Made by a program: the position numbers and the translations under genes. Under the pieces are notes generated by a model. The model was given only the letters and a program-made list of their open reading frames with translations, did not search any database and had not been told where the DNA came from. This document shows positions 1 to 64,000 of a DNA stretch of 64,000 nt, one piece after another. Positions within the stretch are counted from its first letter, which is position 1; each line of letters opens with the position of its first letter. The stretch covers positions 1-64,000 of the forward strand of contig CAIRBK010000072.1 of NCBI GenBank assembly GCA_903876795.1. The letters run 5' to 3'. The DNA is from an uncultured Verrucomicrobiota bacterium (GTDB lineage: Bacteria > Verrucomicrobiota > Verrucomicrobiia > Opitutales > Opitutaceae).

Positions 1-127
1 CCGCGTAACGCAGAACCAGCCTGGCTCGAAAGGCCAGCGCTTGCGGCGTGTTGTCAGCCCTCTCCAACTCTCGCAGGGCCGCAAGTTGCTCATCATCCAA
101 GACCAAGGGAATAGCTCTTCTCGACAT
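1..127 (-). CDS. IS630-type transposase, N-terminal part (cut by window edge)
   Basis: The minus-strand frame opens with ATG at 127-125 and reads MSRRAIPLVLDDEQ, continuing with a helix-turn-helix-like segment ending LAFRARLVLRYA at the window edge. The 'ALAFRARLVLRYA' pattern resembles the start of the N-terminal HTH of IS630-family transposases, which typically begin with a segment like 'RRAQIVLRAA'. Only 42 residues are visible, so the DDE domain and intactness cannot be judged. It could also be a free-standing HTH protein of the same fold. The palindrome 66 bases upstream of its start may be part of the same element. Confidence 0.6.
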   Translation of the reverse strand, partial: MSRRAIPLVLDDEQLAALRELERADNTPQALAFRARLVLRYA

Positions 128-439
128 GACAAGAGCCTGTACGAAAACTGTAATATGTAAAGACATTAAGAGGTCAGAACACTAGCGGCACCTTTCAGTG
201 GTTCACTTCCAGCGAAATACCCTCCGGGTATTCCTTGGTCGTTAACCACTGAAATTTGCTCGCCATCTTACCCCGCTACTCCGCCTTCGACTGAATTTCT
301 ACGGCTAAGCTTCGCGCTAACCGCCAGGATTGCCCAGTGGGCGCGCTAAACGCGTGCCCGCTTTTTCGTATAACGATGCCTACCTTGGTTAATGCAGGCA
401 GATTTCTTTTTAACCTAAAGGTTTTACCCCAGCCTTCGC
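128..439. other. Intergenic region between the transposase fragment and the large secreted protein
   Basis: No convincing gene is present here. The stretch holds a nested palindrome (193-254, listed separately). Overlapping short frames have no recognisable protein features. An AAAGG-like motif lies about 20 bases ahead of the ATG at 440, too far to be a good ribosome site. The region probably carries the promoter of the downstream gene, but no clear -35/-10 pair was identified. Confidence 0.5.
193..254. repeat. Nested palindromic element
   Basis: TTTCAGTGGTT at 193-203 is perfectly complementary to AACCACTGAAA at 244-254. A second perfect 7-bp inverted repeat, AATACCC/GGGTATT with a 3-base loop (216-232), lies between them. 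The layout is an outer stem enclosing an inner hairpin. It sits just upstream of a transposase start, so it may be part of a mobile element end or an independent repeat. Confidence 0.6.
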
Positions 440-3400
440 ATGCCCGCTCTCGCCTCCGCTTGGTTTCGCCCGGCCTCACTTCCCCGTGGCTACACGCCCC
501 CTCCTGCAGCGCGACTCTCCATCAAGCGTTGGAACGTTTGGCGCTTGGGTGCCCTGATTATTTATCTTTTTGTCGGCGTGGCGTTTGGGCAGGTGGCGCA
601 AGTCACTCCTTGGCGGGAGCTCCCGCTCGGAGGAGGGGGTTACTTCACCGGCATTCATTTTCACCCGACCCAAGCGGGTCTCGCCTACCTTATGTCCGAT
701 GTGGCGGGGCCTTGGAAGCGATCCGCCAACACTGAACGCTGGAGAAACCTCGCCTATTCCAGCTACGCGCCCACCATGATCACGGGTGGCTACACGGCTT
801 CCGGCACCAGTGCCCTCGCCTTTGACCCTCGTTCCACTCAAGTAATTTATGGCGAGTTCCTTGGCCGAGGATCGGGGAGTGCGCTCGGCGGTCTCTACAA
901 GTCCACGGATGGAGGCGATACCTGGACGGTTACTTGTCCCGTATGGGCCGACCCGAACTACGTTTCGGGCACCAACGCGCGCAAATGGGGACCCGCACTC
1001 ATGATCGATCCCAGAAACGCGGACGTGGTTTACTTCGGGAGCATGAAAGACGGCGTAAAGCGCACACTCAATGCCGGTGGGCAGTGGACTACGGTTCGCG
1101 CCTACGATGGCGACGGTGCCGACTCCCTACTCAGGATGGTCCGTCAAGTCGTAGTCGATGGTGCCTCGCCGGAAATCAGCGGACGCTCTTCCGTGGTTTA
1201 TGCCGGCGTTTATGACTTGGGGATAACGCGGAGCCTGGATGGCGGCACGACTTGGTCACCGATGTCGGATGCGTTTAATCAAGGTCTGCTCGCCCTGCGT
1301 CCTACCTCAAGCACAAGCACGTTCTTTGTCAGCAGTATGGCGATCGGTCCGGATCGCAGTCTCTATGTCACCCACGTAAACGGACTCGCACGCTTTAATC
1401 CTAATACGCAGACATGGAGCCAGATCTCCATTCCCGGCACCGTAGCCGACTCCACGATGGATTATGTAGTGGCAACGACCGGACCCGGTGGAGATAACTC
1501 CACGACGCGCTTGGTGGTTTTGGGAAGTCGCGATACGAGCGACTTTTTCCGCTGGACGGTTTTTCGTTCGGTTAACGGAGGCGGTAGTTGGCTGCCGGCT
1601 TTATATCCCGGAGCAGGGGGCAGCACCAGTGTTACCAATGCATCCTGGCAAACGAACAACTGGCTTTTTGCGGCCTCTGCCAGCGTAACGCTCAATCCCG
1701 GCACCGAAGGAGAAGTATATGTGACGGACGCGTTCAGTTTGTGGAAATCCACCAACTTCTGGTCCACCGGCACTGTCGCTTGGACCAATGACACCAAGGG
1801 GGCGGAAAATGTGGTGGCCATCACCCTTCACTCCGCCCCGGCTTCTTCTGCCGGGACTGCCGCCCCGATTTATACGGGGTGCTCCGATGTGGAGGGGTTT
1901 CGTTATCCGAATTTGGTTACCGCGCCCACAACCAGAATCCGGGCACCCGGAGAATCAACCAATTACGTCACCTCGATAGCCTCCTTGGAATCAAACCCGG
2001 ACGTCGTCTGGGCGGCGAAAACGAGGAACTATCGCAATATCAGATCCACCACGACCGCCGATGGAGCCTTGCTCAAGTCCTCCAATGGCGGGGTGACATG
2101 GTCTGTAACTCAAGCCAATCCCCTTGCCAGCGGACAGAGTTTTGCCGGTGCCAAGATCGCTGTTTCAGCGGGTAACGGCAATAATGTGGTCTTTATGCCC
2201 GGTGATTATCGCGGTGTCGCGAGCAGTGCCGATGAAAATGTCAAGGACGCACCGCGGAACAACTTGCCGAATCGCTACACCACGGATGGCGGCCAGACGT
2301 GGAATACATGCTTGATATCGGGAACTTCGAATCCATTGCCGAATTTCGTGACGGACTCGGCCCTTCGCAACACGGCATACGTAGCCAGCAGGTTTCTCGC
2401 CGCCGATAAGGTCAACAACGGCTGGTTCTATGCAATGTCCGGTGGACAGAGTGGCTCCGCCGGCAAGGTATGGAGGAGCTTCGATGGAGGGGCTACGTGG
2501 TCACTGGGCAGCGGAGTGCTGACCACGTGGGGCCTGTTCGATAGCATTTCGCCCCCGCATCTCGCCGCCGCGCCGGGCCGGGCGGGAGAAGTGTGGGCGG
2601 GGGCTTCGGGAAATGGTATTTTTAGGTCTACCGATGCGGGCAATACCTGGAGCCGGATCACCTTCTTCAAGGCTCCGGGCGGTGTCGATAACCGCTCTTC
2701 TTTGGTTTCCTTTGGCAAAGAATTCCCGGGCACGGATCCGGATAATCCCACGGTCTATGTGTTCACCTTCCCCGCCGGCGGCTCGAAGCCGAATCTGTAT
2801 CGCTGCACTAACCTCAAGGCCGCCGGCACCAATAATGCCGCGCTCGTCTGGAATCTGGTGGAGGACTGGGACCACGGCTGGCAACCTTATCTAATCGAAG
2901 GAGATCGGCAGGTTTATGGGCGCGTGCACCTGGCTGGTGCCTACTTCGCCTACGCCCAGACCGACGGTTTGACCGGCTGGTGGCGCTTCCGGGAAACCTC
3001 CGGCTCCACCGCCGCCGAGAGCTTGGGTTCCGGTTTGACGGCCAGCTTCACCGCCGCTCCGACGTGGACGGTCGCGCCCCCGTCGCCGGTGGTCGGGTTG
3101 ATCGGCACGAACGCCGCGCGCATAACCGACTCGCCGCTGCTGGATGGCACGGACCGCCTCTCCCTCGCGTTCTGGGTCTATCCCGCCAATCTGGATGGCA
3201 CGACCCCGCGTTTCGTCCTCGGCAAACGCACCTCCGCCGCCGCCAACGACGCGGCCTACACCGCCTTTTTCCATACCGGCAACCGGCTCTTTATCGATCT
3301 TGCCACGGATAACAACCGGTTCTCGACCAACACCGCCTTCCTCAACAACCGGTGGTATCACGTCGCCATCGTCTATGACGGTACGAAACCCGCCGTCGAG

Positions 3401-5848
3401 CGCGCGCGCGTCTATATCAACGGCATTCTCGACAAGACCGCGGCCGAAACCAGCGCCACGCTGCCGGATAGCACACAGGATTTATGGATCGGCCGGGGCG
3501 ACGCGACCTCCACCGATTTCCTCAACGCCCGGCTTGGCGATCTCCGCCTGTATCGTTCCTCCTTGGACGACGCGGACGTGGCCGGGATCGTTGCCTTGGG
3601 CGGCTTTATTAAAACCTCGACTTGGAATGCCGCCGTCGGCGCCGGTTGGAATACAGCCGGGAATTGGCTCGGCGGCAGCGTCCCCACTGCGAAAGAAAAC
3701 CTCGTTTTCGACGGCGACATCTGGACCTCCGGAACGATCACCAACACGTTCCCCAGTGATTCTCTGACCATCAACGATCTCACGATCCAGGATTTCTCCC
3801 GCAATTGGGCCTTCGGCAGTGCTGGCAACAGGTTTAATCTGGCGGGAAACTTCTACGCCCTGGGCAACTCAGGAGCCACCCGGGTCCATGACTTCAGTAG
3901 TCCCTTCAGCTTAAATGCCGGCATCCATGAGTTTAACATCGTCAATGGCGTGGTTAATTCGACCACGGTGCAGTTCCAGGGGGCCAGTGTTATCTCCGGA
4001 GCCGGTGGCATCCTGAAGACTGGCCAGGGCACGATGGCGTTCAACGGTGCCAATGCGAATACCTACGGCGGCCTGACCACCCTGAGTGAGGGCATCCTCC
4101 GCCTGAACAAAACCGCCGGTCAAAATGCCATTGCCGGGGACCTCACGCTCGCAGGAGGCACCTTGCAATGGTCGGCCAATCACCAGATCGCCGATACCGC
4201 GACCCTCACCGTCACCGGACCTGCCACGGCTACGCTCAGCACCTCCTCCGTAAGTGCCCTGGAAACCATCGCCGCAATAACTTACAATGGAAGCGGTGCG
4301 CTTGCCTTGGGGGGCCTCGCCCTGACCGCCGGCAGCGTCGATCTCAGCGGCTTCACCGGACTGAGCTCCGATCCGGCGCTCCTGCTCGAAGGCTCAAATG
4401 TTAACTTCGTCGCTGAACTGACCGTGGGTGGAGCGGGACTCAAACTCACCGGCCAAAAAATCCAGCTCAACTCCAGCAACACGGTTAACGCCAAAGGAAA
4501 CCGTCTTTTGCTGGGCGGCGACGTCACCGCTTCCGGCATCAACACGATCACCACCAACGGGACCACACCCGCCGCAGGACTGATAAACGAACTCGCGCTC
4601 GGCGCCGCCGTGCGCGAGTTCAGCATCTCCGGCGGCACCACGACGATCGCTAACACGGGCTCGACCAATCTCCGTCTCAGCGGCACGGGCGGCATCCGCA
4701 AAACCGGTCCCGGTCTGCTCTCCGTGGGAACCCAGAATACCTACTCCGGGGAGACAAAAATCATCGCCGGCCCCTTCACCCTGGCCAGCGGTGGCAACAT
4801 CAATGCCAGCAGCCAAGTCTCCGTGTCCGGTGGGGCGACCTTCACTAACAACAGCGGCACGGCCATTACTCCGGCTCTGACCCTGGAGGAAGGTGCTATT
4901 CTGGCTGGCACGAATGCCTTCACGCCCCCGTCTCTTGCCATCACCGCCGATCTCACCGGCGGCACCTTCTCCAGCATCACGGCGGGCGCAGCGAATCTCA
5001 CCAAGGCCGGAACCCTCGCGCTTACCCTCGCGAACATCACTCCCGGCACTTACAGCCTCTTCACCGGCACACCGGCCGGTACGTTCAGCGGGGTGGTCGT
5101 GAACGGAACGTCGCTCACGACCACGAACTCCGGCTCAACCTATGCCGGCACGATCGCAACCATGGGTTACACCTTTAACCATGCGGCCAACACCCTGGAG
5201 CTTGCGGTGGTCATTCCAGGGACTCCCACGCTGACATTAGGCACGTCAAACGCCGGCGTCGCGCTGTCTTGGACCGACCCCGATAACTTGGAAACCGCCT
5301 TCACGCTGGAGCGCGAGTCGGCCGGTGTATGGGCGGCGCTCAAGACGCTGGGGCAGAATGTTCTTTCCGATATTGATACAAACATCACAACCGCCGGCCT
5401 CTACCGCTACCGGGTGCGCGGCACAAACCCCAATGGCTCAGGCGCGTGGTCGAATATCGTGGAATCCAACTGGACTGAACTGGAGGCTTGGCGCGTCGGC
5501 AAGGGTTTCGCGCGCGATGGCAGTGGTCCCGGGGCCAACACCGGTGATCCCGATGGCGATGGGGTCAACAACTTGCTCGAATACGCCCTGGGCCGGGAAC
5601 CGCAGTCACCCGATTCCGCTCCACCCACCTCCGGCTCGCTCGACGGCTCGGGCAGACTCACGCTCACCTTTTTCCGCGCAAGATCCCCTGCCAATGTGAC
5701 TTACACAGTGCAAGCCAGCGGAGACCTCGCCACATGGACGGATCTGGCAGTGAATCCCGGCAGCGTGGGACAAAATGTGTCCGTGCCCGACAATGCGCCC
5801 GCCGTTACCCCGCGTCGTTTCCTCCGCCTGAAAGTCAGCACTCCCTGA
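440..5848 (+). CDS. Secreted GH74/sialidase-like Asp-box protein with LamG domain and autotransporter-associated repeats
   Basis: This 1802-aa protein is predicted to be exported. A hydrophobic segment at about residues 35-51 ends VAFGQ, after a rather long N-region; TTG at 545 is an alternative start. Residues about 55-830 contain at least eight Asp-box-like motifs (for example STDGGDTW, SLDGGTTW, SFDGGATW, STDAGNTW), typical of beta-propellers. The opening 'GGGGYFTGIHFHP...SDVAGPW' strongly recalls GH74 xyloglucanases, where the Asp of the equivalent DVGG motif is catalytic. Residues about 840-1055 (GLTGWWRF...) look like a LamG/concanavalin fold. Residues about 1060-1590 hold autotransporter-associated beta-strand repeats (GGILKTGQGTM, GGIRKTGPGLL). 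A fibronectin-III-like stretch lies at about 1594-1677. The last 120 residues carry DPDGDGVNNLLEYALG and a domain shared with other proteins in this window. Likely role: extracellular polysaccharide cleavage or binding. GH74 assignment is by motif recall only. Confidence 0.85.
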   Translation: MPALASAWFRPASLPRGYTPPPAARLSIKRWNVWRLGALIIYLFVGVAFGQVAQVTPWRELPLGGGGYFTGIHFHPTQAGLAYLMSDVAGPWKRSANTERWRNLAYSSYAPTMITGGYTASGTSALAFDPRSTQVIYGEFLGRGSGSALGGLYKSTDGGDTWTVTCPVWADPNYVSGTNARKWGPALMIDPRNADVVYFGSMKDGVKRTLNAGGQWTTVRAYDGDGADSLLRMVRQVVVDGASPEISGRSSVVYAGVYDLGITRSLDGGTTWSPMSDAFNQGLLALRPTSSTSTFFVSSMAIGPDRSLYVTHVNGLARFNPNTQTWSQISIPGTVADSTMDYVVATTGPGGDNSTTRLVVLGSRDTSDFFRWTVFRSVNGGGSWLPALYPGAGGSTSVTNASWQTNNWLFAASASVTLNPGTEGEVYVTDAFSLWKSTNFWSTGTVAWTNDTKGAENVVAITLHSAPASSAGTAAPIYTGCSDVEGFRYPNLVTAPTTRIRAPGESTNYVTSIASLESNPDVVWAAKTRNYRNIRSTTTADGALLKSSNGGVTWSVTQANPLASGQSFAGAKIAVSAGNGNNVVFMPGDYRGVASSADENVKDAPRNNLPNRYTTDGGQTWNTCLISGTSNPLPNFVTDSALRNTAYVASRFLAADKVNNGWFYAMSGGQSGSAGKVWRSFDGGATWSLGSGVLTTWGLFDSISPPHLAAAPGRAGEVWAGASGNGIFRSTDAGNTWSRITFFKAPGGVDNRSSLVSFGKEFPGTDPDNPTVYVFTFPAGGSKPNLYRCTNLKAAGTNNAALVWNLVEDWDHGWQPYLIEGDRQVYGRVHLAGAYFAYAQTDGLTGWWRFRETSGSTAAESLGSGLTASFTAAPTWTVAPPSPVVGLIGTNAARITDSPLLDGTDRLSLAFWVYPANLDGTTPRFVLGKRTSAAANDAAYTAFFHTGNRLFIDLATDNNRFSTNTAFLNNRWYHVAIVYDGTKPAVERARVYINGILDKTAAETSATLPDSTQDLWIGRGDATSTDFLNARLGDLRLYRSSLDDADVAGIVALGGFIKTSTWNAAVGAGWNTAGNWLGGSVPTAKENLVFDGDIWTSGTITNTFPSDSLTINDLTIQDFSRNWAFGSAGNRFNLAGNFYALGNSGATRVHDFSSPFSLNAGIHEFNIVNGVVNSTTVQFQGASVISGAGGILKTGQGTMAFNGANANTYGGLTTLSEGILRLNKTAGQNAIAGDLTLAGGTLQWSANHQIADTATLTVTGPATATLSTSSVSALETIAAITYNGSGALALGGLALTAGSVDLSGFTGLSSDPALLLEGSNVNFVAELTVGGAGLKLTGQKIQLNSSNTVNAKGNRLLLGGDVTASGINTITTNGTTPAAGLINELALGAAVREFSISGGTTTIANTGSTNLRLSGTGGIRKTGPGLLSVGTQNTYSGETKIIAGPFTLASGGNINASSQVSVSGGATFTNNSGTAITPALTLEEGAILAGTNAFTPPSLAITADLTGGTFSSITAGAANLTKAGTLALTLANITPGTYSLFTGTPAGTFSGVVVNGTSLTTTNSGSTYAGTIATMGYTFNHAANTLELAVVIPGTPTLTLGTSNAGVALSWTDPDNLETAFTLERESAGVWAALKTLGQNVLSDIDTNITTAGLYRYRVRGTNPNGSGAWSNIVESNWTELEAWRVGKGFARDGSGPGANTGDPDGDGVNNLLEYALGREPQSPDSAPPTSGSLDGSGRLTLTFFRARSPANVTYTVQASGDLATWTDLAVNPGSVGQNVSVPDNAPAVTPRRFLRLKVSTP

Positions 5849-6020
5849 GACGAGCCGTTGCGACCTAACTTATTCTCAAGCGAATCCCCGCAAGTGCCTG
5901 TAAACCTTGGTTTTCGCAGCGAAGCATTACGCTTATATATAACCCGAGTGCTCCAATCTGCTGAACAATGTCAGCACTAGCCTCGTTGTTTCAAATATCG
6001 AATCGTTCAATTTGGATCCT

Positions 6021-7595
6021 ATGAGTTACACCTTACCCATTTCTGAAACCCCTTATAATAAATTAGTTGTGGATGGCAAAGTTTATCACCCTCCCGCCGC
6101 CACGCGAGGCTCGGCGGATAGACCCATCCTCACGCCGGCCGTGCCCCGTTACCCGCGGATCAATGGCGCGAAGATTGCCGGAGTGCGTCCCGGCAGCCCG
6201 TTCCTCTACCGCGTCAGTGTGAGCGGCCAGCGTCCGCTGGCACTGAGCGTCGTCGGGTTGCCACCGGGCCTGAGCTTTGATGCCGACAACTCGGTGCTCT
6301 CGGGGACCTTGCTCTCGACCGGGCGGCATACCGTGAAAATCGAAGCCTCGAACGCCCACGGCCGCGCGACCCGCGAACTGCGCATCGTGGTCGGCCCCGA
6401 GTTCTCCCTCACGCCTCCAATGGGCTTCAACACCTACGGCGGCTGGGGCCCTTTCATCAGCGAAGCCCAGGTGCGCGCCGGAGCCGCCGCCTTGATCGCC
6501 AGCGGCCTCGCCGATCACGGCTACCATTACGTCAACATCGACGACGGCTGGCAGGGCGTGCGCGGCGGCCCGCTCAACGCCATCCAGCCCAACGAAAAAT
6601 TCGGCGACTTGAAGGTGTTTTGTGACGACATGCACCGGCTCGGCCTCAAGACCGGGACCTATTCCACGCCTTGGACCAGTTCTTACGAGGGCTTTTGCGG
6701 CGGCAGCAGCCGCACGTCCGACGGTGCTTGGGAGCGACCCAATCCTCCCCGCAGCGGGATTGGCCTCTTCGGGCAGTATCGCTTTGAAAAAGCCGATGCG
6801 CAGCAGTGGGCGGAATGGGGTTTTGATTACGCCAAATACGATTGGATCATCAACTCACCCGAACTCGCCCGCGCCATGTCCGAGGCGCTGCGTGACCAGT
6901 CGCGCGACATCGTTCTGGAGCTTTCCAACGACGCTCCGTTACGCGACGCCGATGCCTACACCGGTCTCGCCCAGATGTGCCGCACCACCGGCGACATCGT
7001 TGACGTGTGGGACCGCACCCAGCTCGAGCCCGAGAAACGCTCCTGGGCGCACGGCGTGCGCGACATCTGGAAACAGCACCGCGACTGGGCGCGTTTTAAC
7101 CGCCCCGGCCATTGGAACATGCCCTGTCCCCTGCGCGTCGGCGTGCTCGGCGGCTGGGACCTCAAGCCGCTCCAGCCCACCCGCCTGACCGTGGACGAAC
7201 AGTATGCCCACATCAGCCTCTGGGCCTTGTGGTCCGCCCCGCTCATCATCGGCTGCCCCGTCGAGCGTCTCGATGAGTTCACCCTCGCTCTACTCAACAA
7301 CGACGAAGTCATCGCCGTCGATCAGGACCCGCTCGGACAACAGGCCCGCGACTTCGCCGTCGAATGCGGCGAGGTGCTGGTCAAAGACCTCGAAGACGGC
7401 ACCAAAGCCGTCGGTCTTTTCAACCCCGGCAACGCCACCGCAGTGGTCACCGTCACCTGGGAGCAACTCGGCCTCGCCGGCCCGCAACACGTCCGCGACC
7501 TCTGGCGCCAGCAGGATGTCGGCGTCTCCGACGGCGGTTTCTCCGCCCAGGTAAACAGCCACGGCGTCGTGCTGGTCTCGTTTCGTTCCGCCTAA
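6021..7595 (+). CDS. GH27 family alpha-galactosidase with N-terminal putative Ig domain
   Basis: This 524-aa enzyme is predicted to hydrolyse terminal alpha-galactosides, as in galactomannan or raffinose-type sugars. Residues about 45-127 form a putative Ig-like (He_PIG) domain (LPPGLSFDADNSVLSGT). The GH27 barrel starts at LTPPMGFNTYGGW. The expected nucleophile is Asp274 in KYDW and the acid/base is Asp325 in RTTGDI. The usual WNDPDML motif is replaced by HWNMPCPL, a change at the active-site rim. No signal peptide is apparent, so it is probably cytoplasmic or exported by an unrecognised route. ATG at 6021 was chosen over an in-frame TTG three codons upstream; neither has a clear Shine-Dalgarno. 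It lies 28 bases before the DUF5107 gene and probably shares its transcript. Confidence 0.9.
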   Translation: MSYTLPISETPYNKLVVDGKVYHPPAATRGSADRPILTPAVPRYPRINGAKIAGVRPGSPFLYRVSVSGQRPLALSVVGLPPGLSFDADNSVLSGTLLSTGRHTVKIEASNAHGRATRELRIVVGPEFSLTPPMGFNTYGGWGPFISEAQVRAGAAALIASGLADHGYHYVNIDDGWQGVRGGPLNAIQPNEKFGDLKVFCDDMHRLGLKTGTYSTPWTSSYEGFCGGSSRTSDGAWERPNPPRSGIGLFGQYRFEKADAQQWAEWGFDYAKYDWIINSPELARAMSEALRDQSRDIVLELSNDAPLRDADAYTGLAQMCRTTGDIVDVWDRTQLEPEKRSWAHGVRDIWKQHRDWARFNRPGHWNMPCPLRVGVLGGWDLKPLQPTRLTVDEQYAHISLWALWSAPLIIGCPVERLDEFTLALLNNDEVIAVDQDPLGQQARDFAVECGEVLVKDLEDGTKAVGLFNPGNATAVVTVTWEQLGLAGPQHVRDLWRQQDVGVSDGGFSAQVNSHGVVLVSFRSA

Positions 7596-7623
7596 CTTTT
7601 TTCCCGTCTCTTTATCCACCCTG

Positions 7624-10600
7624 ATGAATAAAAACTCTGTCTCCATCCGCCGCGCACCCATCGTCATCCCGACCTACCAGCCGCAGTCGCCCGACAAAAA
7701 CCCGATGTTCCTCGAACGCCGCGTCTATCAAGGCAGCAGCGGTCGGGTTTACCCCTTGCCGTGCGTGGATCGCTTCGACGAAACCAAGACCGACCGCGCC
7801 TACGACTCCCTCCTGATCGAAAACGAATTCATTGAGGTGCTGATTCTGCCCGAGCTGGGCGGACGCATCCACGCGGCCAAGGACAAAACCAACGGCTACG
7901 ACTTCCTCTACCGCAACGAGGTCATCAAGCCCGCTCTGATCGGCCTCGCCGGCTCCTGGGCTTCCGGCGGCATCGAGTTCAACTGGCCGCAGCATCACCG
8001 CCCCTCGACCTTCATGCCGACGGATGTCGAGATTGAGGAACACGCCGACGGCTCCAAAACCATCTGGCTCAGCGAACACGATCCGCTCTGCCGCATGAAG
8101 GGTATGCACGGCATCTGCCTCCACCCCGGACGCTCCGTCATCGAACTCAAAGTCCGCGCCTACAACCGCACGCCCTTCGTCCAGACTTTCCTCTGGTGGG
8201 CCAACGTCGCCACCCGCGTCCACGAGGGCTACCAATCCTTCCTCCCGCCCGACGTCACCCACGTCGCCGACCACGCCAAGGGCTCCACCAGCACGTTCCC
8301 GCACTGCACGGGCACCTACTACGGCGTCAACTACGCCGAACGTGCGAAATCCGGCGTGCCGAAGCACGAACGCCCGCCCGCCTTCGTCCCGCCCCACTGC
8401 CGCGACGGCGAACTCCCGCCCGAGATCGCCAGACTCGCCGAGCAGGGCTACGCCCCCAACGACCTCACCTGGTATGCCAACATCCCGGTGCCCACCTCCT
8501 AAATGTGCATCGGCTCCAAGGAGGACTCCTTCGGCGGCTACGACCACTTCAAGCAGGCCGGCCTCATCCACGTTGCCAACCATCACATCTCCCCCGGCAA
8601 GAAACAATGGACCTGGGGCAACCACGCCTTCGGCTACGCGTGGGATCGCAACCTCACCGACCCCGAAACCGGCACCGGCGAACACCCGCCCTACATCGAG
8701 CTCATGGCCGGCGTTTACACCGACAACCAGCCCGACTTCTCCTTCCTCCAACCCGGCGAAACCAAGACGTGGAGCCAATTCTGGTATCCAATCCAAGGCA
8801 TCGGCCCGTCGCAAAAAGCCAGCGTGGATGCTGCCCTCAGCCTCACCGTGAACAACGGCGTCGCTCGCCTCGGTGCCCAAACAACTCGCATTGAGAACGC
8901 CACCGTCACGCTCACCCGTCACGGCCAGACCCTCTTTACCCAAACCGCCGAACTCGCCCCCGACCGTCCCCTCGTCACCACCGTCCAACTCTCGCCCGCG
9001 ACCGTGTTGACCGACCTGCGTCTGACCCTCGTGACCGCCGACGGACGCGAACTCCTCGTCTATCAACCCAAAACCCCCGCCACCAACGAACCCGCGCCCG
9101 CGACCGAGCCGCCGCCGCCCGCCGAAGTGAAGACCATTGAGGAACTCTACCTCAACGGCCTCCACCTCTCCCAGTATCGCCACCCGACCCGCATGGCCGA
9201 GCCCTACTTCGAGGAAGCCCTGCGCCGCGATCCCTCCGACGCCCGCACCAACAACGCCCTCGGCACCCTGCGTCTCATCAACGCCGATTTCGCCAAGGCC
9301 GAAACCCACCTCCGCACCGCCATCGCCCGGCTCACCCATCGCAACCCCAACCCCTACGATGGCGAAGCCTACTACCAACTCGGCCTCACCCTCCGCTACC
9401 GCGCCGACGCCGTCCAAGCCGATGGCGAAACCGCCCAGGCCGATGAACTCCTGGCCGACGCCTACGCCGCGCTCTACAAAGCCACTTGGAACCAAGCCTG
9501 GCAGGCCGCCGGTTACCACGCCCTCGCCGAGATCGACGCCCGCCGCCACGACTGGCTCGCCGCTCTCGACCACCTCGACCGCGCCCTGAGCGTCAACACC
9601 GACAACCTCAAAGCCCGCGACCTCCGCGCCCTCGTTCTGCGCAAACTGAACCGCGCCGACGAAGCTACCGCCGCCCTCCGCGCCACCCGCGCCCTAGACC
9701 CGCTCGACTGGTGGGCTCGCCTCCTGCTTGGCGAAGAAATCCGCTGCGATTCGCAGACCCGCCTCGACCTTGCCCACGACTTCGCCCGCGCCGGATTCTA
9801 CGCCGAAGCGCTCGCCGTCCTCGCGCCCGCCACCCCCGAACCCACCGCCGGCACCGGCCCCACGCTCGCCTACACCCGCGCTTGGCTGCACCGTTTGCTC
9901 GGCAACACCAAGGCCACCGCATCCGAACTCGAAACCGCTGCCAAAACCGACCGCGATTATTGTTTTCCCCATCGCGTCGAGGAGGCCGTCATCCTCGCCT
10001 GGGCCATCGCGCAAAACCCCGCCGACGCCCGCGCCCGCTACTACCTCGGCAACCTTTACTACGACCGCAAACGCCACCAAGAAGCCATCGCCCTCTGGGA
10101 ACAATCCGCCGCACTCGACCCCGACTTCTCCATCGTCTGGCGCAACCTCGGCATCGGTTACTTCAACATCCTCGAACAACGCGAAAAAGCGCAGCAGGCT
10201 TACGAGCGCGCCTACGAACTCGCCCCGACCGACGCCCGCCTGCTCTTCGAGCGCGACCTGCTCTGGAAACGTCTCGGCACCACCGCTGCCACGCGCTTGG
10301 CCGCCCTCGAAAAACACCTCCCGCAAGTCCGTCGCCGCGACGATCTCTCGGTCGAATACGCCGACCTCCTCAACCAAGTCGGCCGTCACACCGACGCGCT
10401 CGCCTATCTCGGTTCGCGCCGCTTCCAGCCTTGGGAAGGCGGCGAAGGGCTCGCCCGCACCCAACACGAACGCACCCACCTCGCCCTCGGCCGCCAGGCC
10501 CTCGCCGTCGGCGATGCCGCCCGCGCCCTCCAGCACTTCGAGACCGCGCTGATCGCTCCGCCCAACCTCGGCGAGACCAAGCACCTCCTCGCCAACCGCA

Positions 10601-11049
10601 GTGACATCGACTACTGGCTCGGCTGCGCCGCCGCCGCCCTCGGCGACACCGCCCGCGCCCAACAAGTCTGGACGGCCGCCGCCGGTTTCCGCGGCGATTT
10701 CCAGGAACGCGCCGTGCGCCAGTATTCGGAGATGACCTACTTCTCCGCGCGCTCCCTGCAAAAACTCGGACGCGCCGCCGAGGCGCAGGAACTTTTCACG
10801 GGCCTCAAGGCCTACGCGAAGCAACTCTTTCACGAAGAGGCCAAGGTTTACTACTTCGCTACCTCGCTGCCCGCCCGCCTGCTCTTCGACAATCTGCAAC
10901 GCCGCCAAGAGACGACCGCGTTACTGATCGAAGCCCAAGCCGAGCTGGGTCTGGGCCAACCAGCCGCCGCGAAGCAACTCCTCGAAACCGTCCTCCAACG
11001 CGACCCCGCCCGCGCCCTCGCCGCCGACCTTCTCTCTACCCTAAGCTAA
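7624..11049 (+). pseudogene. DUF5107/TPR protein interrupted by one in-frame stop codon
   Basis: Two halves lie in the same frame, 7624-8502 (292 aa) and 8503-11049 (848 aa), separated only by TAA at 8500-8502. The first half ends ...IPVPTS and the second continues directly as MCIGSKEDSFGGYDH, all inside one DUF5107 domain (galactose-mutarotase-like fold). The residue at the stop would fit Tyr (TAC/TAT to TAA). From about residue 500 of the joined 1141-residue protein, tetratricopeptide-type helical repeats follow to the end (for example EPYFEEALRRDPSDARTNNALGTLRL). Homologues known to me are single proteins of about 1100 aa with this layout, linked to sugar utilisation, though the exact activity is unknown to me. 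Everything else is intact, so the lesion is young, a sequencing error, or read through. The downstream beta-helix gene starts 24 bases later. Confidence 0.85.
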
Positions 11050-11072
11050 ACCCCATTCCGACATCCCACCCC

Positions 11073-13205
11073 ATGAAAAATAGCCTACTCCCCGTTCTCG
11101 CTTTTATTGCGTCCCTTTCTTCCCTCTCGGCGCAATCCCCAGAACCGGTTGATCGCGCCAGCCTCTTAACCAAACCAACCGCCGATGCTTCCATCGTCAC
11201 GGGTGCTTCCGGTGTAAACGAGAAAGCAATCACACAGGTAATTCGAGTAACTCCCGGGCCCCAAGCCCTTGCTAAAGCTCTTGAAGAAGCTAAAGAGAAA
11301 CTTCGCAACGGCACCCCGGTCAAGGTGCTGATCGCCCCCGGCATCTATCGAGAGGGAGAGTTGGTCATCGATGGAACCAAGATTGGCGGTGCTGCCGCCT
11401 CCACACCCCTGATTATCGCCGCTGAAAGAACCGGCACCGTGACCATTTCCGGGGCGGATGAGTTCCCCGCAAAGAATTGGAAGGCAGTGAAGGACGCTTC
11501 GGGCAAGGTCTTCGCCTACGAACACCCTTGGCCGCACGACTTCGGTTTCTGGCCTACCGGCAACAAGAATTATAATCCAAAGTCGCCCTACGAACACCGC
11601 CGCGAAGTGGCTAAAATCAACGGCGTCCCCCTTCGCCAAGTTGTGTTGGAGCAATACTCTTACACCGCTCCGCCGACGGATCCCAAAAATCACGAGCTTT
11701 CCCTCCCTTTTCCTGAAGGCACCGTGCAGGATTCTTTCTTGGCCGGGCTAAACTGGCCGACGTTTAGAACGCCCAACATCCTCTCAAAATTCGATGATTA
11801 CGGGGTTTACGTTTACAAGCAAATGGTGGAGCCCGCCACGCTTGCACCAGGCACCTTTGGCGTCGCCGAGCGCCCGGAAAACGGTGACCGCATCTTCATC
11901 GCGCCCCCGGATAACGTAAAGTGGGCAGAAATCACCGTGGAGGTCAGCGTCCGCCCTTACCTGCTCTGGATCGTGAACAAATCCAATGTGGTGGTCCGGG
12001 GATTGAATTTCGAGATGGCCGCCGCCATGGCCGGGCCACGCTCCGCTGTTCGCTTGGGCACTTGGTTTCCGCCAACCCAAGGGGCTGGGATTCAGGATCA
12101 AAACTTGCTTATGGAAGATTGCCACTTCGATTTTGGCAACGGCACGCACCTCGAAGTCAGCTACAGCAAAGATGTCACTTTGAGGCGCATTAAGGCCACC
12201 CGCGCCGCCGCATCCGGCATCACCACCACTCACGTTCAAAACTTCCTATGGGACACTGTGGAAACCTCCTACAACCACTGGCGCTATGTGGGCGGATGGG
12301 GTGGCGGTGGCAGTAAAAACCACAATATCCAAGACGGCGTCTTTCGCAATGTCACCGCTGTGGGTAACGATGCCATCGCCCTTTGGTTTGATATCGATTG
12401 CGCCAACATCACCGTCGATGGTTTGGTCGCTTACGGCAACCGTGTGGGTCTGGATTTCGAGATCGGTAAAGGGCTGCTGGTGCGCAATTCGGTCATCGCG
12501 GCCAATGCGAAAGCAGCCGTGGCCTTGAAGGCGGCCAATCAAATGAGCATCGAAAACTCAATCATCGCTGGCCCGACGGGTGTGGCTAATTTCATCTTCC
12601 AAGCCGCATCACGCGGAGCATCGGGCGAAAGATCCATCCAAACTCTGCTAGGGTTGCCACGGAACGACCCCTATGTGCTTGATCGCCTTACCATCAAAAA
12701 CAGCGTCATCCTCGGTCTTCCCCAAGAGGCTTGCCCACCGGGAGCCGAGCGCTATGACCACGACCGCGGGGTGCGGGCATCGGGTTTTGTGGCTCCCCTC
12801 TTTGTTGAGCACCACGGCTGGCCGCGCGAAATTTACCAGAAGTTTATCCGCAATGGTTACGCTGGAAGTGGAAACCTCTGGTTCAGTCCGGAAGCAAAGC
12901 CCTTCGGTATCGGCAAGATTATGGATAGCCCAGAGTGGCGTTCAAAACCCAATGTGAACGAGTGGATAGGCTTTGATTCGTGGGCGTCCCTGGTTGCCGA
13001 GCAGAACTCCCAATGGATCGACCCCGGCTTTGTGAACGCAGCGGCCTTGGACTTTACCGCCAAGACTAACAGCCCTGCATCAAAGATGAAGCTTCCGGTG
13101 TTTAGAATTTCTGCCGAGCGTCGCGCTGAATGGGAATCCTTCAATAAAGCCGATTTTTACAAATCCACCGAACGCAGTGAAGTCATCGACGTCATCGTGA
13201 AATGA
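11073..13205 (+). CDS. Secreted right-handed parallel beta-helix protein (polysaccharide lyase/hydrolase-like)
   Basis: This 710-aa protein begins with a clear signal peptide (MKNSLLPVLAFIASLSSLSA, cleavage before QSPEP). The mature part opens with VKVLIAPGIYREGELVIDG, the entry motif of pectate-lyase-like beta-helices. It continues with coil repeats between about residues 285 and 500 (NVVVRGLNFEMA, LLMEDCHFDFG, VTLRRIKATR, ITVDGLVAYGN, LLVRNSVIAAN, MSIENSIIAG). Such folds carry pectate, alginate and related lyases as well as GH28-type hydrolases. No diagnostic catalytic triad could be assigned, so the substrate is unknown. It is a paralogue of the next gene (PGIYREGE and LWFDxxC segments in both) and may be co-transcribed with it. 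Confidence 0.8.
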   Translation: MKNSLLPVLAFIASLSSLSAQSPEPVDRASLLTKPTADASIVTGASGVNEKAITQVIRVTPGPQALAKALEEAKEKLRNGTPVKVLIAPGIYREGELVIDGTKIGGAAASTPLIIAAERTGTVTISGADEFPAKNWKAVKDASGKVFAYEHPWPHDFGFWPTGNKNYNPKSPYEHRREVAKINGVPLRQVVLEQYSYTAPPTDPKNHELSLPFPEGTVQDSFLAGLNWPTFRTPNILSKFDDYGVYVYKQMVEPATLAPGTFGVAERPENGDRIFIAPPDNVKWAEITVEVSVRPYLLWIVNKSNVVVRGLNFEMAAAMAGPRSAVRLGTWFPPTQGAGIQDQNLLMEDCHFDFGNGTHLEVSYSKDVTLRRIKATRAAASGITTTHVQNFLWDTVETSYNHWRYVGGWGGGGSKNHNIQDGVFRNVTAVGNDAIALWFDIDCANITVDGLVAYGNRVGLDFEIGKGLLVRNSVIAANAKAAVALKAANQMSIENSIIAGPTGVANFIFQAASRGASGERSIQTLLGLPRNDPYVLDRLTIKNSVILGLPQEACPPGAERYDHDRGVRASGFVAPLFVEHHGWPREIYQKFIRNGYAGSGNLWFSPEAKPFGIGKIMDSPEWRSKPNVNEWIGFDSWASLVAEQNSQWIDPGFVNAAALDFTAKTNSPASKMKLPVFRISAERRAEWESFNKADFYKSTERSEVIDVIVK

Positions 13206-13294
13206 AGCCGACCATCACACCTGCTCTTCGACAACCTCCACCGCTGCACAACTCACCCCAATAAGTCTGTCAGACAAATAACCCCCTTTTCGTT

Positions 13295-15696
13295 ATGCGC
13301 ACCCTCTTCCTGTTACTTCTTTTCGTAGCACATTCTGCTCTTCAGGCTCGGGAACTTGATCGTTTCGCGGGTGAGCTAACGGTGATCCCGCAGCGTATCG
13401 CTGAAGACAACACTTGGGTCGAGGTAAAGATCACGACGGCTCCCAGCTCGCTCGCGGGAGCCAGTGGCCAAGTGGTGCGCATTTCCACCAGCTACGGTGC
13501 CAATGAGCAACCTGATCCAGCTATCCAGATTACTCTTTCCCGACTGGAGTCAGGCAAACCAGCAACCGTTCAAGTGCGCCCCGCGAAGAATGGGGGCTTG
13601 GAGTTTGCCGCCTCTCCGGGGCCGCTCGATTTCAAGGGGTTCGCGCTGCCGCTCAAGCCGCAAGTGCAGCCCCCCTTACGAGAACCCGATCTCAGCAAGA
13701 TCGACGGAGCTAACATCGATGAATCCTTGGTCACCGTGACCCTTGCCGTTGACCCCGGTTCTTTTGGGTCGGACGACAACCCGGGCAGTGCCGAGAAGCC
13801 GCTCAAGACCTTTGCCGCCGCCCTGGCGAAAGCCAAGACTCTGCTCGGCGAAGGAACCGGCGTGCGTATCAGCCTGGCCCCCGGCATTTACCGCGAAGGC
13901 GAGTTCGATCTTCGTCAGGGTTTTGGCGTGCCTGACGGCAAAACGGCTCCCCTGCTGATCGAAGGACGCACCGGGTCGAAAGGTGAGCAAGTCGTCTTTT
14001 CCGGAGCCGATCCCATCACCACATGGCAAGAGGCCGGCAAAGGAGTCTTCACCGCCCCTTGGACAGCCAAGCTTGGTTACTGGGCTGGGATGATGGGCAA
14101 TTATAACGTGCAACAACCTATCCGGCAACGGCGAGAAGTCGCGGTGGCTGGGGGCAAGCTTCTCGTGCCCGTGCTGCTCGACCGTGTGAAATACGCGCTC
14201 AGGGATGGCCTGAAAGACGCCGCCCCCGGCCAGCACGGAGCTACTGGCGGCAAAGTAGCTGCGGACAGTGTCGGCTTCTGGACCGAACTCGGGTCTCGCG
14301 ATCCACAGGAGGTTCTGGAGCCCGGCACGTTTGGCGTTTCGGAAAGTCGTGGATTCATTGCCATTCGTTTGGCCGAGGGTCGGACACCAAGGACAGATTC
14401 GGTGGAAGTCAGCACCCGCCGCTATTGGCTGGCACTCGGTCGAACAGATCAAGCAGCCATTCGCGGTCTTACGCTCCAGCATTACGCCACCGGCATTGCC
14501 GCTGAGGATGGCTGGAAATTGCAGGGTGCCCTCTGCATCGCGATGCATGGCGGCTTCGAACAAGGAAAGCACCGCACTCGCAATATCGTGGTGGAGGATG
14601 TCACGATCCGCGAAAACTCAGGAATTGGCGCCCAGTTTGGAGACGTTGGCGGCCTTACTCTGCGTCGGCTGAAGCTGCTTGATAATGGCGGCGGGGGCGC
14701 GGGCGGCGGAGCATGGCGTGACGCCGTGATCGAAGACTTGGAGATCGCCGGCAACAACTGGCGCGGCGATACGCAGACCGGCTGGTTCGCCGCCGGCTTC
14801 AAGATGCACGATTGCGGAGATACCATCATCCGCCGCTTCACCGCCTACGGGAATCTGCCACCGGCTTATGGTTCGATGTTAACTGCGAGCGCGTGAGCAT
14901 CGAAGACCTGACCTCGGTTCATAACCGCCGCGGACTTTTTGTGGAAATCAGCAAAGGCCCGTTCCTCATCAACCGAGCCTTACTCGCCGACAACCAAGTC
15001 TCCGCACTGCGCATTCTGGACGTCGAACACGTCACCGTGCGTAACTCTCTGCTCGTGGTCGGACCGCAGTCCGACGCCAAACCCTCGGCGGCCAAGGCAA
15101 TTTATGACGAAGCAACGGGCAGGTCCAAGCGCGATGATCGCATGCTCATCGACATACCCTATTACCTCCGATCCTCCATGAACAACGATGCCAACTGGAA
15201 CCGGGTGGAGAACGCCTTGGGTGCGAGCAAGAGACACGAGGAATTTGCCTTGCCCGGGCCGTGGTCGATCACCGGTTCAGTCGTGGCCTCTTACACCCCC
15301 GGGCAGTTCCTAACTTGGGTCAGTTTATGGCTGCCTCAACCCCAGCGGCTCCCGGCAGTTTATGAGCGGGCTTTATCAATCTCGGACACGACTTTTTACG
15401 CCGCTGAAGACGATGCGTTTCTATGGTTTGACTTTAATCGAGCACCTGCCGAGCAGGCTCATGTCATGAACCTGGAACGTTTCCAAAGCTACTTGCCCAA
15501 AGTAGCAGGCAATTGGGGCGACCCCGGTTTTGTCGATCCGACCCAGGGCGATTACCGTCTAAGTCCAACTTCGCCTCTCATCGGCAAAAATAAAGAGCTG
15601 CCTGCCCGCGCCCTTCCTGCCGCATGGAGGGACAAGCGGCTGGCAACCCGCGCTTTTGCGGATAAACTGCAGCGACTCAGTCCTGTGGAGCCGTAA
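13295..15696 (+). pseudogene. Secreted right-handed beta-helix protein, broken by a one-base deletion
   Basis: The N-terminal frame (13295-14896) has a signal peptide (MRTLFLLLLFVAHSALQA) and beta-helix entry motif RISLAPGIYREGEFDL. It runs into nonsense after TAYGN near 14854. The C-terminal half continues in another frame to 15696 with SATGLWFDVNCERVSIEDL. The upstream paralogue reads VGNDAIALWFDIDC at the matching point, so restoring one base at about 14854 (AATCT to AATTCT) rejoins the frames exactly. The repaired product is about 800 aa. Function is presumed polysaccharide binding or cleavage. The rest is intact, so the lesion is recent or an assembly error. Confidence 0.85.
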
Positions 15697-15734
15697 CCGC
15701 AATTCGCCCTCGGAAAGCCAATTAAAGCGCAACA

Positions 15735-16679
15735 ATGAATTCGCAGCCAACCGCCGCCCTTCGTGAAACTTGTGATGGATTCGAGGTGATTCGCCTGCGT
15801 TCCATGGAGGCCGAGGTGGCCATCGTGCCTGCGCTCGGCGCCAAGCTCGTGTCCCTCCGCACCCTGCCGGACGGGCGCGAGTGGCTCTGGCACCCCGAGG
15901 GAGCACTGTGCCTGTTCGCGAATTCGGTGGGTGACAGCTTCACCGACGGCACCCTTGCCGGAGCCGACGAGTGCATACCCACCGTGGGGGCTTGCCGTGC
16001 CGGCGGGCGCGATCTGCCCGACCATGGCGAAGCCTGGAGTCAGGCGTGGACCTTGGACGAAACCGCGTTGAGCAAGGGGCTCGTTCGTACCACGCTGCGT
16101 CTGCCCATTTCGCCCTTTACCATCACCCGCACCGTGCGAATGGAGGGAGAGATCGTGGTGCTGGACTACGAACTAACCAATCACGCGGCTAAGCCCGAGC
16201 CGTATCTCTGGGCTTTGCACCCGCTGCTGACCTTTCACGAAGGCGACCGCTTAATCGTGCCCGAGGAGGTGCACGACATTCGTATCGAGGGTGCGACACG
16301 GCCGGGCGCAAAGCCGGGAGATCACTGGTCTTGGCCGGGGCCGGCGCCTGAAATCAATCTTAACGAACTACGACTCGAAAATGATCGAGCCTCCGTCAAA
16401 TTCTTCGCTGGCCCGTTGCGCGCAGGCCATTCCTCAATCGTGAACGAGCGCACGGGAGATAGCCTTGAGTTCAACTGGGGAACCGAGGCCAATCCCTACC
16501 TCGGCGTCTGGCTCACGCGCGGCGGCTGGCGCGGGGTGCATCATCCGGCGATTGAGCCGACGAATGCTCCCTGTGACACGCTGGCTGAGGCCCAATCTCA
16601 GTTTCCATCCTCATCACGCATCCTGGCTTCTGGGGCGACGAAAGAGTGGAGCGTTTGGATCAAACCCTCCGCACGATAG
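15735..16679 (+). CDS. Aldose 1-epimerase-like (galactose mutarotase fold) protein
   Basis: This 314-aa cytoplasmic protein has the galactose-mutarotase-like beta-sandwich pattern: MEAEVAIVPALGAKLVSLR near the N-terminus, ADECIPTV, a central LWALHPLLTF carrying the His expected at the active site, and LGVWLTRGGWRGVHHPAIEPTN near the C-terminus. The family interconverts sugar anomers or recognises sugar phosphates. Sequence alone does not fix the substrate. It follows the beta-helix genes by 38 bases, so it may handle the sugars those release. It is convergent with the minus-strand gene at 16918. Confidence 0.8.
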   Translation: MNSQPTAALRETCDGFEVIRLRSMEAEVAIVPALGAKLVSLRTLPDGREWLWHPEGALCLFANSVGDSFTDGTLAGADECIPTVGACRAGGRDLPDHGEAWSQAWTLDETALSKGLVRTTLRLPISPFTITRTVRMEGEIVVLDYELTNHAAKPEPYLWALHPLLTFHEGDRLIVPEEVHDIRIEGATRPGAKPGDHWSWPGPAPEINLNELRLENDRASVKFFAGPLRAGHSSIVNERTGDSLEFNWGTEANPYLGVWLTRGGWRGVHHPAIEPTNAPCDTLAEAQSQFPSSSRILASGATKEWSVWIKPSAR

Positions 16680-16740
16680 GGCTAAATCAGCCAACCCCCT
16701 TGATCGCGGCACTGTTCCCCAGTCCACCCGCCACGTTACT

Positions 16741-16918
16741 CAGAAGCTATCTTCAAGATAAACCGATGCTTCGTGAGAGGGAAACCATGCTCGGCCAAGG
16801 CGACCGAGGCGGAGGTGGCCCAGCGGGCCACGACGCCGAGGGCAACGCCGGCCCAGCTTGGTTTTCCTTTCACCCGCAGGGCGTAAGCAAAGCGTCGGGG
16901 TATTTTGAAGACAGTTCC
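16741..16918 (-). repeat. Dispersed intergenic repeat, copy A
   Basis: Read on the minus strand, this intergenic stretch aligns over most of its length with the plus-strand segment 30949-31150. The shared core is CTCGGTCGCCTTGGCCGAGC (16789-16808 reversed, 31050-31069 forward), an exact 20-base match that could itself fold. Flanking blocks (GCTGGGCC, GTTGCCCTCG, CTCTCAC) are also conserved in order. It lies between convergent genes. Short frames inside it appear non-coding. Confidence 0.65.
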
Positions 16919-17457
16919 TAGTCTATGATGATGCGCCCGAAGCCGAAGGTGACGGCGTTGGGGAGGGGGATGCCCCAGGTGTTGGTCTCCAGGTTTTCGG
17001 GTCCGAACTGGTTGCGCAGAATGAGCTGTTGGATTTGGGCGGGCGGGCCTTCCACGCGGGTCGCGACGAAAGATTTTAAGGGGATCTCGACGTCCTTCCA
17101 GCCCTGCCAATTGGCGGTAATGATCGTGTGCCAGTAATTCATCGGGAAGTCCTTGGGCCCGGTTCTCTCGTCGTTGGCGGCGCGCAGGATCAGGAGTGCT
17201 TTGGCGCCGGAGGCGGCGGGGCTGTAGAGGCGCAGGGTGATGGTTTTGGCGTTCGACCAATCCCGGAGCTCGGGCGGAAGGTTGAGGTGGATTTGTTTGG
17301 TGGTGGCGGGCAAATCGACGCCGGGCACGGGTTTGCCATCGACGGTAATCGAGCCGATGCCGCCGAGTTTGGCGGGGTCGATCAACACGGCGGCGTTTGC
17401 GCTGGCGAGGGCGAGGAGAGCGGCGCCAAGGGCGCCGAGGAGGGTGCGGGTGTTCAT
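16918..17457 (-). CDS. Small secreted protein, possible carbohydrate-binding module
   Basis: This 179-aa protein has a clear signal peptide (MNTRTLLGALGAALLALASA, cleavage near ANA-AVL). The mature part is beta-rich: GIGSITVDGKPV, KQIHLNLPPELRDW, AKTITLRLYSPAASGAKALL, DVEIPLKSF and a final FGFGRIIID. This pattern suits a jelly-roll carbohydrate-binding module such as those appended to polysaccharide-degrading enzymes, but no catalytic domain is attached. It lies 74 bases after the beta-helix gene at 17532-20084 on the same strand, so the two probably share a transcript and act on the same extracellular substrate. Family membership is inference. Confidence 0.6.
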   Translation of the reverse strand: MNTRTLLGALGAALLALASANAAVLIDPAKLGGIGSITVDGKPVPGVDLPATTKQIHLNLPPELRDWSNAKTITLRLYSPAASGAKALLILRAANDERTGPKDFPMNYWHTIITANWQGWKDVEIPLKSFVATRVEGPPAQIQQLILRNQFGPENLETNTWGIPLPNAVTFGFGRIIID

Positions 17458-17531
17458 GAGGTGGTTGAGGTTGAGATTCGTTGATTAGGGGAGGCGGTCG
17501 AGGGGAGCGCGTGCGGGTGCGAATGGCGGCG

Positions 17532-20084
17532 TCACTCGCTCACTTGAGCGGCTCGCTTTTGCGCGAGTTGCCAAAGGTAAAGGGAGGGGACTTGCGGGAC
17601 GGGGCGGGGGAGGTCGGTGGCGGCTACGGCGGTGTTGCCCTCGTTGCGATGCGGGGCGGCGGCGCCGGCGAAGAGGGTGCGGGGCGTGTCTAGGGTGCTG
17701 GCGAGGCCGCCGAAGGTGTTGCCGATGTAGTCGTTGCCCACGCAGTCGGGCGTGGCCTGGAGGACGGCGGCGAGGCCCGGTTTGAGCGTGATGAAGACGT
17801 TGCCCAGGAAGGTGTGGTCGAAGGAGCCTTGCTTGAGGAAGATGGCTGGACCGTTTTTGGCGATGAAGCGGTTGTAAACGAAGAGGTAGCCCTCGTTGCT
17901 GCCGCCCAGCCAGAGGCCGGCTTCGTCGGAGGTGACGTCATTGTTGTAGAGCACGTTGCGCGGGCCTTGGGGGCCGTGGATGTCCGCTTCGGAGCTTTGG
18001 GCGAAGAACCCGAAGCCATAGCTGCCGTTGCCGCGGCGGCTGATGATGGTGTTATTTTCGAAGAGGTTTTCGTTGGGCCAGCCGCAATGGAGCTGGGCGT
18101 CGCTGTCCTCGTAGTGGCCGTTGCGAAAAACGCAGCCGGAGGACGACCAGCTCAGGTTCGGGCCGTGGCGGAGTTTGGAACTGCGCAGGCCGTCGATGAG
18201 GCAGTCGAAGGAGCGGCTGAAGCTGATGTAGGCGGTGCCGCCGCCGGCCTTGAACCAGGCGTCGTGGGCCTCGACGTCGCGGATTTCGACCCACTTGGAG
18301 GAATCGGTCTCGAAGGAGTTGCGGCCGAGTTTGAGGAAGTGGACGTTGCGTATCCAACTGTTGACGACCTGGCGGAACATCACGCCGTGCAGCCAGTTTT
18401 TCTCGGTCGAGGTGAGGGTGAGGTCTTCGACTCCGCAACCGGTGAGCACGCGGGTGTTGGCCACGGTGGCGGAGGGGACGGACTCGAAGGGAATGCGCAG
18501 GGGCTGGTTAAACTCGAGTTCGCCGTTCTCGACTTTCGTCACTTGGACCATGGCCTGGCGGTGCAGCCAGCTGGTGCCGTCGGCCATGGGGATGGCTTTG
18601 ACGAGGCGCATCCAGTCGGGGTCGGCGCCGATGCGCAGGGTGAGGAAATCGCCGGGGCGGAAAACGAGGCCCTGGGGTGCCTTCATGCGGCGGGCTCCGC
18701 GCGGGAGGTATTCGGTGAGGGGGGCGCGCGGGCTGGCCAGGGAAGGGGTGAAGGTGAACGCGGCCTCGGCACCGATCGCATCGACCTTGCGGCGTAGGGC
18801 GGGATTAAAGGTCACCTGGCGGGATTCGGTGGTGGTGGTGCCGTCTTTCCAGCGAACTTGGGCGGTGAGGGTGTGTTTGCCGGGAGCGAGGCCTTTTTCC
18901 AACTGGGTGCGCACCCGGGTGCTGACGCGGAACTGGCTGGGCTCGTCGGGCTTCCACTTGGTGGTCATGATCAACTTGCCGTCGATCATGAGAGTGAGTT
19001 CGCCTTTCTTGTCGGTGCCGTCGGCGGGCGAGTCGAGGTCGGCATGGACTTCGATGAGATCCTCCGGGGCGAGGTCCGCGTCGTCCTGCCGGGGAGAGAA
19101 CCAGCCGATGGTTTTGGGCTTGTGGGTGAACGTAAACTCGATGCGGGTGCGGTCCGGGCCGCGGCCGCGCAGGACGATGTTGTTGTCGGTGATGCCGACC
19201 GGGCGCTTGAGTTGGTAGGTGCCGGCTTCGAGCTGGATGACGCCGCCGCCCTGAGCGGCGGCGGTGGCGATGGCGGCCTCCAGGGCGGCGGCGAAATCGG
19301 GTGCGTCGGGCGTGAGGGTGGCGCGCACGGGAAGGTTTTGGGGGATGCCGCCCTGCACGCCGGCGTAGGTGAAGTTCGGGTAGATCAGGCCGCCGGGGCC
19401 GGGGATGTCGAGGTCGGGAATGAGGGGCGACGGGTTTTTGTAGGCGGTTAGCCAGAGGGGCACGCCGTCCTTGTAGCCCAAGGGGTTGGCGGCGGATTCG
19501 GGCTCGAAGCGTTTTTGGGCGATGGCGGTCTTCAAGCGGCCGGCGATGAAGGCCATTTCCGGGATCGGCGTGGTCCAGAAGGAGTCTTGTGGAGATATGG
19601 CCAGGAAGTCGCCCACGCGGCCGTCGTCGGAGGCGGTGACGAGTTGCCCGGTGGCGCCGAGCAGGCGGGCCTCGGCCGGGCCGATGAGGGCGGGCAGACG
19701 CTCTTTGAGGTGAGTTTCCCAGCGTTGTCCGTCGAGGGAGTAGGCACTGGTCCAGCGGTCGCCCTGGCGTACCAGGCGGACCTTGAGGGGGGACGCTTTG
19801 GGCAGGGTGGGTAGAACGAGATTCCAGCGGGACGCGGCCTCGCTGCCGGAGGCGGGCCAGGCGGTGGTCAGGACGCCGTCTTTGAGCGCTACGCCGACCT
19901 GGCTGCCCTGTAGGTCGATGACCAGGGCACCATTGGCGGGCAGGCTGCCCGTAGCCGAGAAATCGCCGCGCAGGGGCTCGGCGTGCAAGGCGAGGCCGAA
20001 GAGGAGCTGGCCGACCAAGCACCAGGCTGGCGCTAGGGCGCGATTAAAGGGCAAACCAAGCAAGGAACGCGGGGGCATAAACAT
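17532..20084 (-). CDS. Secreted pectate-lyase-3-type beta-helix protein
   Basis: This 850-aa protein is predicted to be exported (hydrophobic segment CLVGQLLFGLALHAEP at about residues 21-36). An N-terminal beta-sandwich region (about 40-160) precedes the linker PGPGGLIYPNFTYAGVQ. At about residue 260 the motif AAIATAAAQGGGVIQLEAGTY marks the start of a pectate_lyase_3-type beta-helix. An inserted beta-domain follows (LTLMIDGKLIMTT), then helix coils (VEDLTLTS, SWIRNVHFLKLG, CLIDGLRSSKL, NLFENNTIISR, NVLYNNDVTS). It shares this architecture with the product of 25435-27885. It lacks a good Shine-Dalgarno; MPPRS two codons in is an alternative start. Substrate unknown, presumably an acidic or complex polysaccharide. 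Confidence 0.8.
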   Translation of the reverse strand: MFMPPRSLLGLPFNRALAPAWCLVGQLLFGLALHAEPLRGDFSATGSLPANGALVIDLQGSQVGVALKDGVLTTAWPASGSEAASRWNLVLPTLPKASPLKVRLVRQGDRWTSAYSLDGQRWETHLKERLPALIGPAEARLLGATGQLVTASDDGRVGDFLAISPQDSFWTTPIPEMAFIAGRLKTAIAQKRFEPESAANPLGYKDGVPLWLTAYKNPSPLIPDLDIPGPGGLIYPNFTYAGVQGGIPQNLPVRATLTPDAPDFAAALEAAIATAAAQGGGVIQLEAGTYQLKRPVGITDNNIVLRGRGPDRTRIEFTFTHKPKTIGWFSPRQDDADLAPEDLIEVHADLDSPADGTDKKGELTLMIDGKLIMTTKWKPDEPSQFRVSTRVRTQLEKGLAPGKHTLTAQVRWKDGTTTTESRQVTFNPALRRKVDAIGAEAAFTFTPSLASPRAPLTEYLPRGARRMKAPQGLVFRPGDFLTLRIGADPDWMRLVKAIPMADGTSWLHRQAMVQVTKVENGELEFNQPLRIPFESVPSATVANTRVLTGCGVEDLTLTSTEKNWLHGVMFRQVVNSWIRNVHFLKLGRNSFETDSSKWVEIRDVEAHDAWFKAGGGTAYISFSRSFDCLIDGLRSSKLRHGPNLSWSSSGCVFRNGHYEDSDAQLHCGWPNENLFENNTIISRRGNGSYGFGFFAQSSEADIHGPQGPRNVLYNNDVTSDEAGLWLGGSNEGYLFVYNRFIAKNGPAIFLKQGSFDHTFLGNVFITLKPGLAAVLQATPDCVGNDYIGNTFGGLASTLDTPRTLFAGAAAPHRNEGNTAVAATDLPRPVPQVPSLYLWQLAQKRAAQVSE

Positions 20085-20361
20085 GGGGACGGGAGGGGGA
20101 GGGTAAAACGGGTGGGGTGGGGGGCGGACGGCTGCGTCCGCGGAGGGGTGACTAATTTCGTAATCGGATACGGATAAAAGGGTGAATTCGGTTTAAAATC
20201 GTTGTTTGCCAAGATATTAAGCCGACCAAGGGAATGGGCGGAGGCTTTTGGAAGGGTAGATGAATGATTTGGGCGTGGTCCGGCCTGCCAGCAATATCAC
20301 GTTAGTGCGAAACGTTGAACAAAGAGGTGTTTTTGTTTCTGAAAACAGCGGCGTATTGTTG

Positions 20362-20385
20362 TGATCTGCGGCTATGATCTGCGGC
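20362..20385. repeat. Short tandem repeat, 13-base period
   Basis: TGATCTGCGGC occurs at 20362-20372 and again at 20375-20385, separated by TA. The period is 13 bases, which is not a multiple of one helical turn, so it is not an obvious side-by-side operator. Confidence 0.6.
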
Positions 20386-20397
20386 AACCCCGTCCTA

Positions 20398-20426
20398 CAT
20401 TTTCGGCTATGACATTATCGAAAATG
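20398..20426. promoter_or_regulatory. Perfect 8-bp inverted repeat, candidate operator or hairpin
   Basis: CATTTTCG at 20398-20405 and CGAAAATG at 20419-20426 are exact reverse complements, 13 bases apart. Arm length and spacing suit a dimeric regulator site. As RNA it would be a weak stem without a following T-run, so it is not a standard terminator. It lies about 90 bases beyond the operon's last stop and 310 bases upstream of the next gene. Confidence 0.4.
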
Positions 20427-20514
20427 CTTTAGCGAAAGGGGGCAGCCTGCGCTCGCCGGGGACGCGGCAGGCCCGTGAAAACGTCGGCACCGGGGCACCG
20501 ACGTCTGGGGTGGT

Positions 20515-21540
20515 TCAGGGCAGGTTGGCGGTGGCGACGGGATGGCTGCGGTGATCGCGGAAAGTGTTGTCGGCGAGATCAAGCGTGAAGCGGCAGTCGG
20601 CCGGATTGCCCTGACCGGTAATCAACGGGGCGGAGCCGTCGTAATCGGCGTGAACTTCGATCTGGTTGCGCCGGATGCTCAATCGGTCGAGGCGCAGGTA
20701 GTCGGCGGCGTTATACTGGAAAACGATGCCGGGGAACTCGGGGCGACCGGTGCGGTTTTTGGCCGGATAAGCGATGTGGCGCATGGGGAGATCGAGGGCG
20801 AAGTCCTGGCGGATGACGTTGTCTTCGATGACGACCGCACGGGAGCTGCCGGCGGTGTTGGTCTGGGCCCAGTAGGCGATGCCGCCATGGCAGTTGCGGA
20901 TGCGGTTGCGGCGGAGGATGCCGGCGTTGCGCAGGGAGATGCCTTGGCCGTATAAACAGTTGTAGATCGTGTTGTCTTCGACCAACACGTCTTGGACTTT
21001 TAGATACATGCCATGACGGGCGAAGGGCAGGCGGGTGAGACCCAGGCCGATGTCGTGGATGAGATTTCCGCTGATGCGGCCGCCGTGCAGGGGGGTGCTG
21101 ACGGCGGGGTTGTTTTGGTCGCCCTCGGCTACGAAGAGGATGGCGTCGTCCAGGATATAGGCGATGCGGTTGCGCTCGATGACGTGGCCGAGGTCGTCGC
21201 CTCCGCAGGAAGCGGAAACCTTTATGCCGCGGCCGAAGACGTCGGTGATGTCATTATCCGCCAAGGTGACGTCGCGGCAGTCGTGGAGGGCGACGCCGCT
21301 GATGTGATCGGCGTCGATGATGAACTCGTAACCGTCGTAAAGCGCGGTGCGGTCGAGTTCGCGTTCGTCGCCGATGCGGCGGATGGTGTTCTTTTCAACG
21401 CGCACGTCGGTGCAGCCGGTGAGGGCGAGACCGTAACGTCCGTTCGGGTTGGTGATGGTGCAGTTGCGGATGATGACGCCGTGCTCGTTTTCGAGACGGA
21501 GGCCTTCGGGGAAGGTTTGGTTTTCGATGAGGCGGGGCAT
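20515..21540 (-). CDS. Right-handed beta-helix protein without signal peptide
   Basis: This 341-aa protein is almost entirely beta-helix coils of about 22-25 residues: GVIIRNCTITNPNG, DVRVEKNTIRRIG, GVALHDCRDVTLADNDITDV, GGRISGNLIHDIGLG, DVLVEDNTIYNC, GILRRNRIRNC, AVVIEDNVIRQDF, LSIRRNQIEVHAD. The N-terminus (MPRLIENQTF) shows no signal peptide, unlike the other beta-helix proteins here. It may therefore act in the cytoplasm on imported oligosaccharides. It is the last gene of a tight operon, 5 bases after the GH42-like gene. Conserved Asp/His residues in the coils could be catalytic, but none can be assigned. Confidence 0.8.
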   Translation of the reverse strand: MPRLIENQTFPEGLRLENEHGVIIRNCTITNPNGRYGLALTGCTDVRVEKNTIRRIGDERELDRTALYDGYEFIIDADHISGVALHDCRDVTLADNDITDVFGRGIKVSASCGGDDLGHVIERNRIAYILDDAILFVAEGDQNNPAVSTPLHGGRISGNLIHDIGLGLTRLPFARHGMYLKVQDVLVEDNTIYNCLYGQGISLRNAGILRRNRIRNCHGGIAYWAQTNTAGSSRAVVIEDNVIRQDFALDLPMRHIAYPAKNRTGRPEFPGIVFQYNAADYLRLDRLSIRRNQIEVHADYDGSAPLITGQGNPADCRFTLDLADNTFRDHRSHPVATANLP

Positions 21541-21545
21541 GGGAA

Positions 21546-23552
21546 TTATGTGCGGGGAGGGGTCAGGTTCGGGGAAGGGCGGTGGCGGAGCAGTTCGGTG
21601 CGGCCAGCGGTGAAGACATGGTCGGAGGAGAAGGGGTTATCGCTTTCGAGCCAAGTCCAGGTTTCTCCGGGGGGAATGCGCATGGGGAGTGAACCGTTGG
21701 CGCGCGTTTGCAGGGCGGTGAATTGCCCGCCGCGCATGACATGGAGAGGAGCCGGGCCGTAGAGGTGGACTCCGGCGTCGCGGGCGATGCGGGCGAGGTC
21801 TTCGGGGGTGAGCCCGGCGGCGGCTCCGTAGAGCGAGCGCCAAGCCGGTCCGACCTCGGCGGCGCGCAGGGTGGTATCATGCGGGTCTTGGTGGCCGGTA
21901 AGCTCGGTGAAGGCGGCGGGGGCGGTGCCGTGGTCGGTGAGCAGACCGGAGAGCGGTCCCCACCAAACGGTGCGGGCATCGCGGCAGAGGGTTTGCGCGA
22001 GACGGACGCGGAGGTTTTCGGCGGGCGCGGGGGCGAAGACGTAGGCGAGCTTCACGGTCCGCATGGTGTCCGGGGTAACGTCTTCGGCCAGCCAGACGTC
22101 GAAGGGGGCGCCGCACCAGGCCCAGGCGGCGAGTTGCTCGTAGATTTCGCGCAGGAACAGTTTGCTGGAAAGGCCGAGGGCGGCGATGGAGTGCTCGTCG
22201 ATAATCAGGGCGATCTCGGCGGACATCGGGGCGTAGTTCGGGGCGTGGAGTTGAAAGGAAGCGATGTGTTGACGGAGTTCGGCCAGGATCGCCGGGTGGT
22301 CGTAGTAAGGTTTGTAAGGGCCGATCCAGTCGCTTAATTCAGTCCACCAAGAACTGGAGGCGTGGCAGAGGGATTGGGCGATGGCCCAGCGTTGGTGGTC
22401 GAGGGTGTCGTCGAGGGTGCGGGTCTGGCCGATGGAGATGGCGCGGTCGTCGGCGAGCCCGGCGACGAGGAAGGTGCGCAGGTCGTTTTCGTCGTAAACA
22501 TGCACGCCGTGGCGCTGGGTGCTGGCGCGGGGAAAGTGCTGGATGAGCGCACCGTGGCCGAGATCGCGGTTGGCGTAGGCGTAGGGCGAGACGTTGAAAT
22601 CGAAGAGGCCGGAGCGCAGAAAACGTCCGAGCGCGTGGTGTCCGCCGGCCAGCCCGCCCGCGCCGTAGAGGCCGGTGAAGGCGGTTTGCTCGCGGGCGGT
22701 GAGGGTGTAGCCATACCAGGCACCGAGTTTGTAACGGGAGCCGGAGACTTCGCGCACGGTGCGGCCAAGAGCGAGAAGCAGGTCGCAGTTGGTGTCGGAA
22801 AGGCATTGCTGAAAATCCGACGCCGCGCGGTCGCGGGGGAAGCGGCGCAGGTCGCCCTCGCACGCCAAGCGTTGCTCCAGCGCGGGGATCGCGGCGGTGG
22901 CGAAATCGACGGCGGGATCGCCCCAGCAACCGTGCAGGTGGTCAACGTCGCGGTAACGGGTTCGCAGCCATTCGCGGAAACGCGTTTGCATGGGCGCGGA
23001 GTAATCGGGATGGCGGTCGGTGCCGAGGATGCCCCATTCCCAGGTGATGCCGTAGGAAAGGAGGAAGCCCCAGATGCGCGGGGCCCAACCGGAGCTTTCC
23101 AGCCAGCGGAGAAACCGGGCGAGGGCGGCGCAGGCGTCAGCCCGCCAGGCGGCGGAGGCCAGGCTGGGCAGGGTATGGCGTCCGTTGATACGTTGGAAGT
23201 TCGCCTCCACCGAGCCGTCGGCGTAGCGCTGGAGCTCGGCGGGGTGTTGTTCATCCCACCAAGGGGGCGAGCCCGCGTAGAGCCGCAGGCAGAGGCGGGC
23301 CTCGGGGCAGGCGGCGAGGAGCGTGTGCCAATGGGCTTCCTGAACGGAATACTCGTAGGTGTCCGGGGCTTTCCAGGCGCGGAGTTCGGGATGGAAGTAA
23401 TCCTCGGCAAACGTGGCGTCGACATGGAGGACGCGCACGCCTTGGGCGTAAAGTTCGCGATAGGGGCTGAGCTGACGGCGCTGGATGGGCCGACAGGCCA
23501 TCAAGGGAAAATCGCGGATGGAGGGCGCGACCGGGGAGGCGGAGGGGGGCAT
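21546..23552 (-). CDS. GH42-like beta-galactosidase-type glycosidase
   Basis: This 668-aa protein has the pattern of GH42/GH-A glycosidases: a (beta/alpha)8 part with LRLYAGSPPWWDEQHP, WGFLLSYGITWEWG and MQTRFREWLRTRYRDVDHLHGCWGD (family pattern 'F..WL..KY..i..LN..WG'). Candidate catalytic glutamates are Glu172 in TWEWG (acid/base) and Glu355 in VYDENDLRT (nucleophile). No signal peptide is seen, so it probably cleaves imported oligosaccharides. The start at 23552 (MPPSAS) was chosen because upstream sequence in this frame overlaps the dehydrogenase gene and is low-complexity. It sits 14 bases after that gene and 5 bases before the last beta-helix gene. The precise family (GH42 or a sister family) is uncertain. 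Confidence 0.7.
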   Translation of the reverse strand: MPPSASPVAPSIRDFPLMACRPIQRRQLSPYRELYAQGVRVLHVDATFAEDYFHPELRAWKAPDTYEYSVQEAHWHTLLAACPEARLCLRLYAGSPPWWDEQHPAELQRYADGSVEANFQRINGRHTLPSLASAAWRADACAALARFLRWLESSGWAPRIWGFLLSYGITWEWGILGTDRHPDYSAPMQTRFREWLRTRYRDVDHLHGCWGDPAVDFATAAIPALEQRLACEGDLRRFPRDRAASDFQQCLSDTNCDLLLALGRTVREVSGSRYKLGAWYGYTLTAREQTAFTGLYGAGGLAGGHHALGRFLRSGLFDFNVSPYAYANRDLGHGALIQHFPRASTQRHGVHVYDENDLRTFLVAGLADDRAISIGQTRTLDDTLDHQRWAIAQSLCHASSSWWTELSDWIGPYKPYYDHPAILAELRQHIASFQLHAPNYAPMSAEIALIIDEHSIAALGLSSKLFLREIYEQLAAWAWCGAPFDVWLAEDVTPDTMRTVKLAYVFAPAPAENLRVRLAQTLCRDARTVWWGPLSGLLTDHGTAPAAFTELTGHQDPHDTTLRAAEVGPAWRSLYGAAAGLTPEDLARIARDAGVHLYGPAPLHVMRGGQFTALQTRANGSLPMRIPPGETWTWLESDNPFSSDHVFTAGRTELLRHRPSPNLTPPRT

Positions 23553-23566
23553 GACGGAGACCGTAC

Positions 23567-24613
23567 TCAGGTCATGCGTTGATACTGCTCCGGGGTGATG
23601 CGGAAGCGCAGGGGTTCGCCGCGCGCGAAGCGACCGAGGTTGTCGAGCGCGACCTCGTGAAAGGCCTGGAGCGGACAGGCGGGGTCGCTCATGCGGTAGG
23701 GCCAGTGGTTGGTGGCGATGGCGTGGGCGGTAAGGATGAGGTTGGGCCACTGGCGGGCCGGGTGGTCGGCGGGCAGGGCGTCACCTGTCTCCGGGTGGTC
23801 GAGGACGTCCAACCCGGCGCGGAGGCGGCCGGAGGCGAGTTCGGCGAAGAGGGCTTCTTGGTCCACGATCTGGCCTCGCGCGGTGTTGATGACGATGCCC
23901 CCGTCGGGCAAGAGCCGGAGCAGCGCGGCGTTGACGCTGCCGATGGTGGAGGGGTTGACCCCGGCGTGCAGGGAGACGGCGTCGGATTGGGAGAAGAGTT
24001 CTTCGAGCGTGGCCACGCGGCGCACGCCTTCGGGCAGCTCGGGAGCGAAGGGGTCGAAGGCGTGAACTTTGGCGCCGAGGGCGAGCAGCATGGTGGCGAA
24101 GCGGCGGCCGATCATGCCGACGCCGTAGAGGCCGACGCGGAGGTTGCGCAGGGTGCCGCCGCGACCGGCGGGGCCGGTGAGGGTAAAATTCGTAGACCAG
24201 CGTCCGTCGCGTTTTTCGTCGATGTGGGCGCGGAGGTTTTTGAGGCAGGCCAAGAGGAGCGTGAGGGTGCCTTCGGCGACCTCAAAGGCGGGGGCATCGC
24301 CCCAGTTGGTTACGGGCAGATGAGACTCCACGAGGGCGAGCGGGATGTGGGTGCGCATGCCGCCGGTAAGGTGGCAGATGTAACGCACGCGACCGGAGTT
24401 GGCGGCGAGTTCCTCGGGTAGTTGGGCACCGCCCCAACCACTAATGACCACATCGTGCTCGCGGACGAGGGCGGCGCGGGCGGCGGGAGTGAGCGCGCCG
24501 GCATTGGGCACGAGGGCGAGCGCGCCCAACGGGGCGAGGGCGGTGCGGAAGGTGTCGGTCCAGAGCGCGGGATGCGGCTCTTTTTCGGCGAGATGGATAA
24601 GGGAGAGGCTCAT
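23567..24613 (-). CDS. D-isomer-specific 2-hydroxyacid dehydrogenase (NAD-binding)
   Basis: This 348-aa cytoplasmic protein has the family's Rossmann motif G164-x-G166-x-x-G169 (GLYGVGMIGR) followed by HAFDPF, whose Asp suits NAD binding. The C-terminal signature LLPDGGIVINTARGQIVDQEAL contains the substrate-binding Arg246. Glu275 or Asp269 and His297 (LTAHAIATNHW) complete the usual catalytic set. Family members reduce 2-keto acids or glyoxylate/hydroxypyruvate. In an operon with glycosidases it may oxidise or reduce a sugar acid. It lies 10 bases after the TIM-barrel gene and 14 before the GH42-like gene, so it is firmly in the operon. The exact substrate is unknown. Confidence 0.9.
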   Translation of the reverse strand: MSLSLIHLAEKEPHPALWTDTFRTALAPLGALALVPNAGALTPAARAALVREHDVVISGWGGAQLPEELAANSGRVRYICHLTGGMRTHIPLALVESHLPVTNWGDAPAFEVAEGTLTLLLACLKNLRAHIDEKRDGRWSTNFTLTGPAGRGGTLRNLRVGLYGVGMIGRRFATMLLALGAKVHAFDPFAPELPEGVRRVATLEELFSQSDAVSLHAGVNPSTIGSVNAALLRLLPDGGIVINTARGQIVDQEALFAELASGRLRAGLDVLDHPETGDALPADHPARQWPNLILTAHAIATNHWPYRMSDPACPLQAFHEVALDNLGRFARGEPLRFRITPEQYQRMT

Positions 24614-24623
24614 GGTTCAGGCT

Positions 24624-25421
24624 TTAGGCGAGGTGTTGGCGAAGGAAGGCGAGGTCGGCGGTGGCAGCGGCGAAGAGGGCTTCGGGGTTTTCTTCGCGGG
24701 CGGGGTTGGGGCGGCCCCAGGCGACGCCGTCGCTGAACTCGGTGGTGAGCGTGCCGGTGAAACCCAGCTCGCGGAGCAGGCGGGCGCGGGCGGCGTTGCG
24801 GGCGGGATCGGCGTCGAGCCGCCGCCAGAGGCCGTCGGGGTGACGGTGCTGGACGTGGACGTGGCGGACGGCGGGGCCGAAGGTATCGAACCAGGCGCGC
24901 AGCTCGGCCTCGTCGGTGCTGAAGGCGTGGACGATGACGGCGAGGTTGGGCAGGGCGAGTTCGTCGTGGAGGGCGCGGGCGGCGGCTGGTTTATCGGCGA
25001 TGTCGCCGCCGTGGCATTCGTTGAGCAGGGTGATGTCGGGCGGTAGGGTGGCGGCCCAGGCGGCGAAGGTGCGCAGGTAATCGGCGCGGAGCGCAGGCTT
25101 GGTGCCGAGGTTGAACTTCACGGCGCGGGCGCGGGTGGTCCGGATGGCGGCGGCGATGCGTTCGCGGGTGGCGGCGGCTTCGGGGGTGTCTTCGAAGGAG
25201 GGGTAGGCGTTGAAAATCTCCAGCGGCTCGGGTTGCGCGGCGAGAACGGCTTGTTCGGCGGGATCGGCCTCGGTGAAGTGGCGTTGCCATAGTTCGAGTC
25301 CGTCGAAGCCGGCCTGGCGGGCGCGCCCGGCCCAAGCGGAGGCGCGGATGAGCGGGGGCAGGTCGGCGCGCCAGCGATGGGGTTCTATGGCAACGGTGCC
25401 GAGGAGGATACGGTGAGGCAT
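24624..25421 (-). CDS. Sugar phosphate isomerase/epimerase-type TIM barrel
   Basis: This 265-aa cytoplasmic protein has the xylose-isomerase-like (AP_endonuc_2) barrel pattern: a substrate-facing beta strand with GFDGLELWQRHF, then LEIFNAYPSFED, RAVKFNLGTKP, ITLLNECHGGDIADKP, VRHVHVQHRH and GFTGTLTTEFSDG. The acidic and His residues in these strands (Glu in NECH, His in HVQHRH, Glu in TTEF) are placed like the metal ligands of the family. Members isomerise or epimerise sugars, inositols or hydroxypyruvate. ATG at 25421 (MPHRI) was chosen, 13 bases after the upstream gene's stop, in keeping with operon spacing. Confidence 0.8.
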   Translation of the reverse strand: MPHRILLGTVAIEPHRWRADLPPLIRASAWAGRARQAGFDGLELWQRHFTEADPAEQAVLAAQPEPLEIFNAYPSFEDTPEAAATRERIAAAIRTTRARAVKFNLGTKPALRADYLRTFAAWAATLPPDITLLNECHGGDIADKPAAARALHDELALPNLAVIVHAFSTDEAELRAWFDTFGPAVRHVHVQHRHPDGLWRRLDADPARNAARARLLRELGFTGTLTTEFSDGVAWGRPNPAREENPEALFAAATADLAFLRQHLA

Positions 25422-25434
25422 AGTAGAATGGTGG

Positions 25435-27885
25435 TTACCTTTTAACCGCGCTCTGGGTGCGGCGGGCGAGTTGGTCGCGGTAGAGAGATTGCGGTTCAAG
25501 GGTCGCGCCTTGGCCGACGCCTTCCACCCATTCGGGCGTGGCGTCATCGCCGTAGAGTCCCCAACGGGCATAGGCGTCCACCCGGATGTCGCTGGCCGGG
25601 CCGCGCGTGCCGATCACGTAGCCGCGTCCATATTGGTTGGAATCGACGATGAAGTATCGGCCGGGAGCATACCAGATGTCGGTCTTGTATTTTTCGCCAC
25701 GGGTATTCCAGATGACGGTCTCGCTGGTGGTGTGGCCGTGTTCGGTGGGGCCGCCGCCGCGATAGCTCCAGGCTTCGATCAAATCTTCGCTGGCCGTGAC
25801 ATTGTCGGCGAGGTTGGCGGGGGAGAGCTGCATGTGCCAGTCGGCTCCGGTGCCGCGCTCGATGCGGACTTCGGTGATGACGTTGCCCGAGGTCTGGCCG
25901 CCCCGGTGGGAAAAGGCGTGACGCGCGCGGGTGAGGGTGGATTTTTCGAGGAGGTTTTCGTTGCCGCCGAAGCTGACGAGGTAGCCGTTGCCGCCGCCGC
26001 CGACAAAAATCGGGTTGGCCAAGTGGCAGTCGGTCATGGTGACGAAGCGGCAGTCGTTCAGGATAAAACCGTTGGAGAGAATGTGGGCGTCGCGGGTGTT
26101 GCCGGGTGGACGGTAGGTGTTGACCCGGCGAATCCAGGAATCGCGCGTCCGGTTGAGGGCGATCAGGTAAGTCGAGTGCAGGTCGTAAGTGAAGGACTGC
26201 GGCGAATCGAAGGAGGAGCCTTTGCCCTTCCAGTTGCGGTCTTCCAGGAGCCAATCTTGAGGGTAGGCCGTGTCTTGCGTGGGCTCGTTTCTTGGGCTGA
26301 GGCCCTGGGTGTAGGCCAGTGGATGCTCGATGTTGCCGATGGAAAAATCCTCGAAGCCGATGCCGGTGAGCTGAGACCCGATGGTGAAAAGCCGGGCCTT
26401 GTCGCGCAGGCGCACGGGCAGGCGAGTGGGGGCGTCGAGGGTGACGGTGTTGGCGGCGAGATCGACGGCGACGACGTCGCGGCAGAGCTGGGGGTTGGAT
26501 TTGCCCCAGGTCTTCCAGTAGTCGGTCATGTCGAGTTCCGCGATGCGCTCGGGGGTCATGTCCTCACGCAGGATGACGGTGTCACCGGGTTTGAATACCG
26601 ACGCGTTGGCGACGGGGATGAGGTGGGTGGGGCTCGGAAGATCGGCGGTGAGTGGGACCTCGGCCGAGGTCGGGATGGTCCAGGAGCCTTTGCGGTCGGG
26701 AGCCAGCGCCTCGAAGATGGCGGTGTTGTGCATCTGGTAGGAGGCGTTGAAAACGCGGGTCCGGTTCACGCCGGCGCCGCGCACGACGATGTTGCTGGCG
26801 CGCAGGGAGAGCACGGCCCGTTTGGTCGAGGGTTTGGCGTCGGCGGGGAAAGGCGCGGGGGCGACGCGGAAGGTTCCGGCGGGAAGGTAAACGATGCCGC
26901 CGCCTTGAGCCGCCGCGTCGTCTAGGGCCTTTTGAATGGCGGCGGTGCTGTCGGTTTTGCCGGTGGCATCGGCGTGGTAGGGCGGGCGGGTCACGTCGAA
27001 GATTTTGCCGGAGACGTCGGGGATGGGTTGCTCGCCGCGCTTGTAGCCCGCGTAGGAAAAATCGTGGAGGAAGGCCCCCGAGGCGTCGGCAAAGCCGGGT
27101 TGCCAATCCGCCGGATACAGAGTGGAGCGCCAGCGGGTGTGGGTTTGGACACTCTTCATGGGCAGGGAGCGGACGGCGGAGTTGGATTTAAGGTAAAGAA
27201 CTTCGTCGGTGCGGTCGAAGATTTCGCCGGTCAGTTTCTCGCCGGTGCCGAGCACGAGATGATCGACGATGCCGGGCGCGCGGGTGCGGATTTGGCGGTT
27301 GAAGGCGCCTGTGGGATCGTCCCAGCCGGCGACGGCGGTGAGGGTGACGCGTTGCCCGGCGGTGACGTTGAACCTGCGTTTGGCCGAAGCATCGTGCCAG
27401 ACGCTGAGCACCTGCACGGCTGGAGACAGCCAACCGGGCGCAGGCACCAAGCCGTTTGGGGAGGCCCACGCTTCGAGGGAGTCCGGGGGTAGACCGTCGG
27501 TCGGGGTCGCCCCGCTCACGACAACGCTGTGCCAAAGTATATCCACGCGTTCCAAGCCTTTGCGCTCACGGGTGGCGCGATAAGGACCGCGCAGACTGAG
27601 TTCGATTTCGCCGCTGGTGGCGGGGGTGAAGCTCAAGCGGACGTCTTGTGGAGATTTGGGATCGAGAGGTATCTCGGCTACGTGGGGATAATGGGCGTCG
27701 GGCTTGCCCCACCGGTCTCTGGCAAAGCGGACTTGGGTGGAGAGCGTGGTGTTTTCCGCCAGGGTTTCATGAGGAGCGCTCATGCCGGTATCGCCTGTCA
27801 GATCGATACGGGCTTCGGAGGCAAAGGCACTCAGGGCAGAGACTACGCCGAGCATGAAAACCAGCCGGAACGGGATGGACGTCAT
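25435..27885 (-). CDS. Secreted pectate-lyase-3-type beta-helix protein, first gene of LacI-linked operon
   Basis: This 816-aa protein starts at MTSIPFRLVFMLGVVSALSA, a standard signal peptide with AFA-SEA cleavage. The reading frame is open further upstream, but that part lacks export features. An N-terminal beta-sandwich region spans about residues 25-270. The pectate_lyase_3 entry motif AIQKALDDAAAQGGGIVYLP lies at about 305-325. Beta-helix coils follow (NIVVRGAGVNRTRV, GIGFEDFSIGNIEH, DSWIRRVNTYRP, VTMTDCHLANP, NLLEKSTLTRARH, NVITEVRIERG). It is a paralogue of 17532-20084. It heads a five-gene operon running to 20515 and is divergent from a LacI-type regulator, which probably controls it. 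Substrate unknown. Confidence 0.8.
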   Translation of the reverse strand: MTSIPFRLVFMLGVVSALSAFASEARIDLTGDTGMSAPHETLAENTTLSTQVRFARDRWGKPDAHYPHVAEIPLDPKSPQDVRLSFTPATSGEIELSLRGPYRATRERKGLERVDILWHSVVVSGATPTDGLPPDSLEAWASPNGLVPAPGWLSPAVQVLSVWHDASAKRRFNVTAGQRVTLTAVAGWDDPTGAFNRQIRTRAPGIVDHLVLGTGEKLTGEIFDRTDEVLYLKSNSAVRSLPMKSVQTHTRWRSTLYPADWQPGFADASGAFLHDFSYAGYKRGEQPIPDVSGKIFDVTRPPYHADATGKTDSTAAIQKALDDAAAQGGGIVYLPAGTFRVAPAPFPADAKPSTKRAVLSLRASNIVVRGAGVNRTRVFNASYQMHNTAIFEALAPDRKGSWTIPTSAEVPLTADLPSPTHLIPVANASVFKPGDTVILREDMTPERIAELDMTDYWKTWGKSNPQLCRDVVAVDLAANTVTLDAPTRLPVRLRDKARLFTIGSQLTGIGFEDFSIGNIEHPLAYTQGLSPRNEPTQDTAYPQDWLLEDRNWKGKGSSFDSPQSFTYDLHSTYLIALNRTRDSWIRRVNTYRPPGNTRDAHILSNGFILNDCRFVTMTDCHLANPIFVGGGGNGYLVSFGGNENLLEKSTLTRARHAFSHRGGQTSGNVITEVRIERGTGADWHMQLSPANLADNVTASEDLIEAWSYRGGGPTEHGHTTSETVIWNTRGEKYKTDIWYAPGRYFIVDSNQYGRGYVIGTRGPASDIRVDAYARWGLYGDDATPEWVEGVGQGATLEPQSLYRDQLARRTQSAVKR

Positions 27886-28193
27886 TTTGACCTGTGACGG
27901 GAGCGAGGGCAGCGATGGGGCAGGAGGAATCATGGAGGGGATAAGCAAGGTTGGGTAAGGCCGGTGTGATCTGCTACGGAGCCGGATATATCGGCGCAGG
28001 GATGGGGCGGATTGAATTCGGGGTTGAGGCACCGGTTTGGACTGACGGTTTTTCGATCACGGACGTCTGGGATTCACGCTTGGCGAGGCCCTGCGGCATG
28101 GCGGACGTGGCATGGTGCGGGACGCACTTCGTAGCAAAACGGGGATTGGAATTAGGGTTGGTGAAAGATACCTGGAAGGCAACCTGTTCGTCG

Positions 28194-28224
28194 TTCAAAA
28201 GGTTGAAAAGAGTCGCATCGCGAC
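28194..28224. promoter_or_regulatory. Candidate LacI-type operator half-sites
   Basis: Two short palindromes lie 24-54 bases upstream of the LacI-type gene in the divergent spacer: TTCAA-AAGG-TTGAA at 28194-28207 and GTCGC-ATC-GCGAC at 28212-28224. LacI-family sites are usually 14-20 base palindromes, so either could be an autoregulatory operator. The evidence is symmetry and position only. Confidence 0.3.
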
Positions 28225-28247
28225 GGTTCGATCTTTTTGGTGGAATC

Positions 28248-29288
28248 ATGGGCAAAATCAGGCATCGCACGTCGCTTCAGGATATCGCTGACCACCTCGG
28301 GCTGCACGTCTCCAGCGTCTCGCTGGCTCTGCGCCAGGATCCCCGGATGCGGTCCGAGACGATTGCGCAGGTGCAGGCGGCGGCGGTGGAGTTGGGGTAC
28401 CGCGCCAACCCCTATGTCAGTGCCTGGATGCGCCACGTGCGCGACCCGGAGCGCGCGCAAGACGGTGCCGGCCTGGCCTTGATTTTGGGTAGCCCGACCA
28501 ATCAACGGGCGATAGAGGCAAAGTATTACCAGAGCCTACTGCTGGGAGCACGCAAGGAAGCCCTTCGACTCGGCTTCAACTTGGTGGATTACGGGTTCGA
28601 CGACACCTTTTCCAATCTCGACAAAGCCCTGCGCAGCATGACCTATCGCGGCATCCGCGGGGTGCTCATCTACGATCCGACGGTCTCGATACCCGGAGAG
28701 GTGCTGGCGCGTTTCGAGGAACACTTCGCCACCGTGGTCATGCTGCGCACAGGGACCAACCGTTTCCACTCCGTCGCCTCCGACGCGGTTGGCAACATGG
28801 AGATGGCGCTGGCCCGCCTGGGCGCGCTGGGGTGTCGGCGTATCGGTCTGCCCTCATCGGGGCGGCTGGACGCCCTTTCGTCCTTTAATCGCAGGAACGC
28901 ATCCACCTACCTTCTGGCCCAAGCCATGCTACCCGCCGAGGATCGATTGCCTCTGGTGGATGACGTTCATCCACCGTCCAAGGACAGCATTTGTGTCTGG
29001 CTTAAGAAATATCGGCCCGACGGGATCATTTCCCTGAATCCGTGGCTGCACTCTTGGCTTGTGGATTTTGGCGTGCGCATTCCGGAGGACCTGCGATACG
29101 CTCTTATCGGCACCGAAGGCCATATGGGCGTGGCGGGCGTGACGGGAGTGGACACGCGCGGCGAAGACATGGGACGAGCCTCCGTCTTCAAGCTGGCCAG
29201 CCTTTTGAGCGGAAATTTTTTCGGCGTTCCCGATTGTCCACAGCTCACCCTCATCTCGGGGCGCTGGGTGGACGGCGAGACCGCCTAG
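28248..29288 (+). CDS. LacI-family transcriptional regulator
   Basis: This 346-aa protein has an N-terminal LacI-type helix-turn-helix at about residues 8-32 (TSLQDIADHLGLHVSSVSLALRQDP), followed by AAAVELGYRANPYVSAWM, the family's post-HTH and hinge pattern. A periplasmic-binding-protein-like effector domain follows (LGARKEALRLGFNLVDYGF, IRGVLIYDP, ASDAVGNMEMALARLGALGCRRIGL, PDGIISLNPW, GVTGVDTRGEDMGRAS). The start at 28248 was chosen because the HTH begins just after it. It is divergent from the operon at 27885-20515, with 362 bases between, and is probably its sugar-responsive repressor. The operator is not proven. Confidence 0.9.
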   Translation: MGKIRHRTSLQDIADHLGLHVSSVSLALRQDPRMRSETIAQVQAAAVELGYRANPYVSAWMRHVRDPERAQDGAGLALILGSPTNQRAIEAKYYQSLLLGARKEALRLGFNLVDYGFDDTFSNLDKALRSMTYRGIRGVLIYDPTVSIPGEVLARFEEHFATVVMLRTGTNRFHSVASDAVGNMEMALARLGALGCRRIGLPSSGRLDALSSFNRRNASTYLLAQAMLPAEDRLPLVDDVHPPSKDSICVWLKKYRPDGIISLNPWLHSWLVDFGVRIPEDLRYALIGTEGHMGVAGVTGVDTRGEDMGRASVFKLASLLSGNFFGVPDCPQLTLISGRWVDGETA

Positions 29289-29292
29289 GGCT

Positions 29293-29330
29293 TGTTTCTG
29301 AAGAACTCGGGTCTTCGAACTCTCCTCTCA
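29293..29330 (+). repeat. Dispersed intergenic repeat, partial copy C
   Basis: TGTTTCTGAAGAACTCGGG and the following TTCGAACTCT resemble the first 40 bases of copy B at 30949 (TGTTTCTGAAATAATTCAGG then GTCGAACTCT). The similarity ends after about 38 bases, so this is a truncated or diverged copy. Confidence 0.4.
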
Positions 29331-29395
29331 CGCAAACCCGATTTAGTTCAGCCCCCCCCGAAGGGGACGTGCCGGAAACGCTCAAAATAAGTCGT

Positions 29396-29447
29396 GGCCG
29401 CGCGCGCGAGCGAGTGGTCGAACCCCCGCTCGCTCACGCTCGCGGCC
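29396..29447. repeat. GC-rich hairpin repeat
   Basis: The arms 29396-29414 and 29429-29447 are 19 bases long and complementary apart from two mismatches, with a 14-base loop. There is no T-run after it, so it is not a typical intrinsic terminator. It lies about 110 bases downstream of the LacI-type gene. Confidence 0.55.
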
Positions 29448-29540
29448 AGGAAAAGTTCACGGCGCTAATCCCGTTTGATCTGCGCCAAGCCGGTGCAGGT
29501 GGCTTCGCGCTCGGGCGATGGGCCGCAGGCGGGGGCCGAA

Positions 29541-29565
29541 CCATCGCCTGCAAGCAGGCTCCTAT
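29541..29565. repeat. REP-like palindrome
   Basis: The core GCCTGC-AA-GCAGGC (29546-29559) is a perfect palindrome followed by TCCTAT. Read on the minus strand it starts ATAGGAGCCTGCTTGCAGGC. That layout closely resembles REP sequences known from other Gram-negative genomes (GTAGGAG then a short palindrome). Such elements are scattered in intergenic DNA and mobilised by RAYT transposases; none was seen in this window. Confidence 0.55.
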
Positions 29566-29696
29566 CTGGAGCAGTGGCGACGATCTCGGGTTTTTTCACA
29601 CATACATCCTGAAATAACGACAAGGTCCGTTCGCTCTCGGTGTCGCGTCAACTTTCAACTTATTGAATAAATAATGTTTTGACCTCAAGGAGGGTG

Positions 29697-30587
29697 GTGA
29701 GTTGGGTCGGCGCGATAAAAATACATCCATTTCTTTCCATCGCCCTTGCTGCCGGGTTTTGCGCAGCTCACTAGGCCCACGCTGCCACGATCATCGACTA
29801 CAACGGCGACTCCCTGACCTTGGTCAGCGCATCCACCACGTTACAATCCCCTGCGGCCGCCGTGGCCTCCGGCACCATCAACACCCGCGCCTTCGACGCC
29901 GGACAGCCCACGACTGGCTACACCGGCGTGCCTTTTTCGGTCGGCTATGTAGCCACGGCCTCCGCAGCCTCTGTACTCAGCTTCAGCCGCCAGCAAATTC
30001 GCGACAACGCGGACGGTGGCTCGGCATACGATCGCATAGCCATCCAGAACTTCTCAACGATCGCCAACACCACCACGCTCTCCTTCGCTGCAGTCGTGGT
30101 TTTCCCCACCTCAACGTTTTCGTTGGAGAAACTGACCGCAGTCGGCGACGTGAATGCGGGCAATGCCAGTTTCAATTCATCGTCTCGCGCCATCCGTTGG
30201 GTTGTTCAAACCGGCGGTGCCTACTACGTCAACACCGTCAATCTGAGTAACATCGCACTCGGCAGCGCGAGCGGAATCACTCAGACGCGCGGCACGACGC
30301 TGACCGACTCTTGGGTGGCCTACTCTCCCAGCACGTTGATCAACGCCGATCTCTCCGTCGGAGCCACCGCCCTCGGAAGCGCCCTCAACAGCGTTACCGC
30401 AGTCGGTTTTTACGTCGAAAATGATTCCTTTATCGGCTCCAATACCGCAACTACCCAACTGAATTTTGGTTTGAATGATTTTGTCGCCACCGGCGCCACT
30501 GCGATTCCTGAGCCCGGTTCGGCGGCTTTTCTGACCGGTGTGATGGCGATCGGTTTGGCCGCCGTGCGTCGGCGCTCCCGGCGCTGA
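29697..30587 (+). pseudogene. PEP-CTERM-anchored secreted protein with stop codon in its signal peptide
   Basis: The C-terminus carries a textbook PEP-CTERM signal: IPEPGSAAFLTG, a hydrophobic segment and final RRRSRR, which directs exosortase processing at the membrane. The mature part is beta-rich and unidentified. The frame upstream encodes a signal-peptide-like stretch (KIHPFLSIALAAGFCAAH) followed by TAG at 29772-29774 and then AHAATIIDYNGDS. The stop therefore lies at the cleavage region. No ATG starts the signal peptide: the codon at 29715 is ATA, and a GTG at 29697 lies only 2 bases from an AAGGAGGG ribosome site. An intact version would be about 290 aa. Only a truncated form from TTG at 29820 could be made. 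Exosortase genes are not in the window. Confidence 0.75.
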
Positions 30588-30843
30588 GCGATTCCCCGCG
30601 CCTTCGTTTCTTCCGCGAGAGGCTCGTCAGCGTATCGTCACTTTCATCCTCAGCCGCTCCTTGACCAGCTTGGCAACCCCAGGCTGGACGAGGAACCAAG
30701 GTTTATCCCGAACGATGGTGACTGGGACGGGCTTAAATACGAAGCCTCGCCGGGAAGGTCTGACCGGGGTGCAACGACGCGGATGCCCCCGTGCGCACAA
30801 GTGGGTTAGTTCTGCTTTTTTAATTCAGATCACTCACGCCGGG

Positions 30844-30918
30844 ATTGGCCGCAAAAAGTCACAAAAAGCGCAAAACCGAGCCCTTTTTTTGCGCCTTCTT
30901 CGCCTTTTTGCGGCCAAT
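30844..30918. repeat. Long A/T-armed hairpin repeat
   Basis: ATTGGCCGCAAAAAG (30844-30858) and CTTTTTGCGGCCAAT (30904-30918) are perfectly complementary. The inner part, AGCGCAAAA against TTTTTTTGCGCC, pairs further. The whole 75-base element folds into one long imperfect stem. It could terminate transcription in either direction because of the T-runs, but its length suggests a small dispersed palindromic element. Confidence 0.65.
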
Positions 30919-30948
30919 TTCTGATTTTAACAAAGTGGAGTGCAGGTG

Positions 30949-31150
30949 TGTTTCTGAAATAATTCAGGCCGTCGAACTCTGCTGTTGATAGGATAAGCAG
31001 GCTGGGCCGAGGTTGCCCTCGACGGCACAACCCGCCGGGTCGTTTCCGTCTCGGTCGCCTTGGCCGAGCCCGCTTCTGCTCTCACACCGACCTCATTTAT
31101 TTCCGAAACATGCCCTGAGATTGAGGCGATCTTGTAGATTTTGCGTTCAG
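30949..31150 (+). repeat. Dispersed intergenic repeat, copy B (longest)
   Basis: This copy aligns with the reverse complement of 16741-16918 (copy A). Conserved blocks occur in order: TGTTTCTGAAAT near the start, GCTGGGCC, GTTGCCCTCG, the exact 20-base core at 31050-31069, CTCTCAC and a final ATCTTGTAGAT. Partial copy C lies at 29293. No open frame is conserved between copies, so the element is probably non-coding. Confidence 0.65.
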
Positions 31151-31309
31151 GAGCGTATTGGCGGAATATACCGGAAGCTACTGGCCCACGGCCGAGCGCC
31201 TGCGGACGTTTCCGCGCATCGGCTAAAGGCGGTCCAGGGTTGTCGATTGCTTCCCGACGAGGATTCAAATGGCCGGTGGCTCGCTCTGATCCCTTTGCAA
31301 CGTTGGTTA

Positions 31310-31513
31310 AGCAGACCGTTGGAGCTGATGATAGCGCCAGAGGAAGAAGATCGAGCCGAGGAAGCCGACCAAGGGGAAGGCCATGTAGATGACGCGCAGG
31401 CCGTGGACCACGCCCTCGGCTTGCTGGGCACCGGCGGCGACGTCGAAGCCGGTGGCGTTGAGTAGCAGGTTGGACGCGAGGATGGCCACGGCGGTAACTC
31501 CTTCGCTGCCGAT
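31310..31513 (-). pseudogene. Fragment of GPH-type (MelB-like) sugar symporter
   Basis: About 68 codons on the minus strand read GVTAVAILASNLLLNATGFD, then AEGVVHGLRVIYMAFPLVGF and IFFLWRYHQL. This matches the last two transmembrane helices of glycoside-pentoside-hexuronide:cation symporters, which end with a similar 'GLR..y..fPl...l......RY' pattern. The rest of the roughly 450-aa transporter is missing on both sides, and the flanking codons are unrelated. It is therefore a remnant, probably of a transporter that once served the neighbouring polysaccharide locus. Confidence 0.6.
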
Positions 31514-31747
31514 TACACAACATCTCCCCCCTCTCCTCCCATACCTATCATCATCTAACGCATCACTCATTCCCCGCGTCCCTACGGGCGAGAACTCAGA
31601 TCTCTCCATCCAAGCCGCGCCCCCCTCGTCCTTTTGCTCCGACTTCACCTGCACCTCCAACACCCCCGTAAGCAGCGACACTGTAATCGTTACCAATACC
31701 CGTACTCCGTATACATTAATGTTTTCTGAGCTAAGGAATTGAGCCCA

Positions 31748-34700
31748 ATGAAATTCGCATCCAAGTTCGCCCGCGCGCTGGGCCCCATCATTCTCTGCAT
31801 CGCGTCGAGCCTCCCCGTGACCGCTTATGCCGCGAACATCTGGGACGGCGGTGGCGCGGATACGAACCTCAACACGGCGTTAAACTGGGATGATGATGCC
31901 GTTCCGAACCTGACCGGCGGTACCACGCTGACTTTTGCCACCGCCGGATCCACCGCCACGGTCAACATCGACACGTCGCTTGCGGGGATAAATTTCAACC
32001 GCGACGCCGACTTCACCCTGGCCAACGGCACCCCCACTACGCTGACCCTTGGCAGCGGCGGCATCACGCTCAATCAGCCCGGACCCACCCCGCCGGAAAC
32101 TGCGGCCACCTCGCGTCGCCTGACGATCGCAGAGCCGCTCACCCTCAGCGCCGCGCAGACCTGGACCGCCAACCCGTTTACGTCCGAGGACGTCACCACC
32201 GTTCCCAACCTTACCATCTCGGGAGCGATCACCGGCACCAACCCCGTTACCCTGACCCGCTCCGGGACGACCGGGACGTTTGGCGTCAGTGTCTCCGGCA
32301 ACAACTCCGCCTTCTCCGGCGCTTGGATCATCGGCCAGGGCATCAATCTCCGCAATGAGACCGCCAATCCCACCTCCGCCCTGGGCACCGGCACGATCAT
32401 TTTCCAAGCCGGCGTCGGCGCGAACTCGGGAAGCATTCTCGCCTTTAACCAGGGCTTCACTGGTGCGATCTCCAACGCGATCACGATCAATAACGCGGCG
32501 ACGACTGCCACGATCCAGAATTTCGGCGGCTTTTCAGGCAACAACGCAGTCACTTTTTCGGGTAACTTCACCACCGGTGCGGCGCAAGCGACCAGCGGCG
32601 GGCTTAACCTCAATCCGAAGGCGGGTTCCGGCGTGGCGTCCAACACCGAGTCGGTCTATCGCCTCACCGGCAATTGGACGACCTACGGCGACTTCTCCGG
32701 CAGTGCCAACCTCGTCTCCATCACCGGACGCGGCACGGTGGAGATCGGCAGCGCCAACGCCATCGCCAGTACCGCCAATCCCTCGCGTGTCACCTATCGT
32801 CTCACCGCCAACGACAGTGCTTCCCTCCAGTCCGACCCCACCGTCAAGTTTTCCGCCAAACTCATCCTCGGCGGTGCTTACACGCTGGCCAACCCGGTCC
32901 TTTTCACCGGATCGACCTCGGCACCCAACTACAACTCCCTCGGCGCGCGCAACGCCTCCGGCACCACCGCCACCTTCTCCGGCCTTCTCACCCAAAACAC
33001 CGACAATAGCGCCGGCTTGAACCTTTTTGCCCAGTCCTCCGGCGCCGTGACGGACTTCACCGGCAACATAGTCTCCCAGGCTGTCACCGACACGAACCGC
33101 GTGCGGGTGAACGCGCCCTACAGCTACCAAGGTGGCCTCGGTCTGACCAACCAAACCCCGGCGGGCACGGTGAAATTCACCGGCGCCAAGACTTATTTCG
33201 GTCCCACGGCGGTCAACGGGGGCACGCTGAATCTCGCCGGCTCCATTCTCAACTCCTCCGGTCTCACCATCGCGGGCGGAAACCTCCTGCTGCCGGACGG
33301 CGGCACGAATAAGATCAAAGACACCGCCCCGGTCACGCTGGGCGGCGACACCCCCTCGTCGCTTACCCTTTCCGGCACGGTTTCGGAGACCGCAGGCGTG
33401 TTGACCCTGGCCGGTTCCGCCGCGTCCACCCTCGATTACGGCTCCGGCGCAGGCACGTTGCGCTTCGCCGACAGCAGCGGCGTCACCTGGCCGGGAACCG
33501 CGCAGATAATCAATTGGTCCGGCGGGACCACCGACCGGCTTTACGTTGGCACGAATGCCTCCGGCCTCACTTCGGACCAGCGCACCAGGCTCACCTTCCT
33601 CAATCCCCGCCAGCTCACCGGCAGTTTCAACTCCATCCAAAAATCCGACGGTGAGGTCGTGCCCGAAGGCTGGACCGGCTCGGCGAGCCCGGTGCTGACT
33701 TCCACCTCCACGACCCCGGCCTACGGCGATTCGGTGACCTTCACCGCCTTCATCCACACCGACGGCGTCATCCAAACCGGCGCGACGGGCAACATCGTAT
33801 TCAAGGTTGATGGCACCACCGCGCAGACCGTCGCCGTCTCCAGCGGCCAGGCGACCTTCACCACCACCACCCTGGCCTTCGGCTTGCGCTCCATCACCGC
33901 CACTTATAGCGTCGGCGGCACCGCCACCCGCACGGTCACGGTGGGCACCGCTCCCGTTACCATCACCGCATTCAACCTCACCAAGACCCAAGGCCTGGCC
34001 AAGGCTCTCACCGGCATGGAATTCACCGCCACCGGCCTGAAAAACGGCGACACCATCGGCTCGGTCACCCTCACGGCCAGCGGCGGACTCGCCACCGCCG
34101 ACCCGGTGGGCACTTACTCGCTCACGCCCAGCGCGGCCACCGGCGGCAGCTTTAATCCCGCCAACTACACCCTCACCTACTTCCCTGGCACCCTCGCCGT
34201 GCTTGGCACGATCGGCACAGGCGCGACCGACATCCAGGCGATTTACGATACCTGGCCCACCGCCAACAAGCAGACGCTCTACGTCAAGACCAACGGCAAC
34301 GACACGACCGGCACGGGCACCGACGTCAACCCCTACGCCTCCATCAAAAAGGCGCTCAGCGTGGCCACCGGAAAAAAGAAGATCGGCGTCGCGGTAAAAA
34401 TCATCATTTTCCCCGGCACTTACCGCGAAGGCGCACCCGGGGATAGCAACGGGTTCAGCTTCAACATTCAGCAGACCGATGTAAACGCCGCCCCGCTAAT
34501 CCTCGAGGGCCAAGGCTGGAACGCCGCCACTCCATCGAACACCGGCGACGTCATTGTGTCCTGCTCCGACGACTGGTCCGGCGTCAAAGGCCCCGCCTCC
34601 ATCCTCGGCTGGACGAAAAACACCGTGAACAACACCTGGACCCGCAGCGGCACAACGGTCAGCGCCGCCTGGACGCAGAACGCCGACGGCACCTGGTCGA

Positions 34701-37700
34701 AACCCTGGCCCTACAATTGGGGCGTGCCGACGAAGAGCGTCAGCTTCGGCGTGGCCGATGCCTTCCTGCGCCGCGAGCTCGTGGTGGTAAACGGCCAGCC
34801 CTACTACCAAATCAATCCGGCCAAAAATCTCGACGGCACCGATTACGTGAACGTCAACAGCGTGGACGGCGTCTTCGGCGGCGGAGCCGAGGGCGACAAC
34901 ATAACGCCCACCAACGTGAACGGCGGCCGCCTCACCGCCGAAGAAGGTGCCTTCTGGGTCCACGACGCCACCCTCGATCTCGATAACATCGTCACCACCC
35001 TGGGCCGCATCACCATCAAGCCCCCGGCCAACGCGGTGGGCTTCGATCCCAACGCCACCGCCAATCTTATCGAGGTCAGCACCCGGCGAAATGGGTTTCA
35101 GTTCTGGGTCGGAAATGGCTCCACCGCCACCCTCTCCTCCACTCCGACCAACGTCGTCATCCGCAATCTCACCTTCCAGCATTCCGGCCGCTATGGCTCA
35201 CTCATCCAAGGCCAGAACAATCTGCTCATCGAGGACTGCCGCTTCATCAAAGGCAAACGCACCGGCCTTGCGGTGCTCCTGAGCCAGGGTGCCACCCTGC
35301 GGCGCTTGGAGTGCGCATCCAATGGTGAAGATGGCGCGATGTTTTTCGAGGGGATCAACGGCCTGCTCGAATACTGTAAATTCAACAACAACTCCCGGCA
35401 GGGCGAAATCCTCGGCTTCACCGGCTGGTCGGTCAGCGGCATCAAGCTTCGCTCCACCAAGGGCGCGAATGCCAATGTCACCGTTTACCGCTGCGAGGCC
35501 CGTAACAACCGCTCCACCGGCTTCTGGTGGGATACCGGATGCATAGAGAACCTCATGCTCGAATGCGTCTCGGTCAATAACAGCGGCAACGGCACCTTCA
35601 TCGAGGACAACAACGACACTTCCAACAACTTCAGCCAGGAGAGCAGCACCGGGGTCGATACTGAGGGCATCCCCAATCTCGGCACCCGCCCCACCGTTAC
35701 CGTCCTCCGCAGCATTCTGGCCAACAACAAACCGCCCGCCGAAACCCTGGCCTACCGCACCAATAAAAACGGCGGCGTCTTCTTCTCCGAAAACGAAAAC
35801 GCCGTAATTGATGGCAACCTAATCTATGGCAACCATATTCAGATTTCCACCTACGACAATGATCGCGGCGAGCAGCGCAATTTTACCTTCCGCAACAACC
35901 TCATCGCCGCCCAAAGCACCGACGAGCGGCTCTACGCGGTGAAGAGCAACGGCGACTCCGCCGAAACCATCACGCTCAAGCAATTGGTCGTGGACGTTGC
36001 CGACGCCGATAGCGACGGCAACACCACCGAGCCCCTGCTCGATTCCAACGGTAAGAAACAATACGTGAACAAAACCAGCAGCCCGCAAACGATCAAGGGT
36101 GGCTGGTATGCCATGTATGACGGTCTAAGCACCACGACCAACGACAACGTTTATTTCCACCCCTCGACCACCGCATTCCCCGCCCGTTCCCAGCGCTGGG
36201 GCACCGAGAGTTGGACGAATCCCGCGAAGACCGGCTTCCCCAACCAGTCCACCCTCACCCTTGCCCAGTGGAAACAAACCCACAAGGACAACACCAACAA
36301 CTCCTTCACCGACCGCCGCGTCGATTCCCGCTCCACCCTGGTCAACACCGCCTACGACGACACCAAACCGCTCGTGGCCATCACCCCGCTAGTGGACAGC
36401 CTCATCGAAGGCGATCCCGCCACGGCGGCCTTCAACGTCACCCGCGTCTCCGCCCAGACCAACGGCTATGACGCCGCCCTCACCGTCGCCTACACCGTGC
36501 GCACCCAGCCCGGCGACGCCGCCAACGGCACCGACCTCGAAACGCTCTCTGGCACCGTCATCATCCCGGCCGGCCAGCGCTCCGCCACGATCAACGTAAC
36601 CACGAAGACCGACGCCCTGCTCGAATTCACCGAGACCATCGCCCTAGTGCTCGACACCACTGCGGGCACCTATGTGGCCGCCAACCCCACCGGCACCGTC
36701 CTGCTTTTCGACGTGCCGCCGCCGACCGACGGCCCCGCCGCCGCGCCCAGCTTCTCGCCCGACGCCGCCGCCATTTACGCCGGCTCCGTGACCATCACGC
36801 TCGCCAGCGCCACCGCCGGAGCGACCATCCATTATACTACGGACGGCACCACGCCCACCCGCTCGGTTGGCACAGTTTACACCGGTGCATTCACCATCTC
36901 CACCCTGAAGCAGACCACGATCAAAGCCGTCGCCTACAGTGATAACTACGATTTAAGCACGGTGGCCAGCGCGACCTACCAAGTGCGCGCGCAAGTGGCG
37001 ATCAACACCTCTCGCGCCTCCGCGTTCGTCGCGGCTAACGGCACCGCCACCCGCACCGTGACCCTTACCAACAACACCGCCAGCACTCAGGTGCTCAACC
37101 TCGCGCTCAATCTGCCCGGCACGTCCTATCTCAGCGATACGTATCGCGTCGTCACCACCGAGGAGGGCAGCAGCGTGGCGGAATGGAAGTCCATCGCCGC
37201 CACCGGCACCTCGCTCTGGAACTACACCGGGTCCGGCTTTGACGATGTCACGTCCTCGGCCCTGAGCCTCGGGTTCTCGATCCCCTATTTCGGAAACAGT
37301 TATTCCACCATCCGTGTCTGCACCAACGGTTGGGCCTCCTTTACCGCAACCGCCACAGCTTGGAATAACCAACCCTTAAGCACCCAGGCCTCTACTATCC
37401 CGAACGGGTTGTTCCCGATGTGGGACAACCTTGTGATTTTCGATAACCTTTCCTATGTCTATTACCAGCAACGCACCGACGCGAACGGACCGGAGTTCGT
37501 CATTCAGTGGGATAATCTCAAGCAATACACCGGAGACAATCGCTTCACCTTTCAGGTGATCCTCCGTCCCTCGGGCGAGATCATCTATCTCTACAAAGCC
37601 ACGCCGGATAACTATGCGTCCAGCACCACCGGTTTGCTCGGAGGAGTGAATTCCGATGTCATTCAACTCAACCACAACACCGCGTCAGATCTGACCAAGG

Positions 37701-40700
37701 GCGGCTCGGCCATCCAGTTCTACCGCCCCTGGGCGACGCTCTCGACCAATAGCCTCACGCTCGCCCCCGGCGAAAGCCGCACGGTTGACGTGAGCCTCAA
37801 TGCCACCTACCTCCCTTCCAGCCAGGAGGCGGTCACCACGCTAATCGTCACCCCCGTAAGCTCCGGACTCGTTGTCAGCAATCCGATCCCCGTATCACTC
37901 AAGGCCGGCACCAGCACCGCCGTGGAGCAATGGCGTTACCGCTACTTTGGCGTCATCGACAACAGCGGAAACGCCGCCGATTCCGCCAATCCCGACGGCG
38001 ACGCCTTCACCAATGCCACCGAGTATGCCAACGGCACCGATCCAACCATTCCGAATCCCACGCCCTACATTTTCACCGGCACGGGTCCGACCACTTACTC
38101 GTGGACAACCGCGGGCAACTGGAACGTCGGCACCGTGCCGAACGAGAGCAACGCCGACGTGCGCGTCACCACGAACATCACCGCCGACACCACGCTCAAT
38201 CTCAATCAGTCCATCACCCTCGGCACGTTGAAAATCGGCGACAGTGCTGCGACAAATTCCAACGGCAACGATTTTAACACCTTCACGCTCGCGCCCGGCA
38301 CCGGCGGTTCGCTGACCTTCGACACTCCCTCCGGCAACGCCCGCCTGGAGCGCCCCGATGCAGGCACGACCAACGCGACCTACAACGGCAAGATCGACAC
38401 GGTTTCCGCCAATCTCACCCTCAACCGCATACTCGAAGTCAGCATCGGCAACAGCTCCAGCAACGGCGGCATCACCTTGAGCGGCGTGATCTCCGGCCTC
38501 GGCGGAATCATCCGCCAATTCCCCGGCACCGGCACGCCCACCACCTTCTCGGTCAACAGCACGCTGCGCCTCACCAACCCCGCCAACAGCTTCACCGGCG
38601 CGGTGCGCATCAGTGGCGGACGCCTTGAAATCCGCGGCGATGTGCCCGCCGGCGCGAACAGCGCCCTGGGCAACTCTAACAGCGCCATCGTCATCGGCGA
38701 CAGCACCACCACCGGCACGGCCAACGCCAGCTCGGCGGAACTCGCCCTGCTCACCACCGACGCCACGTCGAACCACGTCTTCGGGCGGAATCTCGACTTC
38801 TCCCAAGGCGGCGGAAGCACGGCCTGGCGCACCGCCTTTAACTTCAACAGCAACGCCACGGGTGTCGTTACGTCCACCAACACTCTCGCGCTCAGCGCCG
38901 ACATCAAACTCGGGACGCGCTCCACCCAAATCACCGCCCAGCGCCGCGGCATGACCATCAACCTCACCGGCGACATCACCGGCTCCGGCGGACAGATCTT
39001 CTGGAACGCCATTGGCGCGGGCTTTTCCACCACCGGCGGAGCCCAGGGCGGCGTCATCCGCCTGAGCGATCGCGCCCGCACCTACACCAACGACCAAACC
39101 CTCACCAACGGCACCCTCGTCATCCTCGGCTCCGTCCCCGCCTCGGGCAGCAGCCCCATCGGCACCAAGACCATCACCCTAGCCGATGGCAACGGCGGTA
39201 ACATCGTCACCGCCAACGGCCAACATGGCATCCGCTCCCTCTTCCTCGACAACGACGGCACCACCTTCGCCCGCCCCCTCAGCCTCGGCGGCGGCACCAA
39301 CACCACCACCTACAACGGCACCAGTGCCAGTTTCACCGTTTATAACGGCTATCGTCTCGGCGGACTCAATACCACCGGCAAAGTCACCTTCTCCGCCGCC
39401 ATCTCGAGCGCGGACCCCGCCATCGGCAATGCCCCTTACGTCAACCAGACCATCACCACCGGCCAGAACCTCGCCCTGCTCGCCGCCGCAGGCGGCACCG
39501 TCGAGTTCAGCGGCGTGATCAACGACACCCCTAACGACACCCCTCCGACCAATCACACCACACGCATCACCATTAACCAGTTCCGCAACCACCCCCAGCT
39601 CGACACCAACACCAGCGGCACTACCGGCACCCCCGACACCGGCGGCGCGGCGGGTTCCAACGCCAACGACGCCATCGGCACGCCCACCGGCGGCACCGTC
39701 ATCCTCTCGGCCGCCAACGAATACGCCGGCGGCACCGAAGTTCTCGGCGGCACCCTCCTCGCTAACAACACCAGCGGCTCCGCCACCGGCACCGGCACAG
39801 TCACCGTGCAAAGCGGTGCCCGCCTCGGCGGCACCGGCACCATAACCGGCAACGTCACCATCAACACCGGCGGCGGCCTGGCCTTCACGCTGAGCACCCT
39901 GCCCGGCGCGCACGATAAACTCGACCTCGGCGGCACTCTCACCTTCGCCGGCTCGAATACGCTCGCCATTACCGCCAGCAATTCGTCTCCCACCACCGGC
40001 ACTTACACCTTGCTCACCGCCACCGGCGGCACGGGCTCGGGCACTTTACCCACGCTCACGTTGCCCTCCGGCTGGGCCGCGACGCTCCAGCGCAGTGGAA
40101 ACAACCTGAACCTCGTGGTCACCGCCATCGCGCCGCCAGCGGCCCCGACCGGATTGGCCGCGACCGTGATCTCCACCAGCCAGATCAACCTTTCCTGGAC
40201 CGCCAGCGCCACCGCCACCACTTACTCGGTCAAGCGTGCCACCGTCAGCGGCGGCCCCTACAACTCCGTCGTTTCGGGCCTTTCCACCACCAATTACAAC
40301 GACGCCACCGGACTCAGCGCCGGGACGACCCACTATTACGTGGTTTCCGCCACGAACGATGTCGGGGAGAGCTCCAACAGCAGTCAGACCAGCGCGACGA
40401 CCTGGACGGCGATCCAAGCCTGGCGGGTAAGCAAAGGCCTGGCCCTCAATGCCCTCGATACGGCGGATCCTGACAACGATGGACTCAATAACCTCTTGGA
40501 GTATGCCCTCGACCGCAATCCTCTCGCGGCCGACTCCACCCCGCCGACCACAGGCTCAATCGAATCCGCCACCGGCAGGCTCCAACTTACCTTCCTGCGC
40601 GCCCGCTCTGCCACCGAGTTGACCTACACCGTCCAGGCCAGCGGCGACCTCGTCACCTGGAGTGACCTCGTCACCAACCCCGGCACCGTCGGAAACAGTG

Positions 40701-40771
40701 TCACCGTCACCGACACGCCACCCGCCGCCGCCATCCGCCGCTTCCTCCGCCTCAAGGTCGCTACCCCCTAG
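31748..40771 (+). CDS. Giant secreted multidomain beta-helix / autotransporter-repeat protein
   Basis: This 3007-aa protein begins MKFASKFARALGPIILCIAS with cleavage after AYA (residue 28). ATG at 31748 follows AAGGAA. In order: beta-strand repeats of the autotransporter-associated type (about 30-640); a bacterial Ig-like domain (647-732, PAYGDSVTFTAF); an MBG-like domain (733-817); a right-handed beta-helix (822-1537, LYVKTNGNDTTGTGTD, PGTYREGAPGD, VVIRNLTFQHSG); a Calx-beta-like domain (1541-1656); a chitobiase-C-terminal-like domain (1662-1747, ATIHYTTDGTTPT); a beta domain (1748-2060); an internal NPDGDAFTNATEYANGTDP motif (about 2080); a second beta-strand array (2105-2790); a fibronectin-III domain; and the C-terminal domain with DPDNDGLNNLLEYAL ending FLRLKVATP. 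It likely binds or cleaves polysaccharide at the cell surface. An IS element lies directly at its stop codon. Confidence 0.85.
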   Translation: MKFASKFARALGPIILCIASSLPVTAYAANIWDGGGADTNLNTALNWDDDAVPNLTGGTTLTFATAGSTATVNIDTSLAGINFNRDADFTLANGTPTTLTLGSGGITLNQPGPTPPETAATSRRLTIAEPLTLSAAQTWTANPFTSEDVTTVPNLTISGAITGTNPVTLTRSGTTGTFGVSVSGNNSAFSGAWIIGQGINLRNETANPTSALGTGTIIFQAGVGANSGSILAFNQGFTGAISNAITINNAATTATIQNFGGFSGNNAVTFSGNFTTGAAQATSGGLNLNPKAGSGVASNTESVYRLTGNWTTYGDFSGSANLVSITGRGTVEIGSANAIASTANPSRVTYRLTANDSASLQSDPTVKFSAKLILGGAYTLANPVLFTGSTSAPNYNSLGARNASGTTATFSGLLTQNTDNSAGLNLFAQSSGAVTDFTGNIVSQAVTDTNRVRVNAPYSYQGGLGLTNQTPAGTVKFTGAKTYFGPTAVNGGTLNLAGSILNSSGLTIAGGNLLLPDGGTNKIKDTAPVTLGGDTPSSLTLSGTVSETAGVLTLAGSAASTLDYGSGAGTLRFADSSGVTWPGTAQIINWSGGTTDRLYVGTNASGLTSDQRTRLTFLNPRQLTGSFNSIQKSDGEVVPEGWTGSASPVLTSTSTTPAYGDSVTFTAFIHTDGVIQTGATGNIVFKVDGTTAQTVAVSSGQATFTTTTLAFGLRSITATYSVGGTATRTVTVGTAPVTITAFNLTKTQGLAKALTGMEFTATGLKNGDTIGSVTLTASGGLATADPVGTYSLTPSAATGGSFNPANYTLTYFPGTLAVLGTIGTGATDIQAIYDTWPTANKQTLYVKTNGNDTTGTGTDVNPYASIKKALSVATGKKKIGVAVKIIIFPGTYREGAPGDSNGFSFNIQQTDVNAAPLILEGQGWNAATPSNTGDVIVSCSDDWSGVKGPASILGWTKNTVNNTWTRSGTTVSAAWTQNADGTWSKPWPYNWGVPTKSVSFGVADAFLRRELVVVNGQPYYQINPAKNLDGTDYVNVNSVDGVFGGGAEGDNITPTNVNGGRLTAEEGAFWVHDATLDLDNIVTTLGRITIKPPANAVGFDPNATANLIEVSTRRNGFQFWVGNGSTATLSSTPTNVVIRNLTFQHSGRYGSLIQGQNNLLIEDCRFIKGKRTGLAVLLSQGATLRRLECASNGEDGAMFFEGINGLLEYCKFNNNSRQGEILGFTGWSVSGIKLRSTKGANANVTVYRCEARNNRSTGFWWDTGCIENLMLECVSVNNSGNGTFIEDNNDTSNNFSQESSTGVDTEGIPNLGTRPTVTVLRSILANNKPPAETLAYRTNKNGGVFFSENENAVIDGNLIYGNHIQISTYDNDRGEQRNFTFRNNLIAAQSTDERLYAVKSNGDSAETITLKQLVVDVADADSDGNTTEPLLDSNGKKQYVNKTSSPQTIKGGWYAMYDGLSTTTNDNVYFHPSTTAFPARSQRWGTESWTNPAKTGFPNQSTLTLAQWKQTHKDNTNNSFTDRRVDSRSTLVNTAYDDTKPLVAITPLVDSLIEGDPATAAFNVTRVSAQTNGYDAALTVAYTVRTQPGDAANGTDLETLSGTVIIPAGQRSATINVTTKTDALLEFTETIALVLDTTAGTYVAANPTGTVLLFDVPPPTDGPAAAPSFSPDAAAIYAGSVTITLASATAGATIHYTTDGTTPTRSVGTVYTGAFTISTLKQTTIKAVAYSDNYDLSTVASATYQVRAQVAINTSRASAFVAANGTATRTVTLTNNTASTQVLNLALNLPGTSYLSDTYRVVTTEEGSSVAEWKSIAATGTSLWNYTGSGFDDVTSSALSLGFSIPYFGNSYSTIRVCTNGWASFTATATAWNNQPLSTQASTIPNGLFPMWDNLVIFDNLSYVYYQQRTDANGPEFVIQWDNLKQYTGDNRFTFQVILRPSGEIIYLYKATPDNYASSTTGLLGGVNSDVIQLNHNTASDLTKGGSAIQFYRPWATLSTNSLTLAPGESRTVDVSLNATYLPSSQEAVTTLIVTPVSSGLVVSNPIPVSLKAGTSTAVEQWRYRYFGVIDNSGNAADSANPDGDAFTNATEYANGTDPTIPNPTPYIFTGTGPTTYSWTTAGNWNVGTVPNESNADVRVTTNITADTTLNLNQSITLGTLKIGDSAATNSNGNDFNTFTLAPGTGGSLTFDTPSGNARLERPDAGTTNATYNGKIDTVSANLTLNRILEVSIGNSSSNGGITLSGVISGLGGIIRQFPGTGTPTTFSVNSTLRLTNPANSFTGAVRISGGRLEIRGDVPAGANSALGNSNSAIVIGDSTTTGTANASSAELALLTTDATSNHVFGRNLDFSQGGGSTAWRTAFNFNSNATGVVTSTNTLALSADIKLGTRSTQITAQRRGMTINLTGDITGSGGQIFWNAIGAGFSTTGGAQGGVIRLSDRARTYTNDQTLTNGTLVILGSVPASGSSPIGTKTITLADGNGGNIVTANGQHGIRSLFLDNDGTTFARPLSLGGGTNTTTYNGTSASFTVYNGYRLGGLNTTGKVTFSAAISSADPAIGNAPYVNQTITTGQNLALLAAAGGTVEFSGVINDTPNDTPPTNHTTRITINQFRNHPQLDTNTSGTTGTPDTGGAAGSNANDAIGTPTGGTVILSAANEYAGGTEVLGGTLLANNTSGSATGTGTVTVQSGARLGGTGTITGNVTINTGGGLAFTLSTLPGAHDKLDLGGTLTFAGSNTLAITASNSSPTTGTYTLLTATGGTGSGTLPTLTLPSGWAATLQRSGNNLNLVVTAIAPPAAPTGLAATVISTSQINLSWTASATATTYSVKRATVSGGPYNSVVSGLSTTNYNDATGLSAGTTHYYVVSATNDVGESSNSSQTSATTWTAIQAWRVSKGLALNALDTADPDNDGLNNLLEYALDRNPLAADSTPPTTGSIESATGRLQLTFLRARSATELTYTVQASGDLVTWSDLVTNPGTVGNSVTVTDTPPAAAIRRFLRLKVATP

Positions 40772-40788
40772 CAGCCCGTCGGACTTAG
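40772..40788. repeat. Left terminal inverted repeat of the IS element
   Basis: CAGCCCGTCGGACTTAG matches the right end with one difference (position 6). It abuts CTAG. Confidence 0.85.
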
Positions 40789-42353
40789 GAAACGGCCGAA
40801 AGAGTGGATTTTTGCGAAGTTGCCGTGTGGGCGGACATGAAGGCGCGCCAAAAGGTGACGGAGTGGGTTTTCGAGCGGCTGGAACCAAGCTGCAACGCCG
40901 CCAAAGCCGACTTGAGCCGATTTTCTGACGGCAATCCGCGCGCCAGTCCGCGGGGCGACGGGTTTTTCGGGGCCTCGGGGCCCCCGCCGGCCGCCGGGGG
41001 CGGCCCGAGTCGGTGCAGGCGTTTCACGTTGTAGGCCAGGCAGACCAGATCCCATTCCAGCGACACCTTTTTGTGGCCTCGCAGGGAAAAGCGGCGGAAA
41101 CCCATCGCTTCTTTGATGATTCCGAAGACAGGTTCGACCGTTTGCTGGCGCAGTTTGTAGAGTGCCCGGCCCGCAGCGGTGGCGGTGCGCTGGCGCATGC
41201 GTTCGGCGAAGGACGCCTCGGCGGCAGGTTCCGGTGGATCTTCCTTCTTCTCCAACTGCGCCACGGTGCGGCCGTGGGGCTCGCGTATCAATGCAGCCAA
41301 TATGCGCAGGCCCGGGGTCTCCCGTTCAATTTGCGTCACCGCCGTCTCGCTGACGAAGCCGCTGTCCACCAGCACGGTGGCGGGGCTCACGTGCTCCTTC
41401 ACCGCGCCCAGGGTGGGGATGAGTTGTTGTTTGTCGTTGGTTGCCTGGGCGAGGCGGGCCCCGACGATCAGCCGGGAGGTGGTCTCCACTCCGGCCTGCG
41501 CGTTGTAGGCCTGTTGGAAGCCGTCCTTGGTCGGCATGATGCGGCTTTCCTGGTCGGTGAAATTGACCTGATCTTTCTCGCCGGGCGCGGGCGTGGGCGG
41601 CTCGGGCGGGCGGCCCCGGGGAGTTTTGCCTTCGGCTTGGAGTGCTTTGCGGCGGACGAGTTTTTCGGCGTGGTCGGCCTGTTCGGCCACGAAGCGGGCG
41701 TGGGCGCGGGCTTCGATCTCGGCCTTGGCGCGGGCGAGCCTGGCTTTGCGCTCCGCCCGACGCTGGATCTCGTCGGGAATGGTCAGTCCGTCTTGCAGGG
41801 GCGTGGCGTCGGCTTGCTCGGCCTTGGCCATGAGCTCGGCGATCTCCAGATCAAGTTCGCGTAAGGTTTGCTCGGCGTGGCCGTGGCTGACGGCCGCGTG
41901 TTTGCTCGCGTTGGCCAAAACCTTGGTGCCATCAATGGCCACGGTGACTGCACCGACCTTCAGCACGCCGCAGGTGGCGGCCAGCTCGAGCACTTGGGCG
42001 AAGGCGCGCGAGAGCAGGGCGGCGTTTTTTCGCCGGAAAGCGCACAGCGTGTCGTGGTCGGGATGGGTGTCGGCGCAGAGCAGGCGCACCGCCACGTTTT
42101 CGTAGGTCGACCGTTCGATCTGCCGGCTGGAAAAAACGCCGGTCGCGTAACTGTAAACCAGCAGGGCCAAGAGCATCGCCGGCGGATATTGATGGTTGCC
42201 GGTGCCGCGCTCGTTGACCACCGCCACGCTCGTGTCCACCGCGTCCATCGCATCAAGCACGAAATGCACCAAGTGATCCTTCGCTACCCAGTCTCTCAGG
42301 TCCGGTGGCAATTTCAGCGGCGTGTCTCGATCAATATTCACGAATTTTACCAT
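40785..42353 (-). CDS. IS1182-family transposase
   Basis: This 522-aa protein has the standard IS1182/IS4-like layout. An N-terminal DUF772-type domain (NHQYPPAMLLALLVYSYATGVFSSRQIERSTYENVAVRLLCADTHPDHDTLCAFRR region) is followed by the first catalytic Asp in VAIDGTKVLANAS. A charged linker follows, then TDQESRIMPTKDGFQQAYNAQ, ATVLVDSGFVSE (second Asp) and QQTVEPVFGIIKEAMGFRRFSLRG, which carries the catalytic Glu of the Y-(2)-R-(3)-E-(6)-K-like signature. Length is normal for the family and no frameshift is visible, so it is likely functional. It is transcribed opposite to the interrupted locus. Confidence 0.93.
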   Translation of the reverse strand: MVKFVNIDRDTPLKLPPDLRDWVAKDHLVHFVLDAMDAVDTSVAVVNERGTGNHQYPPAMLLALLVYSYATGVFSSRQIERSTYENVAVRLLCADTHPDHDTLCAFRRKNAALLSRAFAQVLELAATCGVLKVGAVTVAIDGTKVLANASKHAAVSHGHAEQTLRELDLEIAELMAKAEQADATPLQDGLTIPDEIQRRAERKARLARAKAEIEARAHARFVAEQADHAEKLVRRKALQAEGKTPRGRPPEPPTPAPGEKDQVNFTDQESRIMPTKDGFQQAYNAQAGVETTSRLIVGARLAQATNDKQQLIPTLGAVKEHVSPATVLVDSGFVSETAVTQIERETPGLRILAALIREPHGRTVAQLEKKEDPPEPAAEASFAERMRQRTATAAGRALYKLRQQTVEPVFGIIKEAMGFRRFSLRGHKKVSLEWDLVCLAYNVKRLHRLGPPPAAGGGPEAPKNPSPRGLARGLPSENRLKSALAALQLGSSRSKTHSVTFWRAFMSAHTATSQKSTLSAVS

Positions 42354-42390
42354 AAACCGTTATTTAGCAATTATTAGGCCAGGTTTATAG

Positions 42391-42407
42391 CTAAGTCCGA
42401 CAGGCTG
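42391..42407. repeat. Right terminal inverted repeat of the IS element
   Basis: Reversed, it reads CAGCCTGTCGGACTTAG, matching the left end at 16 of 17 bases and abutting the second CTAG (42408-42411). Confidence 0.85.
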
Positions 42408-42484
42408 CTAGCTTTCTCCCAAGCACTTTTGGCCCGTTTTTCTTCCCCTCCTTTCCCCTTTGTCCCTGCAACACCTTCTTGCAA

Positions 42485-43688
42485 ATGCGACTACTCACCT
42501 CGCTCGTGAGGCCAACTTTGGTTTGCTGCGTCGTATGCAGCGCCCGCGCCGCCACCACTGACACCGTAGATTTCAACTCCGGTCCGCTCGCCGACGCCTT
42601 CTCCGTCAACACGCAAATTTATCCCACCCTGGGGGTATCAAACTATTCCCTGGCGGCGAACGGGCTCGGGGGCAGCCAAGGCGTTGATCTGGCGGCTGGC
42701 ACCACCGCCGATGCCACCTTGGTTTACAAACTGCGCAGCTACCAACTCTCCACCCTCAGCTCGCTCGATGTTTCGTGTTTTTTCAGGAAACAAGCCAGCA
42801 CCGATGGTTTCCCGGCCCAGGCGCTCGGCATAGTCGGGTCCTCCGCAAGTCGTCTGGCTGGCTATGATATCGTCGATACGTTGACCGACTCCTGCCTTAC
42901 GCTCCGTCCCGGCAGGAACACCGAGTCCCTGCGTTTTGAAATCCAGAGCAAAGCTGGCAACACAGGCCCCCCCCAAGCACGACCAACATCAGCACGGATA
43001 TGACCCTCGTTGACGATAACTGCTATACAATACGCGCCAGCTTCCCTCGCCTGAGCGCCACGGTCATCTAGGTTTACGGTTCGACCTAGAATGCCGATGC
43101 GAACGGCACGATCGGGACCCTGGTTCGAAACCATTCCCCGTTTCGATCACTCTGCCGGACGTGGTTCAAAACGATCAACTCTGGGTCGCCCTGCGCGGGC
43201 TTCGGGATGCCGACGCCGACGTCTGGGATAACCTGCAAATCATCGCCCAGGACCCGCCCTCCAACACGGCGGCCAACACCACCAGCTACATCGACACGAC
43301 CGCCGATGGTGCCACGACCGATTACTACGTCGTCCGCGCCGTACTCCCAGGCAACGACTCGGCTTCTTCCCCGCAACGCACCGCCGTCACCCCAAGCCCC
43401 ACCGTCACGAGCGAACCGTTGGTCATCAGCGATGCCGCCCCGCTGAGCTTCACGAGGAGCGTCCACTCCGGCTCGAATTTTAAGCCCGCCACGCACCAAG
43501 TCGAAATCAAGACCCGCGCCTCCGCCTTTGCCTTGGGTAACCACTCTTTTGTAACGGTAAAAAACATCTGCGTTTTTGCGACCGGCACCGGCATGAAATC
43601 CACCACTGGCCGCGCGATAACAACTACTCGTAAAAAAGCAATGGCGGCTTGCGTGAGCCTTTTCCCCAACTCTCGTCTGGCGGAATAA
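42485..43688 (+). pseudogene. Decayed gene for a secreted LamG/fibronectin-like protein
   Basis: The first frame (42485-43003) has a signal peptide (MRLLTSLVRPTLVCCVVCSA) and a mature part with DTVDFNSGPLADAFSVN, typical of PEP-type or LamG-like secreted proteins. At the C8 run near 42968 the sense frame shifts to STTNISTDMTLVDDN and meets stops at about 43069 and 43087. It resumes with NADANGTIGTLV, then in another frame with VSITLPDVVQNDQLWVALRGL, then a fibronectin-like SYIDTTADGATTDYYVV region. Several stops and frameshifts mean this is an old pseudogene rather than a sequencing artefact. It lies immediately beyond the IS element, so decay may have followed the insertion. Confidence 0.7.
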
Positions 43689-43703
43689 TCCCTCCACTTG
43701 CGT

Positions 43704-44222
43704 ATGCCTTGTTCTCCCAAAACCATCCTTCGCGTCTCATGTCTCTGCCTGGCGCTTTTGGCTGCGGGCTTGACTTGGAGTCTGTGGCGCAACCCACCGC
43801 CCGGCCCCGGGCACGCTGCGGTCGCCATGCCGGTCGGGGTTAAAACCCCGCCCATTCCCGCCACCGTTTCGTCCGCAAACGTTTTGGCCGCTGACTCGGC
43901 CCGACCCGATCTAGCGCCGCCCGGCCCTGCGGAAAGCACTAGCTCCCCGGAAACGCCCGGGGACGATTCTCCCGCCGCGATTCCAGAAGAGAGGTTTTCC
44001 GAGGAGCGCATCCGCGCCATGCTCCGCCGGGACTTCGAGGGTTTGTCCGAGACGAAACGGCCGGACGGCGGCTATTCTCTCCATCTGCGCGGACGTTTCA
44101 TGCATCTTTCCGCGATTGTGCCGGGACCGGAAAACACGCCGGTCGCGCGTTGTTTCTGCGAAGCGGAAGATCTTCTACAGGGCGGGAAAACAGCCGCCCA
44201 AGCACATTCCCATTCCCTGTGA
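43704..44222 (+). CDS. Small exported protein, possible post-PEP-CTERM-1 type partner of the protease
   Basis: This 172-aa protein has a hydrophobic N-terminal segment (LRVSCLCLALLAAGLTW) that could be a signal peptide or anchor, then a Pro/Ala-rich linker. A compact C-terminal part reads EERFSEERIRAMLRRDF and GGYSLHLRGRFMHLSAIVPG..ARCFCEAEDLL. The 'GG.s..L.GRFM......G...r.C' pattern recalls small proteins (post-PEP-CTERM-1 type, from memory) that precede PA-domain metalloproteases in other bacteria. That is exactly what follows here: its TGA overlaps the next gene's GTG start (GTGA at 44219-44222). Function unknown. It may be an inhibitor, a chaperone or a substrate of the protease. ATG at 43704 was chosen over TTG two codons upstream. 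Confidence 0.6.
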   Translation: MPCSPKTILRVSCLCLALLAAGLTWSLWRNPPPGPGHAAVAMPVGVKTPPIPATVSSANVLAADSARPDLAPPGPAESTSSPETPGDDSPAAIPEERFSEERIRAMLRRDFEGLSETKRPDGGYSLHLRGRFMHLSAIVPGPENTPVARCFCEAEDLLQGGKTAAQAHSHSL

Positions 44223-46003
44223 ACTCGCTCCTCCGCTTCTTTGGCGCCCTCGCCACGCTCCTTTTATTCGGCGCAGCCTCCCCCGCCGCCGGGTCCGCCA
44301 GCACCTTCGTCTTTATCGACGGGGCCGCGCCCGGAAACGGTTTTTCCGCGAGTCAGCCACGCACACCGGTCGGCGACAATACCGGTGCCACCCTCGGCCA
44401 GCAGAGGCGGATAGTCTTCGAGCGCGCCGGCCAGATCTGGGGCCGCTACCTGCAGAGCCCGGTCCCCATCTCGGTCACGGTTCTGTTTCAGCCGCTGGGC
44501 CCATCCGCCCTGGCGGCGGCGGGCCCGGTCAGCGTGGAACGCGATTTCCCAAACGCACCCCAGGCCAACACCTACTACCCGGTGGCTTTGGCCAACAGCC
44601 TCGCCGCCGTGGATCTGGGGCCGGGCGAGTCGGACATCGAGGTGACCGTGAGCAGCGACGCCTCTTTTTACCTCGGCCTGGACAAAGTGGTTCCCGCCGG
44701 GAGTTTCAGCCTGCTCGATGTCATCCTTCATGAATTAGGCCACGGGCTGGGTTTCATCAGCTTGGTGGGTTCTAACGGGCAGTTTTTCGACAACCGCCCC
44801 GATGCCTTCAGTCGCCGGATCTTTGATCGCCAACTCAACCTCTCCTGGCCGCAGCTCACCGCCAGCCAGCGACTCTCCTCGCGTTCCAACGATCCTTTTC
44901 TGGTCTGGACCGGACCCGCCACCACGCGCGCCGCGCCCTTCGTCCTCGATACCGCGCCCGGGCCGGGCGTTCCCCGGGTGATTGCCACGCCGACCAATGG
45001 CACGCCCCTTACGCTCGCCATGCTTCCGGCAGGCTTCGACCCTGCATTTCCCTCCGCATCACTCCAGGGTTTGCTGGTGCGCGCCCGGGACGGCTCCGAA
45101 GACCCCGGGCGCGCCGCCCGAGCCTGCTCCGCCCTCACCAATGCGGCCGAACTCTCCGGCCGCATCGCGTTGATCCGCCGCGGCGGGTGTTTCTTCGACC
45201 AGAAGGTCCTGCGCGCCCAAAGCGCCGGCGCTATCGCCGTGATCATCGCCAACAACGCCGGCGAAGACCTCATCCCGATGAGCGTATCGGGCGAGGTGCC
45301 GGCCGGCGCGATCACGATACCATCCATCTTCGTGGGACAATCCACCGGCGACGCGCTCGAATTGCTCGCCGCCGGCGCCACCATTCGGTTCGACCGCGTC
45401 ACGCCCAGACTCGGCACCGAGGGCGGCTTCGTTCGTCTATACGCACCGGCCAGTTTCAGCGCCGGTTCATCCGTCTCGCATTGGTCGGTAGATGCAGGCC
45501 CAAACCTGCTGATGGAGCCGTTTATCAACTCCAATCTCGACCGCGCCCTCGATCTAACCCTCACCCAGATGCGCGACATCGGCTGGCGCGTGGTGGACGT
45601 CCCCTTCCCTTTCCTCTCCTACGCCGACTGGGCGGCCGAGACGCTTCCGCCTGCCATCACTGCCCGGGCACCACTCGACGCTCCCAACGGCTCCGGCATT
45701 TCCAACCTCGAGCGTTACGCCTTTGGCCTCTCCGCCAACGCGTCGCCGGCCGATCTTCCGAAACTCTCGTTCGCCGCCGGCGACCTCGAACTGCGCTACT
45801 TGCGCTCCACCAAGCCAGCCGACGTCGAACTGCGCTACGAACTCTCCGAAGACCTGATCACCTTCCGCACCGGCGTCGCGGGCACCGACTACCTTGAAAC
45901 CTCGGTCACTCCTTTGCCGGGCTCGGTCGAAGAGGTCGTGCTGCGCCTGCTCGGGCCGGACAGCCCGCGCCGCTTCATCCGCGTTCGCCTCACTCTTCGC
46001 TAG
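44219..46003 (+). CDS. Secreted HExxH metalloprotease with PA domain
   Basis: This 594-aa protein starts at GTG overlapping the previous stop, which gives a clean signal peptide (VNSLLRFFGALATLLLFGAAS). The zinc motif HELGHGLGF has ligands His171 and His175 and catalytic Glu172. A protease-associated domain follows at about residues 300-380 (GRIALIRRGGCFFDQKVLRAQSAGAIAVIIANNAG...IPSIFVGQ). The N-terminal GQQRRIVFERAGQIWGRYL matches the opening of known PA-domain protease-like proteins. The C-terminal 120 residues (NGSGISNLERYAFGLS...RRFIRVRLTLR) are a diverged copy of the C-terminal domain seen in the 440-5848 and 31748-40771 proteins. A third zinc ligand is not certain. Likely an extracellular protease. 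Confidence 0.8.
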   Translation: MNSLLRFFGALATLLLFGAASPAAGSASTFVFIDGAAPGNGFSASQPRTPVGDNTGATLGQQRRIVFERAGQIWGRYLQSPVPISVTVLFQPLGPSALAAAGPVSVERDFPNAPQANTYYPVALANSLAAVDLGPGESDIEVTVSSDASFYLGLDKVVPAGSFSLLDVILHELGHGLGFISLVGSNGQFFDNRPDAFSRRIFDRQLNLSWPQLTASQRLSSRSNDPFLVWTGPATTRAAPFVLDTAPGPGVPRVIATPTNGTPLTLAMLPAGFDPAFPSASLQGLLVRARDGSEDPGRAARACSALTNAAELSGRIALIRRGGCFFDQKVLRAQSAGAIAVIIANNAGEDLIPMSVSGEVPAGAITIPSIFVGQSTGDALELLAAGATIRFDRVTPRLGTEGGFVRLYAPASFSAGSSVSHWSVDAGPNLLMEPFINSNLDRALDLTLTQMRDIGWRVVDVPFPFLSYADWAAETLPPAITARAPLDAPNGSGISNLERYAFGLSANASPADLPKLSFAAGDLELRYLRSTKPADVELRYELSEDLITFRTGVAGTDYLETSVTPLPGSVEEVVLRLLGPDSPRRFIRVRLTLR

Positions 46004-46011
46004 GAGCTATC

Positions 46012-46460
46012 TTCACCGCCGCCGGTCTCATGCACCCCGCCGGCCTCGCCAAAATCACCGCGATCCACGCCGACGGCTCTTGGAACAATCTCGATGCCGT
46101 CGAAGGCCTCGAAACCCCGCCCGACCTCCCGAGCGCGCTTGCCGCGATGCCGACCGCCGCCGACCTCGACGCCGACGGCCTGCAACCTCCTCGAATTCGC
46201 CCTTCGATATCGACCCGCTGGCCGCCAGTCCCACTAAAATGTCGACGGCTTTAGATGCGAACGGCAAGCTGACCCTCATCTTCTTCCGGGCCCGCCCCGC
46301 CACCGAGTTGACCTACACCGTCCAAGCCAGCTCCGACCTCGTCACCTGGACCGACCTCGCCACCAACCCCGGCACCGTCGGCCAAAACGTCACCGTCACC
46401 GACTCACCTCCCGCCGGTGCCTCTACGCGCTTTCTCAAGTTGAAAATTACCCCCCCATGA
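46012..46460 (+). pseudogene. Remnant of a secreted-protein C-terminal domain
   Basis: Starting just after the protease stop, the sequence encodes pieces of a Verrucomicrobia-type C-terminal region in shifting frames: HPAGLAKITAIHADGSWNN and DLDADGL in one frame (to about 46185), NLLEFAL in a second, and FDIDPLAASPTKM with LTYTVQASSDLVTWTDLATN ending LKLKITPP in a third (to 46460). The last part matches the C-termini of the 440-5848 and 31748-40771 proteins closely. No intact N-terminal domain remains. Its stop TGA overlaps the xylanase ATG (ATGA), so the ancestral gene was probably co-translated with the xylanase. Confidence 0.7.
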
Positions 46461-48337
46461 AAAGACACCTACACAAACTGCTCGCCGTGCTGCCCCTTGC
46501 TTTGCTGATCCTGGCTCACCCCATCAGCACCCTGGGTGCTCCGACCGCCAAGATTGAAGCCCGCGGCGTTGTGCCCCAGGCCAAAGGCCTGCCCTGGGGC
46601 GAAAATCCGCTCGCCACCCTTGATGGAACCAAGCTCAAGCCCGGTTTCGCCAAACGCGTCGATTCCGCAGGCACTCCCTTCAAGCACATCCTCTCCTTCA
46701 CCACCGCCGACTACAAGGGCTCCCCTTGGGGCTTGCAGATCGTCCTGCCATCGCAGGCTCCGCTCAAAAAAGACACCGTCGTTTACGCTGAGTTTTACGC
46801 CCGCACCGTCTCATCCCGACAGGAATCCGGCTCCGCCTTTGTTCACTCCGTATTGGAGTTACGCCGCGATCCCCATACCAAAAGCCTTAGTGCCACCGGC
46901 ATGGCCAGCCCCGACGGAAACTGGGTGCGCATAGCCCAGGCCGGAGTCATCAAAGCCGACTACGCACCCGGCGAGGCCAGCTTTAACTTCCAGCTGGGCT
47001 ACGACCGGGACCAAGTGATCGAGATCGCCGACCTCCGCCTCGTGGACCTCGGACCCGGCATCGAACTTCGCACCCTGCCCCTCAGCAAATCCACCTATGT
47101 GGGGCGCGAAGCCAACGCCCCCTGGCGGACTGATGCCCAGGCCCGCATCGAAAAACTGCGCAAAGGCGATTTTGCGATCACCGTTCTCGGAGCCAACGGC
47201 AAACCCGTTCCCAATGCCCGTGTGCAGGTGGAAATGACCCGCCACGCCTTCCCCTTCGGCACCGCCGTGGTTCCCGACCTGCTCATCGACCAAAGCCCCG
47301 ACTCCGACAAATACCGCCAGTGGGTCCTCGAAAACTGCTCCCGCGTCGTCATCGAAAACCACCTCAAATGGCCGAATTGGGAGGGCGGTCTGAAACCCCT
47401 TGATCCCGCCAAACCGAACGACTGGCGCCGCACCCGCGAGACCACCCTCAAGAGCCTCGCCTGGCTCAATGAACAGGGCATCGAAATCAAGGGCCACAAC
47501 CTCATCTGGCCCAGTTGGAAACACAGCACCAAACGCGTCAAAGACCTCAAGGACGACCCCACCGCCCTGCGCGCCGCCTGCGAGGACCGCATCAAGGATG
47601 CCCTCGGCGTCACCGCCCCCTACCGCCTCGTCGAATGGGACGTGGTCAACGAAAACTTCGCCAACCACGACATCACCGACATCCTCGGGCCCGACGCCAT
47701 CGTGGAGTGGTTCAAACTCGCCCGCCGCCACTACCCCGACGGCAAACTCATCTACAACGACTACGCCCACCTCACCAGTTCCGGCATCTCCCCCTTTAAA
47801 ACCTACGTCGAAGACCTCGTGCTCCGCCTCAAAGCCGCCGGTGCCCCCGTGGACGGCCTGGGCATCCAGGCCCATTTCGGCGGTATCCTCAACAGCCCTA
47901 CCAACGTGATCGCCGAACTCGACCGTCTCCACGCCAAGCTCGGCGTCGAGCTCTCCCTCACCGAATTCGACGTCAACACCTACGACGAAGACGTGCAGGC
48001 CGACTACACCCGCGACATCCTCACCGCCGCCTTCGCCTCGCCCCACGTCACCTCCTTCCTCATGTGGGGCTTCTGGGAAAAAGCCCACTGGATCAAAAAC
48101 GCCGCCCTCTTCCGCGCCGACTGGACGCCCAAGCCCAACGCCAAGGCCTGGAGCGATCTGGTCAAGGGCGCCTGGTGGACACGCGCCACCCTCACCACCG
48201 ACTCCGCCGGCCGCGCCTCCCTGCGCGGATTCAAAGGCGACTACACGATCACCGTTACTGCGGACGGCTCTTCGCACACCCGCAAAATCTCCATCGGCAG
48301 CGCTCCTGAAAAACTGGAGATCAAGCTGACACCCTAG
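46457..48337 (+). CDS. GH10 endo-1,4-beta-xylanase with N-terminal CBM-like region
   Basis: This 626-aa protein has a signal peptide (MKRHLHKLLAVLPLALLILA) and a beta-sandwich-like region (about 35-205) resembling a carbohydrate-binding module. The GH10 catalytic domain covers about 255-575. The acid/base is Glu399 in WDVVNENF and the nucleophile is Glu503 in LTEFDVN, both in family context; GHNLIWPSW and GIQAHFGG are further GH10 marks. It is predicted to cleave xylan backbones outside the cell. A short C-terminal beta-region (RASLRGFKGDYTITV) may aid anchoring. It starts at ATGA overlapping the remnant's stop. Its own stop shares CTAG (48334-48337) with the convergent oxidoreductase stop. 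Confidence 0.93.
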   Translation: MKRHLHKLLAVLPLALLILAHPISTLGAPTAKIEARGVVPQAKGLPWGENPLATLDGTKLKPGFAKRVDSAGTPFKHILSFTTADYKGSPWGLQIVLPSQAPLKKDTVVYAEFYARTVSSRQESGSAFVHSVLELRRDPHTKSLSATGMASPDGNWVRIAQAGVIKADYAPGEASFNFQLGYDRDQVIEIADLRLVDLGPGIELRTLPLSKSTYVGREANAPWRTDAQARIEKLRKGDFAITVLGANGKPVPNARVQVEMTRHAFPFGTAVVPDLLIDQSPDSDKYRQWVLENCSRVVIENHLKWPNWEGGLKPLDPAKPNDWRRTRETTLKSLAWLNEQGIEIKGHNLIWPSWKHSTKRVKDLKDDPTALRAACEDRIKDALGVTAPYRLVEWDVVNENFANHDITDILGPDAIVEWFKLARRHYPDGKLIYNDYAHLTSSGISPFKTYVEDLVLRLKAAGAPVDGLGIQAHFGGILNSPTNVIAELDRLHAKLGVELSLTEFDVNTYDEDVQADYTRDILTAAFASPHVTSFLMWGFWEKAHWIKNAALFRADWTPKPNAKAWSDLVKGAWWTRATLTTDSAGRASLRGFKGDYTITVTADGSSHTRKISIGSAPEKLEIKLTP

Positions 48338-49497
48338 ACGGGACCGCACAACTCCGGCAGGCCGAACTCCGCCAGCACGGCGGAAACACGCTGTGGTTGC
48401 CCGGTTTTCACACTGCGGTTCATGGCTTCGAGCGTCGCCACGGTGCGCAGTCCGTCGCGGAGATCCGGCCGGGCAAGGGTCTTTTCGTGAAGGCTGCGCG
48501 CTAGGTGATCCAGGTAGTTTTGAAACTCACCCGCGTGGTGGCTGTGCCCGCCGAAACGCCAGTAGTAGGGATGCCAGGCGGAGAAGTCTTCCTCCCGCTC
48601 AACCGCCTGGCCGTTTTCCATGATGCGTCGCTGATAGTTTAACTGGGCGAAATTGGCGATGGAGACGCCTTCGGTGCCCCGGACGATGCATTGGATCATG
48701 TCCTGGGCTTTGTTCGCGAGCGTCAGTTGTCCGTAATGACCGCTCACCCGTGCCAATTCCCCCGAGCGGGTTTTCATCACAAAGTGCAACGCATCGGGAT
48801 TGATCTGGCCGAGTGCGCGGGCGTGCCGGGTGGAGAGACCGTAGCCCATGACTTCCTCGATGTCGGGCAGGTGCCCGCGGACGAGATCGACCGCATGGCT
48901 GAGGCCTTGAAACACCTCGTTTACGCCTTCGCCGCGGGTCCACGGTTTGGTGTAAAACCAGCGATGGTCGCCGAAGTAATGCGCCTCGACGGCGGTCAAC
49001 GCGCCGTGGAGTCCGTTAACCACATCCTCGCGCTGCCGCCACATCGGGTGGATGAAGCGCGAACTTTGGCCGACGAGCACCTGGCACCCGGCGGCCCGGG
49101 CGGCGGCTAGCAGGGACGGGCCGTGCGACAGATCGGTGATGAGCGGCTTGGTGCAGATGACGTGTTTACCCGCCTCCAAGGTGGAGCGGATGTGTTGCGC
49201 GTGCAGCGCATCAGGCGTGTAGATTGCGATGGCATCTATCGCGGGATCGACCAGCAGCTCCTCCATCCGCGTCGTGCCCGGACATTCAAGGCCGAACTCT
49301 TTTTTGCGTTCCGCAATGAGCTCGGTGTTGAGGTCGCAGATGTTGACCAGCGTCCACAATCGGCTGCTCACCGCAGCCGACACTATGCTGCGCCCCTCAC
49401 CTAGGCCGATAACGCCCAAGCCCATCTTTCGAGGCGGGGTGTAGTCGTGTGAAAACGGGCTGTGCGTGGGAAGCTGCGAGTTGGACCAAGAGATCAT
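48334..49497 (-). CDS. Gfo/Idh/MocA family oxidoreductase
   Basis: This 387-aa cytoplasmic protein has the family's N-terminal NAD(P)-binding pattern (KMGLGVIGLGEGRSIV), an IAIYTPDALHAQHI segment after the fourth strand and EAGKHVICTKPLITD with the conserved Lys of the 'EKP' motif (here TKP). A C-terminal beta-sheet domain follows (HYFGDHRWFYTKPWTRGEG, FQGLSHAVDLVRGHL with the catalytic His region). Family members oxidise or reduce sugars and inositols. The start at 49497 was chosen among several Met codons. It lies downstream of two AraC regulators on the same strand, one of which may control it, and converges on the xylanase gene with a 4-base stop overlap. Confidence 0.85.
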   Translation of the reverse strand: MISWSNSQLPTHSPFSHDYTPPRKMGLGVIGLGEGRSIVSAAVSSRLWTLVNICDLNTELIAERKKEFGLECPGTTRMEELLVDPAIDAIAIYTPDALHAQHIRSTLEAGKHVICTKPLITDLSHGPSLLAAARAAGCQVLVGQSSRFIHPMWRQREDVVNGLHGALTAVEAHYFGDHRWFYTKPWTRGEGVNEVFQGLSHAVDLVRGHLPDIEEVMGYGLSTRHARALGQINPDALHFVMKTRSGELARVSGHYGQLTLANKAQDMIQCIVRGTEGVSIANFAQLNYQRRIMENGQAVEREEDFSAWHPYYWRFGGHSHHAGEFQNYLDHLARSLHEKTLARPDLRDGLRTVATLEAMNRSVKTGQPQRVSAVLAEFGLPELCGPV

Positions 49498-49609
49498 CCG
49501 CACACAATAGCGGAAACGCTCCGGCATATCTTCGCATGTGGAGACGAAGACCTCTCACTTTGCGCGGCAGCGCCGGGAGTATTCGAGCTTTCCGACCATC
49601 TGCCTGGAG

Positions 49610-50413
49610 TCAGGTTGTTTGACCCGGTGCGCGCCCGCACAATTTCCGGTGAACGCGGTGAAACTGCGCGTAGCTGCCGAAACCGGCGTCGAGCGCGCAG
49701 GCCAGCAGGGTGCGCTCTGGAAACCGGCGGCTCAGATGCCAGAAACGCTCCAGCCGGCGGCGGTTGCGATAATCGGTCAGGGTCACGCCCATGGTCCGGC
49801 GAAACAGCCGGTTCAGATGCGCGGCCTCCAGTCCGCAGACCCGGGCCAAGTCCGGGGTCTCGTCGTTCTCGCCCAGGTCCAAGGCGTCGAGCGCACGCGT
49901 CACTGAAGGCGGCAACACGTCGTTCGCCACCGTCGGCTCGCCTGCGTCAAACTCCGCCCAACTTTTGTGGAGCAGATAGCCGAGGGCGGCGTTGAGCAAA
50001 GCCGGGTTGCCCTGCGTTTCGGCGTGCCTCGCCGATTGGAGCACGTTTTCGAGTCCGCCGATGATCGTCGGATGGATCATACGGACAAAATGGCCCGGCG
50101 GATTTGCGGAGAGCATCGGCGAGTCGCGGTCTTGGCCAAACGACTTCGTCACCAAACTCGGCTTAAAAACCACCACCCAAAAATCCAACTCGGCGCCGTG
50201 CTGGACGATCAGGTGATTCTGCCCGCGAAACAGCCAGGCCATCGAATGAGGCGCAAGACGGTAGAGCTGCGGCCCCACCCGGTAAGTAACGGATCCGCTC
50301 AGCAACAGATTGAGTTCCAGTTCATCATGCCGGTGTTCGCGCAAGGCCGGCAGCGCGCTAAAATGCATGACCGATCCGGCGTGCCCGGGGGGAATGTGCA
50401 GTCGTTGTTTCAT
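49610..50413 (-). CDS. AraC-family transcriptional regulator
   Basis: This 267-aa protein has a cupin-like sensor region (residues about 20-100, HRHDELELNLLLSGSVTYRVG, RLAPHSMAWLFRGQNH). A C-terminal AraC double HTH lies at about 170-260 (TPDLARVCGLEAAHLNRLFRRTMGVTLTDYRNRRRLERFWHLSRR region, then LACALDAGFGSYAQFHRVHRKLCGRAPG). The sensor probably binds a sugar. It lies 112 bases upstream of the Gfo/Idh/MocA gene on the same strand and 48 bases after another AraC gene, so these three genes may form one unit. Confidence 0.88.
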   Translation of the reverse strand: MKQRLHIPPGHAGSVMHFSALPALREHRHDELELNLLLSGSVTYRVGPQLYRLAPHSMAWLFRGQNHLIVQHGAELDFWVVVFKPSLVTKSFGQDRDSPMLSANPPGHFVRMIHPTIIGGLENVLQSARHAETQGNPALLNAALGYLLHKSWAEFDAGEPTVANDVLPPSVTRALDALDLGENDETPDLARVCGLEAAHLNRLFRRTMGVTLTDYRNRRRLERFWHLSRRFPERTLLACALDAGFGSYAQFHRVHRKLCGRAPGQTT

Positions 50414-50461
50414 GCCGAATGAGGTTTGAGAACGGCTTAGCTTGGAATCACAAGACCGCTT

Positions 50462-51352
50462 CTATGCTCCCGACTGCCGCCACGCGCGCGGCGAAGCCCC
50501 CAGCCGCGCCTGAAACGCCCGTTGCAAACTCGACACCGACTCGAAGCCCGTCTCCAGGCTGATTTCCAACACCGACTTCGCAGTGCCGCGCAGCAAGGCC
50601 GCCGCCGTGCGCACCCGCAAATCATGCTGATAGGCGAGGGGAGCGCAGCCCATCGTCTGGCGGAAAACCCGCCGAAACTGGGGTTCACTCAACCCGCAAA
50701 GCCTAGCCAACTCCCCCATGAGCAGCGGGCGCGCGTAATCGCGAACCAGGATTTGCAGCGCGGGCGCGAGGCGTCCGAAATCCGGCGCACGCGCCCCCGC
50801 CTCTTCCGGCCGCCGGGCCGCGCGCTGGCGCTGTGCGTGTATCAGGATTTGCGCGACCAAGGTCCGCAGCATCGCACCCCGGCCCGGCGCATCCGCCGCG
50901 ATTTCCTCTGCCAGCCGGATGATCGCCTGCGCCAGAGCCGGGTGCGTGGCGGCGGCGAATACCTGCGCAAACCCCGCCCCGCGCAGCCCCGCCGTCTCCA
51001 GCCAGCCGGGGTCGAGAGCGCCCGGGGGAATCAGCCGCGCCGGGTCGAGATAAATCCATGTCCACCGACTGCTCGTGCCCGGCGCACTCCGCGCGAAATG
51101 CGGCTCGCCCGCCGGGATGATGACCACATCGCCCGTGGCAAACGTGCGCACCTGATCCCCGATCATAAACACGCCATGCCCCCCGTGACAGCAGCCCAGC
51201 TCCAGGCATTGATGCACGTGCAATCGCGTGATCGGGCGGTCACTCAGTTCATAATCCGCATCCGCCCAGATCGGCTCCTCCGGCGGAAGGGTTATCGGCC
51301 ATATCTCAATCGCCAAAGCGGATGATCGTTTTTGCTTCATAGCAGATGCCAT
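50462..51352 (-). CDS. AraC-family transcriptional regulator
   Basis: This 296-aa protein has an N-terminal cupin-like domain (ITRLHVHQCLELGCCHGGHG, FATGDVVIIPAGEPH) suited to sugar binding. The C-terminal AraC HTH pair lies at about residues 200-290 (MGELARLCGLSEPQFRRVFRQTMGCAPLAYQHDLRVRTAAALLRG region, then EISLETGFESVSSLQRAFQARLGASPRAWR). It heads a leftward unit with a second AraC regulator and the Gfo/Idh/MocA gene. It is divergent from the IclR gene across 146 bases. MKQKRSS four codons in is an alternative start. Confidence 0.88.
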   Translation of the reverse strand: MASAMKQKRSSALAIEIWPITLPPEEPIWADADYELSDRPITRLHVHQCLELGCCHGGHGVFMIGDQVRTFATGDVVIIPAGEPHFARSAPGTSSRWTWIYLDPARLIPPGALDPGWLETAGLRGAGFAQVFAAATHPALAQAIIRLAEEIAADAPGRGAMLRTLVAQILIHAQRQRAARRPEEAGARAPDFGRLAPALQILVRDYARPLLMGELARLCGLSEPQFRRVFRQTMGCAPLAYQHDLRVRTAAALLRGTAKSVLEISLETGFESVSSLQRAFQARLGASPRAWRQSGA

Positions 51353-51479
51353 GACCGGTGTTTATGACCAAACGCGTATCAAGGATAGGTAAAACGTCAT
51401 CCTTGAAATCCCCTGAAAGGCTCTTCGTCGGTCGCCGAGGCAACCCAACGAAACAAAATGTGTTTTACTAATGTAACAA

Positions 51480-51497
51480 CGTTTGCTTAATCAAACG
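51480..51497. promoter_or_regulatory. Inverted repeat abutting the IclR start, candidate operator
   Basis: CGTTTG (51480-51485) and CAAACG (51492-51497) are perfect inverted repeats around CTTAAT, ending one base before the ATG of the IclR gene. IclR-type regulators often bind short palindromes near their own promoter, so autoregulation is plausible. It would also overlap the ribosome site, which is otherwise weak here. Confidence 0.4.
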
Positions 51498-51498
51498 C

Positions 51499-52305
51499 AT
51501 GGTCACCGCGCCCAAAACGCAAACAACGCATTCCCGCCGCTACATCGTGCCGATTCTCGAGCGCGCCTTGATCGTTCTGGAGGCCCTGGCCAAGGAACCG
51601 CGCGGCCTGGGCATCAGCGAATTGTCCCGGCTCCTGGAGCTGCCGAAGAACAGCGTCTTCCGCATCCTCACCACCCTTCACTCCAGCGGCTATTTGCAGC
51701 GGGATGAGGAGGGCCGGATTTACCGCCTTAGCCGCAAGTTGCTCGCCCTCGGTTACGAGGCGCTGGACGAGCACAATCTCGTTGAAAAATCCCTCGACGT
51801 CATGCGCGAGCTGCGCGACCAGACCGGCGAAACCGTCCTCATCGGCACACTCCTGGGTGAAACCGGTGTGGTCTTGGAGCTGGTTCCCAGCAATCAGCCG
51901 ATCAAGTTCCTCGTCGAGGTGGGCGCACGCTTTCCCTTGCACACCGCCGCCCCGGCCAAGGCGATGCTGGCCTTTCTGCCGGAGCCAGAGCAGCAGGCGC
52001 AGCTCAAGAAAATCACCTTCAAAAAATATACGTCCTCGACCCTTACCGGCGTCGCCGCATTGCGCCGAGTGCTGGAGGAGGCGCGGGCCAGCGGACTCGC
52101 CTTTGATCGCGAAGAGGAGGTGGAGAGCCTGCACTGCGTGGCGGCCCCGATCTTTAATCACCGCGGCTACCCGATCGCCGCGCTGTGGATCACCGGTCCT
52201 TCCTACCGGTTCCGACGCGAGGATTTTGCTCGCAACGGAAAAAACGTGAAGGAGGCCGCAGACCGCATTTCCGCCCGTTTCGGCCACAATCTCCTGAACC
52301 CATAA
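51499..52305 (+). CDS. IclR-family transcriptional regulator
   Basis: This 268-aa protein has an N-terminal winged HTH (residues about 17-75: PILERALIVLEALAKE, GISELSRLLELPKNSVFRIL, YLQRDEEGRIYRLSRKLLAL). An IclR effector-binding domain follows (VVLELVPSNQPIKFLVEVG, FPLHTAAPAKAMLAFLPE, GLAFDREEEVESLHCVAAPIFN). The effector domain usually senses a small carboxylate or sugar acid. The SDR gene starts 4 bases after its stop and the FAD oxidoreductase follows, so this is a self-contained regulator-plus-enzymes operon. Confidence 0.92.
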   Translation: MVTAPKTQTTHSRRYIVPILERALIVLEALAKEPRGLGISELSRLLELPKNSVFRILTTLHSSGYLQRDEEGRIYRLSRKLLALGYEALDEHNLVEKSLDVMRELRDQTGETVLIGTLLGETGVVLELVPSNQPIKFLVEVGARFPLHTAAPAKAMLAFLPEPEQQAQLKKITFKKYTSSTLTGVAALRRVLEEARASGLAFDREEEVESLHCVAAPIFNHRGYPIAALWITGPSYRFRREDFARNGKNVKEAADRISARFGHNLLNP

Positions 52306-52309
52306 AACC

Positions 52310-53044
52310 ATGAAAACCAACTCACCCACCGTCATCGTCACGGGCGCTTCCGGCGGCTACGGAGCCGGCATCGCCGAAACCTTCACCCGGCGCGGCTACC
52401 GCGTCTGGATCACCGCCCGCAACGCCGCGAAACTTGAACAGGTCGCCGCGCGCATCGGCGCCACCGCCATCGTGGCCGACGCGACCCAGCCGGCCGATTG
52501 GGATCGCGTCATCAAGACCGTCCTCGACGCCACTGGGCGCATTGATGTCCTCGTCAACAACGCCGGCGCCGCCGGCCGCATCGCGCCGACCGTTGAATTG
52601 AGCGAAGAAGAAATCCTCCAGACCATCAGCCTGAATCTCACCAGTGTCGTCCTCGGCAGCCGTCGCGTGGCTGCGGTGATGTCCGCCCAAGGCTCGGGAA
52701 CGATCATCAATTTATCCAGCGTCTGCGCGAAGTATTCCTGGCCGGGCTGGTCGATCTATTCCGCCGCCAAGGCCGGCGTGGAGCGATTCGGCAAGGGGCT
52801 CTACCTCGAAGTGCGCACTCGCGGCGTGCGCGTGACGACTCTCACGCCTTCTTGGGGCGCGACCGAGTTTTGCGACCACTCCGACATCGCCGGTCATCCG
52901 GCGAGCGATCCGGCGGTGCGCGCCAAATGCACGCATCCCCTCGAACTCGGCAAGATCGTCGCCGACATCGTCGAGACCCCCGCGCATCTGGAAATCCTCG
53001 AACTCACCGTCGTGCCGACCGTGCAGGAAATCATGCCACTCTGA
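52310..53044 (+). CDS. SDR family oxidoreductase
   Basis: This 244-aa short-chain dehydrogenase has the cofactor motif TGASGGYG (residues 11-18), NNAG (83-86), catalytic Ser136 or Ser137 (NLSS) and the Tyr150-x-x-x-Lys154 pair (YSAAK). The Arg/Asn residues after strand 2 (WITARNAAKLE) hint at NADP. SDR enzymes in such operons usually oxidise a sugar, a sugar acid or an alcohol; the substrate is unknown. It lies 4 bases after the IclR regulator and 12 before the FAD oxidoreductase, indicating joint transcription. Confidence 0.92.
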   Translation: MKTNSPTVIVTGASGGYGAGIAETFTRRGYRVWITARNAAKLEQVAARIGATAIVADATQPADWDRVIKTVLDATGRIDVLVNNAGAAGRIAPTVELSEEEILQTISLNLTSVVLGSRRVAAVMSAQGSGTIINLSSVCAKYSWPGWSIYSAAKAGVERFGKGLYLEVRTRGVRVTTLTPSWGATEFCDHSDIAGHPASDPAVRAKCTHPLELGKIVADIVETPAHLEILELTVVPTVQEIMPL

Positions 53045-53056
53045 GAAAGCCATAAA

Positions 53057-54505
53057 ATGAGCCTACTCCACTACGACCTCTGCGTGGTCGGCGCCGGCAG
53101 CGGCGGCATCGGAGCCGCGTTGGCCGCTGCCCGCGCCGGGCTTTCGGTGTTGCTCCTCGAAAAATCCGACACGCTTGGCGGCAATGCCGTGCGCGGCGGC
53201 GTGCACAACTGGGAGCCGGGCGTGGGCGGCACCGATTTCGCGTTTGAGATTTATCAACGTTTGCGGGCCATCCCGGGCGCGGTCGCGATCACACGCACCA
53301 CGCGCCATTGCTGCGCGCCGCTTCCCGGCTTGCCGACCTATCCCGGGGGCGAGGCTCTCCCCGATCCCGCCGCAACCTATCTCGATACCCTGCAACGACA
53401 CTCCGCTCACGAATATTCCCTGGTCGAAAAATTCGGCGCCATGACACCTTGGCGGGCGGTGGTCTTCGAGCCGGAAGCCTACTCGCGCGTCGTGGCGGAG
53501 ATGCTCGCGGAGACGGGGCGATGCTCCGTTCGCTTCAATACCGCTTTTCGCGAGGTGCGCGTGCGGGATGGTCACGTCGAAAGCCTCATCCTGGACAACG
53601 GTGACGAGGTGCGGGCGAAGTTTTTTGTCGATAGCACCGCCGATGCGAAACTCTGCCAGGCGGCCGGATGCGAGTTGATGCGCGGCCAGGAAGGTCGCGA
53701 CACGTTCAACGAACCCGATGCTCCCGCGCAGCCCTCGGCCAAGATCAATGCCGTGACGCTCATCTACCGGATCATGCCGCGCGCTCACGCCGCCATTGAT
53801 CCGCTGCCGCCCGATGTTCCCGCCCAATGCTGGTGGCAGGCGAGTTTTCCCTTTTCGGCGAACTTCGGCTATCCCAACGGCGACCTCAACATCAACATGC
53901 TGCCGACGATGCAGGGCGAAGAATTCCTGCGCCTCGGTTACGCGGCGGCCTATGCCGAGTGCCGACGCCGCGTTCTCGCGCACTGGCATTTTCTTCAAAC
54001 GCATCCCGATTTTCCCGAGTTCCAGCGTTACACGATCCACTGGATCGCCCCTGCGCTCGGGGTGCGCGAGACCGTGCGCGTCGTCGGCGAATCCATTCTG
54101 ACCCAGCACGACATCGCGGCCGGCATCAGCCGCCAGACCGATCCCGACCTCATCGCACTTGCCGATCACGCGATGGATCGCCACGGCGAGGGTGGGGGCT
54201 GCGTGGAGTTGAAGCAGCCTTACGGCGTGCCGTATCGCTGCCTGTTGCCAAGGGGAGTGGACAACCTGCTGGTCGCCTGCCGGGGAGCGAGTTTCAGCTC
54301 GATTTCCGCATCCAGTTGTCGGCTCTCCCGCACCATGCTGGCGCTCGGTCATGCCGCAGGCACGGCCTGTGCGTTGGCGCAGAAGCACACTCTGCCCTTG
54401 CGACAAGTGCCCGTGGAGGAACTGCGTCAACGCCTCCGCGCGCAGAATGCAGAATTGGATTGGCCCCGACCGCCGACGGCGATGAAGCGCTTAGATGAGA
54501 AGTAG
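53057..54505 (+). CDS. FAD-dependent oxidoreductase
   Basis: This 482-aa protein opens with an ADP-binding Rossmann fold, LCVVGAGSGGIGAALAAARAG and LLLEKSDTLGG, and has an Ala/Gly-rich second FAD contact near the C-terminus (RCLLPRGVDNLLVACRGASFSSISASS region, SRTMLALGHAAGTACALA). This is the FAD_oxidored pattern (PF12831-like) common in Verrucomicrobia and Planctomycetes sugar-utilisation clusters. The reaction is unknown. It is the last gene of the IclR operon. The intergenic stretch after it holds the ADP-ribosylglycohydrolase pseudogene. Confidence 0.85.
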   Translation: MSLLHYDLCVVGAGSGGIGAALAAARAGLSVLLLEKSDTLGGNAVRGGVHNWEPGVGGTDFAFEIYQRLRAIPGAVAITRTTRHCCAPLPGLPTYPGGEALPDPAATYLDTLQRHSAHEYSLVEKFGAMTPWRAVVFEPEAYSRVVAEMLAETGRCSVRFNTAFREVRVRDGHVESLILDNGDEVRAKFFVDSTADAKLCQAAGCELMRGQEGRDTFNEPDAPAQPSAKINAVTLIYRIMPRAHAAIDPLPPDVPAQCWWQASFPFSANFGYPNGDLNINMLPTMQGEEFLRLGYAAAYAECRRRVLAHWHFLQTHPDFPEFQRYTIHWIAPALGVRETVRVVGESILTQHDIAAGISRQTDPDLIALADHAMDRHGEGGGCVELKQPYGVPYRCLLPRGVDNLLVACRGASFSSISASSCRLSRTMLALGHAAGTACALAQKHTLPLRQVPVEELRQRLRAQNAELDWPRPPTAMKRLDEK

Positions 54506-54557
54506 GTTGTAACGAGGGGATCGTGTTTTCTCATACGCACAGCGAATGATCGTATTC

Positions 54558-54630
54558 GCGTCATCTTTGAGCGATTCAGCGATGAATGACCAATAAACGT
54601 CTGCTATGATGAGTTTCTGTTTCTTAACCC
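54558..54630 (+). repeat. Direct repeat of a promoter region, copy 1
   Basis: These 73 bases match 58419-58490 with only two differences: TATGAT here against TATAAT there, and one extra T in GAGTTTCTG. It precedes the decayed ADP-ribosylglycohydrolase copy. The duplicated DNA therefore includes the upstream region of the intact gene. Confidence 0.85.
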
Positions 54631-54890
54631 CTTGGAAAGCCGCCGGCGACGACGAGGCTGCGCTCGCCGCCATCCACGCGCAGCTCCTCGCGCCGGCATA
54701 CGCGCCTTGCGCCCTGCCGGGAAGCGTCGCAGGCCGCTCGCCCTAGATGACGCCACCCTGCTCGACAAACTCCACAGCGCCTGACTCGGCCACTGCGTAG
54801 GCTGCGCCCTGGGTCAGCCACTGGAATCGATGACGACCTTTACTCATCTCGAAAAACAGGGCCACGCCAACATGCAGATCCAGATTCCGT
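54631..54890 (+). pseudogene. Truncated, decayed copy of the ADP-ribosylglycohydrolase gene
   Basis: The DNA from GAAAGCCGCCGGCGACGACG onward matches 58606-58850 (AAGCCGTCGGCGACGACGAA ... GACGCCACCCTGCTCGAC ... GGCTGCGCCCTGGG), but with deletions. The start codon and first 35 or so codons are missing, as is a block coding for ADYLFNEPSDFA. Stop codons interrupt the frame (for example TAG at about 54746, TGA at about 54781). Similarity fades after about 54840. It cannot make a protein. Confidence 0.8.
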
Positions 54891-54974
54891 GAGTGGAATA
54901 CAACTCGACATCTCGCGTGATACGCCAATACCCGACCGCGATTTTCAGGCTGATTCTACCCGAGCTCTGGAATG

Positions 54975-55823
54975 CTACCGAGCACCCGACTTGTTCCAAA
55001 CCTCACGCAAGTCTTCAGCCAAAATCTTGGCCTGATCCCACGGCGGGAGTTCATGGCTAAGGCTGTAACCCGACTGCACGGGCCCGAGCTCAGGGCATAC
55101 CCACATGGTCTGTTGACGATTTTCCGGTACAGATTTCCAGAGCTGAATAACTTGTTCGAAAAAGGTTAAAAATTCCTCGTATTCAGGGATGCGCCGCCCG
55201 TTCACGCGCACGGGTAGCTGCGCGTGTTGACCGTTGAAGGGCCGGAAATGGAACAATTTCGCCGCCCGGATATTTTCGTGTTCGGCGAGCAAGCGGTCCG
55301 GCCAGTCGGCGCGCGCCAGATGCTTGACCAGAGCCGGATGCGAAAAGTCCCAGGTTATGGGCAGCTCATAACCACGCGTTTGCCTGAAGGAGGCGAGGAG
55401 GGCGGTGGTTTTCTCGGGGGTTTCGGTTCCCGTGTCCCGGTGGGTCTCGGGCGCGAGATACAGGCCATGTCTTTTGCCGGCATCGGCCAAGGCCAGACCG
55501 AGTGAGAGAACGTCATCAGGAGGCGTGTCATGCCGCCCGAGAAACACCGTGAGCAACTCGACGCCCAGCGTGCGATGTCGCGCGGCTTCCCGCGCGATGG
55601 TGTCAAAATCCGTCGCCCAGAAAAAGCCCACGCAGTCCAAGCCTTCCATGCGTGCCAGCCCTACGGCGGCTTCATCTAGGTAACCGGTGACTGCGTCGAA
55701 ACCAGCGGTTTTTATTGCCGCGATTTTTCGCGCCAAAGGCCACTCGATATCCGGGTGTGGGTGCCCGCTGAGCGTCCAGAGATTTCCAACCAAGCGCAGG
55801 GCGGGCATGGTGCGACCGTTCAC
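54975..55823 (-). CDS. Sugar phosphate isomerase/epimerase-type TIM barrel
   Basis: This 282-aa cytoplasmic protein fits the xylose-isomerase-like barrel: ALRLVGNLWTLSGHP, IAAIKTAGFDAVTGYLDE, GVELLTVFLGRHD, GLYLAPETHRDTG (Glu/His pair), ELPITWDFSHPALV (Asp/His pair), AKLFHFRPFNGQHAQ and a final MWVCPELGPVQ. These acidic and His residues match metal-ligand positions of the family. Members act on sugars, inositols or 2-keto sugar acids. Its start ATG overlaps the stop of the ferritin-like gene by 4 bases, so the two are translationally coupled. The N-terminal MNGRTM start was preferred over MPALRL because of that overlap. Confidence 0.75.
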   Translation of the reverse strand: MNGRTMPALRLVGNLWTLSGHPHPDIEWPLARKIAAIKTAGFDAVTGYLDEAAVGLARMEGLDCVGFFWATDFDTIAREAARHRTLGVELLTVFLGRHDTPPDDVLSLGLALADAGKRHGLYLAPETHRDTGTETPEKTTALLASFRQTRGYELPITWDFSHPALVKHLARADWPDRLLAEHENIRAAKLFHFRPFNGQHAQLPVRVNGRRIPEYEEFLTFFEQVIQLWKSVPENRQQTMWVCPELGPVQSGYSLSHELPPWDQAKILAEDLREVWNKSGAR

Positions 55824-57274
55824 ATGGGTTTGGCTGAACGCACCGGGCAGGAGCCCGCATTAGTAAGTGGATAGGAAGCACGAATGCGGCCCAGCAGTTC
55901 TTGGTAGAAACGATAGGAGGGGCTGGCCTCGCTACGATCCAATTGCATTTTAGCCACGGCTTCCGCCGCGCCCCGGCCTTTTTCCTCACGCTCGCGCACC
56001 GCCCGTTCCCGGTAACCGGAGTTGTCTATTCCCGCTTTTTCCGCCAGCAGGGGCAGCCAGCGGTGGGCGTATTGCACATGGACGGTCTCGTCGATGATAT
56101 CGAAAATCATCATCTCGGCCGATTCGAAGTCATGGCCTTCCTTGAAGTCCTGGTAGGCCTCGTTCTTGACGATAAAATGCCCGGTTTCCGCGACCATCCC
56201 GATGAAGAAAACCGCCTCATAGAGGTCTTTCGGGCTCATCGGCGACATGGGCACCGTCATATCCAACCCCGCCGCCGTATCGACGGAACCGGCGGCGGGC
56301 ACGGCGGAACCTTCGGAGAGATTGTAGGGCGGAAAGCCCACCTCTTCCAGTGTGATGCCGAAGTCCTTCAGCCGCGAGTAGCCGGAATCCCCGTGCCGGG
56401 ACTCGTCCCAGAGGTGTCGGGAGATGTCGTGATGCCAGTCCCACGGCATCTCGTGTCCATAGTATAGCCACGCCAGTTGCTCGTCCGGCAGGTTTTTTTC
56501 CATCATGTAGCCGTAGGCCCAGAACAGACGACGCGCCTCCAGCGAGGTCGTGAAATCCGCGCTCACAAACCCCATGAAGTCCTCCCGGGGTTTAATTGGC
56601 TGGGTGCGCGCGTTGTATTTGGGCAGGCGGAAATCGCTCCCGATTCCGCACAGTTTCGCCGCCTCGCCCGCTTCAACCGGGATCGGCTCTTTGAAACCGC
56701 CGCATGCCTCAATCTGGTTCAAAACGGCGTCCCGGTAAACGGGGTCGGTGGTATGGGGATATTGGCGACGATAGTCGCGAAACCAGAGCCATTGCTGGCT
56801 CTTCATTTGGTTTATTTCATGCAGCAGCGCCGTCGTGGGCGCGTCGTGGATCGGGTGCGCCTTGCCGATGTAGTCAACATAAGCGGCCATCGCCGCTTTC
56901 AAGAGCAGGAGGTAGATGCCGTCGAGGGCGTCATCAAACGAAGGGGCGAACAACAAGGTGTTGGCCAGCTTTTCGAGTTTGGCCGAAACAGCGGCGTCGG
57001 GCTTCGCACCGGGAAATTCCTCGACCCGCGTGCGCAGCCTGCGCACTGACTCCGCCTGATCCCAGACATGGCGGTGAAGGGCGCTCTTGCCCTCCCAGTC
57101 CGCCATGTGGCGTCCCCACGCGGCCAAAAGCCGGTGGGCGGTGCGTTCCAAATAGTGCCAGTCGTTGAGTTGATCGACGATCGGGGGTTTTTGCTTGGTG
57201 GCGGACTTCACCTGCACGTATCGGGCAGATGTTCTCGGGGTGGCTATTGGTTCGGAATCAAGGTGGGTGATCAT
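55820..57274 (-). CDS. Ferritin-like (DUF455-type) domain protein
   Basis: This 484-aa helical protein carries two family-like iron-ligand segments: HLWDESRHGDSGYSRL at about residue 285-300 and DIIDETVHVQYAHRWLPLLAEKAG at about 390-415. The 'DE..Hv.y..RWl' pattern recalls DUF455 and related ferritin-like folds. A di-iron oxidase or oxygenase activity is possible but not shown. The start at 57274 (MITHLD) was chosen because the frame upstream reads into basic, signal-free sequence overlapping the divergent AraC gene. It is coupled to the TIM-barrel gene and divergent from the AraC regulator across 108 bases. A joint role in modifying a sugar-derived compound is inference. Confidence 0.6.
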   Translation of the reverse strand: MITHLDSEPIATPRTSARYVQVKSATKQKPPIVDQLNDWHYLERTAHRLLAAWGRHMADWEGKSALHRHVWDQAESVRRLRTRVEEFPGAKPDAAVSAKLEKLANTLLFAPSFDDALDGIYLLLLKAAMAAYVDYIGKAHPIHDAPTTALLHEINQMKSQQWLWFRDYRRQYPHTTDPVYRDAVLNQIEACGGFKEPIPVEAGEAAKLCGIGSDFRLPKYNARTQPIKPREDFMGFVSADFTTSLEARRLFWAYGYMMEKNLPDEQLAWLYYGHEMPWDWHHDISRHLWDESRHGDSGYSRLKDFGITLEEVGFPPYNLSEGSAVPAAGSVDTAAGLDMTVPMSPMSPKDLYEAVFFIGMVAETGHFIVKNEAYQDFKEGHDFESAEMMIFDIIDETVHVQYAHRWLPLLAEKAGIDNSGYRERAVREREEKGRGAAEAVAKMQLDRSEASPSYRFYQELLGRIRASYPLTNAGSCPVRSAKPM

Positions 57275-57382
57275 AAGTAATAAAACAGGGTTTGAAGTGA
57301 ATAACCGGTTCTGGCGGGAACGGGTAAAGAATAGCTTTTTTGGCTTCCGGTGCCTATGTCTGGAGGCGCATAGTTTGTATCC

Positions 57383-58225
57383 ATGGACGCAACGACCTAT
57401 TTTGAACCGCTCACCGGACGCGGTTTTCCGCTCAGCGGAGAAAAACCGCCGGGGCTGCACATTCACGAATGCGGCTCGCTAGTCCTGGCGGCGGACTGGA
57501 ATCACCAGGGAGTGTACAGTCCTTTCTGGCGGGCCTATTTTAACCAGGATCATGGAGCGGCGATTCACTTTGAAGGGAAACGGTACGAGTTGGCGCCTGA
57601 TCGCCTCCTCTTGCTTCCTGAGCATGTGTTGTTCGATTGTCTGCCCCGAGAGAAAGTGCGCCACATTTGGATTCACTTTTCGCTAGAGAAGGGGCCATCG
57701 CAGCGGCTTCGTCCGATTAGCCTTAAACTGAGTCAGGCCGAGCAAAGCATCTGGAGCGAAACGGCCGCGCGAATAACCCGGGCCCGGACGGGCGATGAAC
57801 CCGCCCTGCGCCAGCTTTGCGCGGGTTTATTGCTGGTAGCTTTGAGCCAGGCAACGCCCTTAGCCACAATCCATTCACCGGCACTTCGTTCACTTCTACT
57901 CTGGATCGAACAATCCCTGAGCCTGCCTCTCAATATCGATACGCTGGCTAGCCAGGCGGGCATGGGCGCGCGGACCTTCCTCGACTGGTTCAAAGCAGGA
58001 ATAGGAGTCACTCCCATGATGTATCTAAAAGCGCAAAGGATTCGGGAAGCCTGTCGACTCTTGCGTTTCACTACCGACACGATTGATCAAATCGCGAGTG
58101 TCACGGGCTTCGCCAACCGATACCACTTTTCTCGCGTTTTTCGTCAACAAACCGGAGTACCTCCCGCCGCTTATCGCCTGCGCTCCTCGGGCAAGCACCG
58201 CGAAAAAAAGGTGAAGGTCCGGTAA
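57383..58225 (+). CDS. AraC-family transcriptional regulator
   Basis: This 280-aa protein has an AraC-type cupin region (LHIHECGSLVLAADWNHQG, YELAPDRLLLLPEHVLFDCLP). Its C-terminal HTH pair lies at about residues 180-270 (NIDTLASQAGMGARTFLDWFKAGIGVTPMMYLKAQRIREACRLLRF region, then IDQIASVTGFANRYHFSRVFRQQTGVPPAAYR). The second HTH has the usual 'GFaN..hFsRvFrqq.G..P..yR' form. It is divergent from the ferritin-like/TIM-barrel pair and probably regulates it. Confidence 0.93.
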   Translation: MDATTYFEPLTGRGFPLSGEKPPGLHIHECGSLVLAADWNHQGVYSPFWRAYFNQDHGAAIHFEGKRYELAPDRLLLLPEHVLFDCLPREKVRHIWIHFSLEKGPSQRLRPISLKLSQAEQSIWSETAARITRARTGDEPALRQLCAGLLLVALSQATPLATIHSPALRSLLLWIEQSLSLPLNIDTLASQAGMGARTFLDWFKAGIGVTPMMYLKAQRIREACRLLRFTTDTIDQIASVTGFANRYHFSRVFRQQTGVPPAAYRLRSSGKHREKKVKVR

Positions 58226-58418
58226 GGGGCGAAAGCAAAGTCCTCTTGTCTTGCGCCCGCGCAACCCGGGCCGACCGCAGACGGTGAACCCCCCCGCAAC
58301 TCCGAGCTGGTGGTTAAAGTAAACATCATAGGCGGGTAAGCTCGTTTCGTGCAAGGCATGGGTCATTTTGAAGGTGTGCATAGGCCGCTTCCCTTTGGTT
58401 TAATGCGTGAGCGTTTTT

Positions 58419-58490
58419 GCGTCATCTTTGAGCGATTCAGCGATGAATGACCAATAAACGTCTGCTATAATGAGTTCTGTTTCTTAACCC
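58419..58490 (+). repeat. Direct repeat of a promoter region, copy 2
   Basis: This copy corresponds to 54558-54630 with two differences over about 72 bases. It contains the TATAAT hexamer at 58466-58471 and ends 14 bases before the ADP-ribosylglycohydrolase ATG. Confidence 0.85.
58466..58471 (+). promoter_or_regulatory. Candidate -10 element of the ADP-ribosylglycohydrolase gene
   Basis: TATAAT matches the sigma-70 -10 consensus exactly, 34 bases ahead of the ATG at 58505. No good -35 is visible 17 bases upstream. The decayed copy has TATGAT at the same place. Confidence 0.45.
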
Positions 58491-58504
58491 GCATTTAACT
58501 CACC

Positions 58505-59920
58505 ATGTCCGGCTGGGCTTCCACCAAAGAACTCGTCTCCGAAGAATTCGCGCAATCCATCGAAGAGGGCAAAGACCCCTCGGCGGTCAACGCCCTGCGA
58601 CCCGCCTGGGAAGCCGTCGGCGACGACGAAGCCGCGCTCGCGGCCATCCACGCGCAGCTCCTCGCGCTGCCCATCCGCGCAGATTATCTGTTTAACGAAC
58701 CGAGCGACTTCGCCGGCATCCGCGCCCTGCGCTCCGCCGGGAAGCGTCGCTGGCCGCTCGTCCTCGATGACGCCACCCTGCTCGACAAACTCCACGGTGC
58801 CTGGCTCGGCCGCTGCGTCGGCTGCGCCCTGGGCAAGCCCGCCGAGTCGATCATGGTGCGCACCGACCTCGCCGCCAAAGGCTACGGCAACTCTTGGGAA
58901 CGCCAGAAAAAATACCTCGTCGCCGTCTCGCCAAATGAATGGCCGATCCGCGACTATTTTCCGGCGCATTCACCCGCCGAGGCCGAGACTGGCAGCCTAC
59001 TCTGGGGTGCCCACTCGGTGCGCGAAAACATCCACTTCATGGAGTCCGATGACGACATCCGTTACACGGTTTTGGGTCAGCAAATTCTCCAGCAACACGG
59101 CCGCGCTTTCCGTTCCGCCGACGTGGTGGGGCATTGGCTTTGCCAGGGCTATCGGCGGTTCTGCACGGCCGAGACTCAGGCCTACCGCAACTTCGTCATC
59201 CGTGGCGACGCCTTCCGCAATCCCGCCGTCCACCCCGAGCTCGACGAGACCGCCGACTGGCACTGGTTCGTTCATCACCTCAACCCCTACCGCGAATGGA
59301 TCGGCGCGCAGATCCGCGTCGATTCCTACGGTTACGCCGCGCCCGGTGACCCCGAGCTGGCGGCAGAGTTTGCCTGGCGCGACGCCCGCATCAGCCACGT
59401 GAAAAACGGCATCTACGGCGCGATGTTTTGCGCGGCCATGATCGCCGCCGCCTTCGCCACCGACGACGTGCTCGAGATCATCGAGGCCGCGCTGGCCGAG
59501 ATCCCCGCCACCTCTCGCCTGCACGCCGAACTTCGCCAAACCATCGCAATCTGCGAAAAACACGGCAACCGGTTCGAGCATTTCGAGGCCGTGTTCACCG
59601 AGCTGCACGCGTTGCTCGGGCACTACCATTTTGTTCACACCAACAACAATGCCGCGCTCTGCGTGGTGGCGTTGCTGCTCTCTGGCGGCGACTTTCACCG
59701 CGGCATCACGCTGGCGGTGATGGGCGGGTGGGATACCGACTGCAACGGCGCGACGGTCGGCTCGGTGGTCGGCGTGATTTGCGGAGCCAAACGCGCCCCC
59801 GCGCACTGGACCGGCCGCCTCAACGACACCCTCAAATCCGCCCTCGTCGGCTACGACCCGATCGCCATAAGCGAATGCGCCCGCCGCAGCCTGGAGATCG
59901 TGCACCAGATGCGCGGCTAA
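58505..59920 (+). CDS. ADP-ribosylglycohydrolase family protein
   Basis: This 471-aa protein carries the ADP-ribosylglycohydrolase fold. The opening motif is LHGAWLGRCVGCALGKPAE (family 'GallG.a.GDalG.p.E'). ESDDDIRYT, at about residue 180, corresponds to the first metal-binding Asp-Asp-Thr. GGWDTDCNGATVGSVVGVICG, at about residue 408, contains the second Asp-Thr-Asp metal motif. About 95 residues precede the core domain, longer than usual. Family members cleave N-ribosyl bonds (ADP-ribosyl-arginine, ADP-ribosyl-dinitrogen reductase) or related nucleoside bonds. The ribokinase gene follows by 14 bases, suggesting ribose release and capture. No signal peptide. Confidence 0.88.
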   Translation: MSGWASTKELVSEEFAQSIEEGKDPSAVNALRPAWEAVGDDEAALAAIHAQLLALPIRADYLFNEPSDFAGIRALRSAGKRRWPLVLDDATLLDKLHGAWLGRCVGCALGKPAESIMVRTDLAAKGYGNSWERQKKYLVAVSPNEWPIRDYFPAHSPAEAETGSLLWGAHSVRENIHFMESDDDIRYTVLGQQILQQHGRAFRSADVVGHWLCQGYRRFCTAETQAYRNFVIRGDAFRNPAVHPELDETADWHWFVHHLNPYREWIGAQIRVDSYGYAAPGDPELAAEFAWRDARISHVKNGIYGAMFCAAMIAAAFATDDVLEIIEAALAEIPATSRLHAELRQTIAICEKHGNRFEHFEAVFTELHALLGHYHFVHTNNNAALCVVALLLSGGDFHRGITLAVMGGWDTDCNGATVGSVVGVICGAKRAPAHWTGRLNDTLKSALVGYDPIAISECARRSLEIVHQMRG

Positions 59921-59934
59921 AACTAACGCCCGCC

Positions 59935-60858
59935 ATGCCCGCCCCGCTCATCGCCGTCATCGGCAGCAGCAACACCGATCTCGTAGTCACCACGCCGCGC
60001 CTGCCCAAGCCGGGTGAGACTCTGCTCGGCGGCGAGTTTCAGCGCCACGCCGGGGGCAAGGGGGCCAACCAGGCCGTGGCCGCCGCCCGCGCCGGCGCCC
60101 GCGTGCTCTTTGTCGGCGCGCGCGGCGACGACGACTTTGGCCGCGCCGCCCACGCCGGTCTCAAGGCCGAGGGCATCGACGTCTCGGCTTTTTGCCTCAA
60201 ACCCGGCCAGCCCAGCGGCGTCGCCTTGATTCTGCTCGGTGGCCGTGACCGGCAAAACCAGATTGTGGTCGCCCGCTCGGCCAACGACGCGCTCACCCCC
60301 GCCGACCTCGACGCGGCCGCCCCAAAACTCGCCCGCGCCGCCGTGATCGTCGCCCAACTCGAAACCCCGCTGGCCACCGTGCGCCACGCCGCCGAGTTCG
60401 CCGCCGCCCACGGCATCCCGTTTCTGCTCAACCCCGCCCCGGCCCGCAAACTGCCCGCCGCGTTGTTGAAAAAAGTCCACACCCTCACGCCCAACGAGCA
60501 CGAAGCCACAATCCTCACCGGCGAAACCGAACCGGCCCGCGCCGCCGCCCGCCTGCTCGCCCTCGGTTCCCGCCAGGTGGTCGTCACCCTCGGGGCGAAG
60601 GGCGTGCTGCTGGCCGACGCGCACGGGCAGCGCCGCCTGCCCGCGCCCAAGGTGCGGGCGGTGGATACGGTGGGCGCGGGTGATTGTTTCACCGGCTGGC
60701 TCGCGGTGGGTTTGGCGGAAGGCTTGTCGCTCGACGCGGCGGCCGCCCGCGCGATCCTCGCCGCCTCGCTCCAAGTCACCCGCCCCGGCGCACAAGCGGC
60801 GATGCCGAAACGCGGCGATCTGCAGGTTGAGAACCGGGTCGTTTCTCACGCGAATTGA
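59935..60858 (+). CDS. rbsK: Ribokinase
   Basis: This 307-aa PfkB-family kinase has ribokinase marks: AVIGSSNTDLVV at the N-terminus, the sugar-binding GGKGANQA at residues 40-47 and the anion-hole/catalytic DTVGAGD at 244-250, where Asp250 is the catalytic base. Asn-containing TPNEHEA is also typical. It phosphorylates ribose to ribose-5-phosphate with ATP. It lies 14 bases after the ADP-ribosylglycohydrolase gene, giving a two-gene operon that could salvage ribose from ribosyl compounds. ATG at 59935 is the first start consistent with the motif; the frame open further upstream is the antisense-like shadow of the previous gene. Confidence 0.93.
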   Translation: MPAPLIAVIGSSNTDLVVTTPRLPKPGETLLGGEFQRHAGGKGANQAVAAARAGARVLFVGARGDDDFGRAAHAGLKAEGIDVSAFCLKPGQPSGVALILLGGRDRQNQIVVARSANDALTPADLDAAAPKLARAAVIVAQLETPLATVRHAAEFAAAHGIPFLLNPAPARKLPAALLKKVHTLTPNEHEATILTGETEPARAAARLLALGSRQVVVTLGAKGVLLADAHGQRRLPAPKVRAVDTVGAGDCFTGWLAVGLAEGLSLDAAAARAILAASLQVTRPGAQAAMPKRGDLQVENRVVSHAN

Positions 60859-60986
60859 CACCCACCCGCGTCCGGCGTCGTTCACCGAGGCCTTGGGCTT
60901 ATGCTCACTCCCACCGGATAGAAACCGACCCTAATCATCTGAAACACCCCATGGGTGGCGTCCGCCCGACTCAGGCCCGATGCCGA

Positions 60987-61331
60987 TCACGTTGCAGTCC
61001 GGCGGCGGCCTTCCTTGATCTCGGCGCGGTGTCGCTTGCCGGCGACTGAAATAGCCTTTTGCCGTGCACTGCGCGGGCGCTGCTTGCGCTTTTGCTTGGC
61101 CAACGCTTGCAGGCGCGCGTGTTCGGCCGCGCGCAACCGAAGCTCCAGCTTGTCGCAGAGGTCGGCCCATGCGGTCTCGCGGTTGGCCGCCTGTGAACGT
61201 TCTCGCTGGCAGCGAACCTCGACGCCGGTAGGACGGTGTTTCAGGCAGACGGTCGAACTGGTTTTGTTGATTTTTTGACCGCCCGGCCCCGAGCCGCGCA
61301 CAAAGCGTTCTTCCACGTCGGACGCCAGCAC
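60987..61331 (-). CDS. Release-factor-like GGQ protein (ArfB/PrfH-type)
   Basis: This about 114-aa protein has the class I release factor catalytic motif, RGSGPGGQKINKTSS, followed by VCLKHRPTGVEVRCQRERSQAANRE. A basic C-terminal tail (KQKRKQRPRSARQK) is typical of stand-alone GGQ proteins that rescue stalled ribosomes. The GTG at 61331 gives LASDVEERF. Homologues known to me have about 20 more residues upstream; the frame stays open there (ending QERLDALG before the GTG) but has no ATG, so the true start may be a non-standard codon further upstream. It could hydrolyse peptidyl-tRNA on stalled ribosomes. Confidence 0.85.
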   Translation of the reverse strand: MLASDVEERFVRGSGPGGQKINKTSSTVCLKHRPTGVEVRCQRERSQAANRETAWADLCDKLELRLRAAEHARLQALAKQKRKQRPRSARQKAISVAGKRHRAEIKEGRRRTAT

Positions 61332-61542
61332 GCCGAGTGCATCGAGTCGCTCCTGGACCCCGGAATGAAATGAAACGTGAGTTGCTATACTCGAAGATCG
61401 TTGGACCGACGGGCAGGGCGTGTCAGGATTATAAAGCGGCTCGGCGCCAGGGGGGCTCAGCGAGGCGGTGTGTCCTCAGGAGTCCAGCGCAGAGAGGGTG
61501 GCGGACGTCACCCGCGCATGGACTCGGCCTGGTGGAATCCGT

Positions 61543-62523
61543 TCACCCCAGCGCCGCGCGCACCGCCACCAAGTCGGCCACGATGTCCAACCGGCCAGCA
61601 CGCGGGTCAAGGACCCGTTCGGCCGACGTCGTCGGAACGATAGCTTGATACTCCAGAGCCTTAAGGCGGGCCAACCGCTCGTAACATAGATTCTGATACC
61701 CGGGATGGAATAGTTCCAGGACACGCGTACCCGGCCGGCAAAACACCAGGTTGGCCAGGCCGGCGCCGTGCGGCGCGACGATCTCGCGGGCGCCGGCGAA
61801 CAGCGCGAGTTGGTCCCGCCACGAGAGCCGCTCCAGGGCGACGGCTTTAAATCCGCGAGTCGCCAGCAGCGACTCAAGCTCGCCGTCGTTGGCGACTCGC
61901 CGCCGGCCCGCGTGTCGGCGCGTGAGGTAAAGGCGTTCATCGCCGCAGACGGTCTTGTTCTTCATGAGCGGCGCGGCAAAGGCCCCGATCAGCCCCAATT
62001 CCCGCGCCGTCAACGCTCCGGGTGCTCCGAAGCCGACGGGTATGAGCAACTGCTCGCAGGCGTGGTGTCCGTGGCGCGTGGCCGCGATCACGCGCCCGGG
62101 AAATCGACCAGACTCAAACGCCTCGCGAGCAAACGGGGTCCCGGTGTGCGCGATGATGGTATCGGCCGCATCCGGCGGCAGCGCCAGCAGTCGCGGCAAT
62201 TCCTCCAGCAACCAGTGGGCGTAACGCGAGCCGAGGTTGACCGCCGCCACCGCCGTGACTCCGGCGAGCGGCCGGGGCTCGCGGATATACGCATACGTCT
62301 GCAGCCAGTGGTGTCCGGGCGGACTGCCGAAATCGTTCGAGATATCCGCAGCGACGGCCGAGCCATCGGGGGCGAGCACGTTGCCGGCGCCATACACGCG
62401 CCCGCCGGGCAGACGGACCCAATTGTGAACTGCGGCCTTTGCAGCGGGGAGTGAGCCGCCGAACCGGGCCAACATGGAGCCAAGCGACTCCATGTTGGCG
62501 GGCGGCGTCAGGTAAACGGGCAT
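61543..62523 (-). CDS. GT61 (DUF563) family glycosyltransferase
   Basis: This 326-aa protein has the GT61 pattern: NLGSRYAHWLLEELPRLLAL, DERLYLTRRHAGRRRVAND and the C-terminal signature REIVAPHGAGLANLVFCRPGTRVLELFHPGYQN, which is highly specific for the family. Members transfer sugars onto polysaccharides or glycoproteins; the acceptor is unknown. No membrane segment is obvious. The start MPVYLTPPAN gives a product shorter than many homologues. A frame just upstream (62524-62804) may hold the missing N-terminus, shifted by one base. It is on the minus strand between the release-factor-like gene and the TPR gene. Confidence 0.85.
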   Translation of the reverse strand: MPVYLTPPANMESLGSMLARFGGSLPAAKAAVHNWVRLPGGRVYGAGNVLAPDGSAVAADISNDFGSPPGHHWLQTYAYIREPRPLAGVTAVAAVNLGSRYAHWLLEELPRLLALPPDAADTIIAHTGTPFAREAFESGRFPGRVIAATRHGHHACEQLLIPVGFGAPGALTARELGLIGAFAAPLMKNKTVCGDERLYLTRRHAGRRRVANDGELESLLATRGFKAVALERLSWRDQLALFAGAREIVAPHGAGLANLVFCRPGTRVLELFHPGYQNLCYERLARLKALEYQAIVPTTSAERVLDPRAGRLDIVADLVAVRAALG

Positions 62524-62804
62524 GCGGGTGTGTCGGTGAAAACCAGCCTCCGGTCGATCATTGTTTCCCCGCTGCGGTAGATATGGTGAGGCCCCTTTGC
62601 GTGGACGGAATTCCGCAGCCGGAGGTGAGGCGGGCGGACGGCGGAAGGCCGGCGGGTTTTACGAGACGGGCCGATCCGACCGGGTTTTGTGCCTGCGGAA
62701 TAAAATGTCTCCAGAACGAAATCGCTCCGCGATTTAGCCACGTTGGGAATCCGTAGCGGAACGGCGGAGCCGTTTCGTCCGATAGCCTTTATTCGCGCAA
62801 CCAT
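62524..62804 (-). pseudogene. Possible frameshifted N-terminus of the GT61 gene
   Basis: A minus-strand frame (ATG at 62804) reads through RLRNSVHAKGPHHIYRSGET and MIDRRLVFTDTPACPFT before stopping inside the GT61 start at 62508. GT61 enzymes commonly begin with a segment of this kind. Joining the frames at about 62525 would give a product of about 415 aa. This is composition- and position-based; similarity was not tested. It may equally be ordinary intergenic DNA. Confidence 0.3.
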
Positions 62805-62926
62805 TGGTCTTCTTGCGACGTTCCGGTGTTTGCTTTTTTAAAGCCGCTCCGGACCAATCAATTGATCGGCGCATAGACTGCATGAAAAAGCGGATGGCGT
62901 TTCGTGAGGAGGGGATGTCGTCCGGG

Positions 62927-64000
62927 TCAGGGCGACCGCCAGAGGGGCACCAGCGTCTCGGCGCGGACCCAGCCGGTCTGCCCGTCGGGGAAAACCAAGC
63001 GGCGCCACCCGAGGAGGGGTTTGTCGGTCGTCGCCACCACGCCGAGGGCCAGGGGTGATGCCTTTTGCGGTGTATCCAAATCGGTCGGGATCGAGCGCAG
63101 CGTGGTGGGCGTCACGACCACGACGGCGCGGGCGTCGGCCAGGGGTCCGTAGGTTTTGAGGCTCACGGCCGCAGACCCGGCCAGCAGCACGGAGACCGCG
63201 AGGAGGCTGCGGACCCGCCAAGGGCGGGGCTGTTGATGATAGGCGCCGTAAATCCACAGGGTGGTGCCAACGGCGGCCAGCCAGGCCGAGAGGACCAAGG
63301 CGGCCTGCCAGCGGGTGGGGGACGCCAGGCGGGCGAGGGCGGCGGCCGGGGTTGCGGTCAGGAACGGTGCGAGCGCAACGGGCGTGACGCCGGCGGCTTT
63401 CCAAGTGTAGGCGAGGTGCCAGCGGACCGACTCATTTTGCGGTTGTTGCACGAAGGCGGAGAGGGCATGGCCGGCGGCTTCGCCGGGGCGGTTTTGCTGG
63501 GTCAACGCGAGGGCGAGGTTGTGGCGGGTGGTCCAGTCGGTGGGAGCGGTTTTGAGCGCGGCGGTCCAGGAGGAGGCGGCGGCGGTGAAATCGCCCCTGT
63601 CGTAGGCGCTGCGGGCGTCGGTTTCGGCGGCGACGGCGGGCGCGGCGGACGCCAGTGACGTCAACACGAGGAGCAACGGAAGCAGGTTGCGCGGAAGAAA
63701 AAGTTGGAAAGCGGAGAAGGCCGGGGCGGGGTGCGCGGCGAGGGCGCGGCGGGCGCGGTCCGGCCAATCGGCGGGCAGCGCGACGGTGCCGTAGAGGGCG
63801 CGGTCGGCGTCGGCCCAGAGGGCGGACCATTCGCCGGTGCCGAAATCGTCGCTGGTCGGCACGGCCACGGGGAGGCGCCAGAGGGTCGCGGTGTCGCGTT
63901 GCCAGCTACGGATGAGGCGGACTTCGGAAGGGTTGGCGGCGAGTTCTCGCAAGGTCTCGGCCAGTCGCTCGCGGGCTTCGCGCAGCGGCCGGTTGGGGTC
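62927..64000 (-). CDS. BatE-like TPR and SH3-domain membrane protein (5' end beyond the window)
   Basis: The visible 357 codons stay open to the window edge; no start is needed at 63952. A hydrophobic segment (LFLPRNLLPLLLVLTSLAS) precedes a tetratricopeptide region (ARSAYDRGDFTAAASSWTAALKTAPTDWTTRHNLALALTQ). Two more membrane segments follow at about ALVLSAWLAAVGTTLWIYG and SLLAVSVLLAGSAAVSL. The C-terminus resembles a bacterial SH3 domain (VVVVTPTTLRSIPTD, LLGWRRLVFPDGQTGWVRAETLVPLW). This layout recalls BatE proteins of the Bacteroides aerotolerance (Bat) operon, with an upstream region that may be a fused BatD part. The identity is moderate-confidence inference from architecture. Confidence 0.6.
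   Translation of the reverse strand, partial: DPNRPLREARERLAETLRELAANPSEVRLIRSWQRDTATLWRLPVAVPTSDDFGTGEWSALWADADRALYGTVALPADWPDRARRALAAHPAPAFSAFQLFLPRNLLPLLLVLTSLASAAPAVAAETDARSAYDRGDFTAAASSWTAALKTAPTDWTTRHNLALALTQQNRPGEAAGHALSAFVQQPQNESVRWHLAYTWKAAGVTPVALAPFLTATPAAALARLASPTRWQAALVLSAWLAAVGTTLWIYGAYHQQPRPWRVRSLLAVSVLLAGSAAVSLKTYGPLADARAVVVVTPTTLRSIPTDLDTPQKASPLALGVVATTDKPLLGWRRLVFPDGQTGWVRAETLVPLWRSP

Follow-up and report, generated by a model that had tools for sequence, protein, structure and literature searches.

Proteins of the YphG family combine a galactose-mutarotase-like DUF5107 domain with a TPR superhelix, and are found in carbohydrate-use loci. In Escherichia coli, yphG lies beside the divergent gene yphH, whose product is a ROK regulator, and has genes for sugar ABC transporters and for an aldose 1-epimerase downstream of it. 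A shorter protein of solved structure, BDI_1685 of Parabacteroides distasonis (5cd6), is a TPR-domain protein with a chain of 575 residues, and its entry title carries no function. Galactose mutarotases and aldose 1-epimerases (3mwx, 4bze and the L. lactis GalM entries) have the fold of the first domain in common with these proteins. In the excerpts that our literature searches returned, DUF5107 appeared only in a table row, as a domain of unknown function; yphG figured in none of the titles returned, and among the abstracts only in that of an erratum. A comparison of another sort is with ordinary bacterial nonsense pseudogenes: like them, the gene described below is accessory and, apart from a single premature stop, conserved; unlike them, it has decayed little so far, and could be an assembly artefact, instead.

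The gene lies in a 64,000-nucleotide stretch of DNA—'the window'—from an uncultured verrucomicrobial bacterium of the Opitutaceae, and positions below are those of the window. The features that concern us here are these:

6012-7595, + strand: alpha-galactosidase-like ORF (Melibiase_2 and Melibiase_C), presumably of family GH27; its end lies 28 bp upstream of the split gene
7624-8502, + strand: first part of the split DUF5107/TPR (YphG-family) gene, 292 codons and the premature TAA; aligned to 19 uninterrupted relatives
8500-8502, + strand: the in-frame TAA, codon 293, a Tyr position in homologues (from the translation and the homologue alignments)
8503-11049, + strand: second part, 848 codons, in which DUF5107 is completed and followed by a beta-rich linker and TPR repeats; the opening ATG encodes a conserved internal Met
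15735-16679, + strand: aldose-1-epimerase-like ORF (Pfam score 25.1, just below the cut-off of 27)

The split gene resembles E. coli YphG in the order of its parts, is 35% identical to it over 1128 columns, and belongs to a family whose motif PVPTSYM, present in YphG too, places a Tyr where the window gene has its stop. It differs in that YphG is uninterrupted, has other neighbors, and is accompanied by a ROK regulator where relatives of the window gene in the same genus have an AraC regulator.

That the two parts belong together is clear. Translation of 7624-11049 on the + strand gives 292 sense codons, the TAA at 8500-8502, 848 further sense codons and a final TAA, 1141 codons with the internal stop included, and no other lesion. 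In a Pfam search, the first part matches PF17128 (DUF5107) over residues 42-233 (profile 6-199, E 7.4e-31, 107.7 bits) and the second part over residues 3-97 (profile 213-310, E 3.2e-11, 43.2 bits), both above the curated cut-off of 24.4 bits, so that each part belongs to the DUF5107/YphG family by profile score; TPR models match farther along the second part, after DUF5107. GC3 is similar in the two parts (0.86 and 0.82, respectively), as is the codon-bias score (0.45 and 0.49). Each part is thus genuine coding sequence and, because they share a frame, a domain and a composition, the observation of a split gene is correct and no chance pairing of two frames is involved. The initial annotation had described two halves in one frame, an otherwise intact 1141-codon gene with a single clean lesion, a stop within a conserved domain, and a following codon that fits PTS-Y-M; translation bears out the first two points, the TAA divides PF17128 between profile positions 199 and 213, and the ATG follows the TAA directly in what is, with 'PTS-Y-M', the family consensus. 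The parts are collinear, and the TAA makes of them two ORFs where the family has DUF5107 and then TPR in one uninterrupted chain of ~1100 residues. We have accordingly filed the gene as a broken descendant of the DUF5107/YphG family, rather than as a working member.

In NCBIfam the first part had no match and the second only sub-cut-off ones, and a plasmid collection gave 14 matching records, the best 10 of which were all below 60% identity. Searched across the whole genome with stops read through, PF17128 found two matches, both in one 1164-residue frame, the second of them spanning the TAA. Whole-genome searches found no second DUF5107 copy, and redundancy through such a copy was thus rejected. 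Opposite the split gene, on the - strand, there is an antisense open frame of 653 codons at 7612-9573, which GC-rich codon usage probably suffices to explain; the reverse frame has no stops across the first part and three across the second.

Homologues show what is usual at codon 293. Among 56 genomes searched—55 relatives and the genome itself—19 relatives had long matches in uninterrupted frames, and 18 of these have Tyr at the stop site (16 TAC, 2 TAT), the most distant one having Ile. In L002-L013 the single uninterrupted ORFs are 62-71% identical to the first part and 55-60% to the second. A second set, which overlaps the first (L002 and L032, for example), comprised the best 80 of 593 loci from named records, found and ranked by the second part only; 79 of these reach the site, one (L088) ending before it, and all 79 have Tyr. 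From either Tyr codon, TAA differs by its third base alone. The disruptive change thus falls at a conserved site, and cuts the domain within a predicted strand (see below). The Met next to the Tyr is equally conserved, which indicates that the ATG seeming to open the second ORF is the native internal Met. The possibility raised by the initial annotation that homologues also end here as separate proteins did not materialize: 68 of the 80 loci are clean and full-length, 10 lie at a contig edge, three carry a lesion elsewhere (one of these is also an edge locus), and none is split or ends at the position of the stop. Nor does any homologue in either set have a stop codon at the site.

The chain obtained by reading through the TAA was modeled from 30 aligned sequences, with mean pLDDT 87.8 and pTM 0.85. 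The best structural match to the whole model is 5cd6 (Z 36.3; 553 residues aligned, rmsd 4.0, 22% identity), the alignment covering the mutarotase-like domain and some of the TPR repeats. Foldseek likewise ranks 5cd6 first, and a PDB sequence search recovers it with each part separately; its TPR region is shorter, the chain having 575 residues where the window gene has 1141 codons. Ranks 2-11 are solved mutarotase-like chains, which align with residues 5 to ~394 at Z 21-24, and the first ~390 residues of the predicted model adopt a galactose-mutarotase-like fold. Identity to galactose mutarotases is ~8-15%, and there was no mutarotase among the matches of the PDB sequence searches at the limits used. 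Codon 293 falls inside a predicted strand, residues 291-296, of the mutarotase-like domain, and truncation there would remove the later strands of that domain, the second beta-rich stretch and the entire helical TPR part. A fragment of 292 residues without the last mutarotase-like strands and the whole of the TPR part is, judging from the model, probably non-functional.

Could the two parts nevertheless be made as two polypeptides that reassemble into a working two-chain protein? The TAA and the ATG at 8503 abut, and translational coupling is reported to require overlaps or very short distances (PMC10666635), so the geometry suits termination followed by reinitiation; the frame beyond the stop is, in addition, still open and conserved. 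The missing Shine-Dalgarno-like motif at 8503 is no objection, since only one of the 20 ORF starts examined in the window (mechanically assigned starts, all) has such a motif and 19 have none. Still, the ATG is a conserved internal Met, the region around it is predicted to be more structured than 17 of 19 others (–13.7 versus a median of –5.4 kcal/mol, the others being mechanical ORF starts), the interruption would cut a compact domain within a predicted beta-strand, and none of the homologues examined is split at the site. We regard reassembly as quite improbable. The corresponding evolutionary account, in which one substitution created a two-cistron gene whose 292- and 848-residue chains rejoin across the broken beta-strand, a gene fission under way, is a shade more doubtful still. 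The scarcity of Shine-Dalgarno-like motifs in the window (1 of 20, again with mechanical starts) suggests, as an aside, that initiation is largely SD-independent.

Readthrough or recoding of the TAA, yielding some full-length protein, fares worst of all and strikes us as very unlikely. The two halves are both open and conserved, which is compatible with readthrough, and in-frame stops lacking other signs of decay are described as poor markers of pseudogenes (PMC7918605). Against this, a search with RF00005 found 42 tRNA genes in the genome, all with anticodons other than TTA, TAA terminates five of the 19 other ORFs tabulated in the window, no internal stop interrupts any of 89 ABC and MFS matches (75 ABC, 14 MFS), and none of the homologues examined has a stop at this codon. 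Nothing in these counts hints at TAA being recoded across the genome, and a suppressor tRNA or a change of genetic code was rejected as a candidate. In passing, two same-strand MFS matches elsewhere in the genome (G000:C71:14579-15763) overlap slightly in frames of different length, and represent either two genes or a frameshift.

A more serious rival is an error in the consensus at codon 293, or a consensus drawn from a minority strain, with most cells carrying an intact gene. We consider this possible, if rather less probable than genuine loss. The draft genome consists of 103 contigs, with completeness 98% and contamination 2.16%; assembly errors are reported to account for many of the internal-stop pseudogenes in bacterial assemblies, more so at low coverage (PMC11017572); and the remainder of the gene shows little decay. 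Single lesions occur, moreover, in three of the 80 homologous loci, all from metagenome assemblies (records titled MAG): a frameshift at query residues 258-278 in L055 (L055:2879-2953), which may reflect a C lost from a run of C, a frameshift at 215-240 in L064 (L064:2887-2902), and a stop near query residue 205 in L041, one of the edge loci. A class-wide scan of 384 genomes, with an E limit of 1e-100 and at most two scored candidates from each, gave matches in 58 genomes, and internal stops in three of the 57 besides our own (G216, G288 and G413), these being partial matches. Such stops and lesions suggest that single lesions in this gene are part of the ordinary background of collections of this kind. 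A lesion hot spot at 205-293, embracing L055, L064, L041 and the window gene, was considered and rejected: the second part alone served to find and rank the loci, and keeping the best 80 of 593 selects against lesions in that part.

Several observations weigh on the other side. The genome has no internal stops in 75 ABC, 14 MFS and 21 AraC matches, a sample too small, however, to speak to a low error rate. The contig is 134 kb long and ends 8.5 kb from the site, where the longest run is AAA. And the absence of the regulator, to which we now turn, is independent of the base at codon 293.

Of 12 genomes of the same genus, five have the full-length gene and seven have none; the DUF5107/TPR gene is accessory in the genus. 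The seven gene-less genomes are 87-99% complete (G006 being the one at 87%), and some of the absences may be draft gaps. In all five genomes that keep the gene, a divergent ORF of 302-322 residues lies beside it, and all five ORFs are AraC-family regulators:

L196:6534-7499: divergent AraC regulator beside the DUF5107/TPR gene
L197:3394-4299: the same
L198:13665-14588: the same
L199:8686-9600: the same
L200:9397-10323: the same

In the window, the alpha-galactosidase-like ORF occupies the upstream place that the divergent regulator has in these relatives. A profile was built from the five regulators, their own matches to it being by construction; it finds no orthologue of them in our genome at E 1e-40, and at the same limit it has no match in six of the seven gene-less relatives and an 87-residue match in the seventh, G002. 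Regulators held out of the profile score 242-354 bits, whereas the best of the window ORFs and of four loci elsewhere in the genome scores at most 97 bits. The genome does contain 21 weaker AraC matches to one of the five regulators (best E 1.7e-14). One AraC ORF in the window, 50462-51352, was considered as the missing regulator; it is 27-34% identical to the five over partial lengths, and they are 33-52% identical to one another, so that pairwise identity alone is insufficient, and it is the held-out profile scores that separate it from them and led us to reject it.

The match in G002 proved to be a scar (L209:5605-5887). There, 223 bp from the C-terminal end of the regulator gene (86% identical in DNA to the copy in G012) directly adjoin a 60-bp piece of the DUF5107 gene (80%), which at the protein level is recognizable as 18 residues (E 5.6e-4). 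The original divergent arrangement has been kept, and the 1.4 kb that separates the two pieces in G012 is absent. This relic, with its 1.4 kb missing, shows that one relative has had the module deleted. Transposase-like ORFs, with HTH and DDE_3 matches, adjoin the scar.

In the wider family, which extends over several phyla, a divergent AraC gene was found within 600 bp in at least 26 of the 65 loci that had enough upstream sequence, of 80 altogether; the count comes from a pairwise search and is a lower bound. An AraC neighbor is thus commonly absent in the wider family, and its absence from our genome is, on its own, no proof of decay.

Whether the gene has begun to decay can also be asked of its sequence. 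The window gene departs from consensus seven times at the columns that 95% of the other rows conserve, against a median of two for those rows (range 0-18), and three of the 72 other rows reach seven; at 97% columns it departs five times, as many as 5 of the 72 do, and at 100% columns once, as do 18 of the 72. Eight of the 80 loci were left out of this count. When branch length is allowed for, with six of the 80 left out and 74 other rows, the 95% columns give six departures where 2.7 are expected (P 0.056) and the 90% columns 11 where 7.7 are expected (P 0.16), and by rate of departure the window gene ranks 11th and 15th, respectively, of 73. The best DNA pieces from the same genus are 67-80% identical to the split gene. 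At best these figures hint at relaxed constraint, and with so little decay the lesion is recent or not real.

All told, genuine recent loss of a YphG-family gene by pseudogenization seems to us the probable explanation. A conserved Tyr, no second copy, no regulator found, and patchy presence in the genus are together best accommodated by it. Counting against loss are the lack of any other lesion, the intact codon bias, and an excess of changes at conserved sites that loses significance once branch length is considered and fades when the threshold is loosened. In outline, a conserved Tyr codon would have mutated to TAA, and translation would then yield a 292-residue fragment that lacks the last mutarotase-like strands and the TPR part; the regulator would have been lost together with the appearance of the stop, or earlier. 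We infer that the stop exists in the living genome, and not in the assembly alone. Of the three options in the initial annotation—recent loss, sequencing error or readthrough—the first has gained from the conservation of the Tyr, the single copy, the missing regulator and the patchiness of the gene, and the last has receded, there being no suppressor tRNA, no recoding and no homologous stop.

Unless we misjudge the evidence, then, this is most likely an ordinary nonsense pseudogene event, and its own value is small: it is an example of the loss of a sugar-use module, AraC regulator and DUF5107 gene together, that 5 of 12 relatives retain. The pairing of a DUF5107/TPR gene with a divergent regulator, seen in several phyla and, as yphH-yphG, in E. 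coli, offers a lead to the function of the family.

The surroundings of the gene deserve brief comment. The epimerase-like ORF at 15735-16679 lies 4.7 kb downstream of the split gene, and a relative of it directly follows the DUF5107 gene in two of the five same-genus genomes that keep that gene. Neither the window ORF nor the relative in L197 could be accepted as a counterpart of E. coli YphB, the matches being weak only (E 0.002 for the window ORF), and alignment of the window ORF with the DUF5107 alignment by hhalign gave no significant match. The ORFs immediately downstream of the split gene, at 11073-16679 (beta-helix, a 533-aa ORF, and the epimerase-like ORF), have codon-bias scores of 0.03-0.08, far below its own, and a GC3 of 0.63-0.71, also below; this block was perhaps recently acquired. 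Farther along the window, at 31739-40771, there is a frame of 3010 codons with matches to beta-helix, Fn3-associated and passenger-associated repeats, and a transposase ORF, 40785-42353, adjoins it.
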